Source: Pseudanabaena sp. UWO311
GTDB taxonomy: Bacteria; Cyanobacteriota; Cyanobacteriia; Pseudanabaenales; Pseudanabaenaceae
Reading direction: 5' to 3'
Length of the DNA stretch: 64,000 nucleotides
NCBI RefSeq assembly: GCF_006937785.1
Contig: NZ_SJEE01000012.1
Coordinates: 62,001 to 126,000, forward strand
In this document: positions 1-64,000 of the stretch, one piece after another
Numbering within the stretch: position 1 is the first letter of the stretch
Layout of the letters: every line of letters starts with the position of its first letter
Made by a program: the position numbers and the translations under genes
Notes under the pieces: model-generated
The model's input: only the letters and a program-made list of their open reading frames with translations
Databases searched by the model: none
What the model was told of the DNA's origin: nothing

Positions 1-24
1 GGTGCTACCGAGGGAGCTAATTAA
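1..24 (+). CDS. C-terminal end of an upstream gene (partial)
   Basis: Frame 1 reads ...GATEGAN and then TAA at 22-24. The TAA overlaps the ATG of the RND pump by one base (TAATG), the usual layout of translationally coupled genes. In RND loci the gene just upstream is normally the periplasmic membrane-fusion subunit, so this is probably its end. Only seven codons are visible, so that identity is inference from context. Confidence 0.4.
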   Translation, partial: GATEGAN

Positions 25-3000
25 TGAATCTGTCAGAAATTTTCATTCGTCGCCCGATCATGACGACCTTAGTGATGGCGGGAATCCTCATTTTTGGATG
101 GATGAGCTATCAGTCTTTACCGATCAGCTATTTACCTAGCGTGGACTATCCCACGATTCAGGTAACGGCGGCAAGACCAGGAGCTAGTCCCGAAACAATG
201 GCAGCTTCGGTAACACGTCCCTTAGAAGCGCAGTTTTCTAGTATTGCGGGATTGGATTCGCTCAACTCCACGACGACATTAGGGAAAACACAAATCGCGC
301 TGCAATTTAACCTCAGCCGAGGTATTGACGATGCTGCTCAAGATGTACAGGCTGCGATCGCGGCGGCTTCTGGACAAGTTGCTAACGATCTGCCAAATCC
401 TCCCACCTTTAGCAAGGTCAACCCAGCCGATCAACCGATTCTCTATCTATACCTCTACTCTCCGACTCTGCCGCTCTCTCAAGTCGATAATTACGCCGAA
501 ACTTACCTAGCCCAAAAGCTCTCGACAATTTCGGGGGTAGCGCAAGTGAGCGTCTACGGTTCGCAAAAGTATGCGGCAAGAATTCAACTTGATCCGCAAA
601 AGCTTGCCAGTCAAGAGATTGGCATCGATCAAGTGCAAACGGCTATCCAGCAAGGCAATGTCAACTTACCGACAGGAAGTCTTTCGGGCGATCATAAAAA
701 CTTTACAGTACAGACTAACGGGCAGCTTCAAGATGCCGCCGCCTATCGCAAATTGATTGTTGCTTATAAAAATGGCGCACCAATTTATCTAGAACAACTG
801 GGACGAGTAATTGATAGCGTTGAGAATGATAAAGTTGCAAGCTGGTATAACAATACTCGCGCTATTATTCTCACAATTCAACGCCAACCTGGGACAAACA
901 CGGTAGAAGTTGTCGATACGATCCAGAAATTACTACCCAAACTGCGCGAACAGGTTCCTAACTCTGTGCAAATTGGCGTGCTGTACGATGCTTCACAATC
1001 AATTCGTGATTCCGTTGATGATGTTAGGTTCACGCTAGTTTTAACGATCGCCTTAGTCGTTTTAGTTATCTTCCTATTTCTGCGAAACCTTTCAGCAACG
1101 GTAATTCCCAGTTTGGCTCTGCCCGTATCGCTGATCGGTACATTTGCGGTAATGCACCAGCTAAATTTTTCCCTTGATAATCTGTCGCTGATGGCGTTGA
1201 CCTTATCTGTGGGTTTTGTGGTGGATGATGCGATCGTCATGTTGGAAAACATCGTGCGACATATGGAAATGGGCGAACGCCCTATGCAAGCAGCGCTTAA
1301 CGGGTCTAGGGAAATTGGTTTCACGATCCTGTCAATGACGCTCTCATTAGTCGCTGTATTCATTCCCATGTTGTTTATGAGCGAACTATTGGGGCGCTTA
1401 TTCCATGAATTTGCGATGACGATCGCTGTTTCTATTCTGGTTTCGGGTTTTGTTTCGCTGAGCCTAACGCCGATGTTATGCAGTCGCTTTCTACGTCCTG
1501 TTCATCACTCAACACAAAGTCGCTTTTATCGGGCAACAGAGGCAATATTCGATCGCTTTCTCGGTCTATACGATCGCAGTCTAAAAACAGTAATGAAGTA
1601 CCATCGCACCACGATGATTTTATCCTTTGTACTGCTATTTGCCACCATTGGACTATTTGTAGCTGTGCCGAAGGGATTCATCCCCAGTGAAGATACTGGA
1701 CAAATTATCGGCACGACTCAAGCCGCGCAAGATACTTCCTTTGATGCTCTGGTGATTCATCAACAAGCGGTCGCTGAACTGATCAGCAAAGATCCCAATG
1801 TGGATGCTGTCAACTCGAATATTGGCGCAAATTCTGGTGGTGCTTCGAGTGCTAGTAATTCAGGAAGTCTATTTATTCGCTTGAAACCGCGATCGCAACG
1901 AGAGGCAAGCGCCGATGAAGTTATTCAAGAATTAAGAACAAAACTTGCTGATATCACAGGTATTCAAGTATTTTTGCAAAATCCACCTGCGATTCCCATC
2001 GGAACTCAGCAAACTACGGGGCTATATCAACTGGAACTTCAAAATACCGATGTGCAGCCTTTACAAGAATATGTGCCGAAACTAGTAGAAAAACTGAAAG
2101 CATTGCCTCTATTGCAAGATGTGAATAGCGATTTGCAGATGACTTCTCAAGTCAAAATTGACATCGATCGCAATAAAGCCTCTACACATGGGATCACCGC
2201 CCAACAAATTGAGAATTCTCTCAGAAGTGCCTATGGAGCCTACCAAGTATCAACGATTTATGCTTCTACTAATGAGTATCAGGTAATTCTTGAATTGGAA
2301 CCAGAATATCAGCAAGATATCAAAGCTTTGCTATCTCTCTATATCACTTCCACTTCTGGTCAAGTCGTACCACTCAAGACCTTCGCAACAGTTTCCCAAG
2401 CGGTTGCACCGTTAATGGTCAATCATGCTGGGCGAATGAATTCGGCAACAATTTCCTATAACCTAGCGCCCAATGTGGCTTTGGGAAATGCCAACCAGCA
2501 AATCGAACAATTAATTCATGAGACGATCCCCGAAAATATTGCCACGAGCTTTACGGGAGCCAGTCAAGTGTTCCAAAGCTCCTTGCCTAGTTTAATATTT
2601 TTATTAGCGATCGCGATTCTGGTGATTTATCTAATTTTGGGGATTCTCTATGAAGATTTCATTCACCCCATCACAATTCTTTCTGGCTTGCCATCCGCAG
2701 GTTTTGGCGCTTTGCTAACCCTGATGATATTTCATGTAGAACTCAACGTTTATTCTTTCATTGGGATTATTCTATTAGTAGGCATCGTCAAGAAAAATGG
2801 AATTATGATGGTGGACTTTGCGATTGAAGCTCAGCGCACTGAAGCATTAAAACCTGCTACAGCCATCTATCAAGCTTGTTTAGTACGGTTCCGTCCGATC
2901 ATGATGACCACGATGGCAGCCCTGATGGGAACGATCCCGATCGCGATCGGCTTTGGCGCAGGTTCAGAGTCACGCCGTCCCTTGGGTATTGCTGTGGTGG

Positions 3001-3131
3001 GTGGATTGATTTTTTCTCAAATCCTAACTCTGTACTTAACTCCTGTCTTCTATGTTTACATGGAATCATGGCGTAAGAAACTGAAAGGATTTAGTTTGCG
3101 GCAAATTTTCTCATTGTCTGCAAGTCGATAA
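24..3131 (+). CDS. RND-family multidrug/metabolite efflux pump (AcrB/MdtB-like), copy 1
   Basis: Inner-membrane proton-driven efflux pump that works as a trimer with a membrane-fusion protein and an outer-membrane channel. At 1035 residues it has the usual RND length. It opens with the family signature IRRPIMTTLVMAGILIFG, followed by a large periplasmic loop, a central membrane block, a second loop and a C-terminal membrane block. The proton-relay pair of transmembrane segment 4 is visible as VVDDAIV (D401, D402), and the lysine segment as GIVKKNGIMMVDFA near residue 930. The start overlaps the preceding stop and GAGGGAG at 10-16 is a good ribosome binding site. It is about half identical to the pump at 4958-8137, so the locus has two paralogous pumps. 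Substrate cannot be told from sequence. Confidence 0.93.
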   Translation: MNLSEIFIRRPIMTTLVMAGILIFGWMSYQSLPISYLPSVDYPTIQVTAARPGASPETMAASVTRPLEAQFSSIAGLDSLNSTTTLGKTQIALQFNLSRGIDDAAQDVQAAIAAASGQVANDLPNPPTFSKVNPADQPILYLYLYSPTLPLSQVDNYAETYLAQKLSTISGVAQVSVYGSQKYAARIQLDPQKLASQEIGIDQVQTAIQQGNVNLPTGSLSGDHKNFTVQTNGQLQDAAAYRKLIVAYKNGAPIYLEQLGRVIDSVENDKVASWYNNTRAIILTIQRQPGTNTVEVVDTIQKLLPKLREQVPNSVQIGVLYDASQSIRDSVDDVRFTLVLTIALVVLVIFLFLRNLSATVIPSLALPVSLIGTFAVMHQLNFSLDNLSLMALTLSVGFVVDDAIVMLENIVRHMEMGERPMQAALNGSREIGFTILSMTLSLVAVFIPMLFMSELLGRLFHEFAMTIAVSILVSGFVSLSLTPMLCSRFLRPVHHSTQSRFYRATEAIFDRFLGLYDRSLKTVMKYHRTTMILSFVLLFATIGLFVAVPKGFIPSEDTGQIIGTTQAAQDTSFDALVIHQQAVAELISKDPNVDAVNSNIGANSGGASSASNSGSLFIRLKPRSQREASADEVIQELRTKLADITGIQVFLQNPPAIPIGTQQTTGLYQLELQNTDVQPLQEYVPKLVEKLKALPLLQDVNSDLQMTSQVKIDIDRNKASTHGITAQQIENSLRSAYGAYQVSTIYASTNEYQVILELEPEYQQDIKALLSLYITSTSGQVVPLKTFATVSQAVAPLMVNHAGRMNSATISYNLAPNVALGNANQQIEQLIHETIPENIATSFTGASQVFQSSLPSLIFLLAIAILVIYLILGILYEDFIHPITILSGLPSAGFGALLTLMIFHVELNVYSFIGIILLVGIVKKNGIMMVDFAIEAQRTEALKPATAIYQACLVRFRPIMMTTMAALMGTIPIAIGFGAGSESRRPLGIAVVGGLIFSQILTLYLTPVFYVYMESWRKKLKGFSLRQIFSLSASR

Positions 3132-3158
3132 CCCAATCTAGGTAGGAAGTCAATTATT

Positions 3159-3234
3159 TGTAGGATGCGTTAGTGCAATGTAACGCATCAATTAGCTCAA
3201 AATGATGGGTTACGCTATCGCTAACCCATCCTAC
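3159..3234. repeat. Dispersed cyanobacterial inverted repeat (GTAGGATG / CATCCTAC ends)
   Basis: Two adjacent hairpins, GATGCGTTA...TAACGCATC and GATGGGTTA...TAACCCATC, are enclosed by outer arms GTAGGATG and CATCCTAC. This fills the gap between pump 1 and the small membrane protein. The layout is typical of short mobile palindromes in cyanobacterial intergenic DNA and it may also act as a terminator. Confidence 0.6.
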
Positions 3235-3266
3235 ACTCAACCCAAAAACCTCGTAGGATTCTCTCC

Positions 3267-3647
3267 ATGATTAGATTAAAGAACATGAGCAATATTCCTT
3301 ATCACTCAACAAAACACCATCGACAAGGTAATCCTTCAAGGCAGATTTACTTGCATATTTCTAAAATATCTGCGGTGATGGTGGGGATTTGTCAGGCTGG
3401 AGTCGAACTCATCCATATTGCGAGTGTTGCTGAACAAATGGATACATCTATTGATGATTTTCTTGCATTAGATTCACTGGTATTCCTATTCTCCTGTGTT
3501 ACGGCTTTTTATGCCTTGCGATCGCCTAATCTCCATAGAGCTTTACGAGTTGGAAGGATTGCCGAGTTTTCCTTTGCGATCGGTTTATCGATCATGGTAG
3601 TTATCTCTCTGTTCACAGCTTTTTCTAAGATTAATAGGGGGAGCTAA
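3267..3647 (+). CDS. Small membrane protein of unknown function
   Basis: 126 residues with no family I recognise. Hydrophobic stretches near residues 33-50, 68-85 and 100-118 suggest two or three membrane helices. It sits between the first RND pump and the MFS exporter and its stop overlaps the exporter ATG by one base (TAATG), so the two are probably translated together. This suggests an accessory role in the efflux locus, but that is inference from context only. An alternative start is Met7 at 3285. Confidence 0.6.
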   Translation: MIRLKNMSNIPYHSTKHHRQGNPSRQIYLHISKISAVMVGICQAGVELIHIASVAEQMDTSIDDFLALDSLVFLFSCVTAFYALRSPNLHRALRVGRIAEFSFAIGLSIMVVISLFTAFSKINRGS

Positions 3648-4903
3648 TGAAAATTACCCTCCCCGCCCTGCGTTCTAGAAACTACCGACTATTCTTTGCT
3701 GGACATGGTATCTCACTGATTGGTACTTGGATGACCAAACTTTCTACAGGTTGGATCGTGTATCAATTAACAAATTCTGCTTTGATGCTGGGTTTAGTTG
3801 GATTTGCTTGTCAAATTCCTAGCTTTGTACTCGCTCCTATTGGTGGATTGATCGCCGATCGCTACAATCGGCATCGTCTGCTAGTAATTACACAAGTATT
3901 GGCAATGATTCAATCTTTAGCTCTGGCAATATTAACTTTAACTGGAACTATTAATATCTCGCTTTTATTGGGATTAGGTTTTTTCCAAGGACTAATCAAT
4001 GTTGTGGATTATCCCGTAAGAAAAGCCTTTGTCTACGATATGATTGAACGCCCTGAAGATCGGATGAACGCGATCGCCTTGAATTCTTCTATATCAACAG
4101 GAGCGCAGTTAATTGGACCTGCGATCGCAGGAATAATCATTACCAGAATTGGTGCTGGCTATTGTTTTCTTCTTGACGGATTCAGTTATATTGCCGTGAT
4201 TGTCGGGCTATTGCTCATGCATCTCAAGCCTCAACCCCTTGTTCTGAACTCAATGAGACCGATTCAACGCATTCAAGAGGGATTTAACTACGCTTTTCAT
4301 TCGCTACCAATAAGGTCAATATTAATGATGATTAGCTTATTCAGCCTAATGGTGGTTGCAAGTTCGACCCTAATGCCAATATTTGCAACGCAAATTTTAC
4401 ATGGTGATGCTCATACTTTGGGATTGTTACTTACTGCATCAGGCATAGGTGCACTCATCGGTGGACTTTACATGAATACGCGATCGACAGTATTGGGCTT
4501 AGGAAAAGTGTTTGCCTATGCTCCAATTCTATGCGGTGTGGGATTAATTATATTTGCTTTGTCCCCAACTATTTGGCTATCGATTCCAGCGATCATGTTG
4601 GTAGGATTAGGATCGATTTTACATCTTTCGGGTGGCAATACCATTTTGCAAACTATTGTTGAAGATGATAAGCGTGGAAGGATAATGAGTTTATTTACAA
4701 TGTCCTTCTTAGGTGTCTACCCCTTTGGTAGCTTGCTAGCGGGAAGTTTAGCGAATGCGATCGGCGCTCCAGTCACACTTATTATTAGTGGTCTTGTTTG
4801 CGTTATTAGTGGATTTCTATTTGTGAAGCAGTTACCAAAGTTGAGACTAATAGTGCGTCCTATTTATCTCGCAAAGAAAATTCTACCCGCCGTTCCTTTA
4901 TAA
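3647..4903 (+). CDS. MFS exporter, EntS/MFS_3 type
   Basis: 418-residue major facilitator protein with about 12 hydrophobic segments. The N-terminus (LRSRNYRLFFAGHGISLIGTW) is typical of the EntS-like MFS_3 exporters that release siderophores or drugs. The family loop between helices 2 and 3 is seen as GGLIADRYNRHRLLV near residue 64. It is translationally coupled to the small membrane protein upstream and is followed 54 bp later by RND pump 2, so the four genes probably form one efflux operon. Substrate is unknown. Confidence 0.88.
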   Translation: MKITLPALRSRNYRLFFAGHGISLIGTWMTKLSTGWIVYQLTNSALMLGLVGFACQIPSFVLAPIGGLIADRYNRHRLLVITQVLAMIQSLALAILTLTGTINISLLLGLGFFQGLINVVDYPVRKAFVYDMIERPEDRMNAIALNSSISTGAQLIGPAIAGIIITRIGAGYCFLLDGFSYIAVIVGLLLMHLKPQPLVLNSMRPIQRIQEGFNYAFHSLPIRSILMMISLFSLMVVASSTLMPIFATQILHGDAHTLGLLLTASGIGALIGGLYMNTRSTVLGLGKVFAYAPILCGVGLIIFALSPTIWLSIPAIMLVGLGSILHLSGGNTILQTIVEDDKRGRIMSLFTMSFLGVYPFGSLLAGSLANAIGAPVTLIISGLVCVISGFLFVKQLPKLRLIVRPIYLAKKILPAVPL

Positions 4904-4957
4904 GTCCCATCTACACTCATTCAGATAGAGTTTTCTAAATAATTAGCAGGTAATATC

Positions 4958-7900
4958 ATGAATCTTTCTAAACTATTTATTACCCGCCCTGTCATGACTA
5001 CTTTAGTCATGGTTGGTATTCTCATCTTTGGGATTCTTAGCTATACCTTATTACCGATTAGCGCTCTTCCAAATGTGGAATATCCCTTTATCAGCGTCTC
5101 AGCAAGCCTGCCTGGGGGAACGCCTGAAACGATGGCATCGGCGGTGGCTGCACCCCTTGAACGACAATTTACGGAAATCGCGGGACTGAACTCTTTTAAC
5201 TCCACTAGTTCTACAGGTAGCACGAGTATTTCTCTACAGTTTGACTTTAGCCGCAACGTCGCTGATGCGGCTAAAGACGTGCAAGCGGCAATCTCGGCGG
5301 CAGCAGGACAACTTCCTGCAAATATGCCCAAACCACCAACTTATCGTAAGGTCAATCCATCGGTTTCTCCAGTTCTTTATCTTTATCTCTATTCAGAAAC
5401 CTTACCAATTTCAGAAGTAGATGAAAATGCCGAAATCACGATCGCGCAACCCATCTCCGCCATCAATGGTGTGGCGCAAGTAGGAGTCTACGGTCAAAAG
5501 CAATATGCAGTCCGAGTCCAACTCGATCCACAAGCAGTGGCGGCTAAAGGAATTGGACTCGATCAAATTAAGACGGCAATTCAGCAAGGTAATGTCACCC
5601 TACCCACAGGCAGTTTGTCTGGCAAAGATAAAAGTTATCTGATTGAAGCAAATGGACAGCTAAATGATGCTGCAGCCTATGGTGAATTAATTGTCAGCTA
5701 TCAAAATGGCGCACCTGTTAGGCTCAAGGACTTAGGTAATGTGATCGATAGTATCCAAAACAATAAAGTTTCCAATTTGTTTAGCGATCGCAAAGTTTCC
5801 AATCAGCCTTCGATCGTTCTAGCCGTGCAGCCTCAGCCAGGAGCTAACACTGTAAAAATTGTCGATGCAGTTAAAGCGATGTTGCCGACATTACAAGCGC
5901 AAATTCCTAAATCAATTGTAATGGGGATTCTCTACGATCGCTCTCTTTCAATCCGTGCTTCGATCCAAGATGTGCAGTTTACCTTAATTCTCTCTATTGC
6001 CCTTGTGATCATGGTGATCTTCCTATTTTTGCGAGATCTCCCTGCCACGATGATTCCCAGTATGGCTTTACCGATCGCCATCATCGGCACATTTGCCGCC
6101 ATGTACGTATTAGGATTTTCCCTTGATAACCTGTCGCTGATGGCGTTAACTCTTTCTGTTGGTTTTGTGGTTGATGATGCGATCGTCGTGCTGGAAAATA
6201 TTGTCCGCCATCGCGAGATGGGAGAGTCACCAATGACGGCTGCGCTAAAGGGCTCTCAAGAAGTCAGCTTCACAATTTTATCGATGACTCTCTCCTTAGT
6301 CGCAGTCTTCATTCCCATTATCTTTATGAGTGGGTTGATTGGGAAGCTGTTCCATGAATTTGCGATTACGATTAGCATTGCCATTTTGGTGTCAGGTTTT
6401 GTTTCTCTTAGTCTTACACCAATGCTTTGTAGCCGCTTCTTAAAATCTAGTGAGCGATCTCCCGATCATCGCCCCAGCCGTTTTGCAAATTTTCTAGAGA
6501 GTGCTTTCGATAATTTGCTCAAATGCTATGAATGGACATTGAAGCCAGTCTTAAAACATCGCCGCATCACGATGATTAGTTCTTTCATTTTGCTATTCCT
6601 CACCTTTTATATGTTTACCCTCGTTCCTAAAGGCTTTATTCCCACAGAGGATACAGGGCAACTATCCGCCAATACCAAAGCCGCCCAAGATATCTCCTTT
6701 GACAATATGTTAAAGCATCAGCAAGAGGTAGTAGATATTATTCGTCAAGACCCTAATATTGCGGCTCTCAACTCAACGGTTGGCGCATCGGGTCCTAATG
6801 CTTCCGTAAATAATGGACGGATTACGATTCGGCTAAAACCCCGTGATCAGAGACAACTCAGCGCCGACGAAATCATACAGGAACTTACACCCAAACTACG
6901 TCGTGTTATTGGTATTCAAACATTTTTACGCTCTCCTGCGGCGATTCCCATTGGTGGACAGCAAACCAATTCCACCTATCAATTTACCCTTCAGAGCCTA
7001 AATTTACAGGATCTCCGAGATTCTGTGCCAAAGCTCTTGGAAAAAGTCAAAACTTTGCCTGGACTGCGTGGCGTTGATAGCGATCTCCAACTCAGAACTC
7101 CACAGGTAGAAATACAAATCAACCATGATAAAGCTGCTCTTTTAGGAATTACTGCTTCACAAATAGAAAGGACTCTAGGCAACGCCTATGGTTCCAGCCA
7201 AGTTTCGACAATTTATACGCCAGATAATCAGTTTTACGTTATTTTAGAACTGAAACCAGAATTCCAACGAGATCCGACCGCATTATCAATGATTTATGTC
7301 AAATCTAATAGTGGGAAATCAATTCCCTTAAGTGCGATCGCAACAATTGTGCAAAATGTTGGGCCCCTCACCGTCAATCACCTTGCCCAACTTCCTTCCG
7401 CAACAATTTCCTTTGACACGCAGTTAGGAACATCACTCAGTGATGCCACCGAAGCAATTAAAAAAGTTGCTAAGGAAGTTTTACCAGATACTATAACCAC
7501 TAGTTTTCAAGGATCGGCGCAGGTTTTTAGCCAATCTTTTAATGATTTGGGCTGGTTGTTATTAGTCTCAATTGTGGTGATTTATTTGATACTAGGAATT
7601 CTCTATGAAGATTTTATTCATCCGATTACAATTCTGTCTGGACTACCTTCCGCAGGTTTTGGTGCATTGCTAACTCTATGGGTGTTTCAAGTGGAGCTAA
7701 ATCTCTATTCCTTTATTGGGATTATTCTTTTAGTAGGAATTGTGAAAAAGAATGGAATTATGCTCGTTGATTTTGCGATCGAAGCCCAGCGTCGAGAAAA
7801 TAAGAGACCTCTAGATGCAATTTACGCAGCCTGTATAGTTCGTTTTCGTCCGATTATGATGACAACCATGGCAGCACTGATCGGTACATTGCCGATCGCT

Positions 7901-8137
7901 CTTGGCAGTGGGGTAGGCTCAGAGGCGCGTCGTCCCCTTGGCATTGCGATCGTTGGTGGCTTGGTGTTTTCACAAATTTTGACTCTTTATCTAACGCCTG
8001 TTTTTTATACCTATATGGAAGCATGGAGAAAAATGCTCGGTCATCCCAACCTCAAACATACCAATACTTTTAAGATCTTAGCAAAACTCTTACAACGGTT
8101 ATTTATCAAACGCGCTACAAAAAATACCGTAGAGTGA
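4958..8137 (+). CDS. RND-family efflux pump (AcrB/MdtB-like), copy 2
   Basis: 1059 residues, paralogous to the pump at 24-3131: same N-terminal signature (ITRPVMTTLVMVGILIFG), same acidic pair in transmembrane segment 4 (VVDDAIV, D406-D407) and the same GIVKKNGIMLVDFA segment. It differs by an inserted FSDRKVSNQPS stretch near residue 280 and a longer basic C-terminal tail. No membrane-fusion gene lies between the copies, so both may share the subunit encoded before position 24. RND pumps of the MdtBC kind can form mixed trimers; two pumps in one operon makes that plausible here, but it is inference. Confidence 0.93.
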   Translation: MNLSKLFITRPVMTTLVMVGILIFGILSYTLLPISALPNVEYPFISVSASLPGGTPETMASAVAAPLERQFTEIAGLNSFNSTSSTGSTSISLQFDFSRNVADAAKDVQAAISAAAGQLPANMPKPPTYRKVNPSVSPVLYLYLYSETLPISEVDENAEITIAQPISAINGVAQVGVYGQKQYAVRVQLDPQAVAAKGIGLDQIKTAIQQGNVTLPTGSLSGKDKSYLIEANGQLNDAAAYGELIVSYQNGAPVRLKDLGNVIDSIQNNKVSNLFSDRKVSNQPSIVLAVQPQPGANTVKIVDAVKAMLPTLQAQIPKSIVMGILYDRSLSIRASIQDVQFTLILSIALVIMVIFLFLRDLPATMIPSMALPIAIIGTFAAMYVLGFSLDNLSLMALTLSVGFVVDDAIVVLENIVRHREMGESPMTAALKGSQEVSFTILSMTLSLVAVFIPIIFMSGLIGKLFHEFAITISIAILVSGFVSLSLTPMLCSRFLKSSERSPDHRPSRFANFLESAFDNLLKCYEWTLKPVLKHRRITMISSFILLFLTFYMFTLVPKGFIPTEDTGQLSANTKAAQDISFDNMLKHQQEVVDIIRQDPNIAALNSTVGASGPNASVNNGRITIRLKPRDQRQLSADEIIQELTPKLRRVIGIQTFLRSPAAIPIGGQQTNSTYQFTLQSLNLQDLRDSVPKLLEKVKTLPGLRGVDSDLQLRTPQVEIQINHDKAALLGITASQIERTLGNAYGSSQVSTIYTPDNQFYVILELKPEFQRDPTALSMIYVKSNSGKSIPLSAIATIVQNVGPLTVNHLAQLPSATISFDTQLGTSLSDATEAIKKVAKEVLPDTITTSFQGSAQVFSQSFNDLGWLLLVSIVVIYLILGILYEDFIHPITILSGLPSAGFGALLTLWVFQVELNLYSFIGIILLVGIVKKNGIMLVDFAIEAQRRENKRPLDAIYAACIVRFRPIMMTTMAALIGTLPIALGSGVGSEARRPLGIAIVGGLVFSQILTLYLTPVFYTYMEAWRKMLGHPNLKHTNTFKILAKLLQRLFIKRATKNTVE

Positions 8138-8143
8138 ATCCCC

Positions 8144-8281
8144 ATGATGCGCGATCGCCCATCAAAAGTACTCGAAGTAATTGGTCTATTGAAACTGCGT
8201 AAATTTTTGCGGCAATTTATGCCATTTATTCCTTACTGGCGCAAAGCGCTGCCTCTCCTCTTAGACGGGAACTTTTTATGA
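8144..8281 (+). CDS. Possible 45-residue small basic protein
   Basis: An open frame begins ATGATGCGCGATCGC six bases after the stop of RND pump 2 and ends TGA at 8279-8281. The predicted peptide (MMRDRPSKVLEVIGLLKLRK...) is basic with an amphipathic middle. No clear Shine-Dalgarno site is seen. It may be a small operon member or chance reading through intergenic DNA. Confidence 0.25.
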   Translation: MMRDRPSKVLEVIGLLKLRKFLRQFMPFIPYWRKALPLLLDGNFL

Positions 8282-8336
8282 TTTGGCTTTGTCTTTCTGC
8301 AATGTGTCATTCATAAATAAATCAAGAAGTTAAACC

Positions 8337-8714
8337 ATGAAAATTCAAGCTACTGTAATTGGGGTGATTTCCGCGATCGCATCATTAGCAGTTATATCAC
8401 CAGTTCAAGCTAGTATTCAAACTCGCGAAGCGTTTTGTATGTACTTTGTAAATGGCTCTGTTACGCCTCAAGCGGCGATGCCCTGCAAGGTTGCTTCTAA
8501 GCTTGAAGTTTTCGATGCTGAGATCGTATGGCAAGATGGAGTGCGTCAATCCTTCAGAAATTATGATGGAGTAGCCTTTACTTATAGAGACGATCGAGGT
8601 GGCAAAGTTTATAAAAAGCTTGGACTTTACGATCCGAGTGAAAGATTTGAGACAGTAAGCGATCGGGCTTATCAAATGGAAAATGGTATGATTTACATTT
8701 GGTGGAGAAGGTAA
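8337..8714 (+). CDS. Secreted hypothetical protein
   Basis: 125 residues. The first 25 form a clear signal peptide (MKIQATVIGV..., hydrophobic core, likely cut after VQA). The mature part holds two cysteines (residues 34 and 50) that could form a disulfide, and ends in WWRR. No family recognised. It lies 9 bp before cbiA on the same strand, but no functional link with B12 synthesis is evident. Confidence 0.7.
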   Translation: MKIQATVIGVISAIASLAVISPVQASIQTREAFCMYFVNGSVTPQAAMPCKVASKLEVFDAEIVWQDGVRQSFRNYDGVAFTYRDDRGGKVYKKLGLYDPSERFETVSDRAYQMENGMIYIWWRR

Positions 8715-8723
8715 ATTCTAACA

Positions 8724-10127
8724 ATGGCAATAATTATCGCGGGTGAGCGGAGTGGCGTAGGCAAGACCACAGTGACTTTGGCACTATTAGCTGCAATGAA
8801 AGCGCGATCGCCATCTGTTAAATCTCCAGTGCAATCTTTTAAAGTGGGACCTGACTACATCGATCCGATGTTCCATTCCTACATCACGGGGCTACCTTGT
8901 CGAAATCTCGATCCTGTCTTAACTTCCGAATCCTATATAAAGTCATGCTTTGCAAAACATAGTCAGAATGCTGAATATGCACTGATTGAGGGGGTAATGG
9001 GGCTATTCGATGGAGCTACAGGCAAAGACGACACTGCTAGCACAGCTCACATTGCAAGATTGTTAAACATTCCCGTAATCTTGATTCTCAATTGTGCTAG
9101 TACTTCCAGATCTATTGCCGCGATCGCACATGGATATCGTACTTTTGATCCACGTATTCACATTGCAGGAGTTGTGCTCAATCGCGTTGGTAGCAATCGC
9201 CATTTAGAATTATTAACCCAAGCTTTAGAGCCATTAAATTTACCAATTGTAGGGGTTCTTCGCCGCCAAGATAATATCTCCATTCCCGATCGCCATTTAG
9301 GACTAGTCCCCACTGCGGAAATGTCCGATCTTGATGGAATTATTGAGCGCTTGGCTCATTTAGGTGAAACTTGTTTTGATTGGGAGAAGTTATTGCCATT
9401 AATGGAAAGCCCTCACCCACCAACCCCCTCTCCCATGGGGAGAGGGGGAGAAGAAATATTACTCCCCTCTCCCCATGGGAGAGGGGCTGGGGGTGAGGGG
9501 CTCCGCATTGCGATCGCTCAAGATAAAGCCTTCAGTTTTTACTATGCCGACAATCTGGATCTATTTCGAGAAATGGGTGCAGAATTAATTCCTTGGAGTC
9601 CAATTAGCGATCGCACTTTACCTGAAAATATTCAAGGCTTATATTTCGGTGGTGGCTTTCCTGAAGTATTCGCCAATGAATTAGCCGAGAATAAAACTGC
9701 TAGAGAATCAGTTCACAATGTGATTAAATCAGGAATTCCTACCTATGCTGAATGTGGAGGCTTGATGTATCTATGCGATCGCATTGTTGATTTTCAGGAG
9801 CAATCTTTCCCAATGGTGAATATTTTCCCGACGGCAGCAAAAATGGGAAAGCGCCTAACTCTCGGATATCGACAGGCGATCGCTTTGCAAGATAGTCCTC
9901 TCATGAAAAAAGGCGATCGGATTTGGGGACATGAATTTCATCGCTCATCTTTAACCGAAATCTGCGATCAGCCCTTGTATTCTCTACAAGGTTACGATTC
10001 GCACTTACAGTATCCATCCGAAGGCTGGCAAAAATATCAAGTTCACGCTGCTTATACCCATCTGCACTTTGGTTCACAAACTCATTTGCTAGATAGTTTT
10101 TTGTCCAGATGCAGTCATTCTTACTAG
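8724..10127 (+). CDS. cbiA: Cobyrinic acid a,c-diamide synthase (CbiA/CobB)
   Basis: Amidates the a and c side chains of (hydrogeno)cobyrinic acid with glutamine and ATP in B12 synthesis. The N-terminal ATPase domain has the P-loop GERSGVGKTT (residues 7-16) and the family patterns KVGPDYIDP and LIEGVMGLFDG. The C-terminal class I glutamine amidotransferase domain has the nucleophile elbow YAECGGLMYL (Cys344) and ends HLHFGSQ. The two domains are joined by a linker widened by about 30 residues (229-259) rich in Pro, Gly and Arg. That stretch is encoded by a 91-bp palindromic repeat and is foreign to the family. cobN lies 13 kb downstream. Confidence 0.93.
   Translation: MAIIIAGERSGVGKTTVTLALLAAMKARSPSVKSPVQSFKVGPDYIDPMFHSYITGLPCRNLDPVLTSESYIKSCFAKHSQNAEYALIEGVMGLFDGATGKDDTASTAHIARLLNIPVILILNCASTSRSIAAIAHGYRTFDPRIHIAGVVLNRVGSNRHLELLTQALEPLNLPIVGVLRRQDNISIPDRHLGLVPTAEMSDLDGIIERLAHLGETCFDWEKLLPLMESPHPPTPSPMGRGGEEILLPSPHGRGAGGEGLRIAIAQDKAFSFYYADNLDLFREMGAELIPWSPISDRTLPENIQGLYFGGGFPEVFANELAENKTARESVHNVIKSGIPTYAECGGLMYLCDRIVDFQEQSFPMVNIFPTAAKMGKRLTLGYRQAIALQDSPLMKKGDRIWGHEFHRSSLTEICDQPLYSLQGYDSHLQYPSEGWQKYQVHAAYTHLHFGSQTHLLDSFLSRCSHSY
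9410..9500. repeat. G/C-rich palindromic repeat inserted in frame in cbiA
   Basis: Arms of about 40 bp (CCCTCACCCACCAACCCCCT... and its near-complement ending GGGGGTGAGGGG) flank a short AT loop (AAGAAATATTA). The element reads through without a stop as a Pro/Gly/Arg-rich peptide exactly at the interdomain linker of CbiA. Confidence 0.85.
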
Positions 10128-10130
10128 GCT

Positions 10131-10171
10131 CAAAAGATTAAGGCAGCGCTTTGCGCTGCCTTAATCTTTTG
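10131..10171. terminator. Perfect 19-bp inverted repeat after cbiA
   Basis: Arms CAAAAGATTAAGGCAGCGC and complement around a TTT loop, beginning four bases after the cbiA stop. Its position suits a terminator, although the right arm ends CTTTTG and there is no long T run. It belongs to the long-palindrome family seen at many gene ends in this window. Confidence 0.6.
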
Positions 10172-10265
10172 GGGGACTTAATAAAATCTACAAATAGAAC
10201 AAAGTTTGTAATCATGGCGATCGCTTAATCTGGCACTGGCTCACTAACCTCACAACGCTTTACGA

Positions 10266-10271
10266 TACAAT
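10266..10271 (+). promoter_or_regulatory. Likely -10 element for mnmA
   Basis: TACAAT (10266-10271) lies 27 bp before the ATG at 10299. Initiation would fall near 10278, which favours that ATG over the in-frame GTG at 10281. No good -35 hexamer is seen. Confidence 0.35.
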
Positions 10272-10298
10272 TTAGTTTGAGTGGTTCGATCGCAGCAA

Positions 10299-11405
10299 AT
10301 GTCAAACGTAGAAATCATCGAAAGAAAACTAGATATTAAGCCTGAGACAGCAGAGAAGGTAGTTGTCGGCTTGTCGGGCGGAGTAGATAGCTCTGTGGCG
10401 GCGGCTCTATTGCATCGGGCAGGATACGATGTCACAGGTCTGACGTTGTGGCTAATGCGTGGCAAGGGACAATGCTGCTCCGAGGGAATGGTCGATGCAG
10501 CACGACTATGCGAAGAATTAGGGATTCACCACGAAATTGTTGATAGTCGTGAAGTCTTTGAACAAAGCATTATCAATTATCTCGTCACTGGCTATGCAGC
10601 AGGTTATACACCTCTGCCCTGTTCCCGATGCAATAAAGCCGTAAAGTTTGCACCGATGATGACCTATGCTCGCGAAAAATTGGGGATCAATAAAATTGCA
10701 ACGGGGCATTATGCCAAGCTCAACTTCAATCCTGAATCAGGACGCTATGAATTGCGCCGCGCTGTTGACGATACTAAAGATCAGTCCTATTTTCTTTACG
10801 AAGTCGGACAAGAAGAATTAAGCTGCTGTATTTTTCCGTTAGGAAATACAACTAAAGTTGAAACTCGCAAAATCGCCGCTGAGTTTGGCTTAGCCACTGC
10901 TGAAAAGCCTGAAAGCATGGATCTATGCTTAGTTGAAGCCAACGGCTCTATGAAGGCATTTCTGGATAAATATCTCACGCCTGTTAAAGGCAAGATTGTT
11001 GATACCAATGGCAATGTCTTGGGTGAGCATGATGGCACTTATCACTACACCATCGGTCAACGCAAAGGCTTAGGCGTAGCGGCGGCAACTCCTCTGTATG
11101 TAGTTGCGCTCGATCCCATCAAGAATGAGGTTGTTTTAGGCGATCGCACTGAAGCCCATGATCAAGAATGCACGATCAATCAAGTGAACTGGGTGTCACT
11201 TGCCCCAACTGATCTGCCATTTCAAGCTGAAGTGCAAGTTCGCTATCGTACGAGTCCAGCCCCTGCGACCATAATTCCCCTCGAAGGCGATCGGGCGAGG
11301 ATTGTTTTTGATGAGCCTCAATTCAGTATTGCTCCTGGTCAAGCGGCTGTGTTTTATCGCGATGACTTATTACTCGGCGGCGGACTGATCGAATCCAAGC
11401 AATAA
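10299..11405 (+). CDS. mnmA: tRNA-specific 2-thiouridylase MnmA
   Basis: Transfers sulfur to U34 of tRNA for Lys, Glu and Gln. It has the PP-loop ([15 protein letters not shown], near residues 18-32), the first catalytic cysteine in [14 protein letters not shown] (Cys108) and the second in ESMDLCLVE (Cys210), followed by the family segment [13 protein letters not shown]. Length of about 368 residues is normal. I chose ATG 10299 because the in-frame GTG at 10281 would sit almost at the predicted transcription start. It is convergent with the TPR gene, with a shared bidirectional hairpin between them. Confidence 0.94.
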
Positions 11406-11437
11406 AAAAAGGGACGCTTAGCGTCCCTTTTTTTATT
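11401..11437. terminator. Bidirectional terminator between mnmA and the TPR gene
   Basis: AATAAAAAAAGGGACGC and its complement around TTA, with A and T runs on both sides, forms a classical intrinsic terminator usable in both directions. The mnmA stop codon (11403-11405) lies inside the left arm. Confidence 0.85.
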
Positions 11438-11454
11438 GCCGAATACCCTTTTTT

Positions 11455-11973
11455 TTATGCGGTTGGTACTACTTGTTTTCTTAAAGAAGTTAAGCGGCGC
11501 TTAGCGGTTTCATTTTTTTCATCTAGCTTCTGCACTTGCTCATACATCTCGATAGCTTGAGGTAGCAACTTTTTCTTCTCATAGGCATGACCAAGATTAT
11601 TAATGGCAGTCACATAGCCATCTTGTAAAGCGATCGCCTCCTTATAGTTTTTGATCGCCAAATCATACTGCTCTTGGGAGAAATAGGAAAATCCTAGTGC
11701 ATTGTAAACTTCGGCATTATTTTCTCCCCCTTCTTTCAGCGCCTTATTAAACAGGGTAATTGCTTGGGCGTAGAGCTTTTTACGCAAATAGACGCTCCCA
11801 AGCTGGTAATAGTCTTCAGGTGTGCCTTTTTCCTTTTGGAGCTTAGGCTGTAGGTCAGAAATTACATTTTCTAAACTACGCGCTTTCAAAATCTGGCGGA
11901 TAACTAACCAGCTAACCCCAGCTAGCAGCACAACTAATGCCCCAAGGTATGCGATCGCTAATGTACTATCCAT
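11455..11973 (-). CDS. Membrane-anchored tetratricopeptide repeat protein
   Basis: 172 residues. An N-terminal hydrophobic helix (residues 4-28, IAYLGALVVLLAGVSWLVI) is followed by about three TPR units, seen as YYQLGSVYLRKKLYAQAI, YNALGFSYFSQEQYDLAI and INNLGHAYEKKKLLPQAI. Proteins of this shape hold together membrane-bound complexes, and in cyanobacteria several help assemble photosystems. Which partner this one has cannot be read from the sequence. Confidence 0.85.
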   Translation of the reverse strand: MDSTLAIAYLGALVVLLAGVSWLVIRQILKARSLENVISDLQPKLQKEKGTPEDYYQLGSVYLRKKLYAQAITLFNKALKEGGENNAEVYNALGFSYFSQEQYDLAIKNYKEAIALQDGYVTAINNLGHAYEKKKLLPQAIEMYEQVQKLDEKNETAKRRLTSLRKQVVPTA

Positions 11974-12130
11974 AGGTATTTACTAAACTTTAATTAATTT
12001 TATTAATAGGGCTTTTACATCATTACACTTCAGCAATTTGTTTAGGTAGTTTAAAAAGTAATTTTTAACAAACTCCCCCCAAAAGCTACCTCGTACGCAC
12101 AAGTCATAAAACTTAGCTAAGTCAACAATT

Positions 12131-12215
12131 AATCGCCCCCTAGCCCCCAATTCTGGGGGAACAAGAAAATAAAATCTCTTCAAAGTCCCCCAGAATTGGG
12201 GGATTTAGGGGGCTT
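12131..12215. repeat. Dispersed G/C-rich inverted repeat (CCCCCAGAATTGGGGG type)
   Basis: Arms GCCCCCTAGCCCCCAATTCT (12131 onward) and the near-complement ending TTTAGGGGGC (to 12215) flank an A-rich loop. A 66-residue minus-strand open frame (11983-12183) runs through it, with the low-complexity reading PPELGARG. It is a product of the repeat and not a gene. Confidence 0.65.
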
Positions 12216-12242
12216 GATCATAATAAAAGTCTGCGATCGGCA

Positions 12243-12363
12243 ATTCTCATTATTCAACCGATTTTGATGTTTCCAGCGCCTTTGGCGCTGGAAACATCAA
12301 AATCGGTTTTCTGAAAGCTCGCCTAAGGCGGGCTTTCAGAAAACCGATTTTTATAATGAGAAT
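12243..12363. repeat. Nested palindromes forming a three-way-junction-like structure
   Basis: An outer 11-bp stem (ATTCTCATTAT, 12243-12253, with ATAATGAGAAT, 12353-12363) encloses two long hairpins. One is 12258-12306 (23-bp arms, TTT loop) and the other is 12299-12351 (25-bp arms, one mismatch, TAA loop). The two hairpins share the octamer AAAATCGG, so they overlap by eight bases and must compete. No gene is present between 11974 and the tRNA at 12431. Confidence 0.8.
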
Positions 12364-12430
12364 ACTTGCTTTACAACAAATTGCCAAAACCATAACTTTT
12401 GTTGTAGTATAATAAGCCGTGAAATTGTTT

Positions 12431-12504
12431 GGGCTAGTAGCTCAGTTGTATAGAGCAATCGCCTTCTAAGCGATCGGTCGATGGTTAGAGTCCATCCTAG
12501 CCTG
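12431..12504 (+). tRNA. tRNA-Arg (anticodon UCU)
   Basis: A full cloverleaf: acceptor GGGCTAG with CTAGCCT (one G-U at 1-72), D stem GCTC/GAGC, anticodon stem ATCGC/GCGAT around loop CTTCTAA giving anticodon TCT, variable CGGTC, T stem GATGG/CCATC and discriminator G. CCA is not encoded. The D loop has U19 in place of G19 and the T loop has A56 in place of C56, so the conserved 19-56 tertiary pair is swapped to U-A. A TATAAT box lies at 12408-12413. A 33-bp hairpin follows eleven bases downstream. Confidence 0.9.
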
Positions 12505-12514
12505 TTTTTAATAT

Positions 12515-12547
12515 GTAGAATTGCGGCGCAAAGCGCCGCAATTCTAC
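12515..12547. terminator. Perfect hairpin downstream of tRNA-Arg
   Basis: Arms GTAGAATTGCGGCGC and complement around an AAA loop, immediately after the tRNA and before the methyltransferase start. It is a member of the long-palindrome family with the GCGC-AAA-GCGC apex. Confidence 0.6.
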
Positions 12548-12562
12548 TTTGGATTTTTAAAG

Positions 12563-13687
12563 ATGAATCAATATTTTGCAACTGTGGCGAGAGGCTTAGA
12601 AGCACTGGCTGCACAAGAATTAGAACAGCTCGGCGCACATTCCGTTGAAGCAGGGTTTTGTGGTGTTAGCTTTGAAGGCGATCGCACTTTGCTTTATCGA
12701 GTTAATCTTTGGGCGCGTCTGCCATTTCGGATATTAATGCACATTGATCAGTTTGATTGCCTTGATGCTGATGATCTTTATAAAGGAATCAAAGCGATCG
12801 ACTGGTCAGAATTTCTCACACCTGAAATGACCCTAGCCGTTAATGCCACGGGCAAAAATGAACATCTGAATCATACGCATTTCTCCGCCTTGCAAGTTAA
12901 AAATGCGATCGTTGATCAGCAGAAGGAGAAATTTGGTGAGCGATCGGATGTCGATGTGCAGGAAGCAGATGTACGAATCGGTGTCCATATTGATGACAAT
13001 GGCTGTACCGTCAGCCTCGATAGCTCAGGCAATAGTTTGCACCGTCGTGGCTATCGCCCTGCCGTAGGCGCAGCACCGCTAAAAGAATCTCTTGCTGCTG
13101 CCCTAATTCAGATGTCAGGTTGGCAACCAGACCAAATGTTTTATGATCCCCTTTGTGGTTCTGGAACTTTGCCCTTAGAAGCAAGTTTAAAAGCGCTGAA
13201 TATTGCTCCAGGAATGTTTCGCGATCGCTTTGGATTTGAGACTTGGTTAGATTTTGATCAAGAGCTTTTAGCTCGACTAATTCAAGAAGCGGATGATAAT
13301 CGTTTAGATGCTCTACCTGCACCAATCTGGGGTAGCGATCGCAATCCTGAAGTGGTAGATCAAGCGATCGTCAATGCCAAGAATTGCGGTCTATCCAATC
13401 ATGTCTATTTCTCGGCTTTAGACCTTTCAGAAGTGGTCGCACCTGCTGATAGTGGAGTTCTCTTCTGCAATCCTCCCTATGGAGAAAGATTAGGAAGAGA
13501 TAGCGATTTGGGCGCTTTTTATAAGCAATTAGGGAATGTTCTTAAACAGCAATTTAAGGGCTGGACGGCTTTTGTTCTTAGTGGTAATAAGCAGCTATCT
13601 CAAACGATTGGTCTGAAATGTGCTGAACGAACAGCTGTATTAAATGGCGCTTTGCCTTGTCAATTAATGAAGTATGAACTCTATTAG
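12563..13687 (+). CDS. THUMP-domain class I RNA methyltransferase (RlmL/YpsC-like)
   Basis: Methylates guanine N2 of large-subunit rRNA in the best known relatives (RlmL N-terminal half, YpsC). It begins MNQYFATVARGLEALAAQEL, the usual opening of the family. A THUMP RNA-binding region follows, then the Rossmann fold with motif I FYDPLCGSGTLPLEA and catalytic motif FCNPPYGERLG near residue 300. Length of about 374 residues is normal. The ATG at 12563 is chosen because an in-frame upstream TTG at 12521 lies inside a hairpin. The exact target base is inferred from family only. Confidence 0.88.
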   Translation: MNQYFATVARGLEALAAQELEQLGAHSVEAGFCGVSFEGDRTLLYRVNLWARLPFRILMHIDQFDCLDADDLYKGIKAIDWSEFLTPEMTLAVNATGKNEHLNHTHFSALQVKNAIVDQQKEKFGERSDVDVQEADVRIGVHIDDNGCTVSLDSSGNSLHRRGYRPAVGAAPLKESLAAALIQMSGWQPDQMFYDPLCGSGTLPLEASLKALNIAPGMFRDRFGFETWLDFDQELLARLIQEADDNRLDALPAPIWGSDRNPEVVDQAIVNAKNCGLSNHVYFSALDLSEVVAPADSGVLFCNPPYGERLGRDSDLGAFYKQLGNVLKQQFKGWTAFVLSGNKQLSQTIGLKCAERTAVLNGALPCQLMKYELY

Positions 13688-13798
13688 GATTGGCACTGGT
13701 CAGCTAATCGGGGATGAGTGGTGAAACGCCCATTTCATGCAGACAAAAAAGGATACAAATATGTTGATTACGCTTTAGATGTCCAGTGCCTTTTAATA

Positions 13799-13930
13799 TC
13801 AATTACGGATTAAGACAGGTTTGTTAGGGCTTTGGTGTTTGGCTTGGATTTTTTCGGTGATCGCTTTTTTGCGGACAGATCGCTCTGACAACTCACCTAA
13901 TCTTTCTAGCCAATATTTGGGTTTATCATA
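13799..13930 (-). pseudogene. Possible C-terminal gene fragment
   Basis: The minus strand reads YDKPKYWLERLGELSERSVR... and ends ...PVLIRN-stop at 13799. There is no start codon, and stops lie just upstream near 13939. The composition looks like real protein (charged helix). I do not recognise the family, and chance is possible. The rest of 13688-13971 shows nothing I can name. Confidence 0.25.
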
Positions 13931-13971
13931 ACAAATTTATCAATTACGAATCATCAAATCAATATGTGGGA

Positions 13972-14154
13972 TGTAGGGGCATAGCATTCCCGCCACAATC
14001 TATCAATTTCTAAACTATCTTGATTTGGGAATGCTTTGCCCAAAACCTCACAACGCAGGGACAAGCGATCGGTGAATGCGAAGAGGGTTCAGCATTTGCG
14101 TTTTGAGATTGTATCGGAGAATAAAAATATTGGCGCAAATGCTAAACCCCTACA
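13972..14154 (+). mobile_element. MITE-like element, copy 1 (TGTAGGGG/CCCCTACA ends)
   Basis: A 183-bp element with terminal inverted repeats TGTAGGGG and CCCCTACA. The inside is two hairpins: GGGCATAGCATTCCC with GGGAATGCTTTGCCC, and GGGTTCAGCATTTGCG with CGCAAATGCTAAACCC. There is no open reading frame. A second copy lies inverted at 17458-17642. This is a non-autonomous element; no transposase is in the window. Confidence 0.75.
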
Positions 14155-14182
14155 GTTTTTACATTTTCTGTCTTGATGATTC

Positions 14183-16690
14183 TTAATTGCCCCAAATTCT
14201 ATTCAGGACTGTTTGTATCTTTTTCTCAAATCTCTCGATTAGTTCACGGTTGGCGTTAACAAGAGCTTGCTCGGCTTCGATCTCAGCAACTATTGCTTTT
14301 TGGGTTTCAAGAGGTGGAACTGGAATCTCAAGATCTGAAAGTATTCCCTGATTCAAATTTTTCAATGTGACTCCAACTGCTTGCTCTTCAAGGCGATCTT
14401 TAATTCTTGGTGATGTAAGTTGAAAATACACAAAGCTAACATCGCAAACTGGCTTTAGTCTGATCACAAAACAGCCAGTCCCACAAAGCCATCCATTCAT
14501 TTCTTTTGTCACTAATCCACAGCGCCCCATCTCTCCACGCCTAGCAATCAAAATGTCATGTTCATAAATCGTAAATTCTTTTAATCGATCTCTCGTTAAT
14601 TGAGAAATAGTTTTCGTCTTATCTGGAATAATAATTCCATCGACTATGTTTTGAGGATTAATGACAGGAATCTCATCCAAAACATAATCACTTTGATGTA
14701 GAGATGTTCCAAATGGTCCCGTTAAAATACCTTCACATACATCAGATAGTTTTACCATTTCCCAATCAGGATCGATCGCTATATGAGGTCGATAATTATC
14801 AATGACTGCACGAGCGCCGTTGATGACTTTTTGATAGCCTTCGATTTCGGTGACTATTTCTTTTTGTATTGCGATCGGGGGTAAAGGGATTTTAGAATTT
14901 TCTACATAATCTCTTGGTACGCGCTGTAAGCCTCCTGTACCCGTCATTTGGGCAACTGCTGGATCTCTAAAAAATGGATGATTTATGCAGAAATAGAGAA
15001 ATTCAGGCAGCACTTGATCTGAGGTTCTTAATACATAGAACTCACTAGAGCCAAAGCCAATTCCGTTAATTAGTCCTTTTGCAATACCCGCTTTTCCATT
15101 TTCAAAACATGGCGTAACTTTAGCAAATAGAACATCGTTGTCTTCAAAGTAGGTATAACTTGATGTCACTTCTGAAAGCAATTTTTCTGCAATAGGCTGA
15201 AATATCATTTGATGCTCGTTAATATCTGCCATTGGGACAAATGAGACGCGAGTATCAGGGCTGAGATCTGATAATTGATTCTTGCGTGGATTAATGGTGC
15301 AAATATCACCAATTCTAACTAATGGAAAAACATTACTGGTTAATGTACTTTCTCGATACCTTTCCCCACTCAAATTATAATCACCATTAGCCGCAATCCT
15401 AGACTTCGGCACAATCAAAACCCGATCATCACTCGTAATTCCTAATTCGTAATTCGTAATTGACAATTCGTAATTCGTAATTTGCTCCAACACAAAAGGC
15501 AAATCATCCCCCTCAACCGCCCGCCTTTGAGCGCCTAAACCAAATCCATCGTTCTCTACTTTAAAAAACACAATCTTATCCGTCTTCTTCGCCAAAGACT
15601 TATCAAGAATTAAAATCGAAGTCTTCACCCCAGAATAAGGATTAAAAACCCCAGCAGGAAGCGAAATCACCGCCACTAGAGAATTCTCAACCAACATCTT
15701 TCGCAAATCCTTATAAGCAGTCTGACTCTGGAAAATAATCCCCTCAGGCACAATAATCCCCGCCCTACCCCTTGGCGAAAGATGTTCCGCCATATAGTCC
15801 ACAAACAGAACCTCACTCCGCTTCGCCTTAATCGAAAACCGCTTATGGGGCTTAATCCCACCCTTCGGCGACATAAACGGCGGATTCGCAAGGATCACAT
15901 CCGCAAACTCATTCCACTTATCCTCAGAAGTCAAAGTATCGTACTCAGCAATTTGCGGACTCTTAAATCCATGCAAATAGAGATTTACCAACGACAACCG
16001 CACCATATCGGGCGAAATATCATAACCTCTAAAATTAGTCGCCATCAGCCCCTTCTCATCAGGCGTAAGCGTACTATTGCCCTGAGCATCCAGATTAGAC
16101 AGCAAAATATGCTTATACGCCGAAATCAAAAAACCCGCCGTACCACAAGCAGGATCGAGAATTACCTCACCCTTTTGCGGACGCAAAACCTCCACCATAA
16201 AATCAATAATATGGCGCGGCGTGCGAAACTGTCCCGCATCCCCCTGCGAACCCAACACCGACAGTAAATACTCAAACGCATCCCCCAACCGTTCCGAATG
16301 ATCGTAAGTAAACCCATCAATCACCTTCAAAAAACTCTTCAACGTCTCAGGATCGCGATAAGGCAAATACGCATTCTTAAAAATATCTCGAAACAACGCA
16401 GGAATCCCCGCATTCTGCGGCATCGAGCTAATCCCCTCACTGTATAGGTTCAGCAACTCATGCCCACCCACAGTCGGACTCATCAACCGCCCCCAACCAA
16501 ACTTCGCAAATTCACCAGCAAAAAAACTGCGATCGCCCCCCAACTCCTCCACCTCCGCATCCATATCATCCATAAACTTATAGATGAGCGCGATCGTAAT
16601 CTGTTCCACCTGCGACTTCGGATCAGGAACCTTCCCCACCAAAATGTCACGAGCAGTATCGATGCGGCGTTTAGTTTCAGAATCAAGCAT
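14183..16690 (-). CDS. Type I restriction-modification: fused HsdM methyltransferase and HsdS specificity protein
   Basis: One 835-residue chain. Residues 1-445 are an N6-adenine methyltransferase with motif I DPACGTAGFL (about 179-188) and catalytic NPPF (about 269-272), ending in the HsdM-type tail YNLSGERYRE. Residues 450-835 are an HsdS specificity half with two target-recognition domains, each ending in a helix (KIPLPPIAIQKEIVTEIE and LEIPVPPLETQKAIVAEIE). The joint at about 403-418 is the repeated peptide ITNYEL-S-ITNYEL-G, made by heptanucleotide repeats also present in nearby intergenic DNA. A TTG six bases upstream (16696) is another possible start. It works with HsdR (18700-21237). 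Confidence 0.92.
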   Translation of the reverse strand: MLDSETKRRIDTARDILVGKVPDPKSQVEQITIALIYKFMDDMDAEVEELGGDRSFFAGEFAKFGWGRLMSPTVGGHELLNLYSEGISSMPQNAGIPALFRDIFKNAYLPYRDPETLKSFLKVIDGFTYDHSERLGDAFEYLLSVLGSQGDAGQFRTPRHIIDFMVEVLRPQKGEVILDPACGTAGFLISAYKHILLSNLDAQGNSTLTPDEKGLMATNFRGYDISPDMVRLSLVNLYLHGFKSPQIAEYDTLTSEDKWNEFADVILANPPFMSPKGGIKPHKRFSIKAKRSEVLFVDYMAEHLSPRGRAGIIVPEGIIFQSQTAYKDLRKMLVENSLVAVISLPAGVFNPYSGVKTSILILDKSLAKKTDKIVFFKVENDGFGLGAQRRAVEGDDLPFVLEQITNYELSITNYELGITSDDRVLIVPKSRIAANGDYNLSGERYRESTLTSNVFPLVRIGDICTINPRKNQLSDLSPDTRVSFVPMADINEHQMIFQPIAEKLLSEVTSSYTYFEDNDVLFAKVTPCFENGKAGIAKGLINGIGFGSSEFYVLRTSDQVLPEFLYFCINHPFFRDPAVAQMTGTGGLQRVPRDYVENSKIPLPPIAIQKEIVTEIEGYQKVINGARAVIDNYRPHIAIDPDWEMVKLSDVCEGILTGPFGTSLHQSDYVLDEIPVINPQNIVDGIIIPDKTKTISQLTRDRLKEFTIYEHDILIARRGEMGRCGLVTKEMNGWLCGTGCFVIRLKPVCDVSFVYFQLTSPRIKDRLEEQAVGVTLKNLNQGILSDLEIPVPPLETQKAIVAEIEAEQALVNANRELIERFEKKIQTVLNRIWGN
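15440..15482. repeat. Heptanucleotide tandem repeats inside the HsdM-HsdS joint
   Basis: Units of TAATTCG are present as two pairs separated by GACA. They encode ITNYEL twice in the fused gene. The same heptamer occurs in the intergenic DNA at 16.7-16.9, 17.7 and 18.6-18.7 kb. It fits the class of short tandemly repeated heptanucleotides (STRR) known in cyanobacteria. Confidence 0.8.
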
Positions 16691-16696
16691 TTTCAA

Positions 16697-16857
16697 TTAA
16701 TTACGAATTGGGGAAAATTACGAATTACGAATTACGAATTAATAATTGCAAATTGGTACAATATTATAGCTCCTGAGCAGTACCCCAATTCCTACGTCTA
16801 ATTTGCGATTTTCTCACTCCCTAATTCGTAATTCGTAATTGATTAATTCGTAATTAT
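16697..16857. repeat. Heptanucleotide repeat tracts before hsdMS
   Basis: Tract AATTACGAATTACGAATTAC (16718 onward) and a second tract CTAATTCGTAATTCGTAATT (16821 onward) lie in the gap between the RelE toxin and hsdMS, in opposite orientation to each other, so they could also pair as a hairpin. Confidence 0.75.
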
Positions 16858-17117
16858 TCATAATGCGTCCACATCCGAATCACCTTGACAACGCGATCGC
16901 TATCTAAAACTTGATAAACCAAGCGATGCTGAATATTAATCCTGCGAGAATAAGCACCAGCCAAATCACCAACTAACTTCTCATAATTTGGCGGCGTTTG
17001 GTAAGGATTCTCTTTGAGAATATCCAACAACTTATCAGCCTTAGCTTTCACCCCCGCCGACAATAATTTTTGTGCATCTTTTTGAGCTTGCTTCGTATAT
17101 ACAATTCTCCAATTCAC
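16854..17117 (-). CDS. Type II toxin, YoeB/RelE family
   Basis: 87 residues, the usual size of Txe/YoeB ribosome-dependent mRNA endonucleases. The family patterns are visible: start MNWRIVYTKQAQKDAQKL, the glutamate/tyrosine region NYEKLVGDLAGAYSRRIN, and the catalytic end HRLVYQVLDSDRVVKVIRMWTHYE. It overlaps the antitoxin gene by four bases and so is the downstream partner. The pair sits between the subunits of the type I restriction system, where a TA pair can stabilise the island. Confidence 0.9.
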   Translation of the reverse strand: MNWRIVYTKQAQKDAQKLLSAGVKAKADKLLDILKENPYQTPPNYEKLVGDLAGAYSRRINIQHRLVYQVLDSDRVVKVIRMWTHYE

Positions 17118-17356
17118 CAGTCCAAATCCTCATCACAATCAGCGATCGAAGTAGCCAATCCAGCCTGAATCGATTCCCGCATATTTGGTATTGACAACAA
17201 ATAAAGCGTCTCCTGAATCCCCTTCCAATCTTCCTCCGACAACAAAATCGCATTACCCCGCTTAGCCGTAATCAAAATCGGCTCATGGGACTGATTAGCT
17301 TCATCGATGAGGCGATAGAAATTAGCCCTAGCCTCACTAGCCGTAAAAGTTGACAT
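17114..17356 (-). CDS. Phd/YefM-type antitoxin
   Basis: 80 residues. The N-terminus (TFTASEARANFYRLIDEANQ) is the Phd/YefM DNA-binding fold, followed by PILITAKRGNAILLSEEDW. The acidic C-terminus (DCDEDLDW) would wrap the toxin. Antitoxins of this family repress their own promoter together with the toxin. The gene precedes its toxin and overlaps it by four bases. Confidence 0.92.
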   Translation of the reverse strand: MSTFTASEARANFYRLIDEANQSHEPILITAKRGNAILLSEEDWKGIQETLYLLSIPNMRESIQAGLATSIADCDEDLDW

Positions 17357-17457
17357 TTTGAATTAACTTGAAAATATATTCAATTGTAACCGTACGTTAT
17401 CAAGTACGTCAATGATTGTTTCAATTGTGTATAAGCGCAAATTACGAATTGTAGAAT

Positions 17458-17642
17458 TGTAGGGGTTTAGCATTTGCGCCACAATCCTCAAACACTTCAC
17501 AAAAAAATCATTCCGCAAATGCTAAACCCTCTTCGCTTTCAGCGATAAATTTTCCCTGCGATTTGAGGTTTTGGGCAAAGCATTCCCAATTTAAAAAAAT
17601 CTAAAAATCAATAAATCTCTGCGGGAATGCTATGCCCCTACA
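17458..17642 (-). mobile_element. MITE-like element, copy 2 (inverted relative to copy 1)
   Basis: 185 bp, again bounded by TGTAGGGG and CCCCTACA. Its reverse complement aligns along its length with 13972-14154, including the inner blocks GGGAATGCTTTGCCCAAAAC and GCGAAGAGGGTTTAGCATTT. The two copies lie on either side of hsdMS and the RelE/Phd pair. Confidence 0.75.
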
Positions 17643-17659
17643 CGAAAAAAATAAATCCC

Positions 17660-17692
17660 CAATTCGTAATTCGTAATTCCTAATTCGTAATT
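17660..17692. repeat. Heptanucleotide repeat tract after the GNAT toxin gene
   Basis: AATTCGTAATTCGTAATTCC followed by TAATTCGTAATTAA. The last TTA supplies the stop codon of the GNAT toxin gene on the minus strand. Confidence 0.7.
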
Positions 17693-18209
17693 AACCAATT
17701 AAACCCTCAACCAACTTCATCGGCAAATACAGCCTCATCGGATCTTGTTTAAATCTTTGAAATCCATACTTTAGATAAAAACTCGCAGCATCCTCATCCA
17801 AAGCTTCAGCAATAACAGCCAAAGATGCAATCTGATTTGATACTTCAAAAGACTTCATCAGCGCATCAATTAATAATAGTTCTCCAAACCGTTTCCCTCT
17901 TTGTTGTCGATCAATTCCCAAACGACCGAGCAAAGTAGCAGGTAATAAAGGATATCGCGGCAATGACTTTGCAAAAGCATCATCTAGATCCATCACCTCC
18001 ACCACAAAAGCAGAGAGAGTGTAATAGCCTAAGATATCCGTTTCTAGTTCATCTTCTTGCGCGTCAACCAAAACAAACACAGTCGATATCTTCCTTTTGA
18101 GATCCTGTGTGGCTTGCTTGCGAAGGTAATTATCTAGACTATCTTTGCCACAACAAAAACTAGAGCGCCGATGCTTACGGCTATCCAAAGGCTCGATTTT
18201 GAGAACCAT
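17691..18209 (-). CDS. GNAT acetyltransferase toxin (TacT-like)
   Basis: 172 residues. Toxins of this group acetylate the amino acid on charged tRNA and block translation. The acetyl-CoA loop is seen as LGRLGIDRQQRGKRFGELLL (about residues 92-111), and the family end as AASFYLKYGFQRF. The start ATG overlaps the stop of the upstream DUF1778 antitoxin by one base. This is a standard TacA/TacT pair between the restriction subunit genes. Confidence 0.9.
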   Translation of the reverse strand: MVLKIEPLDSRKHRRSSFCCGKDSLDNYLRKQATQDLKRKISTVFVLVDAQEDELETDILGYYTLSAFVVEVMDLDDAFAKSLPRYPLLPATLLGRLGIDRQQRGKRFGELLLIDALMKSFEVSNQIASLAVIAEALDEDAASFYLKYGFQRFKQDPMRLYLPMKLVEGLIG

Positions 18210-18496
18210 TAAGTCCTCATGGTTTGCTTATATCTGACAGCCGCCGCCTTTAGAGTCTCATTAGGCAAAGGTGGATTCAGCACAGCCTCCACAAAAAGTT
18301 CACTATCTTCTCGATTAAGCATGAGAGTTTGGTGCTTCGCAATCACCGTATAAGCAGCCTCCTGTAAACTAGCAATCACAAAATCAGTGAGAGTACGCCC
18401 CTCTAAATCAGCCGCTTTTTGCCACATAGCCTTAATCTCAGGGCTAACACGAGCTTCCAGCCTCGCCATTGTCTTCGCAGGTGTTGCAGATGTCAT
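18209..18496 (-). CDS. DUF1778 antitoxin (TacA-like)
   Basis: About 95 residues. The ribbon-helix-helix N-terminal half (KTMARLEARVSPEIKAMWQK, then DLEGRTLTDFVIASL) is typical of DUF1778 antitoxins, and the C-terminal half (LNREDSELFVEAVLNPP) binds the acetyltransferase. I chose the ATG at 18496 (MTSATPAK); a GTG at 18517 in frame is an alternative. It lies upstream of and overlaps the toxin gene. Confidence 0.9.
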   Translation of the reverse strand: MTSATPAKTMARLEARVSPEIKAMWQKAADLEGRTLTDFVIASLQEAAYTVIAKHQTLMLNREDSELFVEAVLNPPLPNETLKAAAVRYKQTMRT

Positions 18497-18555
18497 AACA
18501 TTAATATTGAAATCCACAATAAATTATACGGCAATTAGACGTACATTAGTTATTT

Positions 18556-18700
18556 AATTACGAATTATTTAATTACGAATTACGCATGATGAGCAAACAA
18601 AGCAACACAGCAAAAAACGAGATGTAATGGCAATTCATGAATTGCCATTACATCTCAACATAGATTTTAATTCGTAATTGATAATTCGTAATTCGTAATT
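18556..18700. repeat. Heptanucleotide tracts flanking a perfect 38-bp palindrome
   Basis: AATTACGAATT tracts at 18556-18584 and TTCGTAATT tracts at 18668-18700 surround a perfect palindrome at 18619-18656 (GAGATGTAATGGCAATTCAT and complement, centre TTCATGAA). The last tract gives the stop codon of hsdR (minus strand). Confidence 0.75.
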
Positions 18701-21237
18701 TAAACAGCAAACCTCTCCAAAGCAACAAACTCCCTTACATACGCAGGAATCAAATCACGATACGACTTTGGCACAGCCTTAAAACTATCAAGCGATAAAA
18801 ACGCATTTGTCGCTAACTCAGCATAATTTTTTGCCTCAATGATTTTCCGAATCTGATCGTTAGTTACATAGGCTTTAAAGTAACTCTTAATCGCAGGAAT
18901 TGATTCATCTGGCTGATAATTCTCCACAAACTTCTCAAACTCCTCCTCCAATAACTCATCCTTCAACTTAAATCTGGGGATTAAGCCAAAAATCTTTTCC
19001 AAAATCTCGCGCAACTCCAACCGCCGATCCACCGCCGCCGCCTTACGCAACTTTTCCAACGTATAAGCCTGCTCAGAATTATCAAAAAACTTGCTATTTA
19101 CATAGGAGATCGCCTTTTCCCAATGCCCGACCTCAATCGCCGCCGCTAATTCTTGATCATTGCGAATCACCTCCTCAAAACGTTCAAAATATAAGCGATC
19201 GATCTTCATACCACCATAGGAGATCGTCTCTTCTTTGAGGCTCGTGATGATATCTGCACCAAGATGCTCATAGCTATTAATACCCCCAGTTCCACCCCCT
19301 GTTCCGCCAGCATTCTCATTTTTCGGCTTAGGCAAAGCCAACACCTCATCATATTTAAAATCTTTCTCAAAATATTCACAGTTCGCAAAGAAATCAAACA
19401 ATTTAAAAGCAGTCTTCTCTGGGTGCTTTACCGTTGCCTTGAGATCCTGATCATGCAAATCAATCAAAAAATTATGCCTACGAGTCCCCCGTCCCTTAAT
19501 TTGAATAAAATCTGTCGGTGAAAAAATCGGACGAAATAACCCTAAATTCAACAAATCAGGACAATCATAACCCGTTGTCATCATCCCTACCGTCACACAT
19601 ACCCGCGCCTTGCTAGTGTGATAAGTTTCCAAAAAATTCGCCTTGCCGCGTAAAATGTTATAAGTGAAATTACTCGTAAACTGTTGAGCATTCTCTTTAA
19701 TTTGCGAAGTCACCTGTACCGCAAAATCCGATTCATATTTGTGGGGAAATATCTGATGTGCCATCTCATTTAAAATTTGCGTCAACTTCAGCGCATGGTG
19801 CTGACTCACCGCAAAAATAATTGACTTCCCAATCTCGCCACTAATCGGATCGCGCAAAGCCCTCTCTAAAAAAGTCTTACAAAAAAGTTGATTTGTCGCA
19901 GGTGAAAAAAAGCGCTTCTCAAATTGCCGAATTTTAAAACTCTCTTCTGTCTTTTCACCTTCCTCATCAGTAAACTCCACCACAAACCCATCCTTAGACA
20001 AAAGCTCGGTTGTTACCTCAGTCCTCGCATCCACAACCGTCGGCTGAATTAAAAAGCCATCTCTCACCCCATCATTCAAGCCATAGGCAAAAGTCGGAAT
20101 CCCATCCTCACAGCCAAAAGTGCGATAAGTATCAAGCATCATCCGCCGCTCAGATTCTCGCGGATCTTTAGTCGTGGGCTTAGCTCGATCAAATTGCTTC
20201 AGATAATCCTTTGGTGTCGCCGTCAGTCCCAACTTATAACCAATAAAATACTCAAATACCGCCCGTGCATTCCCACCTATCGAGCGATGCGCCTCATCCG
20301 AAATCACCAAATCAAAATCTGTCAGTGAGAATTGATCCTGATATTTGTTATTCACCAGCAAAGACTGCACCGTAGTCACTACAACATCAGCAAACCGCCA
20401 ACTATCACGATTCTCTTTATAGATAACTGTCTTATAGTCATTCTTGAGCAGGAGATCAAAAGCTTTCTTAGCTTGCTCCTCCAACTCAATGCGATCGACC
20501 AAAAATAATACCCGCCGCGCATTCCCCGTCCGTAAAAACAACTTAATCACCGCCGCCGAAGTCAGCGTCTTCCCAGTCCCCGTCGCCATCTGAAACAAAA
20601 ATTTATCTTTCCCCGCTTTCACTGCATCCTGTAAAGCTGCGATCGCCTGTTTCTGATATCCCCTCAAAAAACGTAACTTATTCTTCAAAATAAAGTCATT
20701 ACGCTCTATTGGATTAAGCCAACCCGCATTATCGCGATAATTAGGAACCTGCGTCAACGCCACATAATCATCATCAATAATTTCATCCACAAGTTTCTGG
20801 CGATCGGGCTTAGGAAGATCTTTCTGATAACCCATCACCGAGCTAGGCATCGGGAAAGCAGTAATGATTTCTGGATTACCCCGTTCCAAGTCCCAAAAAT
20901 AATGCAAATTTCCATTAGAAAGAATCACAAATCGACATTTTTGAGACTTCGCATAATCCCGCGCTTGCTCCTTTCCTACCAGAGGATCGAGATGTATCGC
21001 TTTCGCCTCCAAAACAATAAACGGAACCCCCTTGTCATTCAGCAGCAAAAAGTCAATAAAACCCTTTCTAGTCTTCTCAAAATTCTCCCCAAACTCATCC
21101 AAATCCAAAGATGTAATCTCCGTCCCCGCCTCAAGTGCTATGTTTGCAGTCTGTCCCCCCTCCGCAAAAAACCGCCAGCCAGCAGCCTCAAGCAATCTAT
21201 TGATCTTAATGCGGGCTGTAGCTTCATTATTTGCCAT
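18700..21237 (-). CDS. hsdR: Type I restriction enzyme R subunit (DEAH translocase/nuclease)
   Basis: 845 residues. The N-terminal nuclease domain shows the PD-(D/E)XK pattern IDFLLLNDKG...VLEAKA (about residues 61-79). The SF2 motor follows with Walker A MATGTGKTLTSA near residue 217, the DEAH box DLVISDEAHRS, GLTATP, and a late helicase motif IKGRGTRR near residue 580. The C-terminal helical part binds the methylase. It cuts DNA after translocation when the HsdMS target site is unmethylated. It is the first gene of the minus-strand restriction island and is separated from hsdMS by two TA pairs. Confidence 0.93.
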   Translation of the reverse strand: MANNEATARIKINRLLEAAGWRFFAEGGQTANIALEAGTEITSLDLDEFGENFEKTRKGFIDFLLLNDKGVPFIVLEAKAIHLDPLVGKEQARDYAKSQKCRFVILSNGNLHYFWDLERGNPEIITAFPMPSSVMGYQKDLPKPDRQKLVDEIIDDDYVALTQVPNYRDNAGWLNPIERNDFILKNKLRFLRGYQKQAIAALQDAVKAGKDKFLFQMATGTGKTLTSAAVIKLFLRTGNARRVLFLVDRIELEEQAKKAFDLLLKNDYKTVIYKENRDSWRFADVVVTTVQSLLVNNKYQDQFSLTDFDLVISDEAHRSIGGNARAVFEYFIGYKLGLTATPKDYLKQFDRAKPTTKDPRESERRMMLDTYRTFGCEDGIPTFAYGLNDGVRDGFLIQPTVVDARTEVTTELLSKDGFVVEFTDEEGEKTEESFKIRQFEKRFFSPATNQLFCKTFLERALRDPISGEIGKSIIFAVSQHHALKLTQILNEMAHQIFPHKYESDFAVQVTSQIKENAQQFTSNFTYNILRGKANFLETYHTSKARVCVTVGMMTTGYDCPDLLNLGLFRPIFSPTDFIQIKGRGTRRHNFLIDLHDQDLKATVKHPEKTAFKLFDFFANCEYFEKDFKYDEVLALPKPKNENAGGTGGGTGGINSYEHLGADIITSLKEETISYGGMKIDRLYFERFEEVIRNDQELAAAIEVGHWEKAISYVNSKFFDNSEQAYTLEKLRKAAAVDRRLELREILEKIFGLIPRFKLKDELLEEEFEKFVENYQPDESIPAIKSYFKAYVTNDQIRKIIEAKNYAELATNAFLSLDSFKAVPKSYRDLIPAYVREFVALERFAV

Positions 21238-21381
21238 TAATAAACCCAGTGTTAACCCTAAATGCAGATTAATTTTTCTGCTTTATTTCATTATAAGACA
21301 AATAGCGATCGCAGTTTGCGATCGCAATCCCTTTGCTTTGTAATAGACCAGCATCTCAACAAACAGCAAATAAAGATCAGC

Positions 21382-21387
21382 TATAAT
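21382..21387 (+). promoter_or_regulatory. Possible -10 box for the FAD oxidoreductase gene
   Basis: TATAAT 46 bp before the ATG at 21433, in the divergent gap between hsdR and the oxidoreductase. No convincing -35 element. Confidence 0.35.
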
Positions 21388-21432
21388 TGGTTGCTGCCTT
21401 AGCGGTTCATCTAAAATCGAGCTTCACTGACT

Positions 21433-23043
21433 ATGTTACGGATAACTGAAATTAAACTTCCACTTGATCATCCTGAAGATGCGATCGAATCTGCGATTCT
21501 TAAAAAGTTGCAAATCAAATCAGAAGAATTAACAAGTTATTCTATTTTTAAGCGTAGTTATGATGCAAGACGAAAGACAGATATTTATTTGGTTTACATC
21601 GTCGATATCGAAACACCTTTAGAGAAGCAATTAAGCGATCGCTTCTCTAAAGATCCCCATGTCATGCCTACGCCTGACACCAGCTATCACTATGTCGCCA
21701 AGGCTCCTAGCAATCTAAATACTCGCCCGATTGTAATCGGTATGGGGCCAGCAGGGATGTTTGCGGGGTTGATGTTGGCGCAGATGGGATTTCGTCCGAT
21801 TATTTTGGAACGCGGTAAGGCGGTACGCGATCGCACGGCTGATACGTTTAATTTCTGGAAGGGAAGAGCCGAATTTAATCCAGAATCTAATGCTCAATTT
21901 GGTGAAGGTGGCGCAGGTACTTTTTCCGATGGCAAACTCTATAGCCAAGTCAAAGATCCCCATCATTACGGGCGCAAAGTTCTGCATGAATTCGTCAATG
22001 CTGGTGCTTCTCCTGAAATTCTATACATCAATAAACCGCATATTGGTACACTTAAGCTTGTTGGAATAGTCCAAAGTTTTCGCTCTCAAATTCAAGCTCT
22101 CGGTGGAGAAATTCGCTTCCAAAGTCGAGTAGAAGATATAGACATTCAAGATGCTAAAGCGAATGGCGTGACGCTAGCAAATGGAGAATATATCGCCAGC
22201 AATCATATTATTCTTGCGATCGGACATAGCGCCCGTGACACTTTTCAAATGCTCTACGATCGCGGCGTATATATCGAAGCTAAGCCGTTCTCGATTGGCT
22301 TTAGAATCGAGCATCCTCAAGATTTGATCGATCACGCCAGATTTGGTGATTATGCGGGACATAAGATTTTAGGTGCTGCCGACTATAAATTGGTGCATCA
22401 TTGTAAAAATGGACGTTCTGTTTATAGCTTCTGCATGTGTCCAGGCGGTCTAGTTGTGGCGGCAACCTCAGAGGTCGGACGAGTGGTGACTAATGGCATG
22501 AGTCAATATTCCCGCAATGAACGCAATGCCAATAGCGGCATTGTCGTTGGGATTACTCCCGAAGATTATCCAGAACATCCTCTCGCAGGGATAGATCTTC
22601 AGCGCCGTTTAGAATCTCGCGCCTTTGAGCTTGGTGGTGGAACCTATGCGGCTCCTGCTCAGCTTGTTGGTGATTTTCTGGCTAATCGCCCTTCTCAAGA
22701 TCTAGGCAAAGTACACCCTTCCTATGCTCCTAATGTCCATTTGGGGGATCTGAGTGAGAGTTTGCCAGAATATGCGATCGCTGCCATTCGAGAAGCACTT
22801 CCTGCCTTTAATAAACAAATTAAAGGCTTTGCAATGGATGATGCGATGCTCACGGGTGTAGAAACTCGTACTTCTTCGCCTATCAGGATTAAACGCAATG
22901 AGAAATATCAAAGCTTAAATGTGGAAGGGCTTTTCCCTACGGGTGAGGGTGCTGGCTATGCAGGAGGTATTCTCTCGGCGGGAATTGACGGAATTAAAGT
23001 CGCTGAGGCGGTGGCTTTGAGCATAGCTGCTAATACCAAATGA
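21433..23043 (+). CDS. FAD-dependent dehydrogenase (COG2509-type)
   Basis: 536 residues. After a ~95-residue N-terminal domain (MLRITEIKLPLDHPEDAIES) the FAD-binding Rossmann fold is seen as PIVIGMGPAGMFAGLMLAQM, then the second nucleotide contact RTADTFNFW...GEGGAGTFSDGKLYS, and the C-terminal FAD motif FPTGEGAGYAGGILSAGIDG. This matches a widespread family of flavoproteins with no assigned substrate. The stop codon lies inside the left arm of the palindrome at 23037-23071. It is divergent from hsdR and not part of the restriction island. Confidence 0.88.
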   Translation: MLRITEIKLPLDHPEDAIESAILKKLQIKSEELTSYSIFKRSYDARRKTDIYLVYIVDIETPLEKQLSDRFSKDPHVMPTPDTSYHYVAKAPSNLNTRPIVIGMGPAGMFAGLMLAQMGFRPIILERGKAVRDRTADTFNFWKGRAEFNPESNAQFGEGGAGTFSDGKLYSQVKDPHHYGRKVLHEFVNAGASPEILYINKPHIGTLKLVGIVQSFRSQIQALGGEIRFQSRVEDIDIQDAKANGVTLANGEYIASNHIILAIGHSARDTFQMLYDRGVYIEAKPFSIGFRIEHPQDLIDHARFGDYAGHKILGAADYKLVHHCKNGRSVYSFCMCPGGLVVAATSEVGRVVTNGMSQYSRNERNANSGIVVGITPEDYPEHPLAGIDLQRRLESRAFELGGGTYAAPAQLVGDFLANRPSQDLGKVHPSYAPNVHLGDLSESLPEYAIAAIREALPAFNKQIKGFAMDDAMLTGVETRTSSPIRIKRNEKYQSLNVEGLFPTGEGAGYAGGILSAGIDGIKVAEAVALSIAANTK

Positions 23044-23071
23044 AGAAATGGCGTAGCCATTTCTTCATTTG
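23037..23071. terminator. Perfect palindrome containing the oxidoreductase stop codon
   Basis: Arms CAAATGAAGAAATGGC and complement around a GTA loop. The TGA at 23041-23043 lies in the left arm. Confidence 0.65.
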
Positions 23072-23091
23072 AAAATCCTTCGGTATAAGAC

Positions 23092-23148
23092 CTAAAACCC
23101 AAAAGGGATTTGTGGCGCGTAGCGCCACAAATCCCTTTTGGGTTTTAG
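23092..23148. repeat. Long perfect palindrome (27-bp arms)
   Basis: Left arm begins CTAAAACCCAAAAGGGATTT and ends GTGGCGC, the loop is GTA, and the right arm is fully complementary. It belongs to the AAAACCCAAAAG... palindrome family found at gene ends across the window. Confidence 0.85.
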
Positions 23149-23153
23149 AGCTA

Positions 23154-23159
23154 TATAAT
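23154..23159 (+). promoter_or_regulatory. Possible -10 box for cobN
   Basis: TATAAT 33 bp before the cobN ATG and six bases after the long palindrome. No strong -35; no cobalamin riboswitch is evident in the short leader. Confidence 0.35.
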
Positions 23160-23191
23160 ATCATAGCTGCTCATTGCTATTTGGATAACTA

Positions 23192-26100
23192 ATGCATCGT
23201 ATCGCCACTATATCAGGAGGCTGGAACCAGTCCACCGACAGCGTTGTTTTTGTCGATCAGCAACCTGCACCGATCATCATCATCACCGCCGCCGATACGG
23301 ATATCCAAACCCTCGCTGCTGCTACGGCAAGATTGCCCGAAGATTTCCCCCAAATCAGAGTAGTGAATGTATTGCAATTGCAGCAACAAATTGCGATCGA
23401 TACCTATGCAGAAGAAGTCTTGGCAAGTGCCAAGGTAATTATCGTTCGATTGATTGGCGGACAATCCTATTGGAGTTATGGATTAGAAGTAGTAAAGGAA
23501 ACGGTAGCAAATACGGGTGCAATTTTAATTGTGTTACCAGGGGATGAGCGTCCTGATCCAAATTTGACAAGTCATTCCACCACGACGCTGACTTTGGTCA
23601 ATCAAGCTTGGCAATATTTCATCGAAGCAGGAGTTGAGAACTATCACAATCTACTGAAGTTCATTGCCTCTGAATTTCTTGAGTTTGGATCAGTTTATAA
23701 AACACCTCAATCAGTTCCACGCATTGGGATATATGAAGTTGCATATCCTCAATCTTCTGTCTCCATTTTAGAGTTAGATCCCCCCCAGCCCCCCTTGAGA
23801 AAGGGGGGAGAAGAAAATTCTTTCTCCTTTTTAAAGGGGATTGAGGGGGATCTTGGATTAGCGGTAATTCTCTTTTATCGCGCTCATTACTTATCTGGGA
23901 ATACGGCAGCGATCGCAGCTTTATGTGATGCTCTGACTGAGTGCAATCTCAAGCCTTTACCAATCTATGTTTCATCATTAAAAGAACCTGATGTTCAAGC
24001 CGAACTAATTCGCTATTGTCTACCAGAATCTGGTCAAAAAGTCGATGTGATCTTGAATACAACTAGCTTCTCTTTGGCTAGCCTCAAAACTGATTCACCC
24101 CAAGTCGATCTTTGGGAGACTTTGAATGTACCAGTCTTTCAAGTGATTTTTAGCGGTGGACTTCGCAAAACATGGGCTAATGGTACACAGGGACTAACTC
24201 CCCGTGATATGGCGATGAATATGGTCTTGCCTGAAGTTGATGGCAGGATTATTACGAGGGCTGTTTCGTTTAAAGCTCTGCAAGGACAAAACTCGGCTTT
24301 GCAAACGGAAGTACTAACCTATGAACCCGTACGATCGCGAATTAATTTTGTCGCTGATCTTGCTGCTAAATGGGTCAAGCTAAAACATACGGAGGTAGGC
24401 GATCGCAAGATTGCGCTTATTCTGGCTAACTATCCCAACCGTGATGGCAGGTTAGCTAATGGCGTGGGGTTAGATACCCCAGCGAGTTGTTTAGAGATTC
24501 TCAAAGCTTTGCGAAGTTCGGGCTATAGCGTTGGGGAAATCCCTGAAACTAGCGATGAACTTATGAAGTTATTAACGACAGGTGTAACTAACGATCGCGA
24601 ATCCTTTGGTATACGTCAGGTCTATCAATCGCTATCTTTAACCGATTATCAAAATTATTTCCAGAATTTGCCTGAACCTGTACAGAATGGAATTAGTACG
24701 AGATGGAATCAACCTAAGCAAGAACAGGAATTTGCGATCGCAGGAATGCAATTCGGCAATATTTTTGTCGGTATTCAGCCATCACGGGGCTACGATCTCG
24801 ATCCGACTTTAAATTATCACGCGCCAGATTTAGAACCGACACATGACTATATGGCTTTCTATCATTGGGTACGCGACAAGTTTAACGCCCATGCGATCGC
24901 CCATATTGGCAAACATGGCAACCTCGAATGGCTCCCAGGAAAGAGTGTAGCTCTATCGGAAAATTGCTACCCTGAAGCAGCCTTTGGCGCGATGCCGCAT
25001 TTCTATCCCTTTATCGTTAATGATCCTGGGGAAGGATCTCAGGCGAAAAGGCGATCGCAAGCGGTCATTCTCGATCATCTCACGCCGCCAATGACCCGTG
25101 CTGAGCTGTATGGCGGTTTGCATCAATTGGAAGGCTTAATAGATGAATATTACGAAGCGGAAACCCTCGATCCTTCGCGTTTGGGGATGATTCGCGATCG
25201 CTTAACAGCCTTAATCAAGCAGGAAAACCTCCATCAAGATTTGGGAATTTCCCTAGACCGTCTAGAAGATTCTTTGAATACGATTCTTACAACTGCCGAT
25301 GGTTATCTGTGCGAAATTAAGGAAGCTCAAATTCGCGATGGTTTGCATATCTTCGGGCAATGTCCAGAAGGTCGGCAGTTAAGGGATTTGGTAGTAGCGA
25401 TCGCTAGAAATCCTAATGCTAATCGGATGGGTCTAACTAGATCGATCGCGCAAGATTGGCAATTAGATTTTGATCCATTGACTGCGGATTTAGGCGAGTT
25501 GCTTGAATCAAGTTTGCATCCACGCTTAGCGAATTGTCGGATTATTGGGGATGCGGTTGAAGTTATAGAGGAATACGCGGCGGAGTTGGTGGCAGAGATT
25601 CTTGAAGAGATCCCCCCTACCCCCCTTGCAAAGGGGGGCGAAATTGCGACAGAACTAATATGGATTCGCGATCGCCTTCTCCCGTCTCTATATAAAACAA
25701 AGCAAGAAATTACCAATCTATTGAGAGGACTCAACGGTGAATATATAGCTAGTGGTGCATCTGGTGCGCCAACAAGAGGCAGACCCGAAGTATTACCGAC
25801 AGGACGCAATTTCTACTCTGTCGATATTAGGGCAGTACCGACGGAAACTGCTTGGGATATTGGGCGCAAGGCTGCGGATGTTTTAATTGAAACCTATACT
25901 CAAGAACATGGCGAATATCCGCAAACCTTGGGATTATCGATTTGGGGAACTTCGACAATGCGAACGGGTGGCGATGATCTTGCTGAAGCTCTGGCTCTGC
26001 TTGGAGTGCAACCTGTTTGGGATGGCGTATCGCGACGCGTGATTGATTTTGAGATTTTGCCATTATCGATTCTTGGTCGCCCTCGTGTCGATGTCACCTT

Positions 26101-27010
26101 GCGGATTTCGGGATTCTTTAGGGATGCCTTCCCAAATCTGATCGATTTATTTGATAGTGCGGTGAATGCAGTGGCGAATCTTGATGAACCTGCTGATCAG
26201 AATCCCCTAGCGGCAAAAGTCCAAGAAGAATCAGCACATTGGCAAGCAGAAGGGCTGACCATAGAACAAGCAGAAGAGCGATCGCGTTATCGGGTGTTTG
26301 GGTCGAAGCCAAGCGCTTATGGAGCTGGTTTGCAGGGCTTAATCGAGTCACAAAACTGGGAGAGCGAGCAGGATCTAGCCCGTGCATATATCAATTGGAG
26401 TGCCTACGCCTACACCAGCAAGTCTGAGGGTAAATCGGCTCCAGAAGCCTTTAATCAACGGCTCGGTAATATGCAAATCGTTCTGCAAAATCAGGACAAT
26501 CGCGAGCATGACATTCTGGATTCCGATGATTATTATCAGTTTCAGGGCGGAATGACGGCTGCGATCGCCTCGGTATCTGGCAATGCGCCAGAGGTATACT
26601 TTGGAGATAATTCACGGATGGCACAGCCCAAGGTTCGCAAATTGAGTGAAGAGATTGCACGGGTCTATCGATCGCGTGTCGTCAATCCCAAATGGATCGC
26701 AGGTGCGATGCGTCACGGCTACAAAGGCGCTTTTGAGATGTCAGCTACACTCGATTATTTGTTTGCCTATGATGCTACGACTAACTGCGTTTCTGACTTT
26801 ATGTATGAAGGAATTGCGGAAGCATATATTTTCAATCCTGAAGTCCAGAATTTTATTAAATCTAGCAATCCTTGGGCATTGCGCGACATGTCCGAGCGCT
26901 TGCTAGAAGCGAATCAGCGCGGGATGTGGCAAGATGTGACTGCGGATATGTTGGATCGCCTAAAGGCGATCGCAAATGATGCTGAAGGTGCGATCGAATC
27001 GCAATCATAG
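23192..27010 (+). CDS. cobN: Cobaltochelatase large subunit CobN
   Basis: Inserts cobalt into the corrin ring in B12 synthesis. 1272 residues, opening MHRIATISGGWN like cyanobacterial CobN proteins. The CobN/magnesium chelatase core contains AHIGKHGNLEWLPGKSVALS (about residue 568), NDPGEGSQAKRRSQAVILDH and DIRAVPTETAWDIGRKAADV. The window has no cobS or cobT. Cyanobacterial CobN is thought to borrow the ChlI/ChlD AAA+ subunits, and chlI is 24 kb away. Two G/C-rich palindromes are inserted in frame, at about residues 195-220 (PPQPPLRKGG) and 805-816 (PPTPLAKGG). ChlH was considered and rejected on its N-terminus. Confidence 0.9.
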   Translation: MHRIATISGGWNQSTDSVVFVDQQPAPIIIITAADTDIQTLAAATARLPEDFPQIRVVNVLQLQQQIAIDTYAEEVLASAKVIIVRLIGGQSYWSYGLEVVKETVANTGAILIVLPGDERPDPNLTSHSTTTLTLVNQAWQYFIEAGVENYHNLLKFIASEFLEFGSVYKTPQSVPRIGIYEVAYPQSSVSILELDPPQPPLRKGGEENSFSFLKGIEGDLGLAVILFYRAHYLSGNTAAIAALCDALTECNLKPLPIYVSSLKEPDVQAELIRYCLPESGQKVDVILNTTSFSLASLKTDSPQVDLWETLNVPVFQVIFSGGLRKTWANGTQGLTPRDMAMNMVLPEVDGRIITRAVSFKALQGQNSALQTEVLTYEPVRSRINFVADLAAKWVKLKHTEVGDRKIALILANYPNRDGRLANGVGLDTPASCLEILKALRSSGYSVGEIPETSDELMKLLTTGVTNDRESFGIRQVYQSLSLTDYQNYFQNLPEPVQNGISTRWNQPKQEQEFAIAGMQFGNIFVGIQPSRGYDLDPTLNYHAPDLEPTHDYMAFYHWVRDKFNAHAIAHIGKHGNLEWLPGKSVALSENCYPEAAFGAMPHFYPFIVNDPGEGSQAKRRSQAVILDHLTPPMTRAELYGGLHQLEGLIDEYYEAETLDPSRLGMIRDRLTALIKQENLHQDLGISLDRLEDSLNTILTTADGYLCEIKEAQIRDGLHIFGQCPEGRQLRDLVVAIARNPNANRMGLTRSIAQDWQLDFDPLTADLGELLESSLHPRLANCRIIGDAVEVIEEYAAELVAEILEEIPPTPLAKGGEIATELIWIRDRLLPSLYKTKQEITNLLRGLNGEYIASGASGAPTRGRPEVLPTGRNFYSVDIRAVPTETAWDIGRKAADVLIETYTQEHGEYPQTLGLSIWGTSTMRTGGDDLAEALALLGVQPVWDGVSRRVIDFEILPLSILGRPRVDVTLRISGFFRDAFPNLIDLFDSAVNAVANLDEPADQNPLAAKVQEESAHWQAEGLTIEQAEERSRYRVFGSKPSAYGAGLQGLIESQNWESEQDLARAYINWSAYAYTSKSEGKSAPEAFNQRLGNMQIVLQNQDNREHDILDSDDYYQFQGGMTAAIASVSGNAPEVYFGDNSRMAQPKVRKLSEEIARVYRSRVVNPKWIAGAMRHGYKGAFEMSATLDYLFAYDATTNCVSDFMYEGIAEAYIFNPEVQNFIKSSNPWALRDMSERLLEANQRGMWQDVTADMLDRLKAIANDAEGAIESQS
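23777..23852. repeat. Palindromic repeat inserted in frame in cobN (first)
   Basis: Outer arms GATCCCCCCCAGCCCCCCTT and AAGGGGATTGAGGGGGATC, with inner complementary C/G runs. It encodes PPQPPLRKGG... with no stop. Confidence 0.8.
25608..25640. repeat. Palindromic repeat inserted in frame in cobN (second)
   Basis: CCCCCCTTGCAAAGGGGGG core preceded by GATCCCCCCTA, a short version of the element at 23777. It encodes IPPTPLAKGG. Confidence 0.75.
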
Positions 27011-27011
27011 T

Positions 27012-27270
27012 AATGAAGTCACTTCGATTAATTGTTAATACGGCACGGTTATCAGCGATCGCAAAGGCTAATACGTCTTCATCGGGAATCCTTTGGTTGG
27101 CTTTTCCTGCTTCTTGGACTGTCAGAATATCATGCCCTAGCTCGCATAGTAGTTTGACGACAATTCTAGGGAATTGCTCATCGGCGTAGAGACTTGCTAT
27201 GTTAAGCTGCCTCTTTCTCGCCCATGAACTTCATCAATATGTGTTTCGGCAGTGTCATGATTTGTCTCTA
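27012..27270 (-). pseudogene. Decayed DUF433-DUF5615 toxin-antitoxin pair
   Basis: The minus strand from 27200 reads (I)ASLYADEQFPRIVVKLL... then VQEAGKANQRIPDEDVLAF, which is the start of DUF5615 PIN-like toxins. It runs into the cobN 3' end at about 27012, so the C-terminal half is lost. The start codon is ATA. Just before it (27201-27260) the other frame reads DTAETHIDEVHGRERGSLT-stop, the tail of a DUF433 antitoxin. Both partners are therefore broken. The normal order (antitoxin then toxin, overlapping) is kept. Confidence 0.8.
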
Positions 27271-27353
27271 TCGGTAAGTCGCGCAAGTAGTAAAAGCGAT
27301 CGCCTTTTTCTCCATCTCCCTTAATTCTTCCCAAATGCAGATACTGCCTTCAA
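27271..27353 (-). repeat. Cassette repeat R1 (displaced nuclease tail)
   Basis: The minus strand encodes YLHLGRIKGDGEKGDRFYYL then RDLPIET, homologous to the last ~28 codons of the nuclease at 31981-33399. Here the frame runs on into the decayed DUF433 tail. Confidence 0.85.
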
Positions 27354-27360
27354 TAAACTT

Positions 27361-27729
27361 TTAATCATCACTTTGCTGATAAATACGAATGCGTCCACGT
27401 TGAATGATCCAGAGTTTGCCTGTAATATCTTCACGTTCTAATCCATTAATTAGAGTCTGAATCGCATCTGTCAGATCGTCTATAGTTGCTCTAGGAGGTA
27501 ATCTTAAAACAGCTATTCCTTTGTATTGTGAAGGTACATATTGTAGAGGATTGCTAAAATCTATGTCGAGAGTAACTAGACAGCGATCTTCTTGCTGACA
27601 AACTTTTATGACAGTGGGATCTGAAGCTGAAATTAGTCTTTGCTCAAGGACAGTAGAAACATCGTAGCCTGCTTGTTTTAGCTGGTTTATGCCTCTTTGG
27701 CCAATATTCTCATCTAGTTTGAATTTCAT
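27361..27729 (-). CDS. DUF5615 PIN-like toxin
   Basis: 122 residues with the PIN-like acidic pattern MKFKLDENIG at the start and LVTLDIDFSNPLQY near residue 52. DUF5615 proteins are Mut7-C-like PIN-fold RNases that pair with DUF433 antitoxins. The gene overlaps the upstream DUF433 gene by four bases (ATGA). It lies between repeats R1 and R2. Toxicity is inferred from the family and its partner. Confidence 0.82.
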   Translation of the reverse strand: MKFKLDENIGQRGINQLKQAGYDVSTVLEQRLISASDPTVIKVCQQEDRCLVTLDIDFSNPLQYVPSQYKGIAVLRLPPRATIDDLTDAIQTLINGLEREDITGKLWIIQRGRIRIYQQSDD

Positions 27730-27974
27730 GCTGATTTCTCAATGGGAATATCAACATAGCGATCGCTTGACATTGCTGCTCCGTAAGCAATACAGGCATA
27801 AATATCTTCTGGTTGAAGTTGAGGATATTCTTCTAGCAATTCAGGGATGCTAGTACCATTCGCTAGAAAATCAAGGATTAGAGATACCCAAATGCGATGT
27901 CCTCGAATACAGGGTTTTCCAAAGCATATATTTGGATTGACTGAGATACGATTGAGAAGTTCTACTCGTTTCAT
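27726..27974 (-). CDS. DUF433 antitoxin
   Basis: 82 residues with the family pattern RISVNPNICFGKPCIRGHRI followed by VSLILDFLANGTSIPELLEEYPQL, a helix-turn-helix-like fold. It is the first gene of a DUF433/DUF5615 pair and is one of three DUF433 genes plus a remnant within 5 kb. Confidence 0.88.
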   Translation of the reverse strand: MKRVELLNRISVNPNICFGKPCIRGHRIWVSLILDFLANGTSIPELLEEYPQLQPEDIYACIAYGAAMSSDRYVDIPIEKSA

Positions 27975-28085
27975 GGCTGTATTTTTCTTTGATTTTAATC
28001 AGACTGCATGAATTACTAAATCGCTATTGCTCTAATTATTTCACATAACATTGTTGCCTATCTAATCACCAAATTAACAATTCAG

Positions 28086-28172
28086 ATCGCTAAGTCTCGT
28101 AGGTAGTAAATGCGATCGCCTTTTCTGACATCACTCTTATCTCTTCCCAAATATCCCGTCAATGGCGAAGAA
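28086..28172 (-). repeat. Cassette repeat R2 (displaced nuclease tail)
   Basis: Open on the minus strand as LSSSPLTGYLGRDKSDVRKG then DRIYYLRDLAI-stop. The frame is intact but the middle differs from R6, so it is an old or imported copy and not a recent duplicate. Confidence 0.85.
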
Positions 28173-28185
28173 CTCAGGCTTTAGA

Positions 28186-28413
28186 TTAGGCGGCGTAGCT
28201 ATAAACAGGTGTCTGAATTACACGCTTTGGTTCTTGACCGTCCAAAACAATTTGTTGTAGCAACATCACAGTTGATGGCGCAAAAAATTGCTCTCCTGTT
28301 TCTTCGTTTACACGAGCAGGAACATTCTCAATTAGGATGAATTTGCCCTTTAGTTCCAATGAGTAGGTTACTCGCTTTTCGACAATAAGCAAATCGGCGA
28401 TCAATACATTCAT
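28186..28413 (-). CDS. YgiT/MqsA-like antitoxin without zinc cysteines
   Basis: 75 residues. The middle reads FILIENVPARVNEETGEQFF, the signature of the MqsA/YgiT N-terminal domain, and it ends RVIQTPVYSYAA. The family normally binds zinc through two CxxC motifs. Here the positions carry no cysteine at all (N-terminus MNVLIADLLIVEKRVTYSLE). It follows a DUF433 gene and has no MqsR toxin beside it. Confidence 0.65.
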   Translation of the reverse strand: MNVLIADLLIVEKRVTYSLELKGKFILIENVPARVNEETGEQFFAPSTVMLLQQIVLDGQEPKRVIQTPVYSYAA

Positions 28414-28430
28414 CCAAAAGAATCCTCATA

Positions 28431-28649
28431 TTAGGCAGCCACACTCAACAAACTTCTTCCTAGCTCTTCCAAAAAGTAAATAACCTGTTCTCTCGTTACA
28501 GTCGGAAATCCATCCAAAAAATCATCAATCGATTCTCCCGCCTTGAGATAATCCAAAAGTGTCTGTACGGGAACTCTGGTATTTGTAAATACAGTCGTAC
28601 CACCCATAACATCAGAAGATTTGCTTATAAACTTGGAGTCTCTAAACAT
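28431..28649 (-). CDS. DUF433 antitoxin (orphan)
   Basis: 72 residues with the family pattern DVMGGTTVFTNTRVPVQTLL then LKAGESIDDFLDGFPTVTREQ. The usual DUF5615 toxin is missing; the next gene on the same strand, 17 bp away, is the YgiT-like protein. Either the toxin was lost or the two small proteins form an unusual pair. Confidence 0.85.
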   Translation of the reverse strand: MFRDSKFISKSSDVMGGTTVFTNTRVPVQTLLDYLKAGESIDDFLDGFPTVTREQVIYFLEELGRSLLSVAA

Positions 28650-28816
28650 AAATTTGTGATATTTAGATATATTTAATATTCTAGCAACTATCGATAAGCG
28701 ATCGCTACACTCATAAACCTATCAACAAGTAAAAGGCGATCGCCTATGCCGCGAATCATTAAGTAGTGTCATAATATAAAGCATCGTAACCAATGCGATC
28801 GCCAAAGGTAAATTTT

Positions 28817-29167
28817 ATGAACGCCAAACTGATTAATGGACAAACTAAGCTATCTATTAACGTCTTAGTCAAAAATGAAAAAGATGGCAGAGTCAGCGCT
28901 AGAGTATTAGGGCTACCTGAATATAGCGTTACTAGCAGCGATCGCAAATCAGCTATTTCTGAATTAGATCGATTAATTACTGCAAACTTATCAGAGAATG
29001 AAGTCGTATCTCTAGAACTAGAAATTCCTAAACGAAAACATCCTTGGCAAAAATTTGCAGGAATTTATAAAAATAGTCAGCTATTTGACTCCGTATTAAC
29101 CAACATTGACTCTCATCGCCGTGAACTGGATTCTCAGACAGCAATTCAAGAGGAAAAAATCGCTTGA
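28817..29167 (+). CDS. Probable antitoxin paired with a VapC-like toxin
   Basis: About 116 residues from the ATG at 28817. The N-terminal half (KLSINVLVKNEKDGRVSARV) looks like a HicB-type beta sheet, then a helix-rich tail. It overlaps the PIN-domain toxin by four bases (TTGA), which is the main reason to call it an antitoxin. It is the only plus-strand cassette within this TA run. Confidence 0.65.
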   Translation: MNAKLINGQTKLSINVLVKNEKDGRVSARVLGLPEYSVTSSDRKSAISELDRLITANLSENEVVSLELEIPKRKHPWQKFAGIYKNSQLFDSVLTNIDSHRRELDSQTAIQEEKIA

Positions 29168-29589
29168 GTCTATTGATACTCGATACCGATCATGCTTCTT
29201 TATTTCTCAAAGGAAATACTCTAGTTTGCGATCGCATATTTCAAACTGAACCAGATGACCTTGCTATCTCAGTCATAACGGCTGAAGAGATTTGCCAAGG
29301 ATGGCTTAGTGAAATTAATAAATATAGCCAAGCTAACCAGTCATCAAGACTACTTTTAGCCTATTCAGAATTCGAGAAATCTTTGGACTTCTTCCAAACT
29401 ATACAGAGACTTAGTTTTGATACTAACGCTTATAATCAGTTTGAGATTTTACGTCACCAATTTAGGCGTTTAGGTACGAGAGATTTAAGGATTGCAGCGA
29501 TCGCGTTATCTCTCAACGCCACTGTAATTACACGCAATGCAAAAGATTTTGGACAAATTCAAAACTTATCAATTGAAGATTGGTCTTAG
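29164..29589 (+). CDS. PIN-domain RNase toxin (VapC family)
   Basis: 141 residues with the PIN acidic residues in order: LLILDTDHASLF (D7), AEEICQGW, LGTRDLRIAAIAL and TRNAKDFGQI. VapC toxins cut tRNA or rRNA. The start is a TTG overlapping the antitoxin stop, since no ATG lies near the domain beginning. Confidence 0.87.
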   Translation: MSLLILDTDHASLFLKGNTLVCDRIFQTEPDDLAISVITAEEICQGWLSEINKYSQANQSSRLLLAYSEFEKSLDFFQTIQRLSFDTNAYNQFEILRHQFRRLGTRDLRIAAIALSLNATVITRNAKDFGQIQNLSIEDWS

Positions 29590-29601
29590 GTATAGAGCAA
29601 T

Positions 29602-29854
29602 CTACTTTTCGTAATGGAATTTACAGCTCACAATTATTAAAGAATCATCATTAATCTTATAGACTAAACGATGTCCATCAGAAATTCTCCTCGACCAACT
29701 GCCTTTTAGCTCGTACTTAAGCGGTTCAGGCTTGCCAATGCCGTCAAAAGGATTGATCAATCAAGCTAACAATTTTGCCATAGATTTTCTTATCCTCTTT
29801 TACTCAGTTATTAAAATCTTGAAATGCTTGTGGCTCAAATACGATATTTCTCAT
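29602..29854 (-). pseudogene. YoeB toxin pseudogene
   Basis: The minus strand from 29854 reads MRNIVFEPQAFQDFNN, then an in-frame TGA where YoeB has tryptophan, then VKEDKKIYGKIVSLIDQSF. A shift of frame follows, and it then reads DGIGKPEPLKYELKGSWSRR, ISDGHRLVYKI and ends SCKFHYEK-stop. The toxin is thus killed twice while its antitoxin (29835-30092) is intact. The closest intact relative in the window is the YoeB at 53320-53583. Confidence 0.88.
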
Positions 29855-30092
29855 GCCATTCCTCAGCAGAAATTGTTACAGAGCTTTCACCTTTTTCTAT
29901 ATTAGAAATTGCATCTAATAGCCTTTTACGATTTTTCTCATTCGATAGTAAGTACTCAGTTTCATCCTGATTATCAACTAATAGAATTACCTCAACCTGC
30001 GTACCCTCAATCAACTCTGGCGTATAAAGTTCAATCTTGCCATCTTTACCGACAGTTCCAATTTGCTTAATTGCCGTAACCATTGGCTGCAC
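29835..30092 (-). CDS. YefM/Phd-like antitoxin with a dead toxin
   Basis: 85 residues; the body matches antitoxins of YoeB pairs (ETEYLLSNEKNRKRLLDAIS, then acidic end). The AbrB-like N-terminus (KDGKIELYTPELIEGTQVEV) is different from the antitoxin at 53580. It overlaps the YoeB pseudogene by 20 bases. A TATAAT-like box lies about 20 bp upstream (near 30110), so it may still be expressed. Confidence 0.82.
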   Translation of the reverse strand: MQPMVTAIKQIGTVGKDGKIELYTPELIEGTQVEVILLVDNQDETEYLLSNEKNRKRLLDAISNIEKGESSVTISAEEWHEKYRI

Positions 30093-30149
30093 CTAATTTA
30101 TGTTCTCTATATTATAACTAACTTGACATCGGGAGATGTTCAAATTTTT

Positions 30150-30235
30150 ATGGTAAGTCTCGCAAGTAGTAAAAGCGATCGCACTTTTTACCAGCCTCTT
30201 CAACTCTTCCCAAATATCTTAAGCTAATGAGAAAA
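30150..30235 (-). repeat. Cassette repeat R3 (displaced nuclease tail)
   Basis: Reads FLISLRYLGRVEEAGKKCDR then FYYLRDLP-stop on the minus strand. It is in the same frame as, and directly after, the VapC stop codon at 30238-30240. It shares a left extension (TTTTCTCATTAGC) with R4. Confidence 0.85.
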
Positions 30236-30237
30236 TA

Positions 30238-30636
30238 TTAATCCCATATACGTGAAACTGGATAAGAATCAAAAGCGGTATCTTTGCTCACTAAGCTGAA
30301 GGAATAGTTTATTGCTTGGGCAATTAGTATGCGATCGAATGGATCTCGATGTTTTATCGGTGAATTTGGTAATGGAAGGCTAGAGTATATCTCAATATCC
30401 CTAATCGTAATTGGTAGAATTTGGATATTCATATATTGAAGTTCTATTGGTAATGCTTCAATAGGTCGATTTATTTGCAATTTACCAATATTAACTTTAA
30501 TGGAAACTTCCCAAAGACTGATAATGCTAAAATACAGATTATTCTGTGCGTCTACGATTTCTTTTGCTTTGGTACTAAGTTTAGGATCTTCGCTCAAATA
30601 CCATAAAATTACGTGTGTATCGAGAATATATTTCAT
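30238..30636 (-). CDS. PIN-domain RNase toxin (VapC family)
   Basis: 132 residues: MKYILDTHVILWYL (D6), the second acidic residue in ISLWEVSIKVNIGKL (E43), and PIKHRDPFDRILIAQAI with the DPFDR pattern of the Sll0205-like PIN group, then LVSKDTAFDSYPV. It lies two bases after the stop of its DUF2281 antitoxin. It is bounded exactly by repeats R3 and R4. Confidence 0.9.
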   Translation of the reverse strand: MKYILDTHVILWYLSEDPKLSTKAKEIVDAQNNLYFSIISLWEVSIKVNIGKLQINRPIEALPIELQYMNIQILPITIRDIEIYSSLPLPNSPIKHRDPFDRILIAQAINYSFSLVSKDTAFDSYPVSRIWD

Positions 30637-30637
30637 A

Positions 30638-30862
30638 TTACATATATTCCTCTAATTCTTCCAATGGCTCATCAAAATCACTTGACATAAAAATTTGACC
30701 AGCCCAACTACCATAGCCATGCTGTTGTTTTGCAGGTTGCTCATCAACGATTTTGACTATTGGATATTTGTTAAGTAGATATTCTGCATAATGCAAAAGT
30801 TCTGTTTTGAGTGTGTCTGGCATATTGATGACAACTTGCCATAAGGCGGTATCGGTATTCAT
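30638..30862 (-). CDS. DUF2281 antitoxin
   Basis: 74 residues. The helical start (NMPDTLKTELLHYAEYLL) and the later GYGSWAGQIFMSSDFDEPLE are typical of DUF2281 antitoxins of PIN toxins. A strong ribosome site AAGGAG precedes the ATG. It is coupled to the VapC gene downstream. Confidence 0.87.
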   Translation of the reverse strand: MNTDTALWQVVINMPDTLKTELLHYAEYLLNKYPIVKIVDEQPAKQQHGYGSWAGQIFMSSDFDEPLEELEEYM

Positions 30863-30900
30863 AATTTCTCCTTTTTGAGGTTTGCTAAAAATATATTAAC

Positions 30901-30986
30901 TTGGCAAGTCTCTCAGATAGTAAAAGCGATCGCACTTTTAGCCATCACTCTTATCTCTTCCCAACTATCTTAGGCTAATGAGAAAA
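30901..30986 (-). repeat. Cassette repeat R4 (decayed tail)
   Basis: Same sequence as R3 and R6, but the frame has two stops (LR-stop-LGRDKSDG-stop-KCDRFYYLRDLPS). It begins inside the 3' end of the broken nucleotidyltransferase gene. Confidence 0.82.
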
Positions 30987-31122
30987 CATCAATCCAAATA
31001 TCGATGTCTTTGGTGTATCGTGGATGTACATGTATGGCGACTGCATAGCCGCCAATGACTAAGTAGTTAACTTGGTTGCCGTTTAATAATTGTATAAATT
31101 CTTTGAAGTCTTGGTTGAGCAT
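30970..31122 (-). pseudogene. Truncated MNT-type nucleotidyltransferase
   Basis: The 50-residue minus-strand frame starts MLNQDFKEFIQLLNGNQVNY and carries the nucleotidyltransferase signature LVIGGYAVAIH...TKDIDIWID, then ends FSLA-stop where repeat R4 begins. Intact relatives run for about 140-180 residues more. The gene appears cut off by the repeat. Such proteins occur as toxins or partners in MNT-type TA systems. Confidence 0.75.
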
Positions 31123-31255
31123 TGTATTTGTATTGATGATATTCTTGGCGAATTTGTTCGAGGGTTTCTAGGCGTTTTTGGGGTGTTTGTTGTTGCCAGT
31201 ATTGAAAATCACTGACTTGTTGTTTGATGTTAGTTTTGATGATTACTTTTTCCAT
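31067..31255 (-). CDS. Small partner protein of the nucleotidyltransferase
   Basis: 62 residues, charged and helical (QQQTPQKRLETLEQIRQEYH, ending RLQRIYTIIKRQPS). It precedes the truncated nucleotidyltransferase and overlaps it by 56 bases in another frame. By position it is the antitoxin-like partner. I recognise the shape from cyanobacterial pairs of this kind but not a named family. Confidence 0.55.
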   Translation of the reverse strand: MEKVIIKTNIKQQVSDFQYWQQQTPQKRLETLEQIRQEYHQYKYNAQPRLQRIYTIIKRQPS

Positions 31256-31288
31256 GTTGTTTCTCTTCGTTTTAGTCTTCTTATTCTA

Positions 31289-31373
31289 TCGATAAGTCTC
31301 GTAAGTAGTAAAAGCGATCGCACTTTTCCCCTTTCTCTTCAACTCTTCCCAAATATCCCGCGAACGGTGAAGT
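31289..31373 (-). repeat. Cassette repeat R5 (displaced nuclease tail)
   Basis: Open as QTSPFAGYLGRVEEKGEKCD then RFYYLRDLSIE-stop, the closest match to the real nuclease end (R6). It has the same length between the GGATATTT and GCGATCGC blocks. Confidence 0.87.
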
Positions 31374-31441
31374 TTGTTTCTATTATTTCCGTCAAACAAA
31401 TGATTCAACAAGAGTAGAGTCCAAAAAGATAATCTGACTCA

Positions 31442-31651
31442 TTAGATTGAAATACCTTCGACAGATTCAATTATTTCCAAAGTTTCTTTCTGCTCATCTT
31501 CACTATCCAATATAGCCCATGTTGTAAATAATTGATTGATTCTTTGTCGTCTAAGATTTTGCTTTTCTGGATTGCAGTTATTAATCTCACTCATTGCATC
31601 ATCCCAAGCATTTGTCGATAAAGATTTAGTAATTCGCTGTTGTCGTGCCAT
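31442..31651 (-). CDS. Small hypothetical protein after a DUF433 antitoxin
   Basis: 69 residues, helical and charged (MARQQRITKSLSTNAWDDAM...). It starts two bases after the stop of the DUF433 gene, where a toxin would be expected, but it is not PIN-like. Function unknown; by position it may be a toxin or a second antitoxin subunit. Confidence 0.55.
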   Translation of the reverse strand: MARQQRITKSLSTNAWDDAMSEINNCNPEKQNLRRQRINQLFTTWAILDSEDEQKETLEIIESVEGISI

Positions 31652-31652
31652 G

Positions 31653-31979
31653 TTAAGCTGCCTCTTGCCTATGAAGGGCTGTTTCTATTTCATCAGGATG
31701 GGTTTCGGCGTAGCGCCATGCGTTTGCTAGGTCGGTTGCGGTGAGGGTGGGATAGTCTTCGAGGATGTAGGCTTCGCTTGCGCCTTGGTGTTGGAGGCTT
31801 ACTAGCAGCCATACGGGTATGCGGGTTTGACGAATGCAAGCGTCACCACCCATGACTCTTGGATTTTTTTCGATGCCTTGCCATGTGTTGCTAAGACTTT
31901 GGACTAGGATTTGGATTGCTTGAGATTTTTCTTCGGGGGTTAGGGATAGTAGTTGTGGTTGTAGTTCTTTGAGTGTCAT
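31653..31979 (-). CDS. DUF433 antitoxin, long form
   Basis: 108 residues. A helical N-terminal extension (MTLKELQPQLLSLTPEEKSQ) precedes the DUF433 core (NPRVMGGDACIRQTRIPVWL, then HQGASEAYILEDYPTLTATD). Its ribosome site AGGAGA lies inside the last codons of the nuclease gene, and the ATG starts right after that stop. It is thus coupled to the nuclease operon. Confidence 0.87.
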   Translation of the reverse strand: MTLKELQPQLLSLTPEEKSQAIQILVQSLSNTWQGIEKNPRVMGGDACIRQTRIPVWLLVSLQHQGASEAYILEDYPTLTATDLANAWRYAETHPDEIETALHRQEAA

Positions 31980-31980
31980 A

Positions 31981-33399
31981 TTATGTCTCCTTTTCTATCG
32001 GTAAGTCTCGCAGGTAGTAAAAGCGATCGCACTTTTTCCCGTTCTCCTCTACTCTTCCTAAATATCCTGCCAATGGTGAAGAAAGCTCAATTAGTATTTC
32101 TTTTAGTTCTTCTATAGATAGATTCTGTGTATGTGGATTATTAAAAAATACTCCCTCAAGAACTTTTAGCTCTACATCGTTAGCTCTTCTTGAAGATAAA
32201 TAGGTGCTAACTAAGCTAACAATCTGAGATCGTAGTTTGATCTCATTTTCAACTTTTTGAATATACTCATCAACCTTATGATCGGCTTGACCAGCTATGA
32301 GATACGGTCTAAGTTCGATTAAATTTATCGCTCTCGAATGTTTATGATTTAATTCGACTAATTTTTGTAATGATCTTGGGTTAATAATACTGATATTCTT
32401 TCTAATCGCTCTTCTTTGAATTTGTGGTGTTGGTTTACCCGCACCGATGATCAGTTTCTGAGCGTTGGCAACTATATGATCCTCAAGATGATCGTCACTT
32501 AGATTATCCAATTCGTAAACAGTATTACCAGGTATATTTTTGCCAGATTTACATTCTCCTATTAGTGGAAATGGCTTTGAGCAAAACAAATCTAACCCTC
32601 CAGAACCTCCAGCATGAACATGATCAACTGTAAATCCAATAAACTCCAAGCTTTTTTTAACAATATTCTCAAAATCTGTTCCAGCTTTTACATTACTCTT
32701 TTTTTCTAATGTTTCGATACTGCGATCGCCTAAAGTTGAAATTGTTTTTATCCAATCTGATTCAGCCTCATTCGGCTGTTCAATATCTGCTATTTGAGCA
32801 CTTGAATTTTCATCAACTAAATCTACAGTAACTGTAGTATTTGGCTCTACGTCAATAAATCCATCTAGAAGGCTAGGATGTATATCTAGAAATTCATCAG
32901 CTATGATAGAAGTAGTCGAAATCTCGTTAGGAATAACTGATAAATCTATGCTTTGAAATTGTTTTTGAGCTTCTTGAAACTGCTCATCATTCAGAATAGG
33001 CATCCGCTCAATAATTGTAACTGCTTCTGATAAAGGGACAAAATTACCTGTTGCTTGCGGTTGAACTTGAATGGGATTAGGCAATTGATAAACGCGCAAA
33101 GATAATAGAAATATATTTGCGCGTTGTTGAAAGATGCTTTCTAATTCTTCGGTAGACAATGCTGTGAATTTTGAAAGATTTGATAAGGGGAAAGTATTAT
33201 TAATCGATTCACAGTTTTTACATTCTGCCCAAAATTCGACATTTATTGTCTCTGAGTCTTGAACTTGTAAGTCGGGATAGAGTGCAAAGCATTTGTCGAG
33301 AGCAAGAAAAGTTTTAGAAAAAGCACCAACGATTTTTCCACTTTTCAAAGCATCTAAATTTGTTGCCGAAATGCGTAAACCGTTGGCGATGGAAATCAT
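31981..33399 (-). CDS. PD-(D/E)XK nuclease of a candidate three-gene defence operon
   Basis: 472 residues. A ~110-residue N-terminal domain (with paired cysteines in WAECKNCES) is followed by an acidic linker. A Mrr-like nuclease core follows: GTDFENIVKKSLEFIGF (E244), GGSGGLDLF (D270) and LIGECKSGK (E282, K284), the complete PD-(D/E)XK set. The C-terminal 28 residues (YLGR...DRFYYLRDLPIEKET) are encoded by repeat R6. The gene is last in an operon with a P-loop ATPase and a small winged-helix-like protein. A DNA-cutting defence role is inference from this make-up and from the surrounding TA and restriction genes. Confidence 0.8.
   Translation of the reverse strand: MISIANGLRISATNLDALKSGKIVGAFSKTFLALDKCFALYPDLQVQDSETINVEFWAECKNCESINNTFPLSNLSKFTALSTEELESIFQQRANIFLLSLRVYQLPNPIQVQPQATGNFVPLSEAVTIIERMPILNDEQFQEAQKQFQSIDLSVIPNEISTTSIIADEFLDIHPSLLDGFIDVEPNTTVTVDLVDENSSAQIADIEQPNEAESDWIKTISTLGDRSIETLEKKSNVKAGTDFENIVKKSLEFIGFTVDHVHAGGSGGLDLFCSKPFPLIGECKSGKNIPGNTVYELDNLSDDHLEDHIVANAQKLIIGAGKPTPQIQRRAIRKNISIINPRSLQKLVELNHKHSRAINLIELRPYLIAGQADHKVDEYIQKVENEIKLRSQIVSLVSTYLSSRRANDVELKVLEGVFFNNPHTQNLSIEELKEILIELSSPLAGYLGRVEENGKKCDRFYYLRDLPIEKET
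31998..32083 (-). repeat. Cassette repeat R6 (in the nuclease gene itself)
   Basis: The copy that forms the genuine 3' end of the nuclease gene. The five other copies R1-R5 lie downstream on the same strand between TA cassettes and keep the same orientation. Confidence 0.88.
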
Positions 33400-33435
33400 A
33401 AAATTTATCTGACTCTAACAAAAAAGTGGTGTTGG

Positions 33436-35361
33436 TTATTCAAGAAAACTATCGATATCAATATTAACTTCATCAGTAATATCAATAAAAGTTGGTTTTA
33501 CTTCATTGCTTTCATTCTCAATTACTGGCTCAGCTTCACTATCATCATCAGAAATGATATTTGAAGGATTACTTAGGATTTCTTTAATCAGGAGATTATT
33601 GAAGGCGATTTGTGAATCAGCAATAAAAGTTGAAATAGCATCTTCGCTTACACCATATCCTTCGCGCTTGTCATACACAGCAAGAATCGCTATAAGTGGT
33701 TTTACTTGTTCAGCTTCTAGATGGATAAATTCACCACCCATCTGATCAAGTTTAATTCGCCAATTGTGTGCTTCCCAATATTTTTTGATCTTACGATCTT
33801 GTGAGCGAATCATGCAGCCACGAGTAAGCTTAAATGTGTCATACATTGTCAGCTTATTCATCCTTGAGCCGACAGTCAGCCCATGAGTATGCTGAATTAC
33901 AGCAACACCGATCACCTCTTCTTTACCATTCTCCGTTGCAATAATCTTAAATTGAATCGATCTATTATTTTCTTTGACAGGCTTAATTTGATTTGTGACA
34001 TCTTGAATCAGAACATTCTCAATTGTTTGTCCTCTGAGGGTCGTCAATCCAAGATAGATCGCTCTGGCGATAAGTTCACTGTCATCCAAGAAATCTTCAC
34101 CATCTTGAGATAATTCTCTTTCATAGGCTTTTTGAATCAAGTCTTTCTGGTTAACAGGTTGTGGGGAGACTCTAAAGTTATCACGACACCATTTCAACAA
34201 TGCTCTGATAGTCGGCTTTTCGCTTCCTAAAGATCTCAGTTTCTCTTCCTCAAAAGGAAACACAGGATTTGGTGGTACAAGGTTGTGAGATTGATAAAAC
34301 TCTTGAAGCCATAGATCTACGATACTAACAACAGCTTCTCCATCTGCATATTTTAGGTCAAGAGGTTCTGGATATTTTGACGAGAGTCTATCTCCTATTC
34401 CCTCTACACCTGATCCTTTAAGAACATTGACAAGTTGTTCCCAAATAGTAGGAGGTATAACTGATAAAATTACAACTCCTTTCGTAACATCAGACTGTTG
34501 AATAGCATCAAATAAGTCTTTGACTAGACCTCCAACAACTTGAGATTTAAAGTAACCAGCCTCGTTAACCTCAGTGCCTTCTAGTTCGTCAAAACAGATT
34601 AAAATAGGGTTGTAATCAGAAGCTATGCTGATAATCTGTAGTGCTGCACTTAGTGCATCTGCCTCTAATAATTTGATTTCCCTAGTTGGATTTGGCAATC
34701 CAAGTTCTTTTGCCTTAGCGTCTGACAACTCTTTACCAGCAAGCCATCTAATCGCAAAAGGGGCATGGGCGGAGTCTCCCAATGTCCATAAAATTGCTCT
34801 AACGATATCAGGATCGCCGACTTTTGGTTTTGCTTTAAGGATGGCATTGGTGAGTTTATCAATCAGATCGTGGTTTTTTGCCAAGGCTAGGGGGAATTTT
34901 TCAACTAGCTCTAATGCGGGTTTTTTACTGGAAACGACTTGGTTAACCATCGCCGCAGCTAGCTCTTGCCACTGGGTTATGCCCTGTCCATTTGACTGTT
35001 TTAGGCTGTCAGCTAAAATCTGGCGAAATTGATAGTGAATCAAATTCAAATCACCATACTTATTTGCGTAGACAAAAAAAGCGCTTTTATCCGCTTGCAA
35101 GCGTTGGCGAATACGCCTAATCAAATGGCTTTTTCCCACACCGATTTCGGCTCTGAATGCTAAAGACGTTACCTTGGGTTTACCTGATCTGACTTGCTCA
35201 ATCACTTCAAAAACTGCATCTGAGGCATGAGCGTTTAAAGTCGTTAAATCAGGAAAACTGCCATTCCAAATATCTTGACCTGTGACAATTGGCGGTACAT
35301 CAAAGGGATTATTCTTATTGATTACTTTGTAAAGTTCATCAAATGATGACGGTGTAGACAT
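33436..35361 (-). CDS. P-loop ATPase of the candidate defence operon
   Basis: 641 residues. Walker A is AEIGVGKSHL (71-80) and Walker B is ILICFDELEG (253-262), with an AAA+-like order of segments around them (sensor-like VVILSVIPPTIWEQL). The C-terminal 200 residues (TIENVLIQDVTNQIKPVKEN...) form an unassigned domain, ending in an acidic tail. It has the general build of the large loader-type ATPases in BREX- and phosphorothioation-linked systems, but I cannot place it in a named family. It lies 36 bp before the nuclease gene and 54 bp after the small protein gene. Confidence 0.78.
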   Translation of the reverse strand: MSTPSSFDELYKVINKNNPFDVPPIVTGQDIWNGSFPDLTTLNAHASDAVFEVIEQVRSGKPKVTSLAFRAEIGVGKSHLIRRIRQRLQADKSAFFVYANKYGDLNLIHYQFRQILADSLKQSNGQGITQWQELAAAMVNQVVSSKKPALELVEKFPLALAKNHDLIDKLTNAILKAKPKVGDPDIVRAILWTLGDSAHAPFAIRWLAGKELSDAKAKELGLPNPTREIKLLEADALSAALQIISIASDYNPILICFDELEGTEVNEAGYFKSQVVGGLVKDLFDAIQQSDVTKGVVILSVIPPTIWEQLVNVLKGSGVEGIGDRLSSKYPEPLDLKYADGEAVVSIVDLWLQEFYQSHNLVPPNPVFPFEEEKLRSLGSEKPTIRALLKWCRDNFRVSPQPVNQKDLIQKAYERELSQDGEDFLDDSELIARAIYLGLTTLRGQTIENVLIQDVTNQIKPVKENNRSIQFKIIATENGKEEVIGVAVIQHTHGLTVGSRMNKLTMYDTFKLTRGCMIRSQDRKIKKYWEAHNWRIKLDQMGGEFIHLEAEQVKPLIAILAVYDKREGYGVSEDAISTFIADSQIAFNNLLIKEILSNPSNIISDDDSEAEPVIENESNEVKPTFIDITDEVNIDIDSFLE

Positions 35362-35415
35362 TACAAACCTCTTTTTATTATTTTTTAATTTAATTACCTC
35401 GGATCTAATGATTCT

Positions 35416-36054
35416 CTATAGAAGCTTGGCATAGTAGCGCAATCCGCCTAATTCGGTTGTAATCGAGTCGCGTTCCTTGTCTGGAGTAAGGTCTGCAACT
35501 CCACCTGTTATAAACTGAAAAATTTCTTTGGCTTGAGTTTCTAGTAGCCATTTATCAAATTGAGCGCGTGTTACGAGATCGCCGATCGCTCTTCTGATTT
35601 GATAAATCGGCACAAGATTACTGAGGTTATAATCTCGGTTGAGTTGTTTATAGGTTTCGATCGCCACAACCTTAAACTCTTCGTAAGTCGAGATCTTAGG
35701 CGCGATCGCATCCACACTCACACCAACACCTTGGTTTTGCCTAAACCATCTCAAGGCAGCATTCGCCAACCGACTGCCCACCAACTGACCCTCAAACCCA
35801 AAATCCGCCGACAATAAACCCGCCGCCAACTGTTGCGAACCCGCATCCGTCAGCGACAACTTCGGCACTTTCTTATCCATCGTCAAAGCGATCGCGCCAC
35901 TATCAGCAAGATCGTTCAAACTAACTTCATAAACAGCTTTCTTTTCCTTACCCTTATAGGGGCGCAAAAGCTCACTTTTCTTGACTAGCCCTTGCCCATT
36001 TCCCAAGCCCCACAAATTTAGAAGCAAACGAATCTCTGTATTAACTTTACTCAT
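35416..36054 (-). CDS. Small winged-helix-like protein of the candidate defence operon
   Basis: 212 residues. The first 85 look like a winged helix (LVKKSELLRPYKGKEKKAVY, then LNDLADSGAIALTMDKKVPK and LSLTDAGSQQLAAGLL), suggesting DNA binding. The rest is helical (ALRWFRQNQGVGVSVDAIAP; YNLSNLVPIYQIRRAIGDLV). First gene of the minus-strand operon with the ATPase and nuclease. No named family recognised. Confidence 0.72.
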   Translation of the reverse strand: MSKVNTEIRLLLNLWGLGNGQGLVKKSELLRPYKGKEKKAVYEVSLNDLADSGAIALTMDKKVPKLSLTDAGSQQLAAGLLSADFGFEGQLVGSRLANAALRWFRQNQGVGVSVDAIAPKISTYEEFKVVAIETYKQLNRDYNLSNLVPIYQIRRAIGDLVTRAQFDKWLLETQAKEIFQFITGGVADLTPDKERDSITTELGGLRYYAKLL

Positions 36055-36619
36055 TGTTATTTCTTAGGTTACGAACCCGAACTATGTAAATATCTGCAAA
36101 GCAAAAACAAAACTGAAATCAAGCAACTGCACCCACTTTTTTTAGGATAATACTTTTCTGACCTGTTTTCTAAATTTCCAAGGATTAAATCGTTTATGGA
36201 AAAGCTTTCTAGCATTGCTAAATGACGTTGATTTGATTTGCAGCAAAGGGATCAAAGCCTAAACTGTAACTCTCAATACTTGAGAGGCATAGCCTAAATC
36301 ATCATAATGTAAGGATCTACAGGAAGCGCAAGGTGAATCGCCTTGCGCCCTAAGTACCTCAGCATAATTAAAAAACCAGAGCCAAAATCTTTACCGCACG
36401 CGCAGCCTATGGCTTTGGGTTTTATATTTAATTGTGCATAGCTTTCTACAGCAATTTCAGACCAAAATAACTACAAAAAATTTTTTGAAAGTTTTGCTTA
36501 TTAAAAATTTCAAAAAATTTATTGGTTATGGTTTGACCGCAAAGCGCTGTAAAAAAACATGCAGTGCCCAAAATAACTGCATTTAACTTTGAATATCCTC
36601 GTATAAGTACCCATAGCCT
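36055..36619. other. 565-bp gap with no supported gene
   Basis: Divergent region between the defence operon and the antiporter. It holds one hairpin, GCGCAAGG...CCTTGCGC at 36326-36348, and A/T-rich DNA from 36460 to 36520. A 67-residue minus-strand frame (36446-36649) crosses the antiporter start and has no protein-like features. Promoters for both sides must lie here, but none stands out. Confidence 0.6.
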
Positions 36620-38005
36620 ATGTTTTCGACCAATGCGATCGCCAATCACCTATCTGGATTGCAAATACCTTACACTCTACTTGCCACAGCCGAGGCAGAC
36701 AATGCTCCAGTTATTTTGTCAGGGGTATTGCTCACCTTCATTGTCATTTACATCGCTAGTAAAGTTGGTAGTGAAATTGCTAAGCGACTAGACCTACCTC
36801 CTGTTTTAGGAGAATTAGTTGCTGGTGTGATTATTGGTGTATCCGCATTGCGCTTAGTCATCTTTCCTGAAGGTGGTTTTGCTGCATCGGACTCTTTGAT
36901 CATGTCGGGCTTGCAGTTGCTCAACAACCTATCACCCGAAGCCGTTAATAGCATATTTGCAGAACAAAGCGAAGTAATTTCGGTAATAGCTGAATTGGGC
37001 GTAATTGTCCTTCTATTTGAGATTGGTTTAGAGTCAGATTTGCGCCAACTCAAAGAAGTCGGTATCCAAGCTTTTGTAGTTGCCTTTATCGGAGTGACTG
37101 CTCCCTTTGCGGCTGGGACACTCGGACTAATGTACTTCTTCCATGTTGCCGCGATTCCCGCTATTTTTGCAGGAGCGGCTCTTACAGCAACCAGTATTGG
37201 CATTACATCCAAAGTCCTAGCAGAAATCGGTCAGCTAAAATCCAAGGAAGGACAAATCATCGTTGGTGCTGCTGTCATCGATGACGTATTGGGAATTATC
37301 GTTTTAGCAGTGGTAGCGAGTTTGGCGAAAACAGGTGAGGTTGATATTACCAACGTCGCTATTCTCTTAATCAGCGCGATCGCCTTCTTGTTTGGAGCAA
37401 TCTTGTTAGGTGGTTTCTTTAACAAAAGTTTTGTTGCAATAGTTGATAAGCTCCAGACTCGCGGCAATATCGTCATTCCTGCTTTTATCTTTGCCTATGT
37501 GATGGCTTTTATCGGGAATGCAATCCATTTAGAAGCAATTTTAGGAGCCTTCGCCGCAGGCTTGGTACTTGATGAAACGGATGCTCGCAAAGAATTAGAT
37601 GAACTGGTTAAACCCATTGCGGATTTACTCGTACCCGTTTTCTTTGTGACTGTAGGAGCAAGAGCCGATCTCAGTGTCCTCAATCCGATGATCCCTGAAA
37701 ACCGCAGCGGCTTATTAATCGCAGTATTTATGCTCGCAGTGGCGATCGCGGGTAAAGTCATCACAGGTTGGGTCGTTTTTGGCATACCCGATATCAATCG
37801 CCTAGCGATCGGTGTGGGTATGATTCCCCGTGGTGAAGTCGGTCTAGTATTTGCAGGGATTGGTACGGCTAGCGGTGCGCTCGACAAGCCTCTAGAGGTA
37901 GCCATTATCATCATGGTAATCATGACCACATTCCTTGCACCTCCATTTCTGCGGATAGCCTTTGGGAACCCCAAGGAACCGACAGCAAGTGGAGAATTAG
38001 CATAA
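36620..38005 (+). CDS. CPA2-family Na+(K+)/H+ antiporter (NapA/NhaS3-like)
   Basis: 461 residues with about 12-13 membrane helices. The double-aspartate ion site of CPA2 antiporters is visible as GAAVIDDVLGIIVLAVV (about residues 215-231). The crossover segment LTATSIGITSKVLAEIG and the late VGMIPRGEVGLVFAGIG are family hallmarks. Length and sequence style match cyanobacterial NhaS3, the antiporter that keeps thylakoid and cytosol ions balanced; that assignment is from family knowledge. It is convergent with the glutathione-transferase-fold gene. Confidence 0.9.
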   Translation: MFSTNAIANHLSGLQIPYTLLATAEADNAPVILSGVLLTFIVIYIASKVGSEIAKRLDLPPVLGELVAGVIIGVSALRLVIFPEGGFAASDSLIMSGLQLLNNLSPEAVNSIFAEQSEVISVIAELGVIVLLFEIGLESDLRQLKEVGIQAFVVAFIGVTAPFAAGTLGLMYFFHVAAIPAIFAGAALTATSIGITSKVLAEIGQLKSKEGQIIVGAAVIDDVLGIIVLAVVASLAKTGEVDITNVAILLISAIAFLFGAILLGGFFNKSFVAIVDKLQTRGNIVIPAFIFAYVMAFIGNAIHLEAILGAFAAGLVLDETDARKELDELVKPIADLLVPVFFVTVGARADLSVLNPMIPENRSGLLIAVFMLAVAIAGKVITGWVVFGIPDINRLAIGVGMIPRGEVGLVFAGIGTASGALDKPLEVAIIIMVIMTTFLAPPFLRIAFGNPKEPTASGELA

Positions 38006-38040
38006 AAAGAAAGGCGGCTCTTTGAGTCGCCTTTCTTTTT
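38004..38040. terminator. Hairpin terminator after the antiporter
   Basis: Arms AAAAAGAAAGGCGGCTC and GAGTCGCCTTTCTTTTT (one mismatch) around TTT, starting at the antiporter stop and ending in a T run. Confidence 0.8.
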
Positions 38041-38099
38041 AAAACCTAAGAAGAGAATGGCGGCGCATCGCGCCGCCATTCTCTTCTTAGGTTTTAAAA
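38037..38099. repeat. 63-bp near-perfect palindrome at a convergent gene junction
   Basis: Left arm TTTTAAAACCTAAGAAGAGA...GGCGGCGC, loop ATC, right arm fully complementary. It contains the stop codon of the minus-strand gene (38087-38089). It belongs to the AAAACC..AAGAGAATGGC subgroup also seen at 52590. Confidence 0.85.
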
Positions 38100-39298
38100 G
38101 CAATAAAATTTGCTGGATCTTGATCGCGGCGATTTCTGACAGGAATGGGCGGACTTTGGCGATCGCCTACTAAAGCAGCAGTTCTCTCTAGAGCTTCTCT
38201 CAGACGCTTAGCAGCATAGATTGACATGTCGCGAGGTACGCTAATGCGATCGCGCAGATATCGCAAAGCAATATCAGAATCAGATGGAGGTATACATTCC
38301 TCATCAGTCATCATATTCGTTAAAGCACAACGCAAGGCAAGATCAAACAATTGATTGTCCGCAGGATTGACTTTAATAATATTATTGCGATGCTTGATTA
38401 CTCTTTGCAGTGCTTCCTGCCGAGAGTTAGCTGGCTCAGGATAAGTCACATCTGGAAGTCCAAACCAAGAGCCATAATCTACTCTTTCTTTATTAATGAG
38501 CATCTGCGGTTCGCCATTCTCATAGCAGCCTCCCATCTGTGGCGGCAAGTCATGAGCATGGGTATGAAAGTCGCTTTGAGTGCCCCGATAGGTTAGACGG
38601 CTTTCCATGGCATCAAACCAAGCGGACATACGCGGATTGACTTCGCGCATGGAGTAGCCTTTGTAATAGTAGAGACTAGCATTCATCCGCTCTACATAGG
38701 GCGTAAAAATTACATCCGCAGTACCAAAATCTTCAAGAAAATAGGGGCTAGGTGTATTAGCTAACACCTCTTCTACTTTTTGCATAACCTCGATAAATTG
38801 TTGACGATGGCGTTGCTCTTGGGCTGCGGAACTGACAGGACGACAGAGCCATTCACACCAAGCTCTAAACAAGGTTCTTTCTAGTCTTCTAATCGGGATT
38901 ACTTGAGAGTCGGTCATGCCATGACGAAGAGAGCCAAAAACTTTTTCTAGGGCTATTAAAATGTCATCGCTTTCAGTAATGATCTTTCCGTCTAATGCGA
39001 TCGCAGGCAACATTCCTGAAGGAACAATCCGTTTGTACCAACTTTCCTTCTCGCCATAACAAAACATAGTTACTTTTTCAATGCGATAGGGAATCTGCTT
39101 TTCCTCTAGCCACAGCCAAATCTTTTGACAGTAGGGACACCATGCATGATGGTCGCGATACAGTGTCACGCGCACATCAGCTTCAGCATATCCAAATAGC
39201 CGTAAATTGGCTTGTGCATTAGTGGAGCCATTGACAGTATCTATTTGGAAGTCTGTGAGGGATTCTAGCTCTTTCCAGCTTAGGGATGCGATAGTCAT
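38087..39298 (-). CDS. Glutathione S-transferase-fold protein with CPYC site
   Basis: 403 residues. The N-terminal thioredoxin-like domain carries [20 protein letters not shown] (Cys54, Cys57), then [20 protein letters not shown], the glutathione-binding pattern of GST/glutaredoxin folds. An all-helical GST C-terminal domain follows to about residue 260, then a ~140-residue extension not found in ordinary GSTs. Such cyanobacterial proteins are probably thiol-dependent reductases; the substrate is unknown. Confidence 0.85.
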
Positions 39299-39586
39299 AG
39301 AAAAAATGTAGTGATGAGAGCTGATAAGCTTAATAAATCCATCATATAGCAGTTTTCATTTTGCTATGGCAAAATGAAAATTAAAAGACCTTAACGGGAT
39401 CAATTTTTTTGTTTTTAAGTGAGTATGTACTCATCTAAAAATCTCCATTACATAGAAATTTTTAATTTGTTGCTGGTGAGAATTTTACATTACCATTCTA
39501 AAAATCCAATAATTATCTAGAGTCCGACAATCTAAGGCTTTAAAACGCATATAGAGGTTTTTAAATGACCGATTTACTAAAAACAT
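39299..39586. other. Gene-free stretch upstream of the exopolysaccharide cluster
   Basis: A/T-rich, no open frame with protein character, no repeat recognised. Start of a 616-bp gap that continues with two hairpins and a possible promoter. Confidence 0.5.
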
Positions 39587-39628
39587 AAAAAATGTAGAAG
39601 CAATTCATGAATTGTTCCTACATTTTTT
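39587..39628. repeat. Palindrome with CAATTCATGAATTG centre
   Basis: AAAAAATGTAG...CTACATTTTTT arms around GCAATTCATGAATTG. It shares its centre with the perfect palindrome at 18619-18656 in the restriction island. Confidence 0.75.
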
Positions 39629-39737
39629 GTCCCATCCTCAACTGAAATCCTCAATAACTCAATTCTAATCAAGCGATATGGCGGTTTTCATGTTCACATA
39701 AAATTGTCGTAAACTATAGAAGAATATAGCCACTCTA

Positions 39738-39786
39738 AATGATTTGTGAGAATATGTTTTTTTACGACATATTCTCGCAAATCATT
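39738..39786. promoter_or_regulatory. 20-bp inverted repeat upstream of the exopolysaccharide operon
   Basis: AATGATTTGTGAGAATATGT and its near-complement (one wobble) around a nine-base T-rich loop, just before the likely promoter. It could be a regulator site or a terminator of leftward or upstream transcripts. Confidence 0.55.
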
Positions 39787-39808
39787 GCATCTCAAAAATG
39801 GATTAGAA

Positions 39809-39840
39809 TTGTTATATTAAGTGTAATAATTATTTTATAT
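39809..39840 (+). promoter_or_regulatory. Possible promoter of the exopolysaccharide operon
   Basis: TTGTTA (39809-39814) followed at suitable distance by TATTTT/TTATAT (39831-39840). The leader runs about 70 bp to the ATG at 39915, which has GAGGGG as ribosome site. Confidence 0.3.
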
Positions 39841-39914
39841 AGACATATTAAGATTCCTTGAAACGCAACGAAATGAAGGTAAATATAGCGAAAGTAAGAG
39901 GGGAATAATTAGTC

Positions 39915-42071
39915 ATGATACTCGTTACGGTCGGTACTGAGCAATATCCATTTAATGCCTTGATGGATTGGGTTGACTTATTAATTAAAGAGGGAATAAT
40001 TAATGAGGAAGTAACCATTCAATATGGATCGTCAACACGATTTCCTGACGATGTTAAGGTAAGCAAAGTCATGCCTGAGTCGCAGTTTAGGAAATATATT
40101 GAGCAATCAAGCGCAGTAATCGCCCATTGCGGCGAGGGGACAGCTTTATTACTTGAAGACTTTGACAAGCCCTATATCTTAGTTCCACGAACATCAAAAT
40201 TCCATGAGCATGTGGACAATCATCAGCTTGAAATGGCTGATGACTTAGAAAACCAAGGCGTATTAATTGCCAGATCTCCTGCGGATTTAGCGAAATTCCT
40301 AAAATTAATTACCATTTCCCGCAAGGCTCTAACTTTTGCTGAGGATAAGTATCTATGTGATTATTTGAGCGATCGCTATCCTAGTCAAGACTACGCCAAA
40401 CTGATGTTGGTTTGCTCGTCGGGTGGTCATTTCAAAGGTCTTCAGGGGTTACGCCAATATTGGCAAACATATTCACAGAGAACTTGGATAACCTTTAAAA
40501 CTGGCACGACAGCAACGGAACTAACCGAAGAAAAAGCCTATTGGGCATATAGTCCTACCAATCGTAATATACCTAATTTAGTCAGGAATTTATTGTTAGC
40601 GATTCGTTTATTACGTAAAGAACGTCCTGCTTTGGTGCTCTCGACAGGGGCTGGAGTGTCAGTCCCGTTCTTGGTGGCTGCTAAGTATTTATGTAAAAGC
40701 AAAATAATTTTTGTAGAGTCCAAGACTCGTATCCGCGATTTAAGCCTCTCCGCTCGCCTCCTAAGAGCATTAAAAGCCTTAGATTTGCTGATTGTTCGGG
40801 CGGAGGAAATTGCTCACCTATACCCTGAAGCAGTATTTATCCCGATGGGAAGCGATCATGAATCGGTGAAGGTTGGCTTACAGGATGTCCAAATCGCTAG
40901 TTTTCATGACACCATCTTAATCAGCACACCCCAAAATATATTTAATCCCGAAGCACGTAAATTAAAAGATGATTTTCGGCAATTATGCCAAGAGGAAGAT
41001 AGCTTTCGCAAAATCATTATCGATATGTCGAAAACTAATTTCATCGATAGCTCAGGCGTTGGCGCTTTGGTATCTTGTTTAAAAGTCTTACGAGAAATGG
41101 ATAGTAAGTCAGACAATCTCGAACCAACTGAACTCGTGCTTTGGAGCGTCAATGTTCAAGTTCTAGCGGTTTTAAAGATGACTAATCTTGATGAGATTTT
41201 TCATATTGAACCAGCTACGCGCACTAATCGTTTCCCAAGTCGAAAAAGCTTGCGATCGCTTCAAAACAAATCCCATCGGATTGCCACCACTTTTCATCGT
41301 GTCTATCAGGCACTCATTAATATCCCTGTAATCTGTGCGATCGCCTATGTGATGTATTTTTTCTATCCTGCGATCGAGCTAGATCCTATTGTACCTGTGC
41401 ATCCATCAGTTCGTAGTTTCCCAAAACGACTCTTGGATATTGTAGGAGCTTTAATTGGCTTAAGCATAACTGCTATTTTGTTTGTGCCAATTGCGATCGC
41501 TATTAAGCTTGAGAGCCAAGGTCCGATTCTATTCAAACAAAAACGAGCAGGACTAATGAGCAAGCCTTTTGGGATTTGGAAGTTTCGCTCAATGGTAAAA
41601 AATGCTGAGATGTTGAAGCAAAAGGTTGCTAACGAAATTGCAGATTCTAGCACTGGGAAATCAACAGACAGAGATAACGGTAAGTTTTTCAAAAATAGTA
41701 ATGATCCTAGAATCACCAAGGTTGGGAAATTCCTCCGAAAAATGAGCTTCGATGAGTTTCCTCAATTTTGGAATATACTGATAGGAGATATGAGCCTGAT
41801 CGGAACCAGACCTCCAACTTTTGGTGAAGTTGGACTATATGAGCTAGAGAATGAGTATACTGACGAAAAAATGACTGAATGGAGTCGGCTTGATGTTAAG
41901 CCAGGACTAAGCGGAGTTTGGCAGGTTAGTGGCAGATCTTCTGTTCGGAGCTTTGAGGAGGTAATGAACTTTGATTTGACTTATAAAAAAAATTGGAACT
42001 TCGGATATGATCTCTGGCTTATCTGGAAAACTATTGCAGTCTTATTTGAAAGAAACAATGCCGCAGTCTAG
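39915..42071 (+). CDS. Four-domain exopolysaccharide protein: Alg13-like + Alg14-like + STAS + priming sugar transferase
   Basis: 718 residues. Residues 1-150 resemble PssE/Alg13 (MILVTVGTEQYPFNALMDWV; AVIAHCGEGTALLLEDFDKP). Residues 160-318 resemble PssD/Alg14 (LMLVCSSGGHFKGLQGLRQY; STGAGVSVPFLVAAKYL). Residues 322-432 form a STAS domain (IIIDMSKTNFIDSSGVGALV, with the serine pair). Residues 504-718 are a polyprenyl-phosphate sugar phosphotransferase (KRLLDIVGALIGL; LFKQKRAGLMSKPFGIWKFR; SLIGTRPPTFGEV; KPGLSGVWQVSGRS). It would load the first sugar on the lipid carrier and add the second, with a regulatory STAS part. First gene of the cluster; overlaps the next by 14 bases. Confidence 0.87.
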   Translation: MILVTVGTEQYPFNALMDWVDLLIKEGIINEEVTIQYGSSTRFPDDVKVSKVMPESQFRKYIEQSSAVIAHCGEGTALLLEDFDKPYILVPRTSKFHEHVDNHQLEMADDLENQGVLIARSPADLAKFLKLITISRKALTFAEDKYLCDYLSDRYPSQDYAKLMLVCSSGGHFKGLQGLRQYWQTYSQRTWITFKTGTTATELTEEKAYWAYSPTNRNIPNLVRNLLLAIRLLRKERPALVLSTGAGVSVPFLVAAKYLCKSKIIFVESKTRIRDLSLSARLLRALKALDLLIVRAEEIAHLYPEAVFIPMGSDHESVKVGLQDVQIASFHDTILISTPQNIFNPEARKLKDDFRQLCQEEDSFRKIIIDMSKTNFIDSSGVGALVSCLKVLREMDSKSDNLEPTELVLWSVNVQVLAVLKMTNLDEIFHIEPATRTNRFPSRKSLRSLQNKSHRIATTFHRVYQALINIPVICAIAYVMYFFYPAIELDPIVPVHPSVRSFPKRLLDIVGALIGLSITAILFVPIAIAIKLESQGPILFKQKRAGLMSKPFGIWKFRSMVKNAEMLKQKVANEIADSSTGKSTDRDNGKFFKNSNDPRITKVGKFLRKMSFDEFPQFWNILIGDMSLIGTRPPTFGEVGLYELENEYTDEKMTEWSRLDVKPGLSGVWQVSGRSSVRSFEEVMNFDLTYKKNWNFGYDLWLIWKTIAVLFERNNAAV

Positions 42072-43152
42072 CGATCGCAAGATCAAAACCAACAAAATGG
42101 AAGTCTTGGGAGCAATAGCGATCGCAACAATTGCGATTAACATTTTTGCTAGTCAACCTGTATCGGCTTTGCCTCTATCCCCAGGCGATCGCATTCGGTT
42201 GCTCATTCCAGAAGGTGAGTTATTTAATGGGATCTATGAAGTCGATACAGATGGAACAATAGCGATCCCTTATCTTCCAGCCATACCAGCTGTTGGTATA
42301 GAAATCCCGTTACTTCAGGAGCAAATTAAAAATCAGTTAATCGAGAAAAAATATTTTAGAGCAAGTTTTTTACAAGTCTCACTTACTCCACTAGTCTTGG
42401 CTCCAATCGAAGTAAATGTCTCTGGCGAAACTTTTCAGCCTGGACGGGTGCAAATCAATAACCGTAGTCCAGAAGTTCGTGCTCAGCAACTTTCTCAATC
42501 ATCAGGAGACTATGCTCCTGAAAGATTTTTGACTGCGGCTTTACGAGCAGCAGGGGGGGTAATGCCAACTGCTGATGTTACTCAAATTACTGTTATTCGC
42601 CAAAACAAGAAGATCACTGTTGATTTTACAGGGATTTTCTCTGGGGAAGATGTGACAGATATACCGCTAGTTGCAGGTGATGTGGTCATAGTTCCGAAAA
42701 GACTGGCAATTGATCCAAGGATTGTGCGTCCTTCTCAGATTACACCACCTGGTATTTTGGTTTTTTTATCTAATTTATCGATACCTGCTAATAGTAATTC
42801 CACGGCGGGGATTAACAAGGATTCTACAGGTTTCCCCTATGGAGCAAGATTTTCTCAAGCTGTGGTTGCCGCAAACTGCGTTGGAGGTACAACAACAACT
42901 AATGCTGCTCGTCGAGCAGTTCTTGTTCGCGTTAACCGTGCGACTGGCGAAACTGTAGCGATCGATCGAGCTGTTGAAGATTTAATCCGCAATTCCAAAG
43001 ATGATGTAACTAACCCTTTTTTAATGCCTCAAGACAGCGTTTCCTGCTATGATTCAACTGTTACAGAAGTACGAGGTGTTTTAGATTTTATTGGCGATAT
43101 TCTTAATCCAATAAAATTGATTCGAGATATTTTTAGTGGGAGTAATCTATGA
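42058..43152 (+). CDS. Outer-membrane polysaccharide export protein (Wza-like, OPX)
   Basis: About 364 residues from ATG 42058. A membrane or signal segment (MEVLGAIAIATIAINIFA, then SQPVSA) leads to the polysaccharide export domain, LPLSPGDRIRLLIPEGELFN to about residue 125. SLBB-like parts follow (VNVSGETFQPGRVQI; AGDVVIVPKRLAI). It forms the exit channel for the polymer. Coupled on both sides: it overlaps the previous gene by 14 bases and the next by four. Confidence 0.87.
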   Translation: MPQSSDRKIKTNKMEVLGAIAIATIAINIFASQPVSALPLSPGDRIRLLIPEGELFNGIYEVDTDGTIAIPYLPAIPAVGIEIPLLQEQIKNQLIEKKYFRASFLQVSLTPLVLAPIEVNVSGETFQPGRVQINNRSPEVRAQQLSQSSGDYAPERFLTAALRAAGGVMPTADVTQITVIRQNKKITVDFTGIFSGEDVTDIPLVAGDVVIVPKRLAIDPRIVRPSQITPPGILVFLSNLSIPANSNSTAGINKDSTGFPYGARFSQAVVAANCVGGTTTTNAARRAVLVRVNRATGETVAIDRAVEDLIRNSKDDVTNPFLMPQDSVSCYDSTVTEVRGVLDFIGDILNPIKLIRDIFSGSNL

Positions 43153-44636
43153 GTAAGGAACCTACTATAGAAAATATCGATCTAGAATCTCCTAAACAAT
43201 CGCCAAGTTCGGGATGGTGGGTTTATTTGGTATTGGGATTAGTTCTCAATGTGGGGATTTGGGCAGGAGCGCTGTTGTATTTAAAAATAGCTAAGCCTAA
43301 GTATGTTAGTAAAATGGCAATTATTTTACCAGGAGGAAATGTGGGGGCTAATGTGAATCTACCAACCATCGGTCAAGCTTCTTCTTCCAGTACTGCTAAT
43401 TCTGGGGGGTCTTCCCTAGATCCTCGGGCAAATTATCAATACATTCTCAACGATGAACCTGTATTAGAAGAAACGGCTAAATTTCTAAATATCAAGACAT
43501 CAGAATTAGGAAAGCCCAAAAGTAAGTTAATTGATAATACTTCCATATTACAAGTAGAGATTGAAGCACCTACTGCTGAAGCAGCCCAAGAAAGGGGATT
43601 TGCGCTTCATAAGAAGCTCATGGAAAAAGTGAATAAGTTGCGTCAAGATGAAATTTCCAAGAGAGATGATGGTACGCAGGTAACGCTGGATTCAGCAAAA
43701 ATCAAATTAGCAGAGACGCAACAGAAATTAGCGGCTTATAAAAGCCGATCTGGTCTAAGTACCACTGAGCAGGTGAAAGAAGTAGCTGTCAGCCTAGAGC
43801 AATTACGGAAACAAAGAGCGGAAATGCTTGCTCAAGATATATTATTAAGCGATCGCCTTCAGCAATTGTCTGACAGTCTAGGATTGAGTGTAAATGAAGC
43901 TAGTGATGCCTTTACATTACAGTCAGATCCAATTTATCAACAGAGCCTCAGAGATTACAGTGACTCAACTGCAACTTTGACGGTTCTAAATTCTAAATGG
44001 GGCGAAAATCATCCTAATGTGGTTAAAGAATTGGCCCGTCAACGCAATGCTAGTGAAGCCGTTACCAATCGCGCTAGTTTTCTATTAAAGCGGCGCTCAA
44101 ATTTGCAAGAGCTTGCCAAACTAAATTTAAATGTGGCGGGGAGCACTGGCAAAGAAAGCCTCTATCGTGATTTGGTGGCAGTTCAGGCGGAGCAGAGAGG
44201 AGTGTCTGGTCAAGCGGATGAAATCAGTCGCCAAATTGAAAATTTTGACAATCGATTGCGTGACTTGACCCAAAAACAATTGGAACTCGATCGCTTACAA
44301 CGGGATGCTCAAGTTGCCGAAGCTGTTTTCGCTTCTTCCCTTGCCAAAATTGATTTAAGCAAGTCTGATATCTTTACCGCCTATCCCTTAGCCCAACTAC
44401 TTTCACCGCCCAGCTTAGCCGATGAGCCTGCATCCCCACAACCAAAAATTGTTTTAGCTGGTGCATTTGTGGGATCACTATTTGTATCCATAGGTACATT
44501 TTTGCTATGGAAGCGGAATTTGATGATCCTGAAACGCAACAAAGAGTTTGAGTATGGGGAAATTGACCATCCTGAAGTGAAGGAGTTACCCACTTTACGC
44601 GCTATCCCTAATAGCGATCGCAGCAAAATGGGATAG
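43149..44636 (+). CDS. Chain-length regulator (Wzc/GumC-like PCP, no kinase)
   Basis: 495 residues. N-terminal membrane helix near 22-46 (WWVYLVLGLVLNVGIWAGAL) and a C-terminal one near 438-458 frame a long coiled-coil part (LDSAKIKLAETQQKLAAYKS; VTNRASFLLKRRSNLQELA). There is no Walker motif, so it lacks the tyrosine kinase of full Wzc proteins. It bridges the inner membrane to the OPX channel. Start overlaps the OPX stop (ATGA). Confidence 0.87.
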   Translation: MSKEPTIENIDLESPKQSPSSGWWVYLVLGLVLNVGIWAGALLYLKIAKPKYVSKMAIILPGGNVGANVNLPTIGQASSSSTANSGGSSLDPRANYQYILNDEPVLEETAKFLNIKTSELGKPKSKLIDNTSILQVEIEAPTAEAAQERGFALHKKLMEKVNKLRQDEISKRDDGTQVTLDSAKIKLAETQQKLAAYKSRSGLSTTEQVKEVAVSLEQLRKQRAEMLAQDILLSDRLQQLSDSLGLSVNEASDAFTLQSDPIYQQSLRDYSDSTATLTVLNSKWGENHPNVVKELARQRNASEAVTNRASFLLKRRSNLQELAKLNLNVAGSTGKESLYRDLVAVQAEQRGVSGQADEISRQIENFDNRLRDLTQKQLELDRLQRDAQVAEAVFASSLAKIDLSKSDIFTAYPLAQLLSPPSLADEPASPQPKIVLAGAFVGSLFVSIGTFLLWKRNLMILKRNKEFEYGEIDHPEVKELPTLRAIPNSDRSKMG

Positions 44637-44641
44637 CCACT

Positions 44642-46003
44642 ATGAACATCGCCAAAATTTTCCAGACCCCTGAACATTTAAGAATCACTCCAGAAAACCT
44701 CGAAGAGAAATTGGTGTGGTATGCGATCGTGGGAACTTTTGCGATTTATTTTATTGGTGGTCTATACGTCCTTGGTGCAGTTTTACCTTGGCTCTTATTG
44801 GGATGTTTATGCTTGCGTTGGTGGTGTCAGAATCCCAATACACCTTTATGGGAGCGTATTCGTGTTCCTGTTGGAGTTTGGATTTGGATTGGTGGCATGA
44901 TGCTAATGCAATTGTCTCTAATCATGGGGCATCTAGATTATTACTTAGATATGGGACAGATTATTAAATCCTCCATTGGCTGGGCAAAGGGATGGGCGCT
45001 CTTGGCTTTGTTCCCAATGGCAGGATGCTTGCCAATTCGACCAAAGTTACTCTATCGGGCGGCTGCCTTGGTCTGTACGATGGTGTTTTTGTTCTCTCCG
45101 ATCTTTATTGCCGCTTACTATGTCAAACTTCCCGAAAAACTATTTATTTCTCCATTGCAAGCAATCGGTGGCCCTGGCCCAGAATTTTTTGAATTCCGTC
45201 TCTATGAAATTGACCCAGGAGACAATACGCCACGTTGGCGATTATTTACCCCATGGGCTCCAGCATTAGGCTTTGTCGCTAACATTTACTTCTTTATGAT
45301 CTTGCGTGAACCTTGCAAAAAATGGAAGTACCTCGGTATCGCTGGCTGCATTATGATGTGTCAGATTTCCAAATCTCGGTTAGCCTTGCTCTGTTTACCT
45401 GTAGTTTGGATTTTAGTAGAACTCCTATCACGAATTTCTCGAGCACTTTCGTTGATGATCACAGGAGCGATCGCAAGTACTGGGGGAGTTACTCTGCCCA
45501 TGTTATCTGAAGGACTGGAAAAATTTTCGGAACAATTTACCGCCGCTCGTAAAGATTCTTCAAGGGTAAGAGCAGCCCTCGGCAGAATTGCGATCGAACG
45601 TTGGCAAAATGAAGCGCCAATATGGGGGCATGGCATCGTCGAGAGCGGGCCGCATATGGTGGAATATATGCCGATTGGCTCCCATCACACTTGGTATGGA
45701 TTGCTTTTTGTCAAAGGGATAGTGGGCTTTGGGGCTCTAGCAATTCCAATAATCTATAGCTTTATTGATTTGCTGATCAAGTCTCAACGTAGTGATACTG
45801 CGAAGTTGGGCTTAACGATGTTGCTGGTAATTTTTCTATATACCTTTGGCGAAAATTTAGAAATTCTTGCCTATTTATACTGGCCAGGACTACTCGGGAT
45901 CGGTATGGGATTTCTAGAGCGTCCTCTTGAGAAACCGATTGAAGCGATCGCCCAAAACACGAATAAAACTACTAATATAAATACGGAAGAATTGACCCCA
46001 TGA
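44642..46003 (+). CDS. O-antigen ligase/polymerase-like membrane protein (Wzy-type)
   Basis: 453 residues with about ten hydrophobic segments and a larger loop (residues 265-345) holding RVRAALGRIAIERWQNEAPI and the family-like GHGIVESGPHMVEYMPIGSH then HHTWYGLLFVKGIVGF. This layout fits Wzy polymerases or WaaL ligases, which join repeat units. Placed five bases after the chain-length gene and overlapping the next by four. Confidence 0.82.
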   Translation: MNIAKIFQTPEHLRITPENLEEKLVWYAIVGTFAIYFIGGLYVLGAVLPWLLLGCLCLRWWCQNPNTPLWERIRVPVGVWIWIGGMMLMQLSLIMGHLDYYLDMGQIIKSSIGWAKGWALLALFPMAGCLPIRPKLLYRAAALVCTMVFLFSPIFIAAYYVKLPEKLFISPLQAIGGPGPEFFEFRLYEIDPGDNTPRWRLFTPWAPALGFVANIYFFMILREPCKKWKYLGIAGCIMMCQISKSRLALLCLPVVWILVELLSRISRALSLMITGAIASTGGVTLPMLSEGLEKFSEQFTAARKDSSRVRAALGRIAIERWQNEAPIWGHGIVESGPHMVEYMPIGSHHTWYGLLFVKGIVGFGALAIPIIYSFIDLLIKSQRSDTAKLGLTMLLVIFLYTFGENLEILAYLYWPGLLGIGMGFLERPLEKPIEAIAQNTNKTTNINTEELTP

Positions 46004-47016
46004 CATTGCCAACTGAGTTTAAGAAACCCAAGCCCAAAGTTATCCATCTACTTAGCGATCGCAATGTAGGTGGCATTAAAAGTACTAGTAGCAGTCTCAC
46101 TAATTCTCGGCTCAAAGAAAAGTTTGAATTTCTATTTCTCTCCGAGAGCGAAGCCTTAGCTAAATTGTCAGAAATCAAACCCGATGTCGTAATTTGGCAT
46201 GATCCCTGCTCATGGCGATCTCTATGGCGATTAATTCGCTTCCGCTTGGCGACTAAATTATTAATCCAAGAACACCATTACTCTGAAAGCTTTGAATATT
46301 GGAAAGTGCGATCGCCTTGGCGATTTCGCATCATGTTGCGAATTAGCTACGGGATTGCTCAGTTAGTAGTTGCTATTTCAGAAGGACAAAAAAATTGGAT
46401 GCGATCGCATCACCTTGTGCAATTAAAAAATCTGGCAATGATCCAGCAATGTCGAACCCTCGATCAGTTTTTCTCTGTACCTGAAAAGCCTCGTAGCAAG
46501 ATCCTTGTACTTGGAGCTTATGGAAGATTTGATCAGCAAAAAGGCTTTGACACATTGCTCAGAGCGATGCAACAAGTCAAAACCCCCGATATTAAATTAC
46601 TAATTGGCGGTTATGGCGAACATGAGGACTTATTGCGATCTCTGGCGGCTGGTGATCCCCGTATTCATTTTGTCGGTTCTCTATCTGATGTACCTTCATT
46701 TTTAGCTCAATGTGATGTAGTAGTGATACCTTCCAACTGGGAACCGTGGGGTAATGTTTGTTTAGAGTCCAAAGCCGCAGCAAAAGCCGTGATTGTTTCG
46801 CAGGTCGATGGACTCAGCGAACAAGTTGCTAACTGTGGGCTGCTCGTACCTCCAAACGATCCAACATCTTTAGCTAAAGCCATCAATATGGTTGATGAAA
46901 TGTCTGCCGAAGACTTGATTACATGGGGGAAGACTGGAAGACAGTTGGTCGTTAATGCTTGGGAAGATTACTTGATTTCTTGGGAGGGCTTACTATGTCG
47001 GCTATTAGCAAGTTAA
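46000..47016 (+). CDS. Glycosyltransferase family 4
   Basis: 338 residues, GT-B fold. The donor-binding half reads LGAYGRFDQQKGFDTLLRAM, then IGGYGEHEDL and VVIPSNWEPWGNVCLESKAA, the EX7E motif of GT4 enzymes. The N-terminal half has VIHLLSDRNVGGIKSTSSSL. It adds a sugar to the lipid-linked repeat unit; which sugar is unknown. Confidence 0.87.
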   Translation: MTLPTEFKKPKPKVIHLLSDRNVGGIKSTSSSLTNSRLKEKFEFLFLSESEALAKLSEIKPDVVIWHDPCSWRSLWRLIRFRLATKLLIQEHHYSESFEYWKVRSPWRFRIMLRISYGIAQLVVAISEGQKNWMRSHHLVQLKNLAMIQQCRTLDQFFSVPEKPRSKILVLGAYGRFDQQKGFDTLLRAMQQVKTPDIKLLIGGYGEHEDLLRSLAAGDPRIHFVGSLSDVPSFLAQCDVVVIPSNWEPWGNVCLESKAAAKAVIVSQVDGLSEQVANCGLLVPPNDPTSLAKAINMVDEMSAEDLITWGKTGRQLVVNAWEDYLISWEGLLCRLLAS

Positions 47017-48254
47017 TAGATACAGTCAAACAAAAACTAGCTAGTCGATTCCTCCAAAATTTAGGTTGGCTAGGTTTATCGGAACTGTTTATTCGGATCT
47101 CAAGGTTAGCGGCTACTGTTATCCTCGCAAGACAGCTTTCTAAATATGAATATGGATTAGCAGCTTTAATTCTCACTACCAACACTTTTATAGAAGTGTT
47201 TACCCAAAATGGTATTTGGGATAAGCTAGTTCAAGCAGATGAAAAAGATATAGAAACCTTGTCTCAAACTTCATATTGCCTGAACTGGATCGTCTGTTCC
47301 GTTCTATTTCTTCTCCAATGCTTTATTGCTTTTCCTATAGCTTGGTTCTATCAAGATCAAAATTTGATTTTACCGATTTGTGCGATGGCTTTTGTTTATC
47401 TGCTAATACCATTCGGACTAGTCCAAGCTTCACTATCCCAGCGCGAAAATCGCCTGCATGTTCTAGCTTTAGCTAATGGGGTACAAGTTTCTCTTGACAA
47501 CGTCTTAACAATTGTTCTAGCTTTTTGCGGTATCGGAGTTTGGGCAGTCATTCTACCCAAAGTCATTGTTGCACCGATTTGGGTGGCAATCAATTACTTT
47601 AACCAATCATGGCGACCTAGCAAGGAGTTCTCACTTAAAGGATGGCAGGAAATTATTCGTTTTGGTCGTAGCATTTTAGGGATCAAGACAATGAATACGC
47701 TTAGAAATAACCTTGATTACTTGATAGCGGGTAAATTCCTTGGGGTTGAGTCACTGGGAATTTATTACTTTGCATTTAATGCAGGATTGGGAATTAGTAT
47801 GAGTGCGATCGAGGCTCTAGACTCAGCACTATTTCCCCATTTATGTGCTGCTCGTGGTGAACCAGATAAATTTAAAGAACGTTACTTTAGCAGCCTTAAA
47901 ACGATCGCTTGGATTGTTGTACCACTTGTGCTCTTGCAGTCTAGTCTTGCACCAATTTATGTGCCAATCATTTTCAGTGCTAAGTGGTTGCCAGCTATAC
48001 CAATTTTGATCTTGATTTGTCTTTCTGCTATTCCTCGACCTTTTGCTAATGCTGCTGCAAGAGCATTATGGGCTTTGGATAAACCAGATTGGGATCTTAA
48101 ATGGAATATATTCTTCACGGGTTTCTTTGCGATCGCATTACTGATAGGCGTAAATTGGAATATCATCGGTATCGCTGTAGCTGTGCTTTTGGCGCATTGG
48201 CTCGCTTTACCAATTTATACTCTTTGGGTAAATCGATATGTTCGCTCTTTATAG
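46995..48254 (+). CDS. Polysaccharide flippase (Wzx-like, MOP superfamily)
   Basis: About 419 residues with 11-12 membrane helices. The N-terminus LGWLGLSELFIRISRLAATV, then ILARQLSKYEYGLAALILT is typical of the polysaccharide synthase family that flips lipid-linked repeat units. The ATG at 46995 with GGGAGGG (46982-46988) is chosen; it lies inside the end of the GT4 gene (22-base overlap). A 45-bp palindrome follows four bases after the stop. Confidence 0.87.
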   Translation: MSAISKLIDTVKQKLASRFLQNLGWLGLSELFIRISRLAATVILARQLSKYEYGLAALILTTNTFIEVFTQNGIWDKLVQADEKDIETLSQTSYCLNWIVCSVLFLLQCFIAFPIAWFYQDQNLILPICAMAFVYLLIPFGLVQASLSQRENRLHVLALANGVQVSLDNVLTIVLAFCGIGVWAVILPKVIVAPIWVAINYFNQSWRPSKEFSLKGWQEIIRFGRSILGIKTMNTLRNNLDYLIAGKFLGVESLGIYYFAFNAGLGISMSAIEALDSALFPHLCAARGEPDKFKERYFSSLKTIAWIVVPLVLLQSSLAPIYVPIIFSAKWLPAIPILILICLSAIPRPFANAAARALWALDKPDWDLKWNIFFTGFFAIALLIGVNWNIIGIAVAVLLAHWLALPIYTLWVNRYVRSL

Positions 48255-48257
48255 CTG

Positions 48258-48302
48258 TCAAACCCAAAATAGAGTTGCGCCGCAACTCTATTTTGGGTTT
48301 GA
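48258..48302. repeat. Perfect palindrome after the flippase gene
   Basis: TCAAACCCAAAATAGAGTTG and complement with a single-base centre, 22-bp arms. Same subgroup as 23092 and 51278 (AAACCCAAAA..AGAGTTGCG). Confidence 0.85.
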
Positions 48303-48352
48303 CCTCTTCAACTTGTATTTTATTAATTATTTTCTAAAAGGATGTTTGGAAT

Positions 48353-50179
48353 ATGGCAGGGCTATACGCAATCATTGGCGAACAAAATTCTGATCGAATT
48401 GTCAAAGCCGCAGAGCGGCTAAAGTTCTTTCCCAATGAGCAAATTGATATTTTTTCTGAACGCCACATTTCTATCGCTTGGGTGAGTCAAGATCCTCCAC
48501 TTTTGTTTGCACCTGCTTATCACCCTGAGACAGGCGTGCGTATATTCACGTCTGGTCGTGTGGCATGGGATGAGCCAGACTGGCAGCGGGCAGAAAAAAT
48601 GAGTCACCTTAAGGGCGGACTAAGCAATCGACTCATTCTCGATCGCTATCTTCAAGGTGACATCTCCGCCATTGAGCGGCATAACGGCTCGGCAATAGTT
48701 TTGGTCTGGAACCCGCGATCGCAGAGATTGCATTGCTTAAGTGATCATTTTGGTGGTCATCCCCTATTTTTATATTCACCCGAAAAAGTTGAGGGTTGCG
48801 TGATCTCCACTTTTGCAGATGCGATCGCATCTGATGCTGAAGTAAGAACTACACCTGATCATGTCTCCATGGCTGAATTTCTAAAAGAATGGCAAGCTAC
48901 ACCACCGCACACTTATTACAACGAAATCAAATACGCGGGAGCCGCCAAGCACCTATGTTGGGATTTAGCTAATACCACCTATTCCGAGAGTGAATATTGG
49001 AAACCTCACCAAGATGGATACTTTGACAACTTACAGGATACCGTCAACCTGCTTGCTGATACCCTAAGCAATGCGATTCGGATCCGCACATTACCGCGAC
49101 TTGGCAAAACGGCTACTTTTATCAGTGGCGGTATGGATTCTCGGCTATTGGTATTTGCCGCAGCCGATCCCTCAACGATGGTGGGAGTTAATTTATACGA
49201 TGTTCCCAATCGAGAATCAGGATTATCACAAAAGCTCTGCGAGTCCGCAGGGGTCGAATATATTGGCTTTGCAAGAGATAAAGACTACTATCCCCGTTGG
49301 ATGAAAAAGGGAGTAAGTGTTTCTGGCGCAATGTGGTCTCTGGAAGACAATCACTTTATTGGTACGCATGAGTTATTACAGCAAATTGGAGTTTCGACAG
49401 TACTATCAGCTTGCTCTGCCGACATGCTATTTAAAGGTGAGATATTAGACAAAGAGTTTGTCAAGCTATTTGGAAAGTCACTGCCCTTCTTTCGCTATAA
49501 AAGCCAACGTGTAGAGAGCTTTCTTCCCTATCCTGAATACCAGTCTCCCCCCTTTCCTCCAGCTTTCAAAGCACAGATGAAACAACGATTTGCGAACTAT
49601 TTTGAGGGCGTACCCACTCGGCTCAGATCTGATAGCGATCGCCTTAAAGTTGAGAATAAACGCATTCGTCCACTTTGTTATGTACCCGCAAGTTCAGGAC
49701 AAACTATGTATCGGGCTTTTGCCTATGATGATTTTTTTGCTGATCGCGCGATCGCTGACTTATATAGCCGTATTCCCGCAAAATGGAAAATAAATCGCTT
49801 ACTATGGGGCAAAGTTGTCGCTAAAATTTGCGGACAAGATATTCTTGATGCTAACTATGGTTGGCGACCTGGGGCTTCCACTATCGAAAAATTCCTTGTT
49901 TTTTCAAGAGACTGGTTTCGTAGGCGGTTAGGTGAAATATCAACAGTTGGGAATCAAGGACTTGCAACAGATGGCTCCTGGCCAAATCTAGGTTGGTATA
50001 TTCAAAATAGTCCAACACTCAAGCAAACATGGGAAGAAGCTCCTTTAGAAGATCGTCAGCTACTTGCAGAATTATGGGGAAGCGATCCTTGGCAAATATC
50101 TCTCAATCAATGGGCTAAGTCGCCAAATGATTTTTTTCGTTTTATGACGCTACTCAACTATTGGGATATGCGTGATTAG
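48353..50179 (+). CDS. Asparagine synthetase-like protein without the N-terminal nucleophile
   Basis: 608 residues. The N-terminal half is a class II amidotransferase fold (LHCLSDHFGGHPLFLYS), but it starts MAGLYAIIG where AsnB has the catalytic Cys2. The C-terminal synthetase half has the PP-loop TFISGGMDSRLLVFAA (near residue 257). It may use free ammonia or another amine to amidate an acid, perhaps a sugar acid of the polymer; that is inference from its place between the flippase and GT2 genes. Stop codon lies in a palindrome arm. Confidence 0.82.
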   Translation: MAGLYAIIGEQNSDRIVKAAERLKFFPNEQIDIFSERHISIAWVSQDPPLLFAPAYHPETGVRIFTSGRVAWDEPDWQRAEKMSHLKGGLSNRLILDRYLQGDISAIERHNGSAIVLVWNPRSQRLHCLSDHFGGHPLFLYSPEKVEGCVISTFADAIASDAEVRTTPDHVSMAEFLKEWQATPPHTYYNEIKYAGAAKHLCWDLANTTYSESEYWKPHQDGYFDNLQDTVNLLADTLSNAIRIRTLPRLGKTATFISGGMDSRLLVFAAADPSTMVGVNLYDVPNRESGLSQKLCESAGVEYIGFARDKDYYPRWMKKGVSVSGAMWSLEDNHFIGTHELLQQIGVSTVLSACSADMLFKGEILDKEFVKLFGKSLPFFRYKSQRVESFLPYPEYQSPPFPPAFKAQMKQRFANYFEGVPTRLRSDSDRLKVENKRIRPLCYVPASSGQTMYRAFAYDDFFADRAIADLYSRIPAKWKINRLLWGKVVAKICGQDILDANYGWRPGASTIEKFLVFSRDWFRRRLGEISTVGNQGLATDGSWPNLGWYIQNSPTLKQTWEEAPLEDRQLLAELWGSDPWQISLNQWAKSPNDFFRFMTLLNYWDMRD

Positions 50180-50211
50180 GATAGGTGGACAAAGCGCCGC
50201 CTATCCTAATC
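50174..50211. repeat. Palindrome containing the stop codon of the asparagine synthetase-like gene
   Basis: GATTAGGATAGGTGG and CCGCCTATCCTAATC (one mismatch) around ACAAAGCG. TAG at 50177-50179 is in the left arm. Confidence 0.7.
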
Positions 50212-50250
50212 CTAAAATTATCGGTCAATAACAGGAAACTATAGAAAGCC

Positions 50251-51270
50251 ATGGTTAAAGCATCAGTGATTGTTCCAGTTTATAACGTGGAACGATTTAT
50301 CAAAGAAACGATCGCATCAGTCTTAGCCCAAACCTTTCGAGATTTTGAACTAATTATCGTTGACGATCAATCTCCAGATGGCAGTATTGCTATTTGTGAG
50401 CAATTTGCTGATCCCCGCATCCAGATTGTCCATCAAAAAAATCGCGGCTTAGCAGGAGCGAGAAATACGGGCATTCGTCATGCAAAAGGGGAATATATTG
50501 CGCTGCTGGATAGCGATGATCTCTGGTTACCAGAAAAGCTGGCAAAACATGTTCAACATCTAGAATCAAATCCCAAAGTTGGTATTAGTTTTAGCCGTTC
50601 CGCTTTTATTGATGAGAATAGTAAATCTCTGGGTACATACCAAATGCCAAAACTAACAGGTATTGACGCTCCACATTTGCTCTGTCGTAACCCGATTGGC
50701 AACGGCTCAGCTCCCGTGATTCGTCGTGACGCGCTTGAGGGTATTAAATTTCAAGACAATCTCTATGGTGAAATAGAAGACTTCTATTTTGATGATCAAT
50801 TCCGTCAGTCAGAAGATATTGAATGCTGGATTAGGATTGCTATTCAAACTAATTGGCAAATTGAAGGCATTCCCGAACCGCTCACGCTCTACCGTGTTAA
50901 TCCTGACAGCTTATCTGCAAACATGACTAAACAACTAGATTCATGGGAAAAGGTAATGGCAAAAACCCGCACCTATGCTCCCGATTTATTAGCAAAGTGG
51001 GAATCTCTTGCCCGTGCCTATCAATTCCGCTACCTCTCCCGCCGTGCTATTCGCAACAAAGATGGCAAAGCGGCAGTAAACCTTGTAAATCGCGCCTTGG
51101 CAAGCAATTGGAAAATCTTAATTTATGAACCGATGCGATCGCTGCTCACAATTTTTGCGGCTTATCTGATGTGGATGCTGCCTCGTGGCTTGTACAACGG
51201 CATAGAAAATCTTGCTCTTAAGTTCACAGGTGATAGCCAACGCAAAGCGATCGCAAAAAGCAAGAAGTAG
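50251..51270 (+). CDS. Glycosyltransferase family 2
   Basis: 339 residues, GT-A fold: VKASVIVPVYNVERFIKETI, VDDQSPDGS, the LDSDDLW metal site, and RVNPDSLSANMTKQ. The C-terminal end carries a hydrophobic stretch (LLTIFAAYLMWMLP) that may sit in the membrane. It is the last gene of the exopolysaccharide cluster. Confidence 0.88.
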   Translation: MVKASVIVPVYNVERFIKETIASVLAQTFRDFELIIVDDQSPDGSIAICEQFADPRIQIVHQKNRGLAGARNTGIRHAKGEYIALLDSDDLWLPEKLAKHVQHLESNPKVGISFSRSAFIDENSKSLGTYQMPKLTGIDAPHLLCRNPIGNGSAPVIRRDALEGIKFQDNLYGEIEDFYFDDQFRQSEDIECWIRIAIQTNWQIEGIPEPLTLYRVNPDSLSANMTKQLDSWEKVMAKTRTYAPDLLAKWESLARAYQFRYLSRRAIRNKDGKAAVNLVNRALASNWKILIYEPMRSLLTIFAAYLMWMLPRGLYNGIENLALKFTGDSQRKAIAKSKK

Positions 51271-51277
51271 TCTAAAG

Positions 51278-51334
51278 CTAAAGCCCAAAAGAGAGTTGCG
51301 ACACAAAGCACCGCAGCTCTCTTTTGGGTTTTAG
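51278..51334. repeat. Imperfect palindrome after the GT2 gene
   Basis: CTAAAGCCCAAAAGAGAGTT and the near-complement ending TTTTGGGTTTTAG, with a degenerate centre (GCGACACAAAGCACCGC). It is a decaying member of the same family. Confidence 0.75.
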
Positions 51335-51450
51335 GACAATATAAATCCCATGACAGTCCATAGGTTTTCTGTAAATTTTCAGGAAATCAGCGATGATAAA
51401 GCTGTATATTGGCTAGAGTGACATTTTATCGATACAAAATTTAAAAAACC

Positions 51451-52524
51451 TTGATTGCAACTCCCATTAAACCAACTGTAACGACAAGACGACCTGTATT
51501 TCCTTTCACCGCCGTGATCGGACAGGAAGAAATGAAGCTCGCCCTGTTGCTCAACGTCATCGATCCTAAAATCGGTGGAGTAATGGTCATGGGCGATCGC
51601 GGTACGGGCAAATCCACCACCGTTCGCGCCCTTGCCGACCTCCTACCTGAAATCGAAGTTGTTGCTGACGATCCATTTAGCAGCCATCCCACTGACGGCG
51701 ACTTGCAAAGCGAAGAAGTGCGCCGCCGTGTTGCCAATGGCGAAACTCTACCAGTCACTACTAAGCAAGTCATCATGGTGGACTTGCCCCTTGGCGCAAC
51801 CGAAGATCGTGTTTGCGGCACAATTGATATTGAGAAAGCTTTATCGGAAGGGGTGAAAGCCTTTGAATTAGGGCTATTAGCAAAAGCAAATCGCGGTATT
51901 CTCTACATTGATGAAGTCAATCTTCTAGACGATCACTTAGTCGATGTGCTGTTAGATTCTGCGGCTTCGGGATGGAATACCGTTGAACGAGAAGGGATTT
52001 CTATTCGTCACCCTGCCCGCTTTGTATTAGTCGGCTCTGGCAACCCTGAAGAAGGCGAATTGCGTCCGCAATTACTCGATCGCTTTGGCATGTATGCCGA
52101 AATTCGTACTGTACGCGAGCCAGAATTACGAGTGCGTGTAGTTGAAGAGCGCACTAATTTTGACGGGAATCCTCACGGCTTTCTGAAGGAATATTCGGAT
52201 CGCCAAGAAGAACTCCAAGCCAAGATCGTGAGAGCACAAACTCTTCTCAGTGAAGTGGATATTCCTCAAGATCTACGCTTGAATATCTCCAGAGTTTGCT
52301 CTGAGCTTAATGTCGATGGTTTGCGCGGCGATATTGTCAGCAATCGTGCTGCTAGAGCGATCGCGGCTTTTGAAGGTCGCAAGGAAGTAGAAGTGGATGA
52401 CATTAAGCGAGTCATCGGTCTATGCCTACGTCACCGTCTGCGTAAAGATCCTCTTGAGTCAATTGATACTGGTTACAAAGTTCTTAAAACTTTCAATCAG
52501 ATTTTTGGGATTGAAGAAGAATAG
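51451..52524 (+). CDS. chlI: Magnesium chelatase ATPase subunit ChlI
   Basis: AAA+ subunit that drives Mg insertion into protoporphyrin IX, the first step to chlorophyll. 357 residues, with FPFTAVIGQEEMKLALLLNV, Walker A GDRGTGKST (48-56), Walker B GILYIDEVNLLDDHL and the sensor region GSGNPEEGELRPQLLDRFG. A stop lies at 51442-51444 in frame and the first ATG is after GQEE, so translation must begin at TTG 51451. No Shine-Dalgarno site is evident. It may also serve CobN. The stop codon lies in a palindrome arm. Confidence 0.95.
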   Translation: MIATPIKPTVTTRRPVFPFTAVIGQEEMKLALLLNVIDPKIGGVMVMGDRGTGKSTTVRALADLLPEIEVVADDPFSSHPTDGDLQSEEVRRRVANGETLPVTTKQVIMVDLPLGATEDRVCGTIDIEKALSEGVKAFELGLLAKANRGILYIDEVNLLDDHLVDVLLDSAASGWNTVEREGISIRHPARFVLVGSGNPEEGELRPQLLDRFGMYAEIRTVREPELRVRVVEERTNFDGNPHGFLKEYSDRQEELQAKIVRAQTLLSEVDIPQDLRLNISRVCSELNVDGLRGDIVSNRAARAIAAFEGRKEVEVDDIKRVIGLCLRHRLRKDPLESIDTGYKVLKTFNQIFGIEEE

Positions 52525-52568
52525 AATTAAAAAAGAGTGAAGCATTGCTTCACTCTTTTTTAATTCTA
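52522..52568. terminator. Perfect 22-bp palindrome containing the chlI stop codon
   Basis: TAGAATTAAAAAAGAGTGAA... and complement around ATT, ending in a long T run: an intrinsic terminator that begins at the stop codon itself. Confidence 0.8.
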
Positions 52569-52589
52569 TCGCCAAATGCATTAGCACCT

Positions 52590-52644
52590 AAAAACCAATA
52601 AGAGAATGGCTGTGCGAAGCACAGCCATTCTCTTATTGGTTTTT
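52590..52644. repeat. Perfect palindrome (26-bp arms) after chlI
   Basis: AAAAACCAATAAGAGAATGG...TGTGC, loop GAA, full complement. Its arms resemble those at 38037 (AAAACC.AA.AAGAGAATGGC) with matched changes on both sides. Confidence 0.85.
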
Positions 52645-52664
52645 GATTGAGTCGATATGGATTG

Positions 52665-53102
52665 TCAATTGATTGGCTGCCATCCATTTGGCTCCAATAA
52701 ATGTAGGTTGCCTTGCGCGTCTCTACGGATAAAGAGTTTAACCTTGCGGTTTTTCTCTAAGAGTTGAGACTGTCCTTGTGGTCCCACCCATCCATTAGGT
52801 CGTTTTCCAGTTTTTCTATAAAGGACTTCAATGCTTCTTTTTGAAGTAAGGGTATTTGCTCTGGATAATTCTATGCGATTAACTTGGATTCGAGCCTTAT
52901 ATGAATAATCAGTCCCCATGTCTACTCTCACTTCTCTACTTTGAATGTTGGTCACAGTCCCAAGCACGACATAATCTGACATCGCTTTTAGGTGTTTATC
53001 AGAGAGAGGGGGAATCGCTGTGATAGCCATTTCAGGGCTTAACAGAGGTATCCCAAGCCCTATAGCGATCGCAAGTCCCATCCAGATTAGTTTTGTCTTC
53101 AT
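52665..53102 (-). CDS. Secreted hypothetical protein
   Basis: 145 residues. Signal peptide MKTKLIWMGLAIAIGLGIPL then LSPEMAITA. The mature part (SDYVVLGTVTNIQSREVRVD) looks like a small all-beta domain. No family name recognised. Convergent with chlI, sharing the two palindromes between them. Confidence 0.72.
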   Translation of the reverse strand: MKTKLIWMGLAIAIGLGIPLLSPEMAITAIPPLSDKHLKAMSDYVVLGTVTNIQSREVRVDMGTDYSYKARIQVNRIELSRANTLTSKRSIEVLYRKTGKRPNGWVGPQGQSQLLEKNRKVKLFIRRDAQGNLHLLEPNGWQPIN

Positions 53103-53215
53103 CTTGATATATTGTAATTGTGGATTAATATTTGCAAACTTGAATAATAGATAAAATTGTATCTATCATTCCAAAATATGGCAAAGGCGAGAATTATGCT
53201 GATTGTGGGGTTGCT

Positions 53216-53292
53216 GGCGATCGTCTTTTATCATCATCAAGTGCGATCTCTAACAGAGCTTTGTAGACAAAAATAATCACTTCAAAAGTTTG
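53216..53292. repeat. Second-type cassette repeat, copy A
   Basis: GGCGATCGTCTTTTATCATC...AACAGAGCTTTGTAGACAAA...TTCAAAAGTTTG, a shortened copy lying after the YoeB gene end. Confidence 0.75.
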
Positions 53293-53319
53293 CAAATAGG
53301 ACTAATCGCGATATTTCTG

Positions 53320-53583
53320 TTATTCATAATGACTTTTACAAGCAGCAATTAGAATCTCTGTATCAGTTACTTGGTAAACGAGACGATGTTCATCGCTAAT
53401 GCGTCTTGACCAAAATCCGCTCAGTCCATATTTTAGAGGTTCAGGTTTACCAATACCTGAAAAAGGCGATCGCTCAATATCTTTGATAAGTTCTACTATT
53501 TTGTTGTAAATTTTTCGATCCATTTTTGCCCATGTATTATAGTCCTCAAAGGCTTCTGCTTCAAATAGGATGCGTCTTCTCAT
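53320..53583 (-). CDS. Type II toxin YoeB
   Basis: About 87 residues from ATG 53583. It has the full YoeB pattern: ILFEAEAFEDYNTWAKMDRK, then GIGKPEPLKYGLSGFWSRRI and SDEHRLVYQV with the catalytic end CKSHYE. It is an mRNA endonuclease acting on the ribosome. It overlaps the antitoxin gene end by four bases and sits between second-type repeats A and B. It is the intact counterpart of the pseudogene at 29602. Confidence 0.92.
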   Translation of the reverse strand: MRRRILFEAEAFEDYNTWAKMDRKIYNKIVELIKDIERSPFSGIGKPEPLKYGLSGFWSRRISDEHRLVYQVTDTEILIAACKSHYE

Positions 53584-53804
53584 GAGATAGTATCCCAATT
53601 AAGTTCTACGAGATTATTACGGTTTTGGATGTTTTCCACCGCAGTTAGCAATCTCTTTCTATTAGCAGGATTCTGTAATAGAAAAGCGGTTTCATCGCTT
53701 TCATATACAACTATCTCGATCTCTTTGTTTTGGAAAGCGGCTTTTAAGCTTTCTAGGAAATTGTTGTCAAGTTCGTTAGCGTTCAATCGATAGCTGATTT
53801 GCAT
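53580..53804 (-). CDS. YefM-like antitoxin of YoeB
   Basis: 74 residues; C-terminal half TAFLLQNPANRKRLLTAVEN followed by an acidic or polar end, the usual toxin-binding part. The N-terminus MQISYRLNANELDNNFLESL is not the classic Phd fold. Coupled to the toxin gene (ATGA overlap). Confidence 0.87.
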   Translation of the reverse strand: MQISYRLNANELDNNFLESLKAAFQNKEIEIVVYESDETAFLLQNPANRKRLLTAVENIQNRNNLVELNWDTIS

Positions 53805-53874
53805 TTTGGATAACGCCTAATAGCGTAGATTTATATGATACTTACCATAATATAAGACTTTTAAAGTTTTGGGA

Positions 53875-54002
53875 GCGATCGCCTTTTGACATTATCAAGC
53901 GCGATCGCTAACAGAGCTTTGTAGATAAAAATAATCGATTCAAAAGTCTGAAGATGAGTAAGGTAGATATGAGCGATCGCACAAAATAATCTCTACAAAT
54001 GG
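53875..54002. repeat. Second-type cassette repeat, copy B
   Basis: GCGATCGCCTTTTGACATTA, then AGCGCGATCGCTAACAGAGC, TTTGTAGATAAAAATAATCG, GAGCGATCGCACAAAATAAT and CTCTACAAATGG. It is the most complete copy (about 128 bp) and lies exactly between the YoeB and MazF pairs. Confidence 0.8.
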
Positions 54003-54013
54003 TGATGAAGCTT

Positions 54014-54391
54014 TTACTCAGGTTCCATTATTTTTTGAAGGGATTCTGCGATGGCTTCATATTGTTGAGGTGTGAGGCTGCCACGATATGCCACAATGCG
54101 AGAAATATCTATTGCGCGAACTTGATCTAAAAGAGCAATTGATGGCGATTTTAATCCAGCTACTCCAGCCGAAAATCGCACATATAAATTAGGATTGATA
54201 TCAGCCCATTCTTGTCCTCTGTCTGTTGTCATGGGGACAACGAAGACTAGAGGAAAGCGCAGTTTTCCTAATCGGCTGGGGATTCCTACAACAATTGCGG
54301 GTCTGTAGCCTTCTTGCTTTCTACCGCTAGGATTTTGACTAGGAAATTTTGCTGTTATGACATCACCAATTTGTAAAATATGCTCTGTCAT
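54014..54391 (-). CDS. MazF/PemK-type mRNA endonuclease toxin
   Basis: 125 residues, SH3-like fold with QIGDVITAKFPSQNPSGRKQ, then YRPAIVVGIPSR and the RNA-cutting region PMTTDRG...PSIALLDQVRAIDISRI. MazF-type toxins cut single-stranded mRNA. Overlaps the upstream antitoxin by four bases. Confidence 0.9.
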   Translation of the reverse strand: MTEHILQIGDVITAKFPSQNPSGRKQEGYRPAIVVGIPSRLGKLRFPLVFVVPMTTDRGQEWADINPNLYVRFSAGVAGLKSPSIALLDQVRAIDISRIVAYRGSLTPQQYEAIAESLQKIMEPE

Positions 54392-54645
54392 ACACCGATC
54401 CCAATTTCCCCTGTTTCTGCGATAAATTTAACGGGTAGTCCTTCTTGTAGTTCTCCTTCTTGCCATTCATAGGGTTCATAGTTGTCTAAACTTGATAAGT
54501 CGCTCTTTAGCCAGTCTGTGTCTTCTTGAGTACGTGAGTTTTCAGTTTGCCACACTAGATAGTTTAAAAAGCTAAGAACTTCTCGCAGCTTATCATCAGG
54601 AACAATTTCCAATCGTTGTACTATCTCGTTTTTAATTGCATTCAT
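54388..54645 (-). CDS. DUF2281-like antitoxin of the MazF toxin
   Basis: 85 residues: helical start VQRLEIVPDDKLREVLSFLN then an acidic tail (SSLDNYEPYEWQEGELQEGL). Its place before the MazF gene, with ATGA overlap, marks it as the antitoxin. Confidence 0.85.
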   Translation of the reverse strand: MNAIKNEIVQRLEIVPDDKLREVLSFLNYLVWQTENSRTQEDTDWLKSDLSSLDNYEPYEWQEGELQEGLPVKFIAETGEIGIGV

Positions 54646-54702
54646 ACGACTTTTCTCGATTCACACTCAAGTTAGTTTTAGTTTAGCAAACCATAACAGG
54701 AA

Positions 54703-54955
54703 AGGCGATCACACAAATAATCTCTACAAACGGCGATCGCCTTTTGTCATCATCAAGCGAGATCGCATTTTGTAGAAAGAAATAATCGCCTCAAACATCA
54801 AAAGTTGAGTAAGACAGAAATTGGAGATCGCCTTTTGTCATCATCGAGCGCGATCGCTAATAGAGCCTTGTAGATAAAAGTGATCGCTTCAAAAGTCAAA
54901 ATTGAGCTAGGTAGAAATATGAGATCGTACAATATATAAATATTTACAAATAGCA
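54703..54955. repeat. Second-type cassette repeat, tandem copies C and D
   Basis: A partial unit (54703-54730) is followed by C (54731-54823) and D (54824-54955), which repeat GATCGCCTTTTGTCATCATC, GCGATCGCTAA.AGAGC and TTGTAGATAAAA. No gene is present between 54646 and 55003; the rest is A/T-rich leader. Confidence 0.8.
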
Positions 54956-55002
54956 AACATTAGCGTAACGAACTGACATTGATTTTAACTTTGGACAAAA
55001 AC

Positions 55003-56130
55003 ATGGAAAACTTAGACAAATACAGCAAATGGAAATGGCTGTCAGAGCCAACTACAATCGATAATTCTTATGGTAAAGGTGAAGAATCAGTAGTTAGTTG
55101 GCTGGGACGTTCCACTATTAAACGAGCGCAGATATTCAGACAGTTTTTGAAGAGAAACTTAGAGGAAATTCCATTAGAGTATCAAGAGCATTTCATAAAA
55201 GCGTTGCAAACTAGGTGGGATAGTACCTTTCTTGAATTTATACTAGCTAGAACTATTCAAGTTTTAGGCGGAAAGTTTTGTATAGAGTTAGAAAATTCAG
55301 ACGGTAAGTGCCCAGATTTCCTTGTTAGCTTTGGTGGGCAGCAACTAATTATTGAAGTTGTTTCACCCAGTTTCGATAGTGAAGGAGACGAAGATCGAAA
55401 AAGAGATGAGAAACTTATTGAAATTATGAATGAAAATACGCCGACTGGTTGGAGTGTTAGCGTGATTCAACTACCAAATATTGGCTATGAAGACTCTAAA
55501 AAAGAATTTAGGCGCACATTTGTAGAAATGTGTGGAAACTTGCCAAAAAAACCTCAGGAGAGATGGCATGAGGAAAGTATAAAGATGAAATCGGGACTAT
55601 TACATCTAGCCTTTTTCCCGAAAATACTGGGGCATAATCCCTGTGTAGGCAGTCGGATGTATCCCATTGACTATATTGGGAGAGCAGAGGATAGAATAAA
55701 ACGTGCAATTCAGAAGAAACGCAAACAGGTAAGAAACGAGTCTCTGCCTGTCTTATTGGCAATACATGGCTCAGGTTATGGTGTAGAATTTAATGATTTT
55801 GATCGTGCTTTATTTGGCTACAAAACCATAGTTGAAAATACTAGGAATAATCTTCAGGAGGCTGTAATTAAACCAGATGGAATATTCCTAGAGTCTGGCA
55901 AAGAAGATAAAAGTCCCACATTTGCAGGCATTCTAGCTTTTAAGAGAGTAGATCTTTTTCGCCATCCTGATCCTGTTATCTACCATCACCCAAGATTCTT
56001 TGGGGAATTACCAGAAGAGATTATGCTCTTTGAACAAAGAAGGTTGCGAGACACGGCTATAAACATTCAACCTCCAAAACGCAAAAATGTTTTAGCAGAC
56101 CTTGGTTTTACAAGTAGTGATTGTCTGTAA
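55003..56130 (+). CDS. Nuclease-fold protein of unknown role (PD-(D/E)XK-like)
   Basis: About 375 residues from ATG 55003. The section FLEFILARTIQVLGGKF, then GKCPDFLVSFGGQQLIIEVV has the spacing of a PD-(D/E)XK core (Glu in FLEF, Asp in PDFLV, Glu in IEVV), but valine replaces the usual catalytic lysine. The rest is unassigned. It follows the tandem second-type repeats, so it may be another cargo gene. Could be an inactive nuclease fold or one with a moved lysine. Confidence 0.6.
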   Translation: MENLDKYSKWKWLSEPTTIDNSYGKGEESVVSWLGRSTIKRAQIFRQFLKRNLEEIPLEYQEHFIKALQTRWDSTFLEFILARTIQVLGGKFCIELENSDGKCPDFLVSFGGQQLIIEVVSPSFDSEGDEDRKRDEKLIEIMNENTPTGWSVSVIQLPNIGYEDSKKEFRRTFVEMCGNLPKKPQERWHEESIKMKSGLLHLAFFPKILGHNPCVGSRMYPIDYIGRAEDRIKRAIQKKRKQVRNESLPVLLAIHGSGYGVEFNDFDRALFGYKTIVENTRNNLQEAVIKPDGIFLESGKEDKSPTFAGILAFKRVDLFRHPDPVIYHHPRFFGELPEEIMLFEQRRLRDTAINIQPPKRKNVLADLGFTSSDCL

Positions 56131-56242
56131 TACTTTCCTACACAAAGCAACAATCATTCTCCTTAACACTCAATTTCAAAATCAAAGTTGTCAAAAATCA
56201 TAGACTATAAAATAAAGATGATTAACCCATCGAGAAAAGAAT

Positions 56243-56383
56243 ATGGCTGAAACTGTTACTTTACAAATACCAGAAGCACTGTACCAACGCCTAGCGATCG
56301 CGGCAGGAGCAACCCAGCGATCGCCTAACAAAACACAAAAAGTCTCTAGTTCCATGACAAAATTAAAAGGTTTCATTTTATAG
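56243..56383 (+). pseudogene. N-terminal remnant of a small cyanobacterial protein
   Basis: 46 codons: MAETVTLQIPEALYQRLAIA then AGATQRSPNK. The first half matches the start of a family of small cyanobacterial proteins (TVTLQIPE.LYQRL) that usually continue with a helical body. Here the sequence loses that body after ATQRS. It lies 13 bases before the RelE-like toxin gene. Confidence 0.55.
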
Positions 56384-56396
56384 GCAATACAGGTTC

Positions 56397-56741
56397 ATGG
56401 AAGCACGTCCACAAGAGGTGATCTTTTACGCTACCGAAGACGACGAGCGTCCCTTTGAGCTTTGGTTAGAGTCGCTAAGCGATCGCCAAGCAAGAGCTAG
56501 AATTAAAGCACGGCTTGATCGAGTTGAAAATGGAAACTTTGGAGACTACAAGCCTGTTGGTTCAGGAGTCATAGAACTCAGAATTGACTATGGACAAGGT
56601 TATCGAATATATTTTGCTCAAGCAGGAGAAACCATAGTTCTTTTGCTATGTGGCGGTGACAAAAACACCCAAAAGCAAGATATCATCAGAGCAAAGCATT
56701 ACTGGGTAGACTTTCAGAGGAGAGAAAATGCCAACCTATAA
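56397..56741 (+). CDS. RelE/HigB-like toxin (COG3657 type)
   Basis: 114 residues with the family patterns RPFELWLESLSDRQARARIK, then RLDRVENGNFGDYKPVGSGV and ELRIDYGQGYRIYF, ending in LLCGGDKNTQKQDI. Toxin-first order with overlap into the antitoxin gene by 14 bases is usual for this HigBA-like group. Confidence 0.9.
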   Translation: MEARPQEVIFYATEDDERPFELWLESLSDRQARARIKARLDRVENGNFGDYKPVGSGVIELRIDYGQGYRIYFAQAGETIVLLLCGGDKNTQKQDIIRAKHYWVDFQRRENANL

Positions 56742-57033
56742 AAGCTATCATTCCTACCTAATTGAATCCTTAAAAGATCCCTTAGAAGCCGCCGCTTATT
56801 TAGATGCAGTCTTAGAAGATGGAGACTTCGAGCATATTTTACTGGCTTTGAAAAACGTCGCAGAAGCTCAACAAGATATTACAAACAATTCAAAAAACAA
56901 TAATCTGAATTTAGATCTCAGCTCTCAACTATTTCCAAACCAACAGCCCAGTGAGTTAATGACAATTGCTAAATTACTAAACCAATTAGGGCTAAAACTC
57001 TCGGTAACTGTTCAGGAAAAACAACCTGCGTAA
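56728..57033 (+). CDS. Antitoxin paired with the RelE/HigB-like toxin
   Basis: 101 residues. The N-terminal part (YLIESLKDPLEAAAYLDAVL, EDGDFEHILLALKNVAEA) is typical of COG3636 antidote proteins. The usual C-terminal helix-turn-helix is worn down: the middle is N-rich (NNSKNNNLNLDLSSQLF) and only the final SELMTIAKLLNQLGLKLSV remains. DNA binding may be weak. Confidence 0.82.
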   Translation: MPTYKSYHSYLIESLKDPLEAAAYLDAVLEDGDFEHILLALKNVAEAQQDITNNSKNNNLNLDLSSQLFPNQQPSELMTIAKLLNQLGLKLSVTVQEKQPA

Positions 57034-57121
57034 TAAAATGTTGGCGGCAAAATAGACCAAACCGCAAGCATCGTTTGCTTTGACTCCAAAACAATAATTA
57101 ACAGGCGATCAGCACGCCAAC

Positions 57122-59311
57122 ATGAACCTATTCGAGAATCATCGCCAACAAATCACCGCATCAGAAGCACCCCTCGCCGATCGCCTACGTCCCCGCAACC
57201 TTGATGAATTCATTGGACAAGAACATATCCTTGGACAAGGAAGACTACTCCGCCGCGCCATTCAAGCAGATCGCCTATCATCACTCATCTTTTATGGCCC
57301 CCCTGGCACAGGCAAAACCACCCTCGCAAGGATTATCGCCAACACCACCAACGCCCACTTCATCGCCATTAATGCCGTCCTCGCAGGTGTAAAAGAAATT
57401 AGAGAAGCGATCGAAACTGCTCAAACACAACGAGGCTATCACAATCAACGCACGATCCTCTTTGTCGATGAAGTACATCGCTTCAACAAATCCCAACAGG
57501 ACGCATTACTACCTTGGGTAGAAAATGGCACAATCATTCTCATCGGTGCAACTACCGAAAACCCCTTCTTTGAAGTGAATAAAGCATTAGTCAGCCGATC
57601 GCGATTATTCCAATTAAAGCCATTAACCGAAGCGGATTTGCGGCGAGTACTAGAGCAAGCAATTAGCGATCGCCAAAGAGGTTACGGCAACCTCAAAGTA
57701 AAAATTGCCGAAGAAGCTATCGCCCATTTAGCCAATGTCGCCAATGGTGATGCAAGGTCATTGCTGAATGCCTTGGAGCTAGCAGTAGAAACAACGGAAC
57801 CCGATGAGAATGACGCGATCGCTATTACTTTATCCGTAGCCGAAGAATCCATTCAACAAAGAGCAGTTCTCTACGACAAAGAAGGCGATGCTCATTTCGA
57901 TACGATTAGCGCTTTCATCAAGAGCGTGCGTGGTTCCGACCCCGATGCGGCTCTCTATTGGTTAGCCAAAATGGTCTATGCAGGCGAAGATTCCCGATTT
58001 ATTTTGCGGCGATTACTGATTTTAGCGAGCGAAGATATCGGACTTGCTGACCCGCAAGCCGTAGTAGTGGTAAATGCTTGCGCTGAAGCCTTTGACCGCA
58101 TTGGCTTACCCGAAGGTCGCTATCATTTAGCCCAAGCTACTCTCTATCTTGCCAATGCTGCGAAATCCAATAGTCTCATGGGCTTCTTCGATGCGATCGC
58201 CGCTGTAGAGCAGGAACGGCAATCCGATGTTCCCAATCCTCTCAAAGATAGCAGTCGCGATAAAAAAGGATTCGGTCATGGAGCAGGCTATCTCTATCCC
58301 CACGCCTATCGCGACCATTGGATTGAGCAGCAATATTTACCCAGCAGTTTGCAAGGACAGGTATTCTATCAACCATCAGATCAAGGGGCAGAAGCTGCGA
58401 TTAAGTTACAAGTAGAACGCCGCCGCGAAGCTCAATTAGCCGCAATGGTGAGCGGAGTAGTCATAGAATTGCCTGAAATCCTCACCTTTAGCCCCACTGA
58501 TACTAAAAGCGATCGCTGGTTACAACGCACCATCGGACAGGCAGGTGAAAGATTAGCCAAAATACGCGATCGCCTATTCTCCAAATTATCGTTGCAACGC
58601 CATCATGTAGTTCTCAACCTAAATGCCGCAACAGGTTTAATGACATGGGAAGCATTGCGATCGGTTTCAGAAGGCGGAGTCTATGCATTGACTTATCAAG
58701 CATCTGAAGCGATCGCTTTGCAAGAACAAGCAGCAAGCTTACCCGAACTTTTGCGCCCAATTGTTTTGCATGGTTCGTTAATAGAGATTCCTAATGTATT
58801 AGCCTCTATGCAGTTTGAAGCGATTATTGGCTATAACACTCTGATGCGCGAACCTAACAAATTAGCTTGCACTCAGCAATTAGCCAATCTTTTACAACAT
58901 GATGGGAAAACTGCTCTTTATGAATCAATTCCCAAACACACTCAACGAATCTATCGGTTAATTGATTTACCTGATGAATTTGGCGATCGCTGGATGCAAG
59001 CGGAAGAAGCAATCTATACCAATCCCGATGACTCAATGACAAATTGGGATATTGATGATTTGCGATCGGCTTTTGAGAAAGTGGATTTAAAAGTTGAAAT
59101 AGAAGTAGAACGCATCACTACGCCGATGCAAATTTCTACAGCTTTATTAAACCGATGGTTTAGCAAGTCTCAGACAAAGCCTTCCTATGCTAGCTATCTA
59201 GCCAAGTTTCTCACAGATGACGAAATTGCGATCGCGCAACAATTGCTGACAAACAAACTATTTAATAAAACAGTAGATTGGGTAAGTTCAGCAGCAACGA
59301 TTACTCATTGA
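57122..59311 (+). CDS. rarA: RarA/MgsA AAA+ ATPase with an extra C-terminal domain
   Basis: 729 residues. Residues 1-430 are a full RarA (PLADRLRPRNLDEFIGQEHI; Walker A GPPGTGKTT 59-67; Walker B ILFVDEVHRFN; GATTENPFFEVN; SLMGFFDAIAAVEQ), which acts at stalled forks with SSB. From about residue 475 a ~250-residue domain follows (HHVVLNLNAATGLMTWEALR; VYALTYQASEAIALQEQA) with the outline of a Rossmann methyltransferase but without a clear SAM loop. Ordinary RarA ends near 440 residues. Confidence 0.92.
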   Translation: MNLFENHRQQITASEAPLADRLRPRNLDEFIGQEHILGQGRLLRRAIQADRLSSLIFYGPPGTGKTTLARIIANTTNAHFIAINAVLAGVKEIREAIETAQTQRGYHNQRTILFVDEVHRFNKSQQDALLPWVENGTIILIGATTENPFFEVNKALVSRSRLFQLKPLTEADLRRVLEQAISDRQRGYGNLKVKIAEEAIAHLANVANGDARSLLNALELAVETTEPDENDAIAITLSVAEESIQQRAVLYDKEGDAHFDTISAFIKSVRGSDPDAALYWLAKMVYAGEDSRFILRRLLILASEDIGLADPQAVVVVNACAEAFDRIGLPEGRYHLAQATLYLANAAKSNSLMGFFDAIAAVEQERQSDVPNPLKDSSRDKKGFGHGAGYLYPHAYRDHWIEQQYLPSSLQGQVFYQPSDQGAEAAIKLQVERRREAQLAAMVSGVVIELPEILTFSPTDTKSDRWLQRTIGQAGERLAKIRDRLFSKLSLQRHHVVLNLNAATGLMTWEALRSVSEGGVYALTYQASEAIALQEQAASLPELLRPIVLHGSLIEIPNVLASMQFEAIIGYNTLMREPNKLACTQQLANLLQHDGKTALYESIPKHTQRIYRLIDLPDEFGDRWMQAEEAIYTNPDDSMTNWDIDDLRSAFEKVDLKVEIEVERITTPMQISTALLNRWFSKSQTKPSYASYLAKFLTDDEIAIAQQLLTNKLFNKTVDWVSSAATITH

Positions 59312-59507
59312 TCGCCAAATTAATCTGTTTCCACAATTCGTTAATCGTTAATTATCTATCTTAATATCCTCAATCTTTTGTCTTCTTTTTATTCATTCAA
59401 CAAAGCCACTCAGATTAAATCTTTGCTCGATCAGGAAGAACTGTCATAGACTAATAAAACCCTTTGGCAATTACGAATATTCACAATTAAATGCGATACT
59501 TATTGCT

Positions 59508-59605
59508 TTGTATTTCTATCCTCAAGTGGTATAAGTCTAATGCGAAGTAAATTTGACCGATTTTGTATTTCCATCCTCAAGTGGTGTATGCCTAATACCG
59601 AGCAA
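59508..59605. repeat. Imperfect tandem duplication over the start of the next gene
   Basis: TTTGTATTTCTATCCTCAAG...GCGAAGTAAAT (59508-59553) recurs as TTTGTATTTCCATCCTCAAG...ACCGAGCAAAT (59560-59605), about 46 bp, 52 bp apart. Confidence 0.75.
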
Positions 59606-60613
59606 ATAAGACCGAAGTTCCTGCCAGGCGGTATCCTCTCGCCTAATCATCAGGTTGGCTATTTTGTCAATATCAATAATGGAATTGACGCGATCGATCT
59701 CAATGATGGTAGCGTGCTCTGGACGACTGATTTATCATCATATCCACTGTTAGCCACCAATAAGTGGCTAGTAGTACAAAAGAAATTGCCACCTCATTGG
59801 AATACTTGGTGCGCTTTTAAGATTGCTACACTCGCTCTGGATAATGGTAGTTTAATCTTTCAGTCAGCAACTATATTCTTTCCCCCTTGGGTCATTGTCC
59901 CATTCTATCCTCCTCGCTATTGGGGTGAAACTAATTTAAAGTTTCAACTACGGGCTACTACCAATCGTCTGTTCTTAGATTGGCAAGCTCAAGACTATTA
60001 TCGAGGAGGAGCCGCCCCACCAGAAGGGATAGACGCTCTATACGCACAACGAAAAGATCGTGGCACAGTGCGAATCGACCTTAATTCTGGTGTTGTGAAG
60101 AGACTACCGCCAGAAGATCCTATCACTGACACCTCGGTTGAAGAGTCATTACCCTCTGGATGTTGGATTGCAGGACAGAAAATTGTAGATCTAGTTAGGG
60201 ACGAGATTGATGGGCAAAAAGGATTACAACTGAGAATCCGCGACAGATATGGAGAGCAGAACATCGAAAAAATTATCGAGATAGGCAAAGGTGAGACGCT
60301 ACATTATATTGTGACTCTCGATCAATGCTACATATTCGTTTGTCCTGACATATGTGATGTAGAGCAACCTTGGTGGATTTTTGCTGCGGAAACTGGAGAG
60401 CTTCTGACAACAGTAAATTACGATGCTAGCTATAAATCTATTGGTATTCGATCAATTGCAATTTTTAATTCTAAAATTTACTATCTTGTCGATCAGCGCA
60501 TCAATCACCTGACACATCAAAGTGTCCTAAAAGTAAAGGATTTGAATTCTGGGAAATTATGCTGGGAATATTTGGTCGAACCACCAAAAACTCAGCCTCC
60601 AAATCCTTGTTAG
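59540..60613 (+). CDS. PQQ-like beta-propeller protein
   Basis: 357 residues with blade motifs typical of PQQ-like propellers (IDLNDGSVLWTTDLSSYPLL; AETGELLTTVNYD; VKDLNSGKLCWEYLVEPP). There is no signal peptide, so it is probably cytosolic. Two starts are possible because of the 5' tandem duplication: ATG 59540 (first copy) and ATG 59588 (second copy, MPNTEQIRPK); the second begins nearer the domain. Function unknown. Confidence 0.65.
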   Translation: MRSKFDRFCISILKWCMPNTEQIRPKFLPGGILSPNHQVGYFVNINNGIDAIDLNDGSVLWTTDLSSYPLLATNKWLVVQKKLPPHWNTWCAFKIATLALDNGSLIFQSATIFFPPWVIVPFYPPRYWGETNLKFQLRATTNRLFLDWQAQDYYRGGAAPPEGIDALYAQRKDRGTVRIDLNSGVVKRLPPEDPITDTSVEESLPSGCWIAGQKIVDLVRDEIDGQKGLQLRIRDRYGEQNIEKIIEIGKGETLHYIVTLDQCYIFVCPDICDVEQPWWIFAAETGELLTTVNYDASYKSIGIRSIAIFNSKIYYLVDQRINHLTHQSVLKVKDLNSGKLCWEYLVEPPKTQPPNPC

Positions 60614-60825
60614 TGTCTCTGAACAACGCCACGATTATTCTCATCTAGCTTTGGCATACTTAACATCTCATCAGTCAGTAATTCGATCTCATCACGATTG
60701 GTATTAGGTTGGATTGGTAATCTACAGGAGTTTGGGGTGATAAAGTCAGCATATAAAGTTGCTGCTGATAAAGGTGATGATTGAATCGATCCCCCCAGGC
60801 AAACCTTAACCACCAATAATTTCAT
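60610..60825 (-). CDS. Possible small protein convergent with the propeller gene
   Basis: 71 residues (MKLLVVKVCLGGSIQSSPLS...) ending at 60610, overlapping the stop of the propeller gene by four bases. Composition is protein-like but no family or ribosome site is seen. Confidence 0.35.
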   Translation of the reverse strand: MKLLVVKVCLGGSIQSSPLSAATLYADFITPNSCRLPIQPNTNRDEIELLTDEMLSMPKLDENNRGVVQRH

Positions 60826-61021
60826 ATATTTTGGTTGTTATTTAGTTTTTTAGCCGTATATGCTTTAGAGTATAAACCTCAATTTTATTAACATAACCAC
60901 TATGCGAAATTTAGCGATTAACCGCGAAATAGCAAAATCTTGCGATGTATGACAATACTTCGGACAGTTTCAGTTTTGAATTACCGTAAGATAATGAAGG
61001 CGATCCTAAAAGCATTAACAT

Positions 61022-61981
61022 ATGAATCTTGGCAAGCGCAATCGTTTCTCTGCTAACAAAATTACCGTCCAATTGCTACGCGAAGGCATAGTCGAGTCTG
61101 TACACTCTTGTCAAGCAGCCGTTGTTGATACAAGAGGTCGAATTCTCTCAGCAGCTGGAGATCCGCAGACGACCACCTTTGCCCGTTCTTGCCTTAAGCC
61201 AATTCAGGCTTTGCCAGTCTCGATCACGGGTGCACAGGATCGGTTTAACCTTTCAGAAACTGATCTTGCGATTATTTGCGGTTCGCACCAAGGTACGATC
61301 GCTCAAGCCAGACAAGTTTTCAGTATTCTTTGGCGATGCGATGTGGAGCCAAGTGCATTGCAATGTCCAGTACCAGAATGCCAAAAAAGTCCGCTTCAGC
61401 ATAATTGCTCTGGCAAGCACGCAGGCATGATCGCTATATGTAAACAGCAAGGATGGCAGATTTCTTCCTATATGGATCGCCGTCATCCAGTACAGCAACT
61501 TGCGCTCAATACAATGGCTGATCTCTTGCATATGCCTGCTGCCGAATTTATCTGCGCCCATGATGATTGTGGAGTTCCCACTTATCTATTAGAAATTGGT
61601 CAACTTGCCCGACTCTATGCTCTACTATCCACTCATGATCAATTACACCTAGAACGTATTACCCGTGCGATGACCAGACATCCTGATATGGTGTCTGGGA
61701 ATGGTCAATTCGACACGGAGCTAATGCGCCTCAGCAATGGCGAAATTATCAGCAAATCTGGTGCTGAAGGGGTTCAATGTATTGGACGGATTGGAGAAGG
61801 ATTGGGTCTAGCGATCAAAGTTATGGATGGCTCTAAAAGGGCGAAAAATGCAGTTTCTATCCATTTGTTAAAGCAATTAGGATGGATTAACCCTACAGTC
61901 GCTCAAAGTTTAGAAGAATCATTTCTTTCTATTGGTAAATATAGCCGTCTAGAAGCAGTTGGAGAGTTGTCATTAGCATAA
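61022..61981 (+). CDS. Thermolabile-type L-asparaginase family protein (PF06089 group)
   Basis: 319 residues. The family patterns are TTTFARSCLKPIQALPVSIT (SxxK-like Ser and Lys), HNCSGKHAGMIAICKQQGW and HDDCGVPTYLLE, then SKSGAEGVQCIGRI. This group (Rhizobium AnsA-like) hydrolyses L-asparagine and is unrelated to the E. coli enzymes. Stands alone, 20 bp from the convergent MFS gene. Confidence 0.87.
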   Translation: MNLGKRNRFSANKITVQLLREGIVESVHSCQAAVVDTRGRILSAAGDPQTTTFARSCLKPIQALPVSITGAQDRFNLSETDLAIICGSHQGTIAQARQVFSILWRCDVEPSALQCPVPECQKSPLQHNCSGKHAGMIAICKQQGWQISSYMDRRHPVQQLALNTMADLLHMPAAEFICAHDDCGVPTYLLEIGQLARLYALLSTHDQLHLERITRAMTRHPDMVSGNGQFDTELMRLSNGEIISKSGAEGVQCIGRIGEGLGLAIKVMDGSKRAKNAVSIHLLKQLGWINPTVAQSLEESFLSIGKYSRLEAVGELSLA

Positions 61982-62000
61982 CAGAGCAACCTTTTAAAGT

Positions 62001-63239
62001 TTATTTGCTATTATCGCTAATTGTCCTAACGGCGTAGCTTTTGCGTTTTATAACTGCAAAAATTAGAACTAGGAAAGTGCAAGTTCCTGCTAAATATAGT
62101 GGGTAACCATAGGAAGAAGGATGGTTTTGATTAACGACTAATCCTGCAATTATGGGGCCAAAGGCATTAGATATGCTCAGATAAGATGAGTTTAACCCTA
62201 AAATCGTGCCCTGTTCTTCAGGGCTAGTATTGAGGGAAATCAACGCACTAATCATCGGTTGCACAACTGAGTTTAGTAATGAGAAAAGAACGCAAACGGT
62301 GACAAAATAATGTACATCTTCCCAAATTGGCATCAAAACGAAGGAAAGACTACGGATGAATAATCCTAAAAAGAGAATCTGAACTAGTTGCAGATGTTTT
62401 GTCATTTGAGAAATGCCTAAAGTCTGCATAAGTACACCTAGAACCCCAAACAGCAAAAACATTAAAGCTAAACCATCGCTATTCTGTTTGAGAACTATCA
62501 GAAAATAGGGCTGAAATGCGAATGTAAACAGGGTAAATGTCATACCCGTTAGAAAATTAATGATCAATAAGATGCCAATTTTCGGCATGAACAAACCTGT
62601 GATCAGTTTTTCTAGTCCAAGGTCGAAGATATTTTGTGCTTTTTTTGCCTTGGTTTTGAGAGTTTCTGGCAGAAGAAATATTGTAAGTAGTAAAGCGATC
62701 GCAGCGATTGTTCCCGACACCAAAAAAGATGCCCCAAATGATTTGCCTAGAGGAGTATTCAACGCTACCTTCTGCGCAACCAAGCTGATTGCTGGTCCCA
62801 AAATAAAACCTAAACCAAAGGCAGCTCCATTAATACCAAAGGCTTTTGCCCGTTGCTCAGGAGGAGTAACATCAGAAATTACCGCTTGAGCAACAGAGGC
62901 ATTGCCACCAGTAATTCCGTCGAGAAATCTTGCGAAAAATAAAAAGGTAGCACTTGGGGCAAGTCCTGCCATCAGATTTGCAACCACTGTCCCCGCTAAA
63001 CTGATGATTAATAATGGTTTGCGTCCAAAGCGATCAGAGAGTTTCCCGATGATTGGAGTAGCAAAAAATTGAGCGATCGCGTAAATTGCAAATAGTAAGC
63101 TAGTCTGAAAATCATCTAATTTGAACTGTCTACCATATTGGTACAACACAGGGATCAGAATCGTAAAACTCAGGGAGTTGATAAAAGAAATGAGGGCAAT
63201 AATCCAAAATTTACGATTCATTCGCTTTGGCGATCGCAT
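62001..63239 (-). CDS. MFS multidrug exporter (TetA/DHA1-like)
   Basis: 412 residues, 12 membrane helices. The DHA1 motif A is seen as GKLSDRFGRKPLLIISLAGT (about residues 65-84), and motif C as GLGFILGPAIS. A second possible start is ATG 63221 (MNRKFW). Substrate unknown. Convergent with the asparaginase gene. Confidence 0.88.
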   Translation of the reverse strand: MRSPKRMNRKFWIIALISFINSLSFTILIPVLYQYGRQFKLDDFQTSLLFAIYAIAQFFATPIIGKLSDRFGRKPLLIISLAGTVVANLMAGLAPSATFLFFARFLDGITGGNASVAQAVISDVTPPEQRAKAFGINGAAFGLGFILGPAISLVAQKVALNTPLGKSFGASFLVSGTIAAIALLLTIFLLPETLKTKAKKAQNIFDLGLEKLITGLFMPKIGILLIINFLTGMTFTLFTFAFQPYFLIVLKQNSDGLALMFLLFGVLGVLMQTLGISQMTKHLQLVQILFLGLFIRSLSFVLMPIWEDVHYFVTVCVLFSLLNSVVQPMISALISLNTSPEEQGTILGLNSSYLSISNAFGPIIAGLVVNQNHPSSYGYPLYLAGTCTFLVLIFAVIKRKSYAVRTISDNSK

Positions 63240-63326
63240 ATAGTCCTTGTCTATACTACAGCTCTATCACATTTACAGACAGCAGCATTAGAGCAACCGA
63301 ACCCTAAAAACATGCGATCGTAAAGC

Positions 63327-63947
63327 TCACACACATATTTTTGCGCCTAGCTGTTTTAGTATTTGTAATACTTCATAAAGCTCATTACTAGGGTTTACCA
63401 AAGAAAATAGCCGTGAATTAGCATACTGATTTTGTGAAGTCTTCAAGAATAAAAATTCATTCCCATTGGTAATCATGCCAAATGTTGGTTGTGCGGTTTC
63501 CAAATTACTCAACATATAAGCTAAAGCTTGTGGAATCGCTCTTGTTACTGCAAAATCACTTCGTTTTGATTCAATGACTAATAACCAAAGCTGATTTTTG
63601 ATCACTAATACATCGATCCGTCCTCGAATTATTGCTTCTTCATCTTTCATCTCTAAGGCAATAGCAGTTTCTGTCTCGATCCGAAATGGCTTGTGATAAA
63701 AGCCTGCGAGATCTAACAATGGTGCAAGCACTACCATCTTCACTGTATTTTCTAACATTGGTGGATCTTCCATCAATTCTAGAAAATTAGCTTTTACCCG
63801 ATCTAATAAATGGTGCTCTTCTTCTCTTAATGGTATAAAACTATCCAACCATTCAGTAAAAAAAGTAGGATCTTGAGATATCTGAAGCCCAAAATTTTGC
63901 TTTAATTCTCTTAGCGTTACATCTTTTGCTGCGATCGCCTGAACCAT
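63327..63947 (-). CDS. Nuclease-fold protein related to restriction subunit R N-terminus
   Basis: 206 residues. PD-(D/E)XK elements are visible: a helix with Glu (MLENTVKMVVLAPLLDLAGF), GRIDVLVIKNQLWLLVIESK (Asp, Glu, Lys), then QALAYMLSN and FGMITNGNEFLFL. It resembles the nuclease domain of type I R subunits but no helicase follows. Such stand-alone proteins are common in cyanobacteria; activity is untested. Confidence 0.78.
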   Translation of the reverse strand: MVQAIAAKDVTLRELKQNFGLQISQDPTFFTEWLDSFIPLREEEHHLLDRVKANFLELMEDPPMLENTVKMVVLAPLLDLAGFYHKPFRIETETAIALEMKDEEAIIRGRIDVLVIKNQLWLLVIESKRSDFAVTRAIPQALAYMLSNLETAQPTFGMITNGNEFLFLKTSQNQYANSRLFSLVNPSNELYEVLQILKQLGAKICV

Positions 63948-64000
63948 GATGAATTCTAGGTAGGAGTAATAATCTTAATAGTAGTGCAAAAACAAAATAT

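Follow-up and report, generated by a model that had tools for sequence, protein, structure and literature searches.

What do three adjacent genes that match no named system do, and why does a run of toxin–antitoxin (TA) genes begin where the last of them ends? These questions are raised by a locus in a 64,000-nt stretch of NZ_SJEE01000012.1, here called the window, to whose positions all coordinates refer.

An unnamed operon conserved in cyanobacteria

A preliminary description had proposed a new three-gene defence operon at this locus. All three open reading frames are present on the minus strand:

35416..36054, minus strand: gene A, probable winged-helix DNA-binding protein, 212 aa (open reading frame; winged helix from sequence only)
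33436..35361, minus strand: gene B, predicted AAA+ ATPase of Cdc6/Orc1-TnsC-BrxC type, 641 aa (predicted fold and Walker motifs)
31981..33399, minus strand: gene C, DUF1802 domain, predicted PD-(D/E)XK nuclease and C-terminal winged helix, 472 aa (Pfam and structure model)

Together they are a real and widely conserved, unnamed operon of cyanobacteria. Of 79 named cyanobacterial loci, 77 keep the order A-B-C (the sequence of the remaining two ends short of A), as do 39/40 phylum loci; a further set of loci has A-B-C in 9/14 and B alone in 4/14. No fourth gene conserved alongside A-B-C was seen at the compared loci, and no named system was matched by the three proteins in PADLOC, Pfam or NCBIfam profile searches, in agreement with the earlier view that the set fits none that can be named. 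Neither finding that would have spoken against that view turned up, whether a strong profile match to a known system or absence of the trio from other genomes.

Within Pseudanabaena the distribution is patchy, with B matched in 14 of 26 genomes (in some by fragments only) and the operon at a different site in several of them. At 16 loci a single downstream neighbour within 2.5 kb is held in common, so there the operon looks resident rather than mobile; searches for mobile-element matches found none for C on plasmids, for B on phages or for the B alignment on viral contigs. Tandem operons or extra C genes also occur (three A-B-C sets in L079, two C genes in L109, a second C in L126). The A, B and C N-terminal sequences co-vary (Mantel r 0.50–0.61; maximum of 300 permutations, 0.17), whereas the nuclease half of C hardly follows B at all (r 0.13; at most 0.12 under permutation), as though related operons had exchanged it.

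Predicted functions of A, B and C

Gene A gave no significant family match (PADLOC, Pfam, NCBIfam), and a small DNA-binding-like protein, probably with a winged helix, is a plausible reading of its sequence. B is predicted to be a Cdc6/TnsC/BrxC-type AAA+ protein. Its matches to AAA_16 and the Sll1717 family are both below cut-off (Pfam, NCBIfam), but in the structure model (pLDDT 83.8) residues ~2–402 align with Cdc6, Orc1, TnsC and BrxC at VIA Z 13–14. The intact Walker motifs attributed to this ATPase are present (Walker A G74xG76K77; Walker B D258 E259) and recur among its relatives, the pattern GxGK[ST]H in 75/76 and FDE in 70/76.

The model of C (pLDDT 80.5) suggests a PUA/ASCH-like domain, a FokI/HindIII-type nuclease and a winged helix. 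The N-terminal domain, previously called unknown, is Pfam DUF1802 (E 2.5e-15). This is its only sequence match; in the predicted fold, residues 1–119 resemble TTHA0113 (Z 9.2) and match ZmASCH (E 2.5e-5). Also by predicted fold, residues ~154–385 resemble Nt.BspD6I (Z 15) and HindIII (Z 12.4), and residues 386–472 resemble Orc1-type winged helices (Z ~10). The nuclease set E244, D270, E282 and K284 is complete, as first described, and invariant across 44 aligned sequences; the pattern FE..GGxGGxD..[EV]CK is found in 72/74.

Among the closest known systems are PUA-reader modification-dependent endonucleases (EVE-HNH VcaM4I; EVE, YTH or DCD with McrB or PD-(D/E)XK), which combine a nuclease with a PUA-like domain of the kind predicted in C. 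In PMC7641849 and PMC7897488, such a domain either shares a polypeptide with the nuclease or works beside it, and the McrBC branch adds a P-loop NTPase. C has a comparable nuclease (PD-(D/E)XK fold, Z 12–15; catalytic residues invariant, n = 44) but carries DUF1802 rather than EVE, SRA or YTH, and its FokI/HindIII-type nuclease has its own winged helix; B is of the Cdc6/TnsC type and not McrB, and A is an extra gene. Type IV McrBC was rejected, since none of the three proteins matched McrB or McrC at E values up to 1 (Pfam, NCBIfam, PADLOC).

B's AAA+ core also aligns with BrxC (Z 13.0), one of the BREX-related ORC/Cdc6 ATPases (BrxC, BrxD, DUF499); PMC12839542 places BrxC in the ORC/Cdc6 clade and notes ASCH/PUA readers in a related system. 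In contrast to BREX, PglZ, a methyltransferase and BrxA/B/L are not conserved with A-B-C. BREX was set aside, since only A, B and C are conserved together and no BREX model matched up to E 1 (PADLOC).

Genomic neighbourhood

The operon had been placed among a restriction island. Restriction genes (N6_Mtase with Methylase_S, and a ResIII/HsdR-type gene) do lie in the window at 14183–21237, but ~11 kb from the operon, with an oxidoreductase-like gene and a CobN/chelatase gene between. PADLOC matches were not visibly commoner in the genes nearest to A-B-C than in control genes: 49 PADLOC families were matched for 120 flank proteins and 92 for 120 control proteins, counting families and not distinct proteins, and the top family has 7 members among flank proteins and 6 among controls. 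Most of the genes directly upstream of A belong to housekeeping families; TA families sit downstream of C, with few upstream of A. Of the proposed new defence operon, the conserved unit without a named system stands; the defence role is putative.

A toxin–antitoxin array punctuated by copies of the end of C

A TA array had been said to start directly at the 3' end of the operon, and it begins 1 base past the stop codon of C. It is punctuated by five copies of C's own 3' end (tails), in addition to C's own tail; this tie between array and operon had escaped the earlier reading. From C onwards the features are:

31988..32081, minus strand: C's own 3' coding end (tail), source of the array copies, holding the HIP1 octamer GCGATCGC
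31653..31979, minus strand: first cassette gene, DUF433 protein (Pfam), cassette type 19, in 13 loci
31442..31651, minus strand: small open reading frame behind the DUF433 gene, 69 aa, no Pfam match
31279..31372, minus strand: tail copy 1, non-coding, 86% identical to C's tail
30970..31255, minus strand: cassette type 74, a 62-aa open reading frame and a short second one, neither with a Pfam match; 7 loci
30891..30984, minus strand: tail copy 2
30238..30862, minus strand: cassette type 75, DUF2281 and PIN pair; 6 loci
30140..30233, minus strand: tail copy 3
29602..30092, minus strand: cassette type 44, 85-aa open reading frame and shortened YoeB-like frame
28793..29589, plus strand: PIN toxin and 124-aa partner, on the opposite strand inside the array
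28186..28413, minus strand: antitoxin-like gene, 75 aa, resembling by eye the second gene of cassette type 18
28077..28170, minus strand: tail copy 4
27361..27974, minus strand: cassette type 86, DUF433 and DUF5615 pair (families from the relative in L173)
27261..27354, minus strand: tail copy 5

The DUF433 gene has its start codon 1 base after the C stop and a Shine-Dalgarno-like AAGGAG within C. In L170 the second gene of cassette type 44 is intact and is YoeB.

Of the 91 tails gathered from 26 of 27 Pseudanabaena loci, 15 are genuine C ends, and 69 lie ahead of a cassette that belongs to one of 13 recurrent types. The recurrent cassettes occur in different orders in many genomes, at a mostly constant spacing to the tail. 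Judged by family, they carry putative type II toxin–antitoxin pairs: six of the seven Pfam-checked types (of 13) contain DUF433/DUF5615, DUF4258, PIN with a partner, or YoeB; type 74 has no Pfam match, and ParDE is present in L139. Tails that go with one cassette type resemble each other more closely than after shuffling within loci (0/1000 shuffles reach this), and C's last codons and stop vary with the first cassette. The linkage is not one-sided, because a slight similarity (0.805 versus 0.791) also exists among the tails that follow a given cassette downstream. Tails share a segment of ~67 bp, roughly 50–100% identical by position, and cassette-linked identity starts about 30 bases past HIP1. 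Tails are also found in 10/12 Pseudanabaena genomes without B, so their persistence does not depend on A-B-C.

The end of C as a candidate insertion site

Copies downstream of their own gene are found for C in 15/110 cases and for other genes in 8/818. Within the operon, 3'-end copies were seen for C in 18/118, A in 3/117 and B in 1/120, and HIP1 lies within the final 70 bp of 73/118 C genes, 1/117 A genes and 1/120 B genes. HIP1 is modestly associated with copies (14/16, p = 0.027), and the D-R codons favour GATCGC.

Outside Pseudanabaena, the left edge of 9/9 repeats (8 loci) lies within 8 bases of the first base of the octamer in C. These repeats do not end at the C stop codon, which they pass by 5–96 bases in 5 loci; Pseudanabaena copies extend further left than HIP1. 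The filled sites L041 and L042 align across a displaced tail into the empty L124, the old C end having been pushed off by TA genes, and in the L041/L124 comparison the original C end and flank are found beyond those genes. The displaced junction is seen at only 2 of 5 filled sites: in L062 a copy is present but its continuation does not align, and L110 and L056 have no tail copy. The L117 repeat also fits duplication, because it is a 788-base tandem copy of tail and TA pair at 90%.

Interpretation of the locus

We favour, with a probability of about 0.58, a two-layer account that takes A-B-C for a DNA-processing machine and the 3' end of C for a site where TA cassettes insert. In the first layer, supported by conservation of the unit and of the catalytic residues, A-B-C would be a single three-part machine whose most probable role is ATP-dependent, restriction-like defence. 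C, possibly helped by A, would use its predicted PUA/ASCH-like domain to recognise some property of the DNA, for instance a modified base; B would assemble on DNA and license the PD-(D/E)XK domain to cut. The DNA reading, licensing and defence roles are our conjecture, and those of reader and winged helix follow from predicted folds; a restriction-like function is the likeliest. Alternatively, A-B-C may be a resident cyanobacterial DNA-maintenance or repair complex. The unenriched flanks, the downstream neighbour at 16 loci and B's resemblance to Cdc6/Orc1 would fit this, but patchiness within one genus (14/26), different sites between relatives, apparent exchange of the nuclease half and tandem copies argue against it, and we regard it as possible but clearly less probable than defence. 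A-B-C gives cyanobacteria a further conserved three-gene nuclease system, whose putative restriction mechanism is testable.

In the second layer of the two-layer account, each small cassette would arrive with a copy of the right-hand portion of C's tail. Through recombination in the shared tail, with a left edge at or near HIP1 (codons D-R), C would be fused to the cassette, which would supply C's last residues and stop codon and displace the older end downstream; repeated events would yield a tandem array, its units shuffled from strain to strain. Tail copies, reordered recurrent cassettes and a C end that tracks the first cassette, shown at the sequence level in Pseudanabaena, as well as the old C end displaced at two loci outside it, support this. 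The enzyme is perhaps the one behind a site-specific recombination linked to HIP1 that has been reported from cyanobacteria (PMC4390886), and the benefit may be read-through expression of the cassettes or addiction that locks the operon in. Such a landing site in a last gene, completed by each cassette, would give a concrete route for TA genes to build up beside a nuclease operon. If confirmed, it would define a recombination role for the abundant, unexplained HIP1 palindrome and provide a cassette platform that functions without an adjacent integron integrase.

Three other origins of the array deserve weight. Plain homologous (RecA) recombination between C tails, with HIP1 incidental, is the least improbable; a first TA insertion would have created a C-tail repeat, and arrays would then trade cassettes by way of the shared segment: ~67 bp at such identity is long enough for weak homologous exchange, and the crossover cannot be placed inside the segment. 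Alone, it leaves unexplained both the separate founding events elsewhere with a HIP1 left edge and the non-use of the A and B ends. Somewhat less likely, the tails could be remnants of tandem duplication of C's end, C or A-B-C, with TA genes arriving between them by ordinary insertion and deletion at no special site. Tandem operons and extra C genes, the L117 duplication, the leftward extension of Pseudanabaena copies and fragments of gene A near the L170 and L179 arrays all suit duplication, but the HIP1 edges of 9/9 repeats outside Pseudanabaena, the original end and flank beyond the TA genes in L041/L124, and the same cassettes at mostly constant tail spacing in different orders do not.

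Least credible of all is that a genomic IntI moves the cassettes and that tails are attC-like sites, even though the array appears to resemble an integron without the usual parts. With integrons it has in common tandem, reshuffled, largely TA cassettes and a site-like sequence that recurs, lined up with a gene at the head of the array (91 tails, 13 types, varied orders); TA cassettes are common in integrons (PMC8618304), and 13/26 Pseudanabaena genomes have IntI-family genes above the curated cut-off. Yet in these genomes, whose draft state makes the search non-exhaustive, no contig carries a tail within 100 kb of an IntI gene above cut-off. In the window's genome no IntI reaches the cut-off; the search gave a 37-residue IntI match, plus a weak one to a different recombinase. 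Elsewhere only short recombinase fragments lie near two arrays (21–25 residues, ~2.4 kb from the arrays of G392 and G391). Compared with shuffled versions, the 6 window tails show no stronger folding on either of the two strands (z -1.16 to +1.19); no attC-like fold is seen in them. The first site here is the 3' coding end of the nuclease gene, within C also outside Pseudanabaena, with the cassette supplying the stop codon.

Genomic islands, too, integrate in 3' ends of genes, duplicating the gene end and having its frame restored by incoming DNA; in contrast to these, the units here are mostly under about 1 kb, tandem, and seen without a recombinase of their own. Tn7/CAST TnsA-TnsC offers a further likeness, in the TnsC-like fold of B (Z 13–14) and in insertion at a gene end, and TnsA joins a PD-(D/E)XK nuclease to a C-terminal winged helix, the arrangement predicted for C. 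The repeats of Tn7/CAST are short target duplications, whereas those here are gene ends of about 32–100 bp or more without a conserved DDE transposase. A Tn7-like transposon is not supported, as A, B and C themselves have no transposase match (Pfam, NCBIfam) and no fourth conserved gene was seen with them. Whether A-B-C itself captures cassettes, its TnsC-like ATPase, TnsA-like nuclease and DNA-binding protein cutting at HIP1 in the 3' end of its own C, is doubtful in our judgement; if true, it would be a self-targeting platform, neither integron nor transposon, that couples nuclease defence to an addiction array.

A conserved three-gene unit

The candidate operon consists of three consecutive genes:

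35416-36054, minus strand, gene A (212 aa)
33436-35361, minus strand, gene B (641 aa)
31981-33399, minus strand, gene C (472 aa)

The gene layout agrees with the preliminary description, which had proposed a new defence operon matching no system that could be named. The lack of a nameable system held: PADLOC, Pfam and NCBIfam gave no convincing match to A, B or C beyond DUF1802, and a known defence system was rejected as the identity of A-B-C. The N-terminus of C, previously called unknown, belongs to the DUF1802 family (Pfam, E 2.5e-15); the PD-(D/E)XK nuclease fold of C is predicted. In the literature searched, DUF1802 figures in one paper, a soil network study. In family profile searches the Mrr_cat match in C was weak (E 0.01) and the AAA_16 and Sll1717-type matches of B fell below the cut-off; the CARF-PDDEXK model in PADLOC matched C weakly (E 3.3e-6, residues 280-350). 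Gene A had no family match of note in PADLOC, Pfam or NCBIfam. A PDB sequence search returned nothing for C and one chance match for B, Rfam had no match within window positions 26500-37500, and searches with B or C found no match to the operon proteins in plasmids, phages or viral contigs.

A-B-C is almost certainly a conserved unit. When B was used to search 386 cyanobacterial genomes, 81 had matches at E <= 0.001; 56 of these (counted from the listing) fell below 1e-30, the remainder being weaker relatives. The three genes co-occur elsewhere: they stand in order in 39 of the 40 loci fetched from this search (L069 has B alone) and in 77 of 79 named loci, a set drawn from the 80 top-ranking of 221 matches, the other two ending at a contig edge before A. 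Fourteen further loci comprise nine with A-B-C, one with A-B at a contig edge and four with B alone. Many loci are MAGs. The 40 and 79 loci overlap (for example L031/L082, L033/L085 and L039/L097), and L071 and L073-L076 recur among the genus loci, such that counts over L031-L149 contain duplicates.

Within Pseudanabaena, B of the named loci L071 and L073-L076 is 70-87% identical to that of the window; L072 and L077, MAGs named as other genera, reach 81-85%. The operon is accessory in the genus, because B is matched in 14 of 26 genomes (some by fragments only) and an ordinary flank gene in all 26; of the genomes compared, just G000 and G403 have this gene next to the operon. One downstream neighbour is common to the operon in 16 other loci. 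Copy number and order also vary: three A-B-C sets occur at L079 3-13374 (Oscillatoria PCC 10802), the order is B-ABC-ABC in L090 and B-A-B-C in L050 and L118, and L126 and L109 have an extra C gene. Four genomes of one genus (L209-L212) carry B paralogues scoring 484-494 bits to the B profile without A or C, and two of them also carry a full A-B-C.

Predicted structure and role of A-B-C

The model of C (pLDDT 80.5) has three parts. Residues 1-119 are predicted to be PUA/ASCH-like (ZmASCH, E 2.5e-5; TTHA0113, Z 9.2, 3.3 A over 109), residues ~154-385, of which 154-210 are modelled with low confidence, to form the PD-(D/E)XK fold (Nt.BspD6I, Z 15.1, 3.1 A over 172; FokI, 14.2; HindIII, 12.4), and residues 386-472 a winged helix (Z about 10). 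For the model of B (pLDDT 83.8), Foldseek matches were weak (best E 2.5e-3); it scores Z 13-14 against Cdc6/Orc1 and TnsC and 13.0 against BrxC, values near which many AAA+ folds score. The nuclease motif pattern is kept in 72 of 74 C sequences, and Walker A and FDE in 75 and 70 of 76 B sequences.

Across 70 loci, pairwise distances of A, B and the C N-terminus correlate (r 0.50-0.61), and the nuclease half of C barely tracks B (r 0.13, permutation maximum 0.12), which suggests that the cutting half may be exchanged between operons. In L071, the closest relative of the window, B is 87% identical and C only 63%; the nuclease half of C appears to have been swapped.

On balance we lean towards a restriction or defence role for A-B-C. 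The argument from a surrounding defence island was not supported by comparison with control proteins of the same genomes. PADLOC matched 49 families among 120 of 153 flank ORFs and 92 among 120 of 129 control ORFs, the largest having 7 and 6 members, respectively, among the matches listed; since these tables count families and not distinct proteins, they show no sign of enrichment, which is less than a proof that it is absent. The neighbourhood is asymmetric, and the asymmetry sits at the end of C. Its 3' neighbours (99 proteins, 71 loci) include ParE, ParD, DUF433, DUF4258, DUF5615, YoeB and MqsA, the commonest being Uma2 (13), a family common in cyanobacteria. Immediately upstream of A (81 proteins from 66 loci), rhodanese, NUDIX and other housekeeping families predominate, and PemK and PIN appear once each. 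A search by title or abstract start, mainly outside subscription journals, found nothing on the operon or on the array described below. Elsewhere in the window, restriction-modification genes resembling type I lie at 14183-21237 (N6_Mtase with Methylase_S; ResIII/HsdR-type).

An array of C tails in Pseudanabaena

A 94-base sequence occurs six times in the window, always oriented like C. We call these copies tails, and the small unit following each a cassette.

Tail copies in the window, by sequence comparison
31988-32081, minus strand, C's own 3' coding end
27.2-31.4 kb, C's orientation, five further copies between TA genes

When translated, the tails are remnants of the C-terminal hairpin of C (GYLGR..DRFYYLRDLP). 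Scoring the best 33 candidates per genome, we found C-tail DNA in 24 of 26 Pseudanabaena genomes, forming one or two clusters in each, and in 10 of the 12 without B (in G393, a single copy at the end of a contig). Two of the genomes without B carry N-terminal fragments of gene A 2-5 kb from C tails (L170:13071-13415 and L179:2331-2663), perhaps remnants of a lost operon.

This is very probably an array of C tails with exchangeable cassettes. The 91 tails that we gathered come from 26 of 27 loci and include 15 genuine C ends; 69 of the 91 could be grouped, by the sequence after them, into 13 cassette types, each in at least two loci. Among the seven types covered with Pfam, six contain TA families and type 74 had no match. 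Type 19 (DUF433/DUF5615) occurs in 13 loci, mostly with its start codon 14-15 bases past the tail. Cassette order varies: the window unit 30989-31372 directly follows C in L156 and lies elsewhere in L162, L164 and L165. Window segments 27012-27215 and 31644-31979, 4.4 kb apart, are adjacent in L156, L157, L162 and L164, where they fit a DUF433-DUF5615 pair, a sign of array rearrangement.

Tails preceding the same cassette are more alike than others (0.819 versus 0.793, reached by none of 1,000 within-locus shuffles); tails following the same cassette are slightly alike too (0.805 versus 0.791, compared without shuffling). Tails of the same cassette become clearly more identical to each other than other pairs are only some 30 bases past the octamer GCGATCGC (HIP1; 0.79 versus 0.45), and the crossover is placed to within the ~67 bp that tails share. 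The 15 C ends, one on a contig-cut C (L181), stand before at least eight recurrent types, and the residues past RDLP and the stop codon, translated by eye, vary with the first cassette: PIEKET-stop before type 19 (window, L159), PS-stop before type 75 (L165, L181), PIE-stop before type 74 (L156) and PCDTQD-stop before type 44 (L161).

Repeats of the C end in other cyanobacteria

We searched the last 120 bp of each gene against its own surroundings, locus by locus, and found copies for C in 18 of 118 loci, for A in 3 of 117 and for B in 1 of 120. Two of the C loci are probably chance, L078 with its copy on the opposite strand and L137 with a match of 20 bases at a distance of 5.3 kb, leaving 16. 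Same-strand copies within 2.2 kb downstream occur for 15 of 110 C genes versus 8 of 818 other genes (Fisher p 1.1e-9), several of the eight looking like duplicated neighbours. The C count falls to 13 of 110 without L109, whose copy is a second whole C gene, and L084, whose weak 32-base match is missing with a longer query and which also served as an empty site in the comparison below.

At 73 of 118 loci, HIP1 falls within the final 70 bp of C, and at 68 of these it is 38-50 bases ahead of the stop-codon end; the counts are 1 of 117 for A and 1 of 120 for B, and about 6% is expected from HIP1 density. Codon choice for a conserved D-R pair contributes to this frequency. Among the 16 copy-bearing loci, 14 have HIP1 (p 0.027). 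The longer query gave nine repeats of 74-98% identity in eight loci (L041 twice, L042, L062, L081, L102, L117, L139, L141) from Nostoc, Scytonema, Plectonema and other non-Pseudanabaena genomes. On the left, all begin 0-8 bases from the first base of HIP1; their right edges vary, two ending 9 or 15 bases before the stop-codon end and the others 5 to 96 bases beyond, with the long duplication in L117 (below) a case of its own. One study reports evidence tying HIP1 to site-specific recombination and describes a repeat module inserted precisely at HIP1 (PMC4390886). Insertion at the 3' end of C near HIP1 is likely.

Units between the repeats include ParDE and a recurrent pair of a 120 aa protease-like and a 105 aa protein, on the strand opposite to C. 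This pair, whose 120 aa protein is retropepsin-like, lies directly 3' of C at L139:14379-15052, and also in L117, L042, L081 and L141. Pfam had no match for the L139 copy; the pair is a candidate TA-like pair.

Among loci sharing a 219-aa gene downstream of C, the distance from the C stop to that gene is 297-462 bp at seven empty sites and 1247-2269 bp at five filled ones. In L041, the sequence that starts at the second displaced tail and ends at the shared gene can be aligned to empty L124, where the match begins 46 bases ahead of the C stop and likewise extends to the shared gene (76.5% over 494 columns, E 3e-102). The junction recurs in L042 with weaker support (74% over 108 columns). C thus carries another copy of its end in at least two loci, TA-bearing DNA having displaced the original. 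L062 has a tail copy whose continuation does not align to an empty site, and no displaced copy was found in L110 or L056 in this comparison.

Competing explanations

Taken jointly, we give a probability of roughly 0.58 to A-B-C being a restriction-like machine and the 3' end of C a TA-cassette insertion site. Tail copies may instead have arisen by duplication, which we consider unlikely. Repeats outside Pseudanabaena had seemed to end exactly at the C stop, an artefact of the query end; with the longer query they run past it in six loci, which lowers our confidence in the insertion site and raises it in duplication. In L117 the repeat is itself a duplication, 788 bases long and comprising a tail and a TA pair; on the other side stand the displaced ends of L041 and L042. 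Less probable still is that A-B-C itself is the recombinase moving the cassettes: the predicted likeness of B to TnsC of Tn7, together with a nuclease domain order that we take to be TnsA-like, would favour it, and the persistence of tails without B weakens it.

By the tests made, IntI proximity and tail folding, the array of exchangeable cassettes is not an integron. IntI-family genes above the curated cut-off, with many fragments, are present in 13 of the 26 Pseudanabaena genomes:

Genomes with integron integrase genes above the cut-off
G392, G391, G395, G394, G346, G407, G399, G405, G397, G398, G193, G403, G282

On no contig of these 26 draft genomes is such a gene less than 100 kb from a tail, a measure of adjacency inside single contigs. 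IntI was rejected as driver, being absent at the arrays apart from short recombinase fragments about 2.4 kb from those of G392 and G391; in the genome of the window, an IntI match of 37 residues lies on a different contig. The window tails fold no better than shuffled sequence and were rejected as attC sites.

Between A and a Na/H exchanger gene, the window has a 61-nt inverted repeat (36435-36563). Similar sequence is found at other places in L151, L152 and L158, and the repeat is perhaps a small dispersed element.
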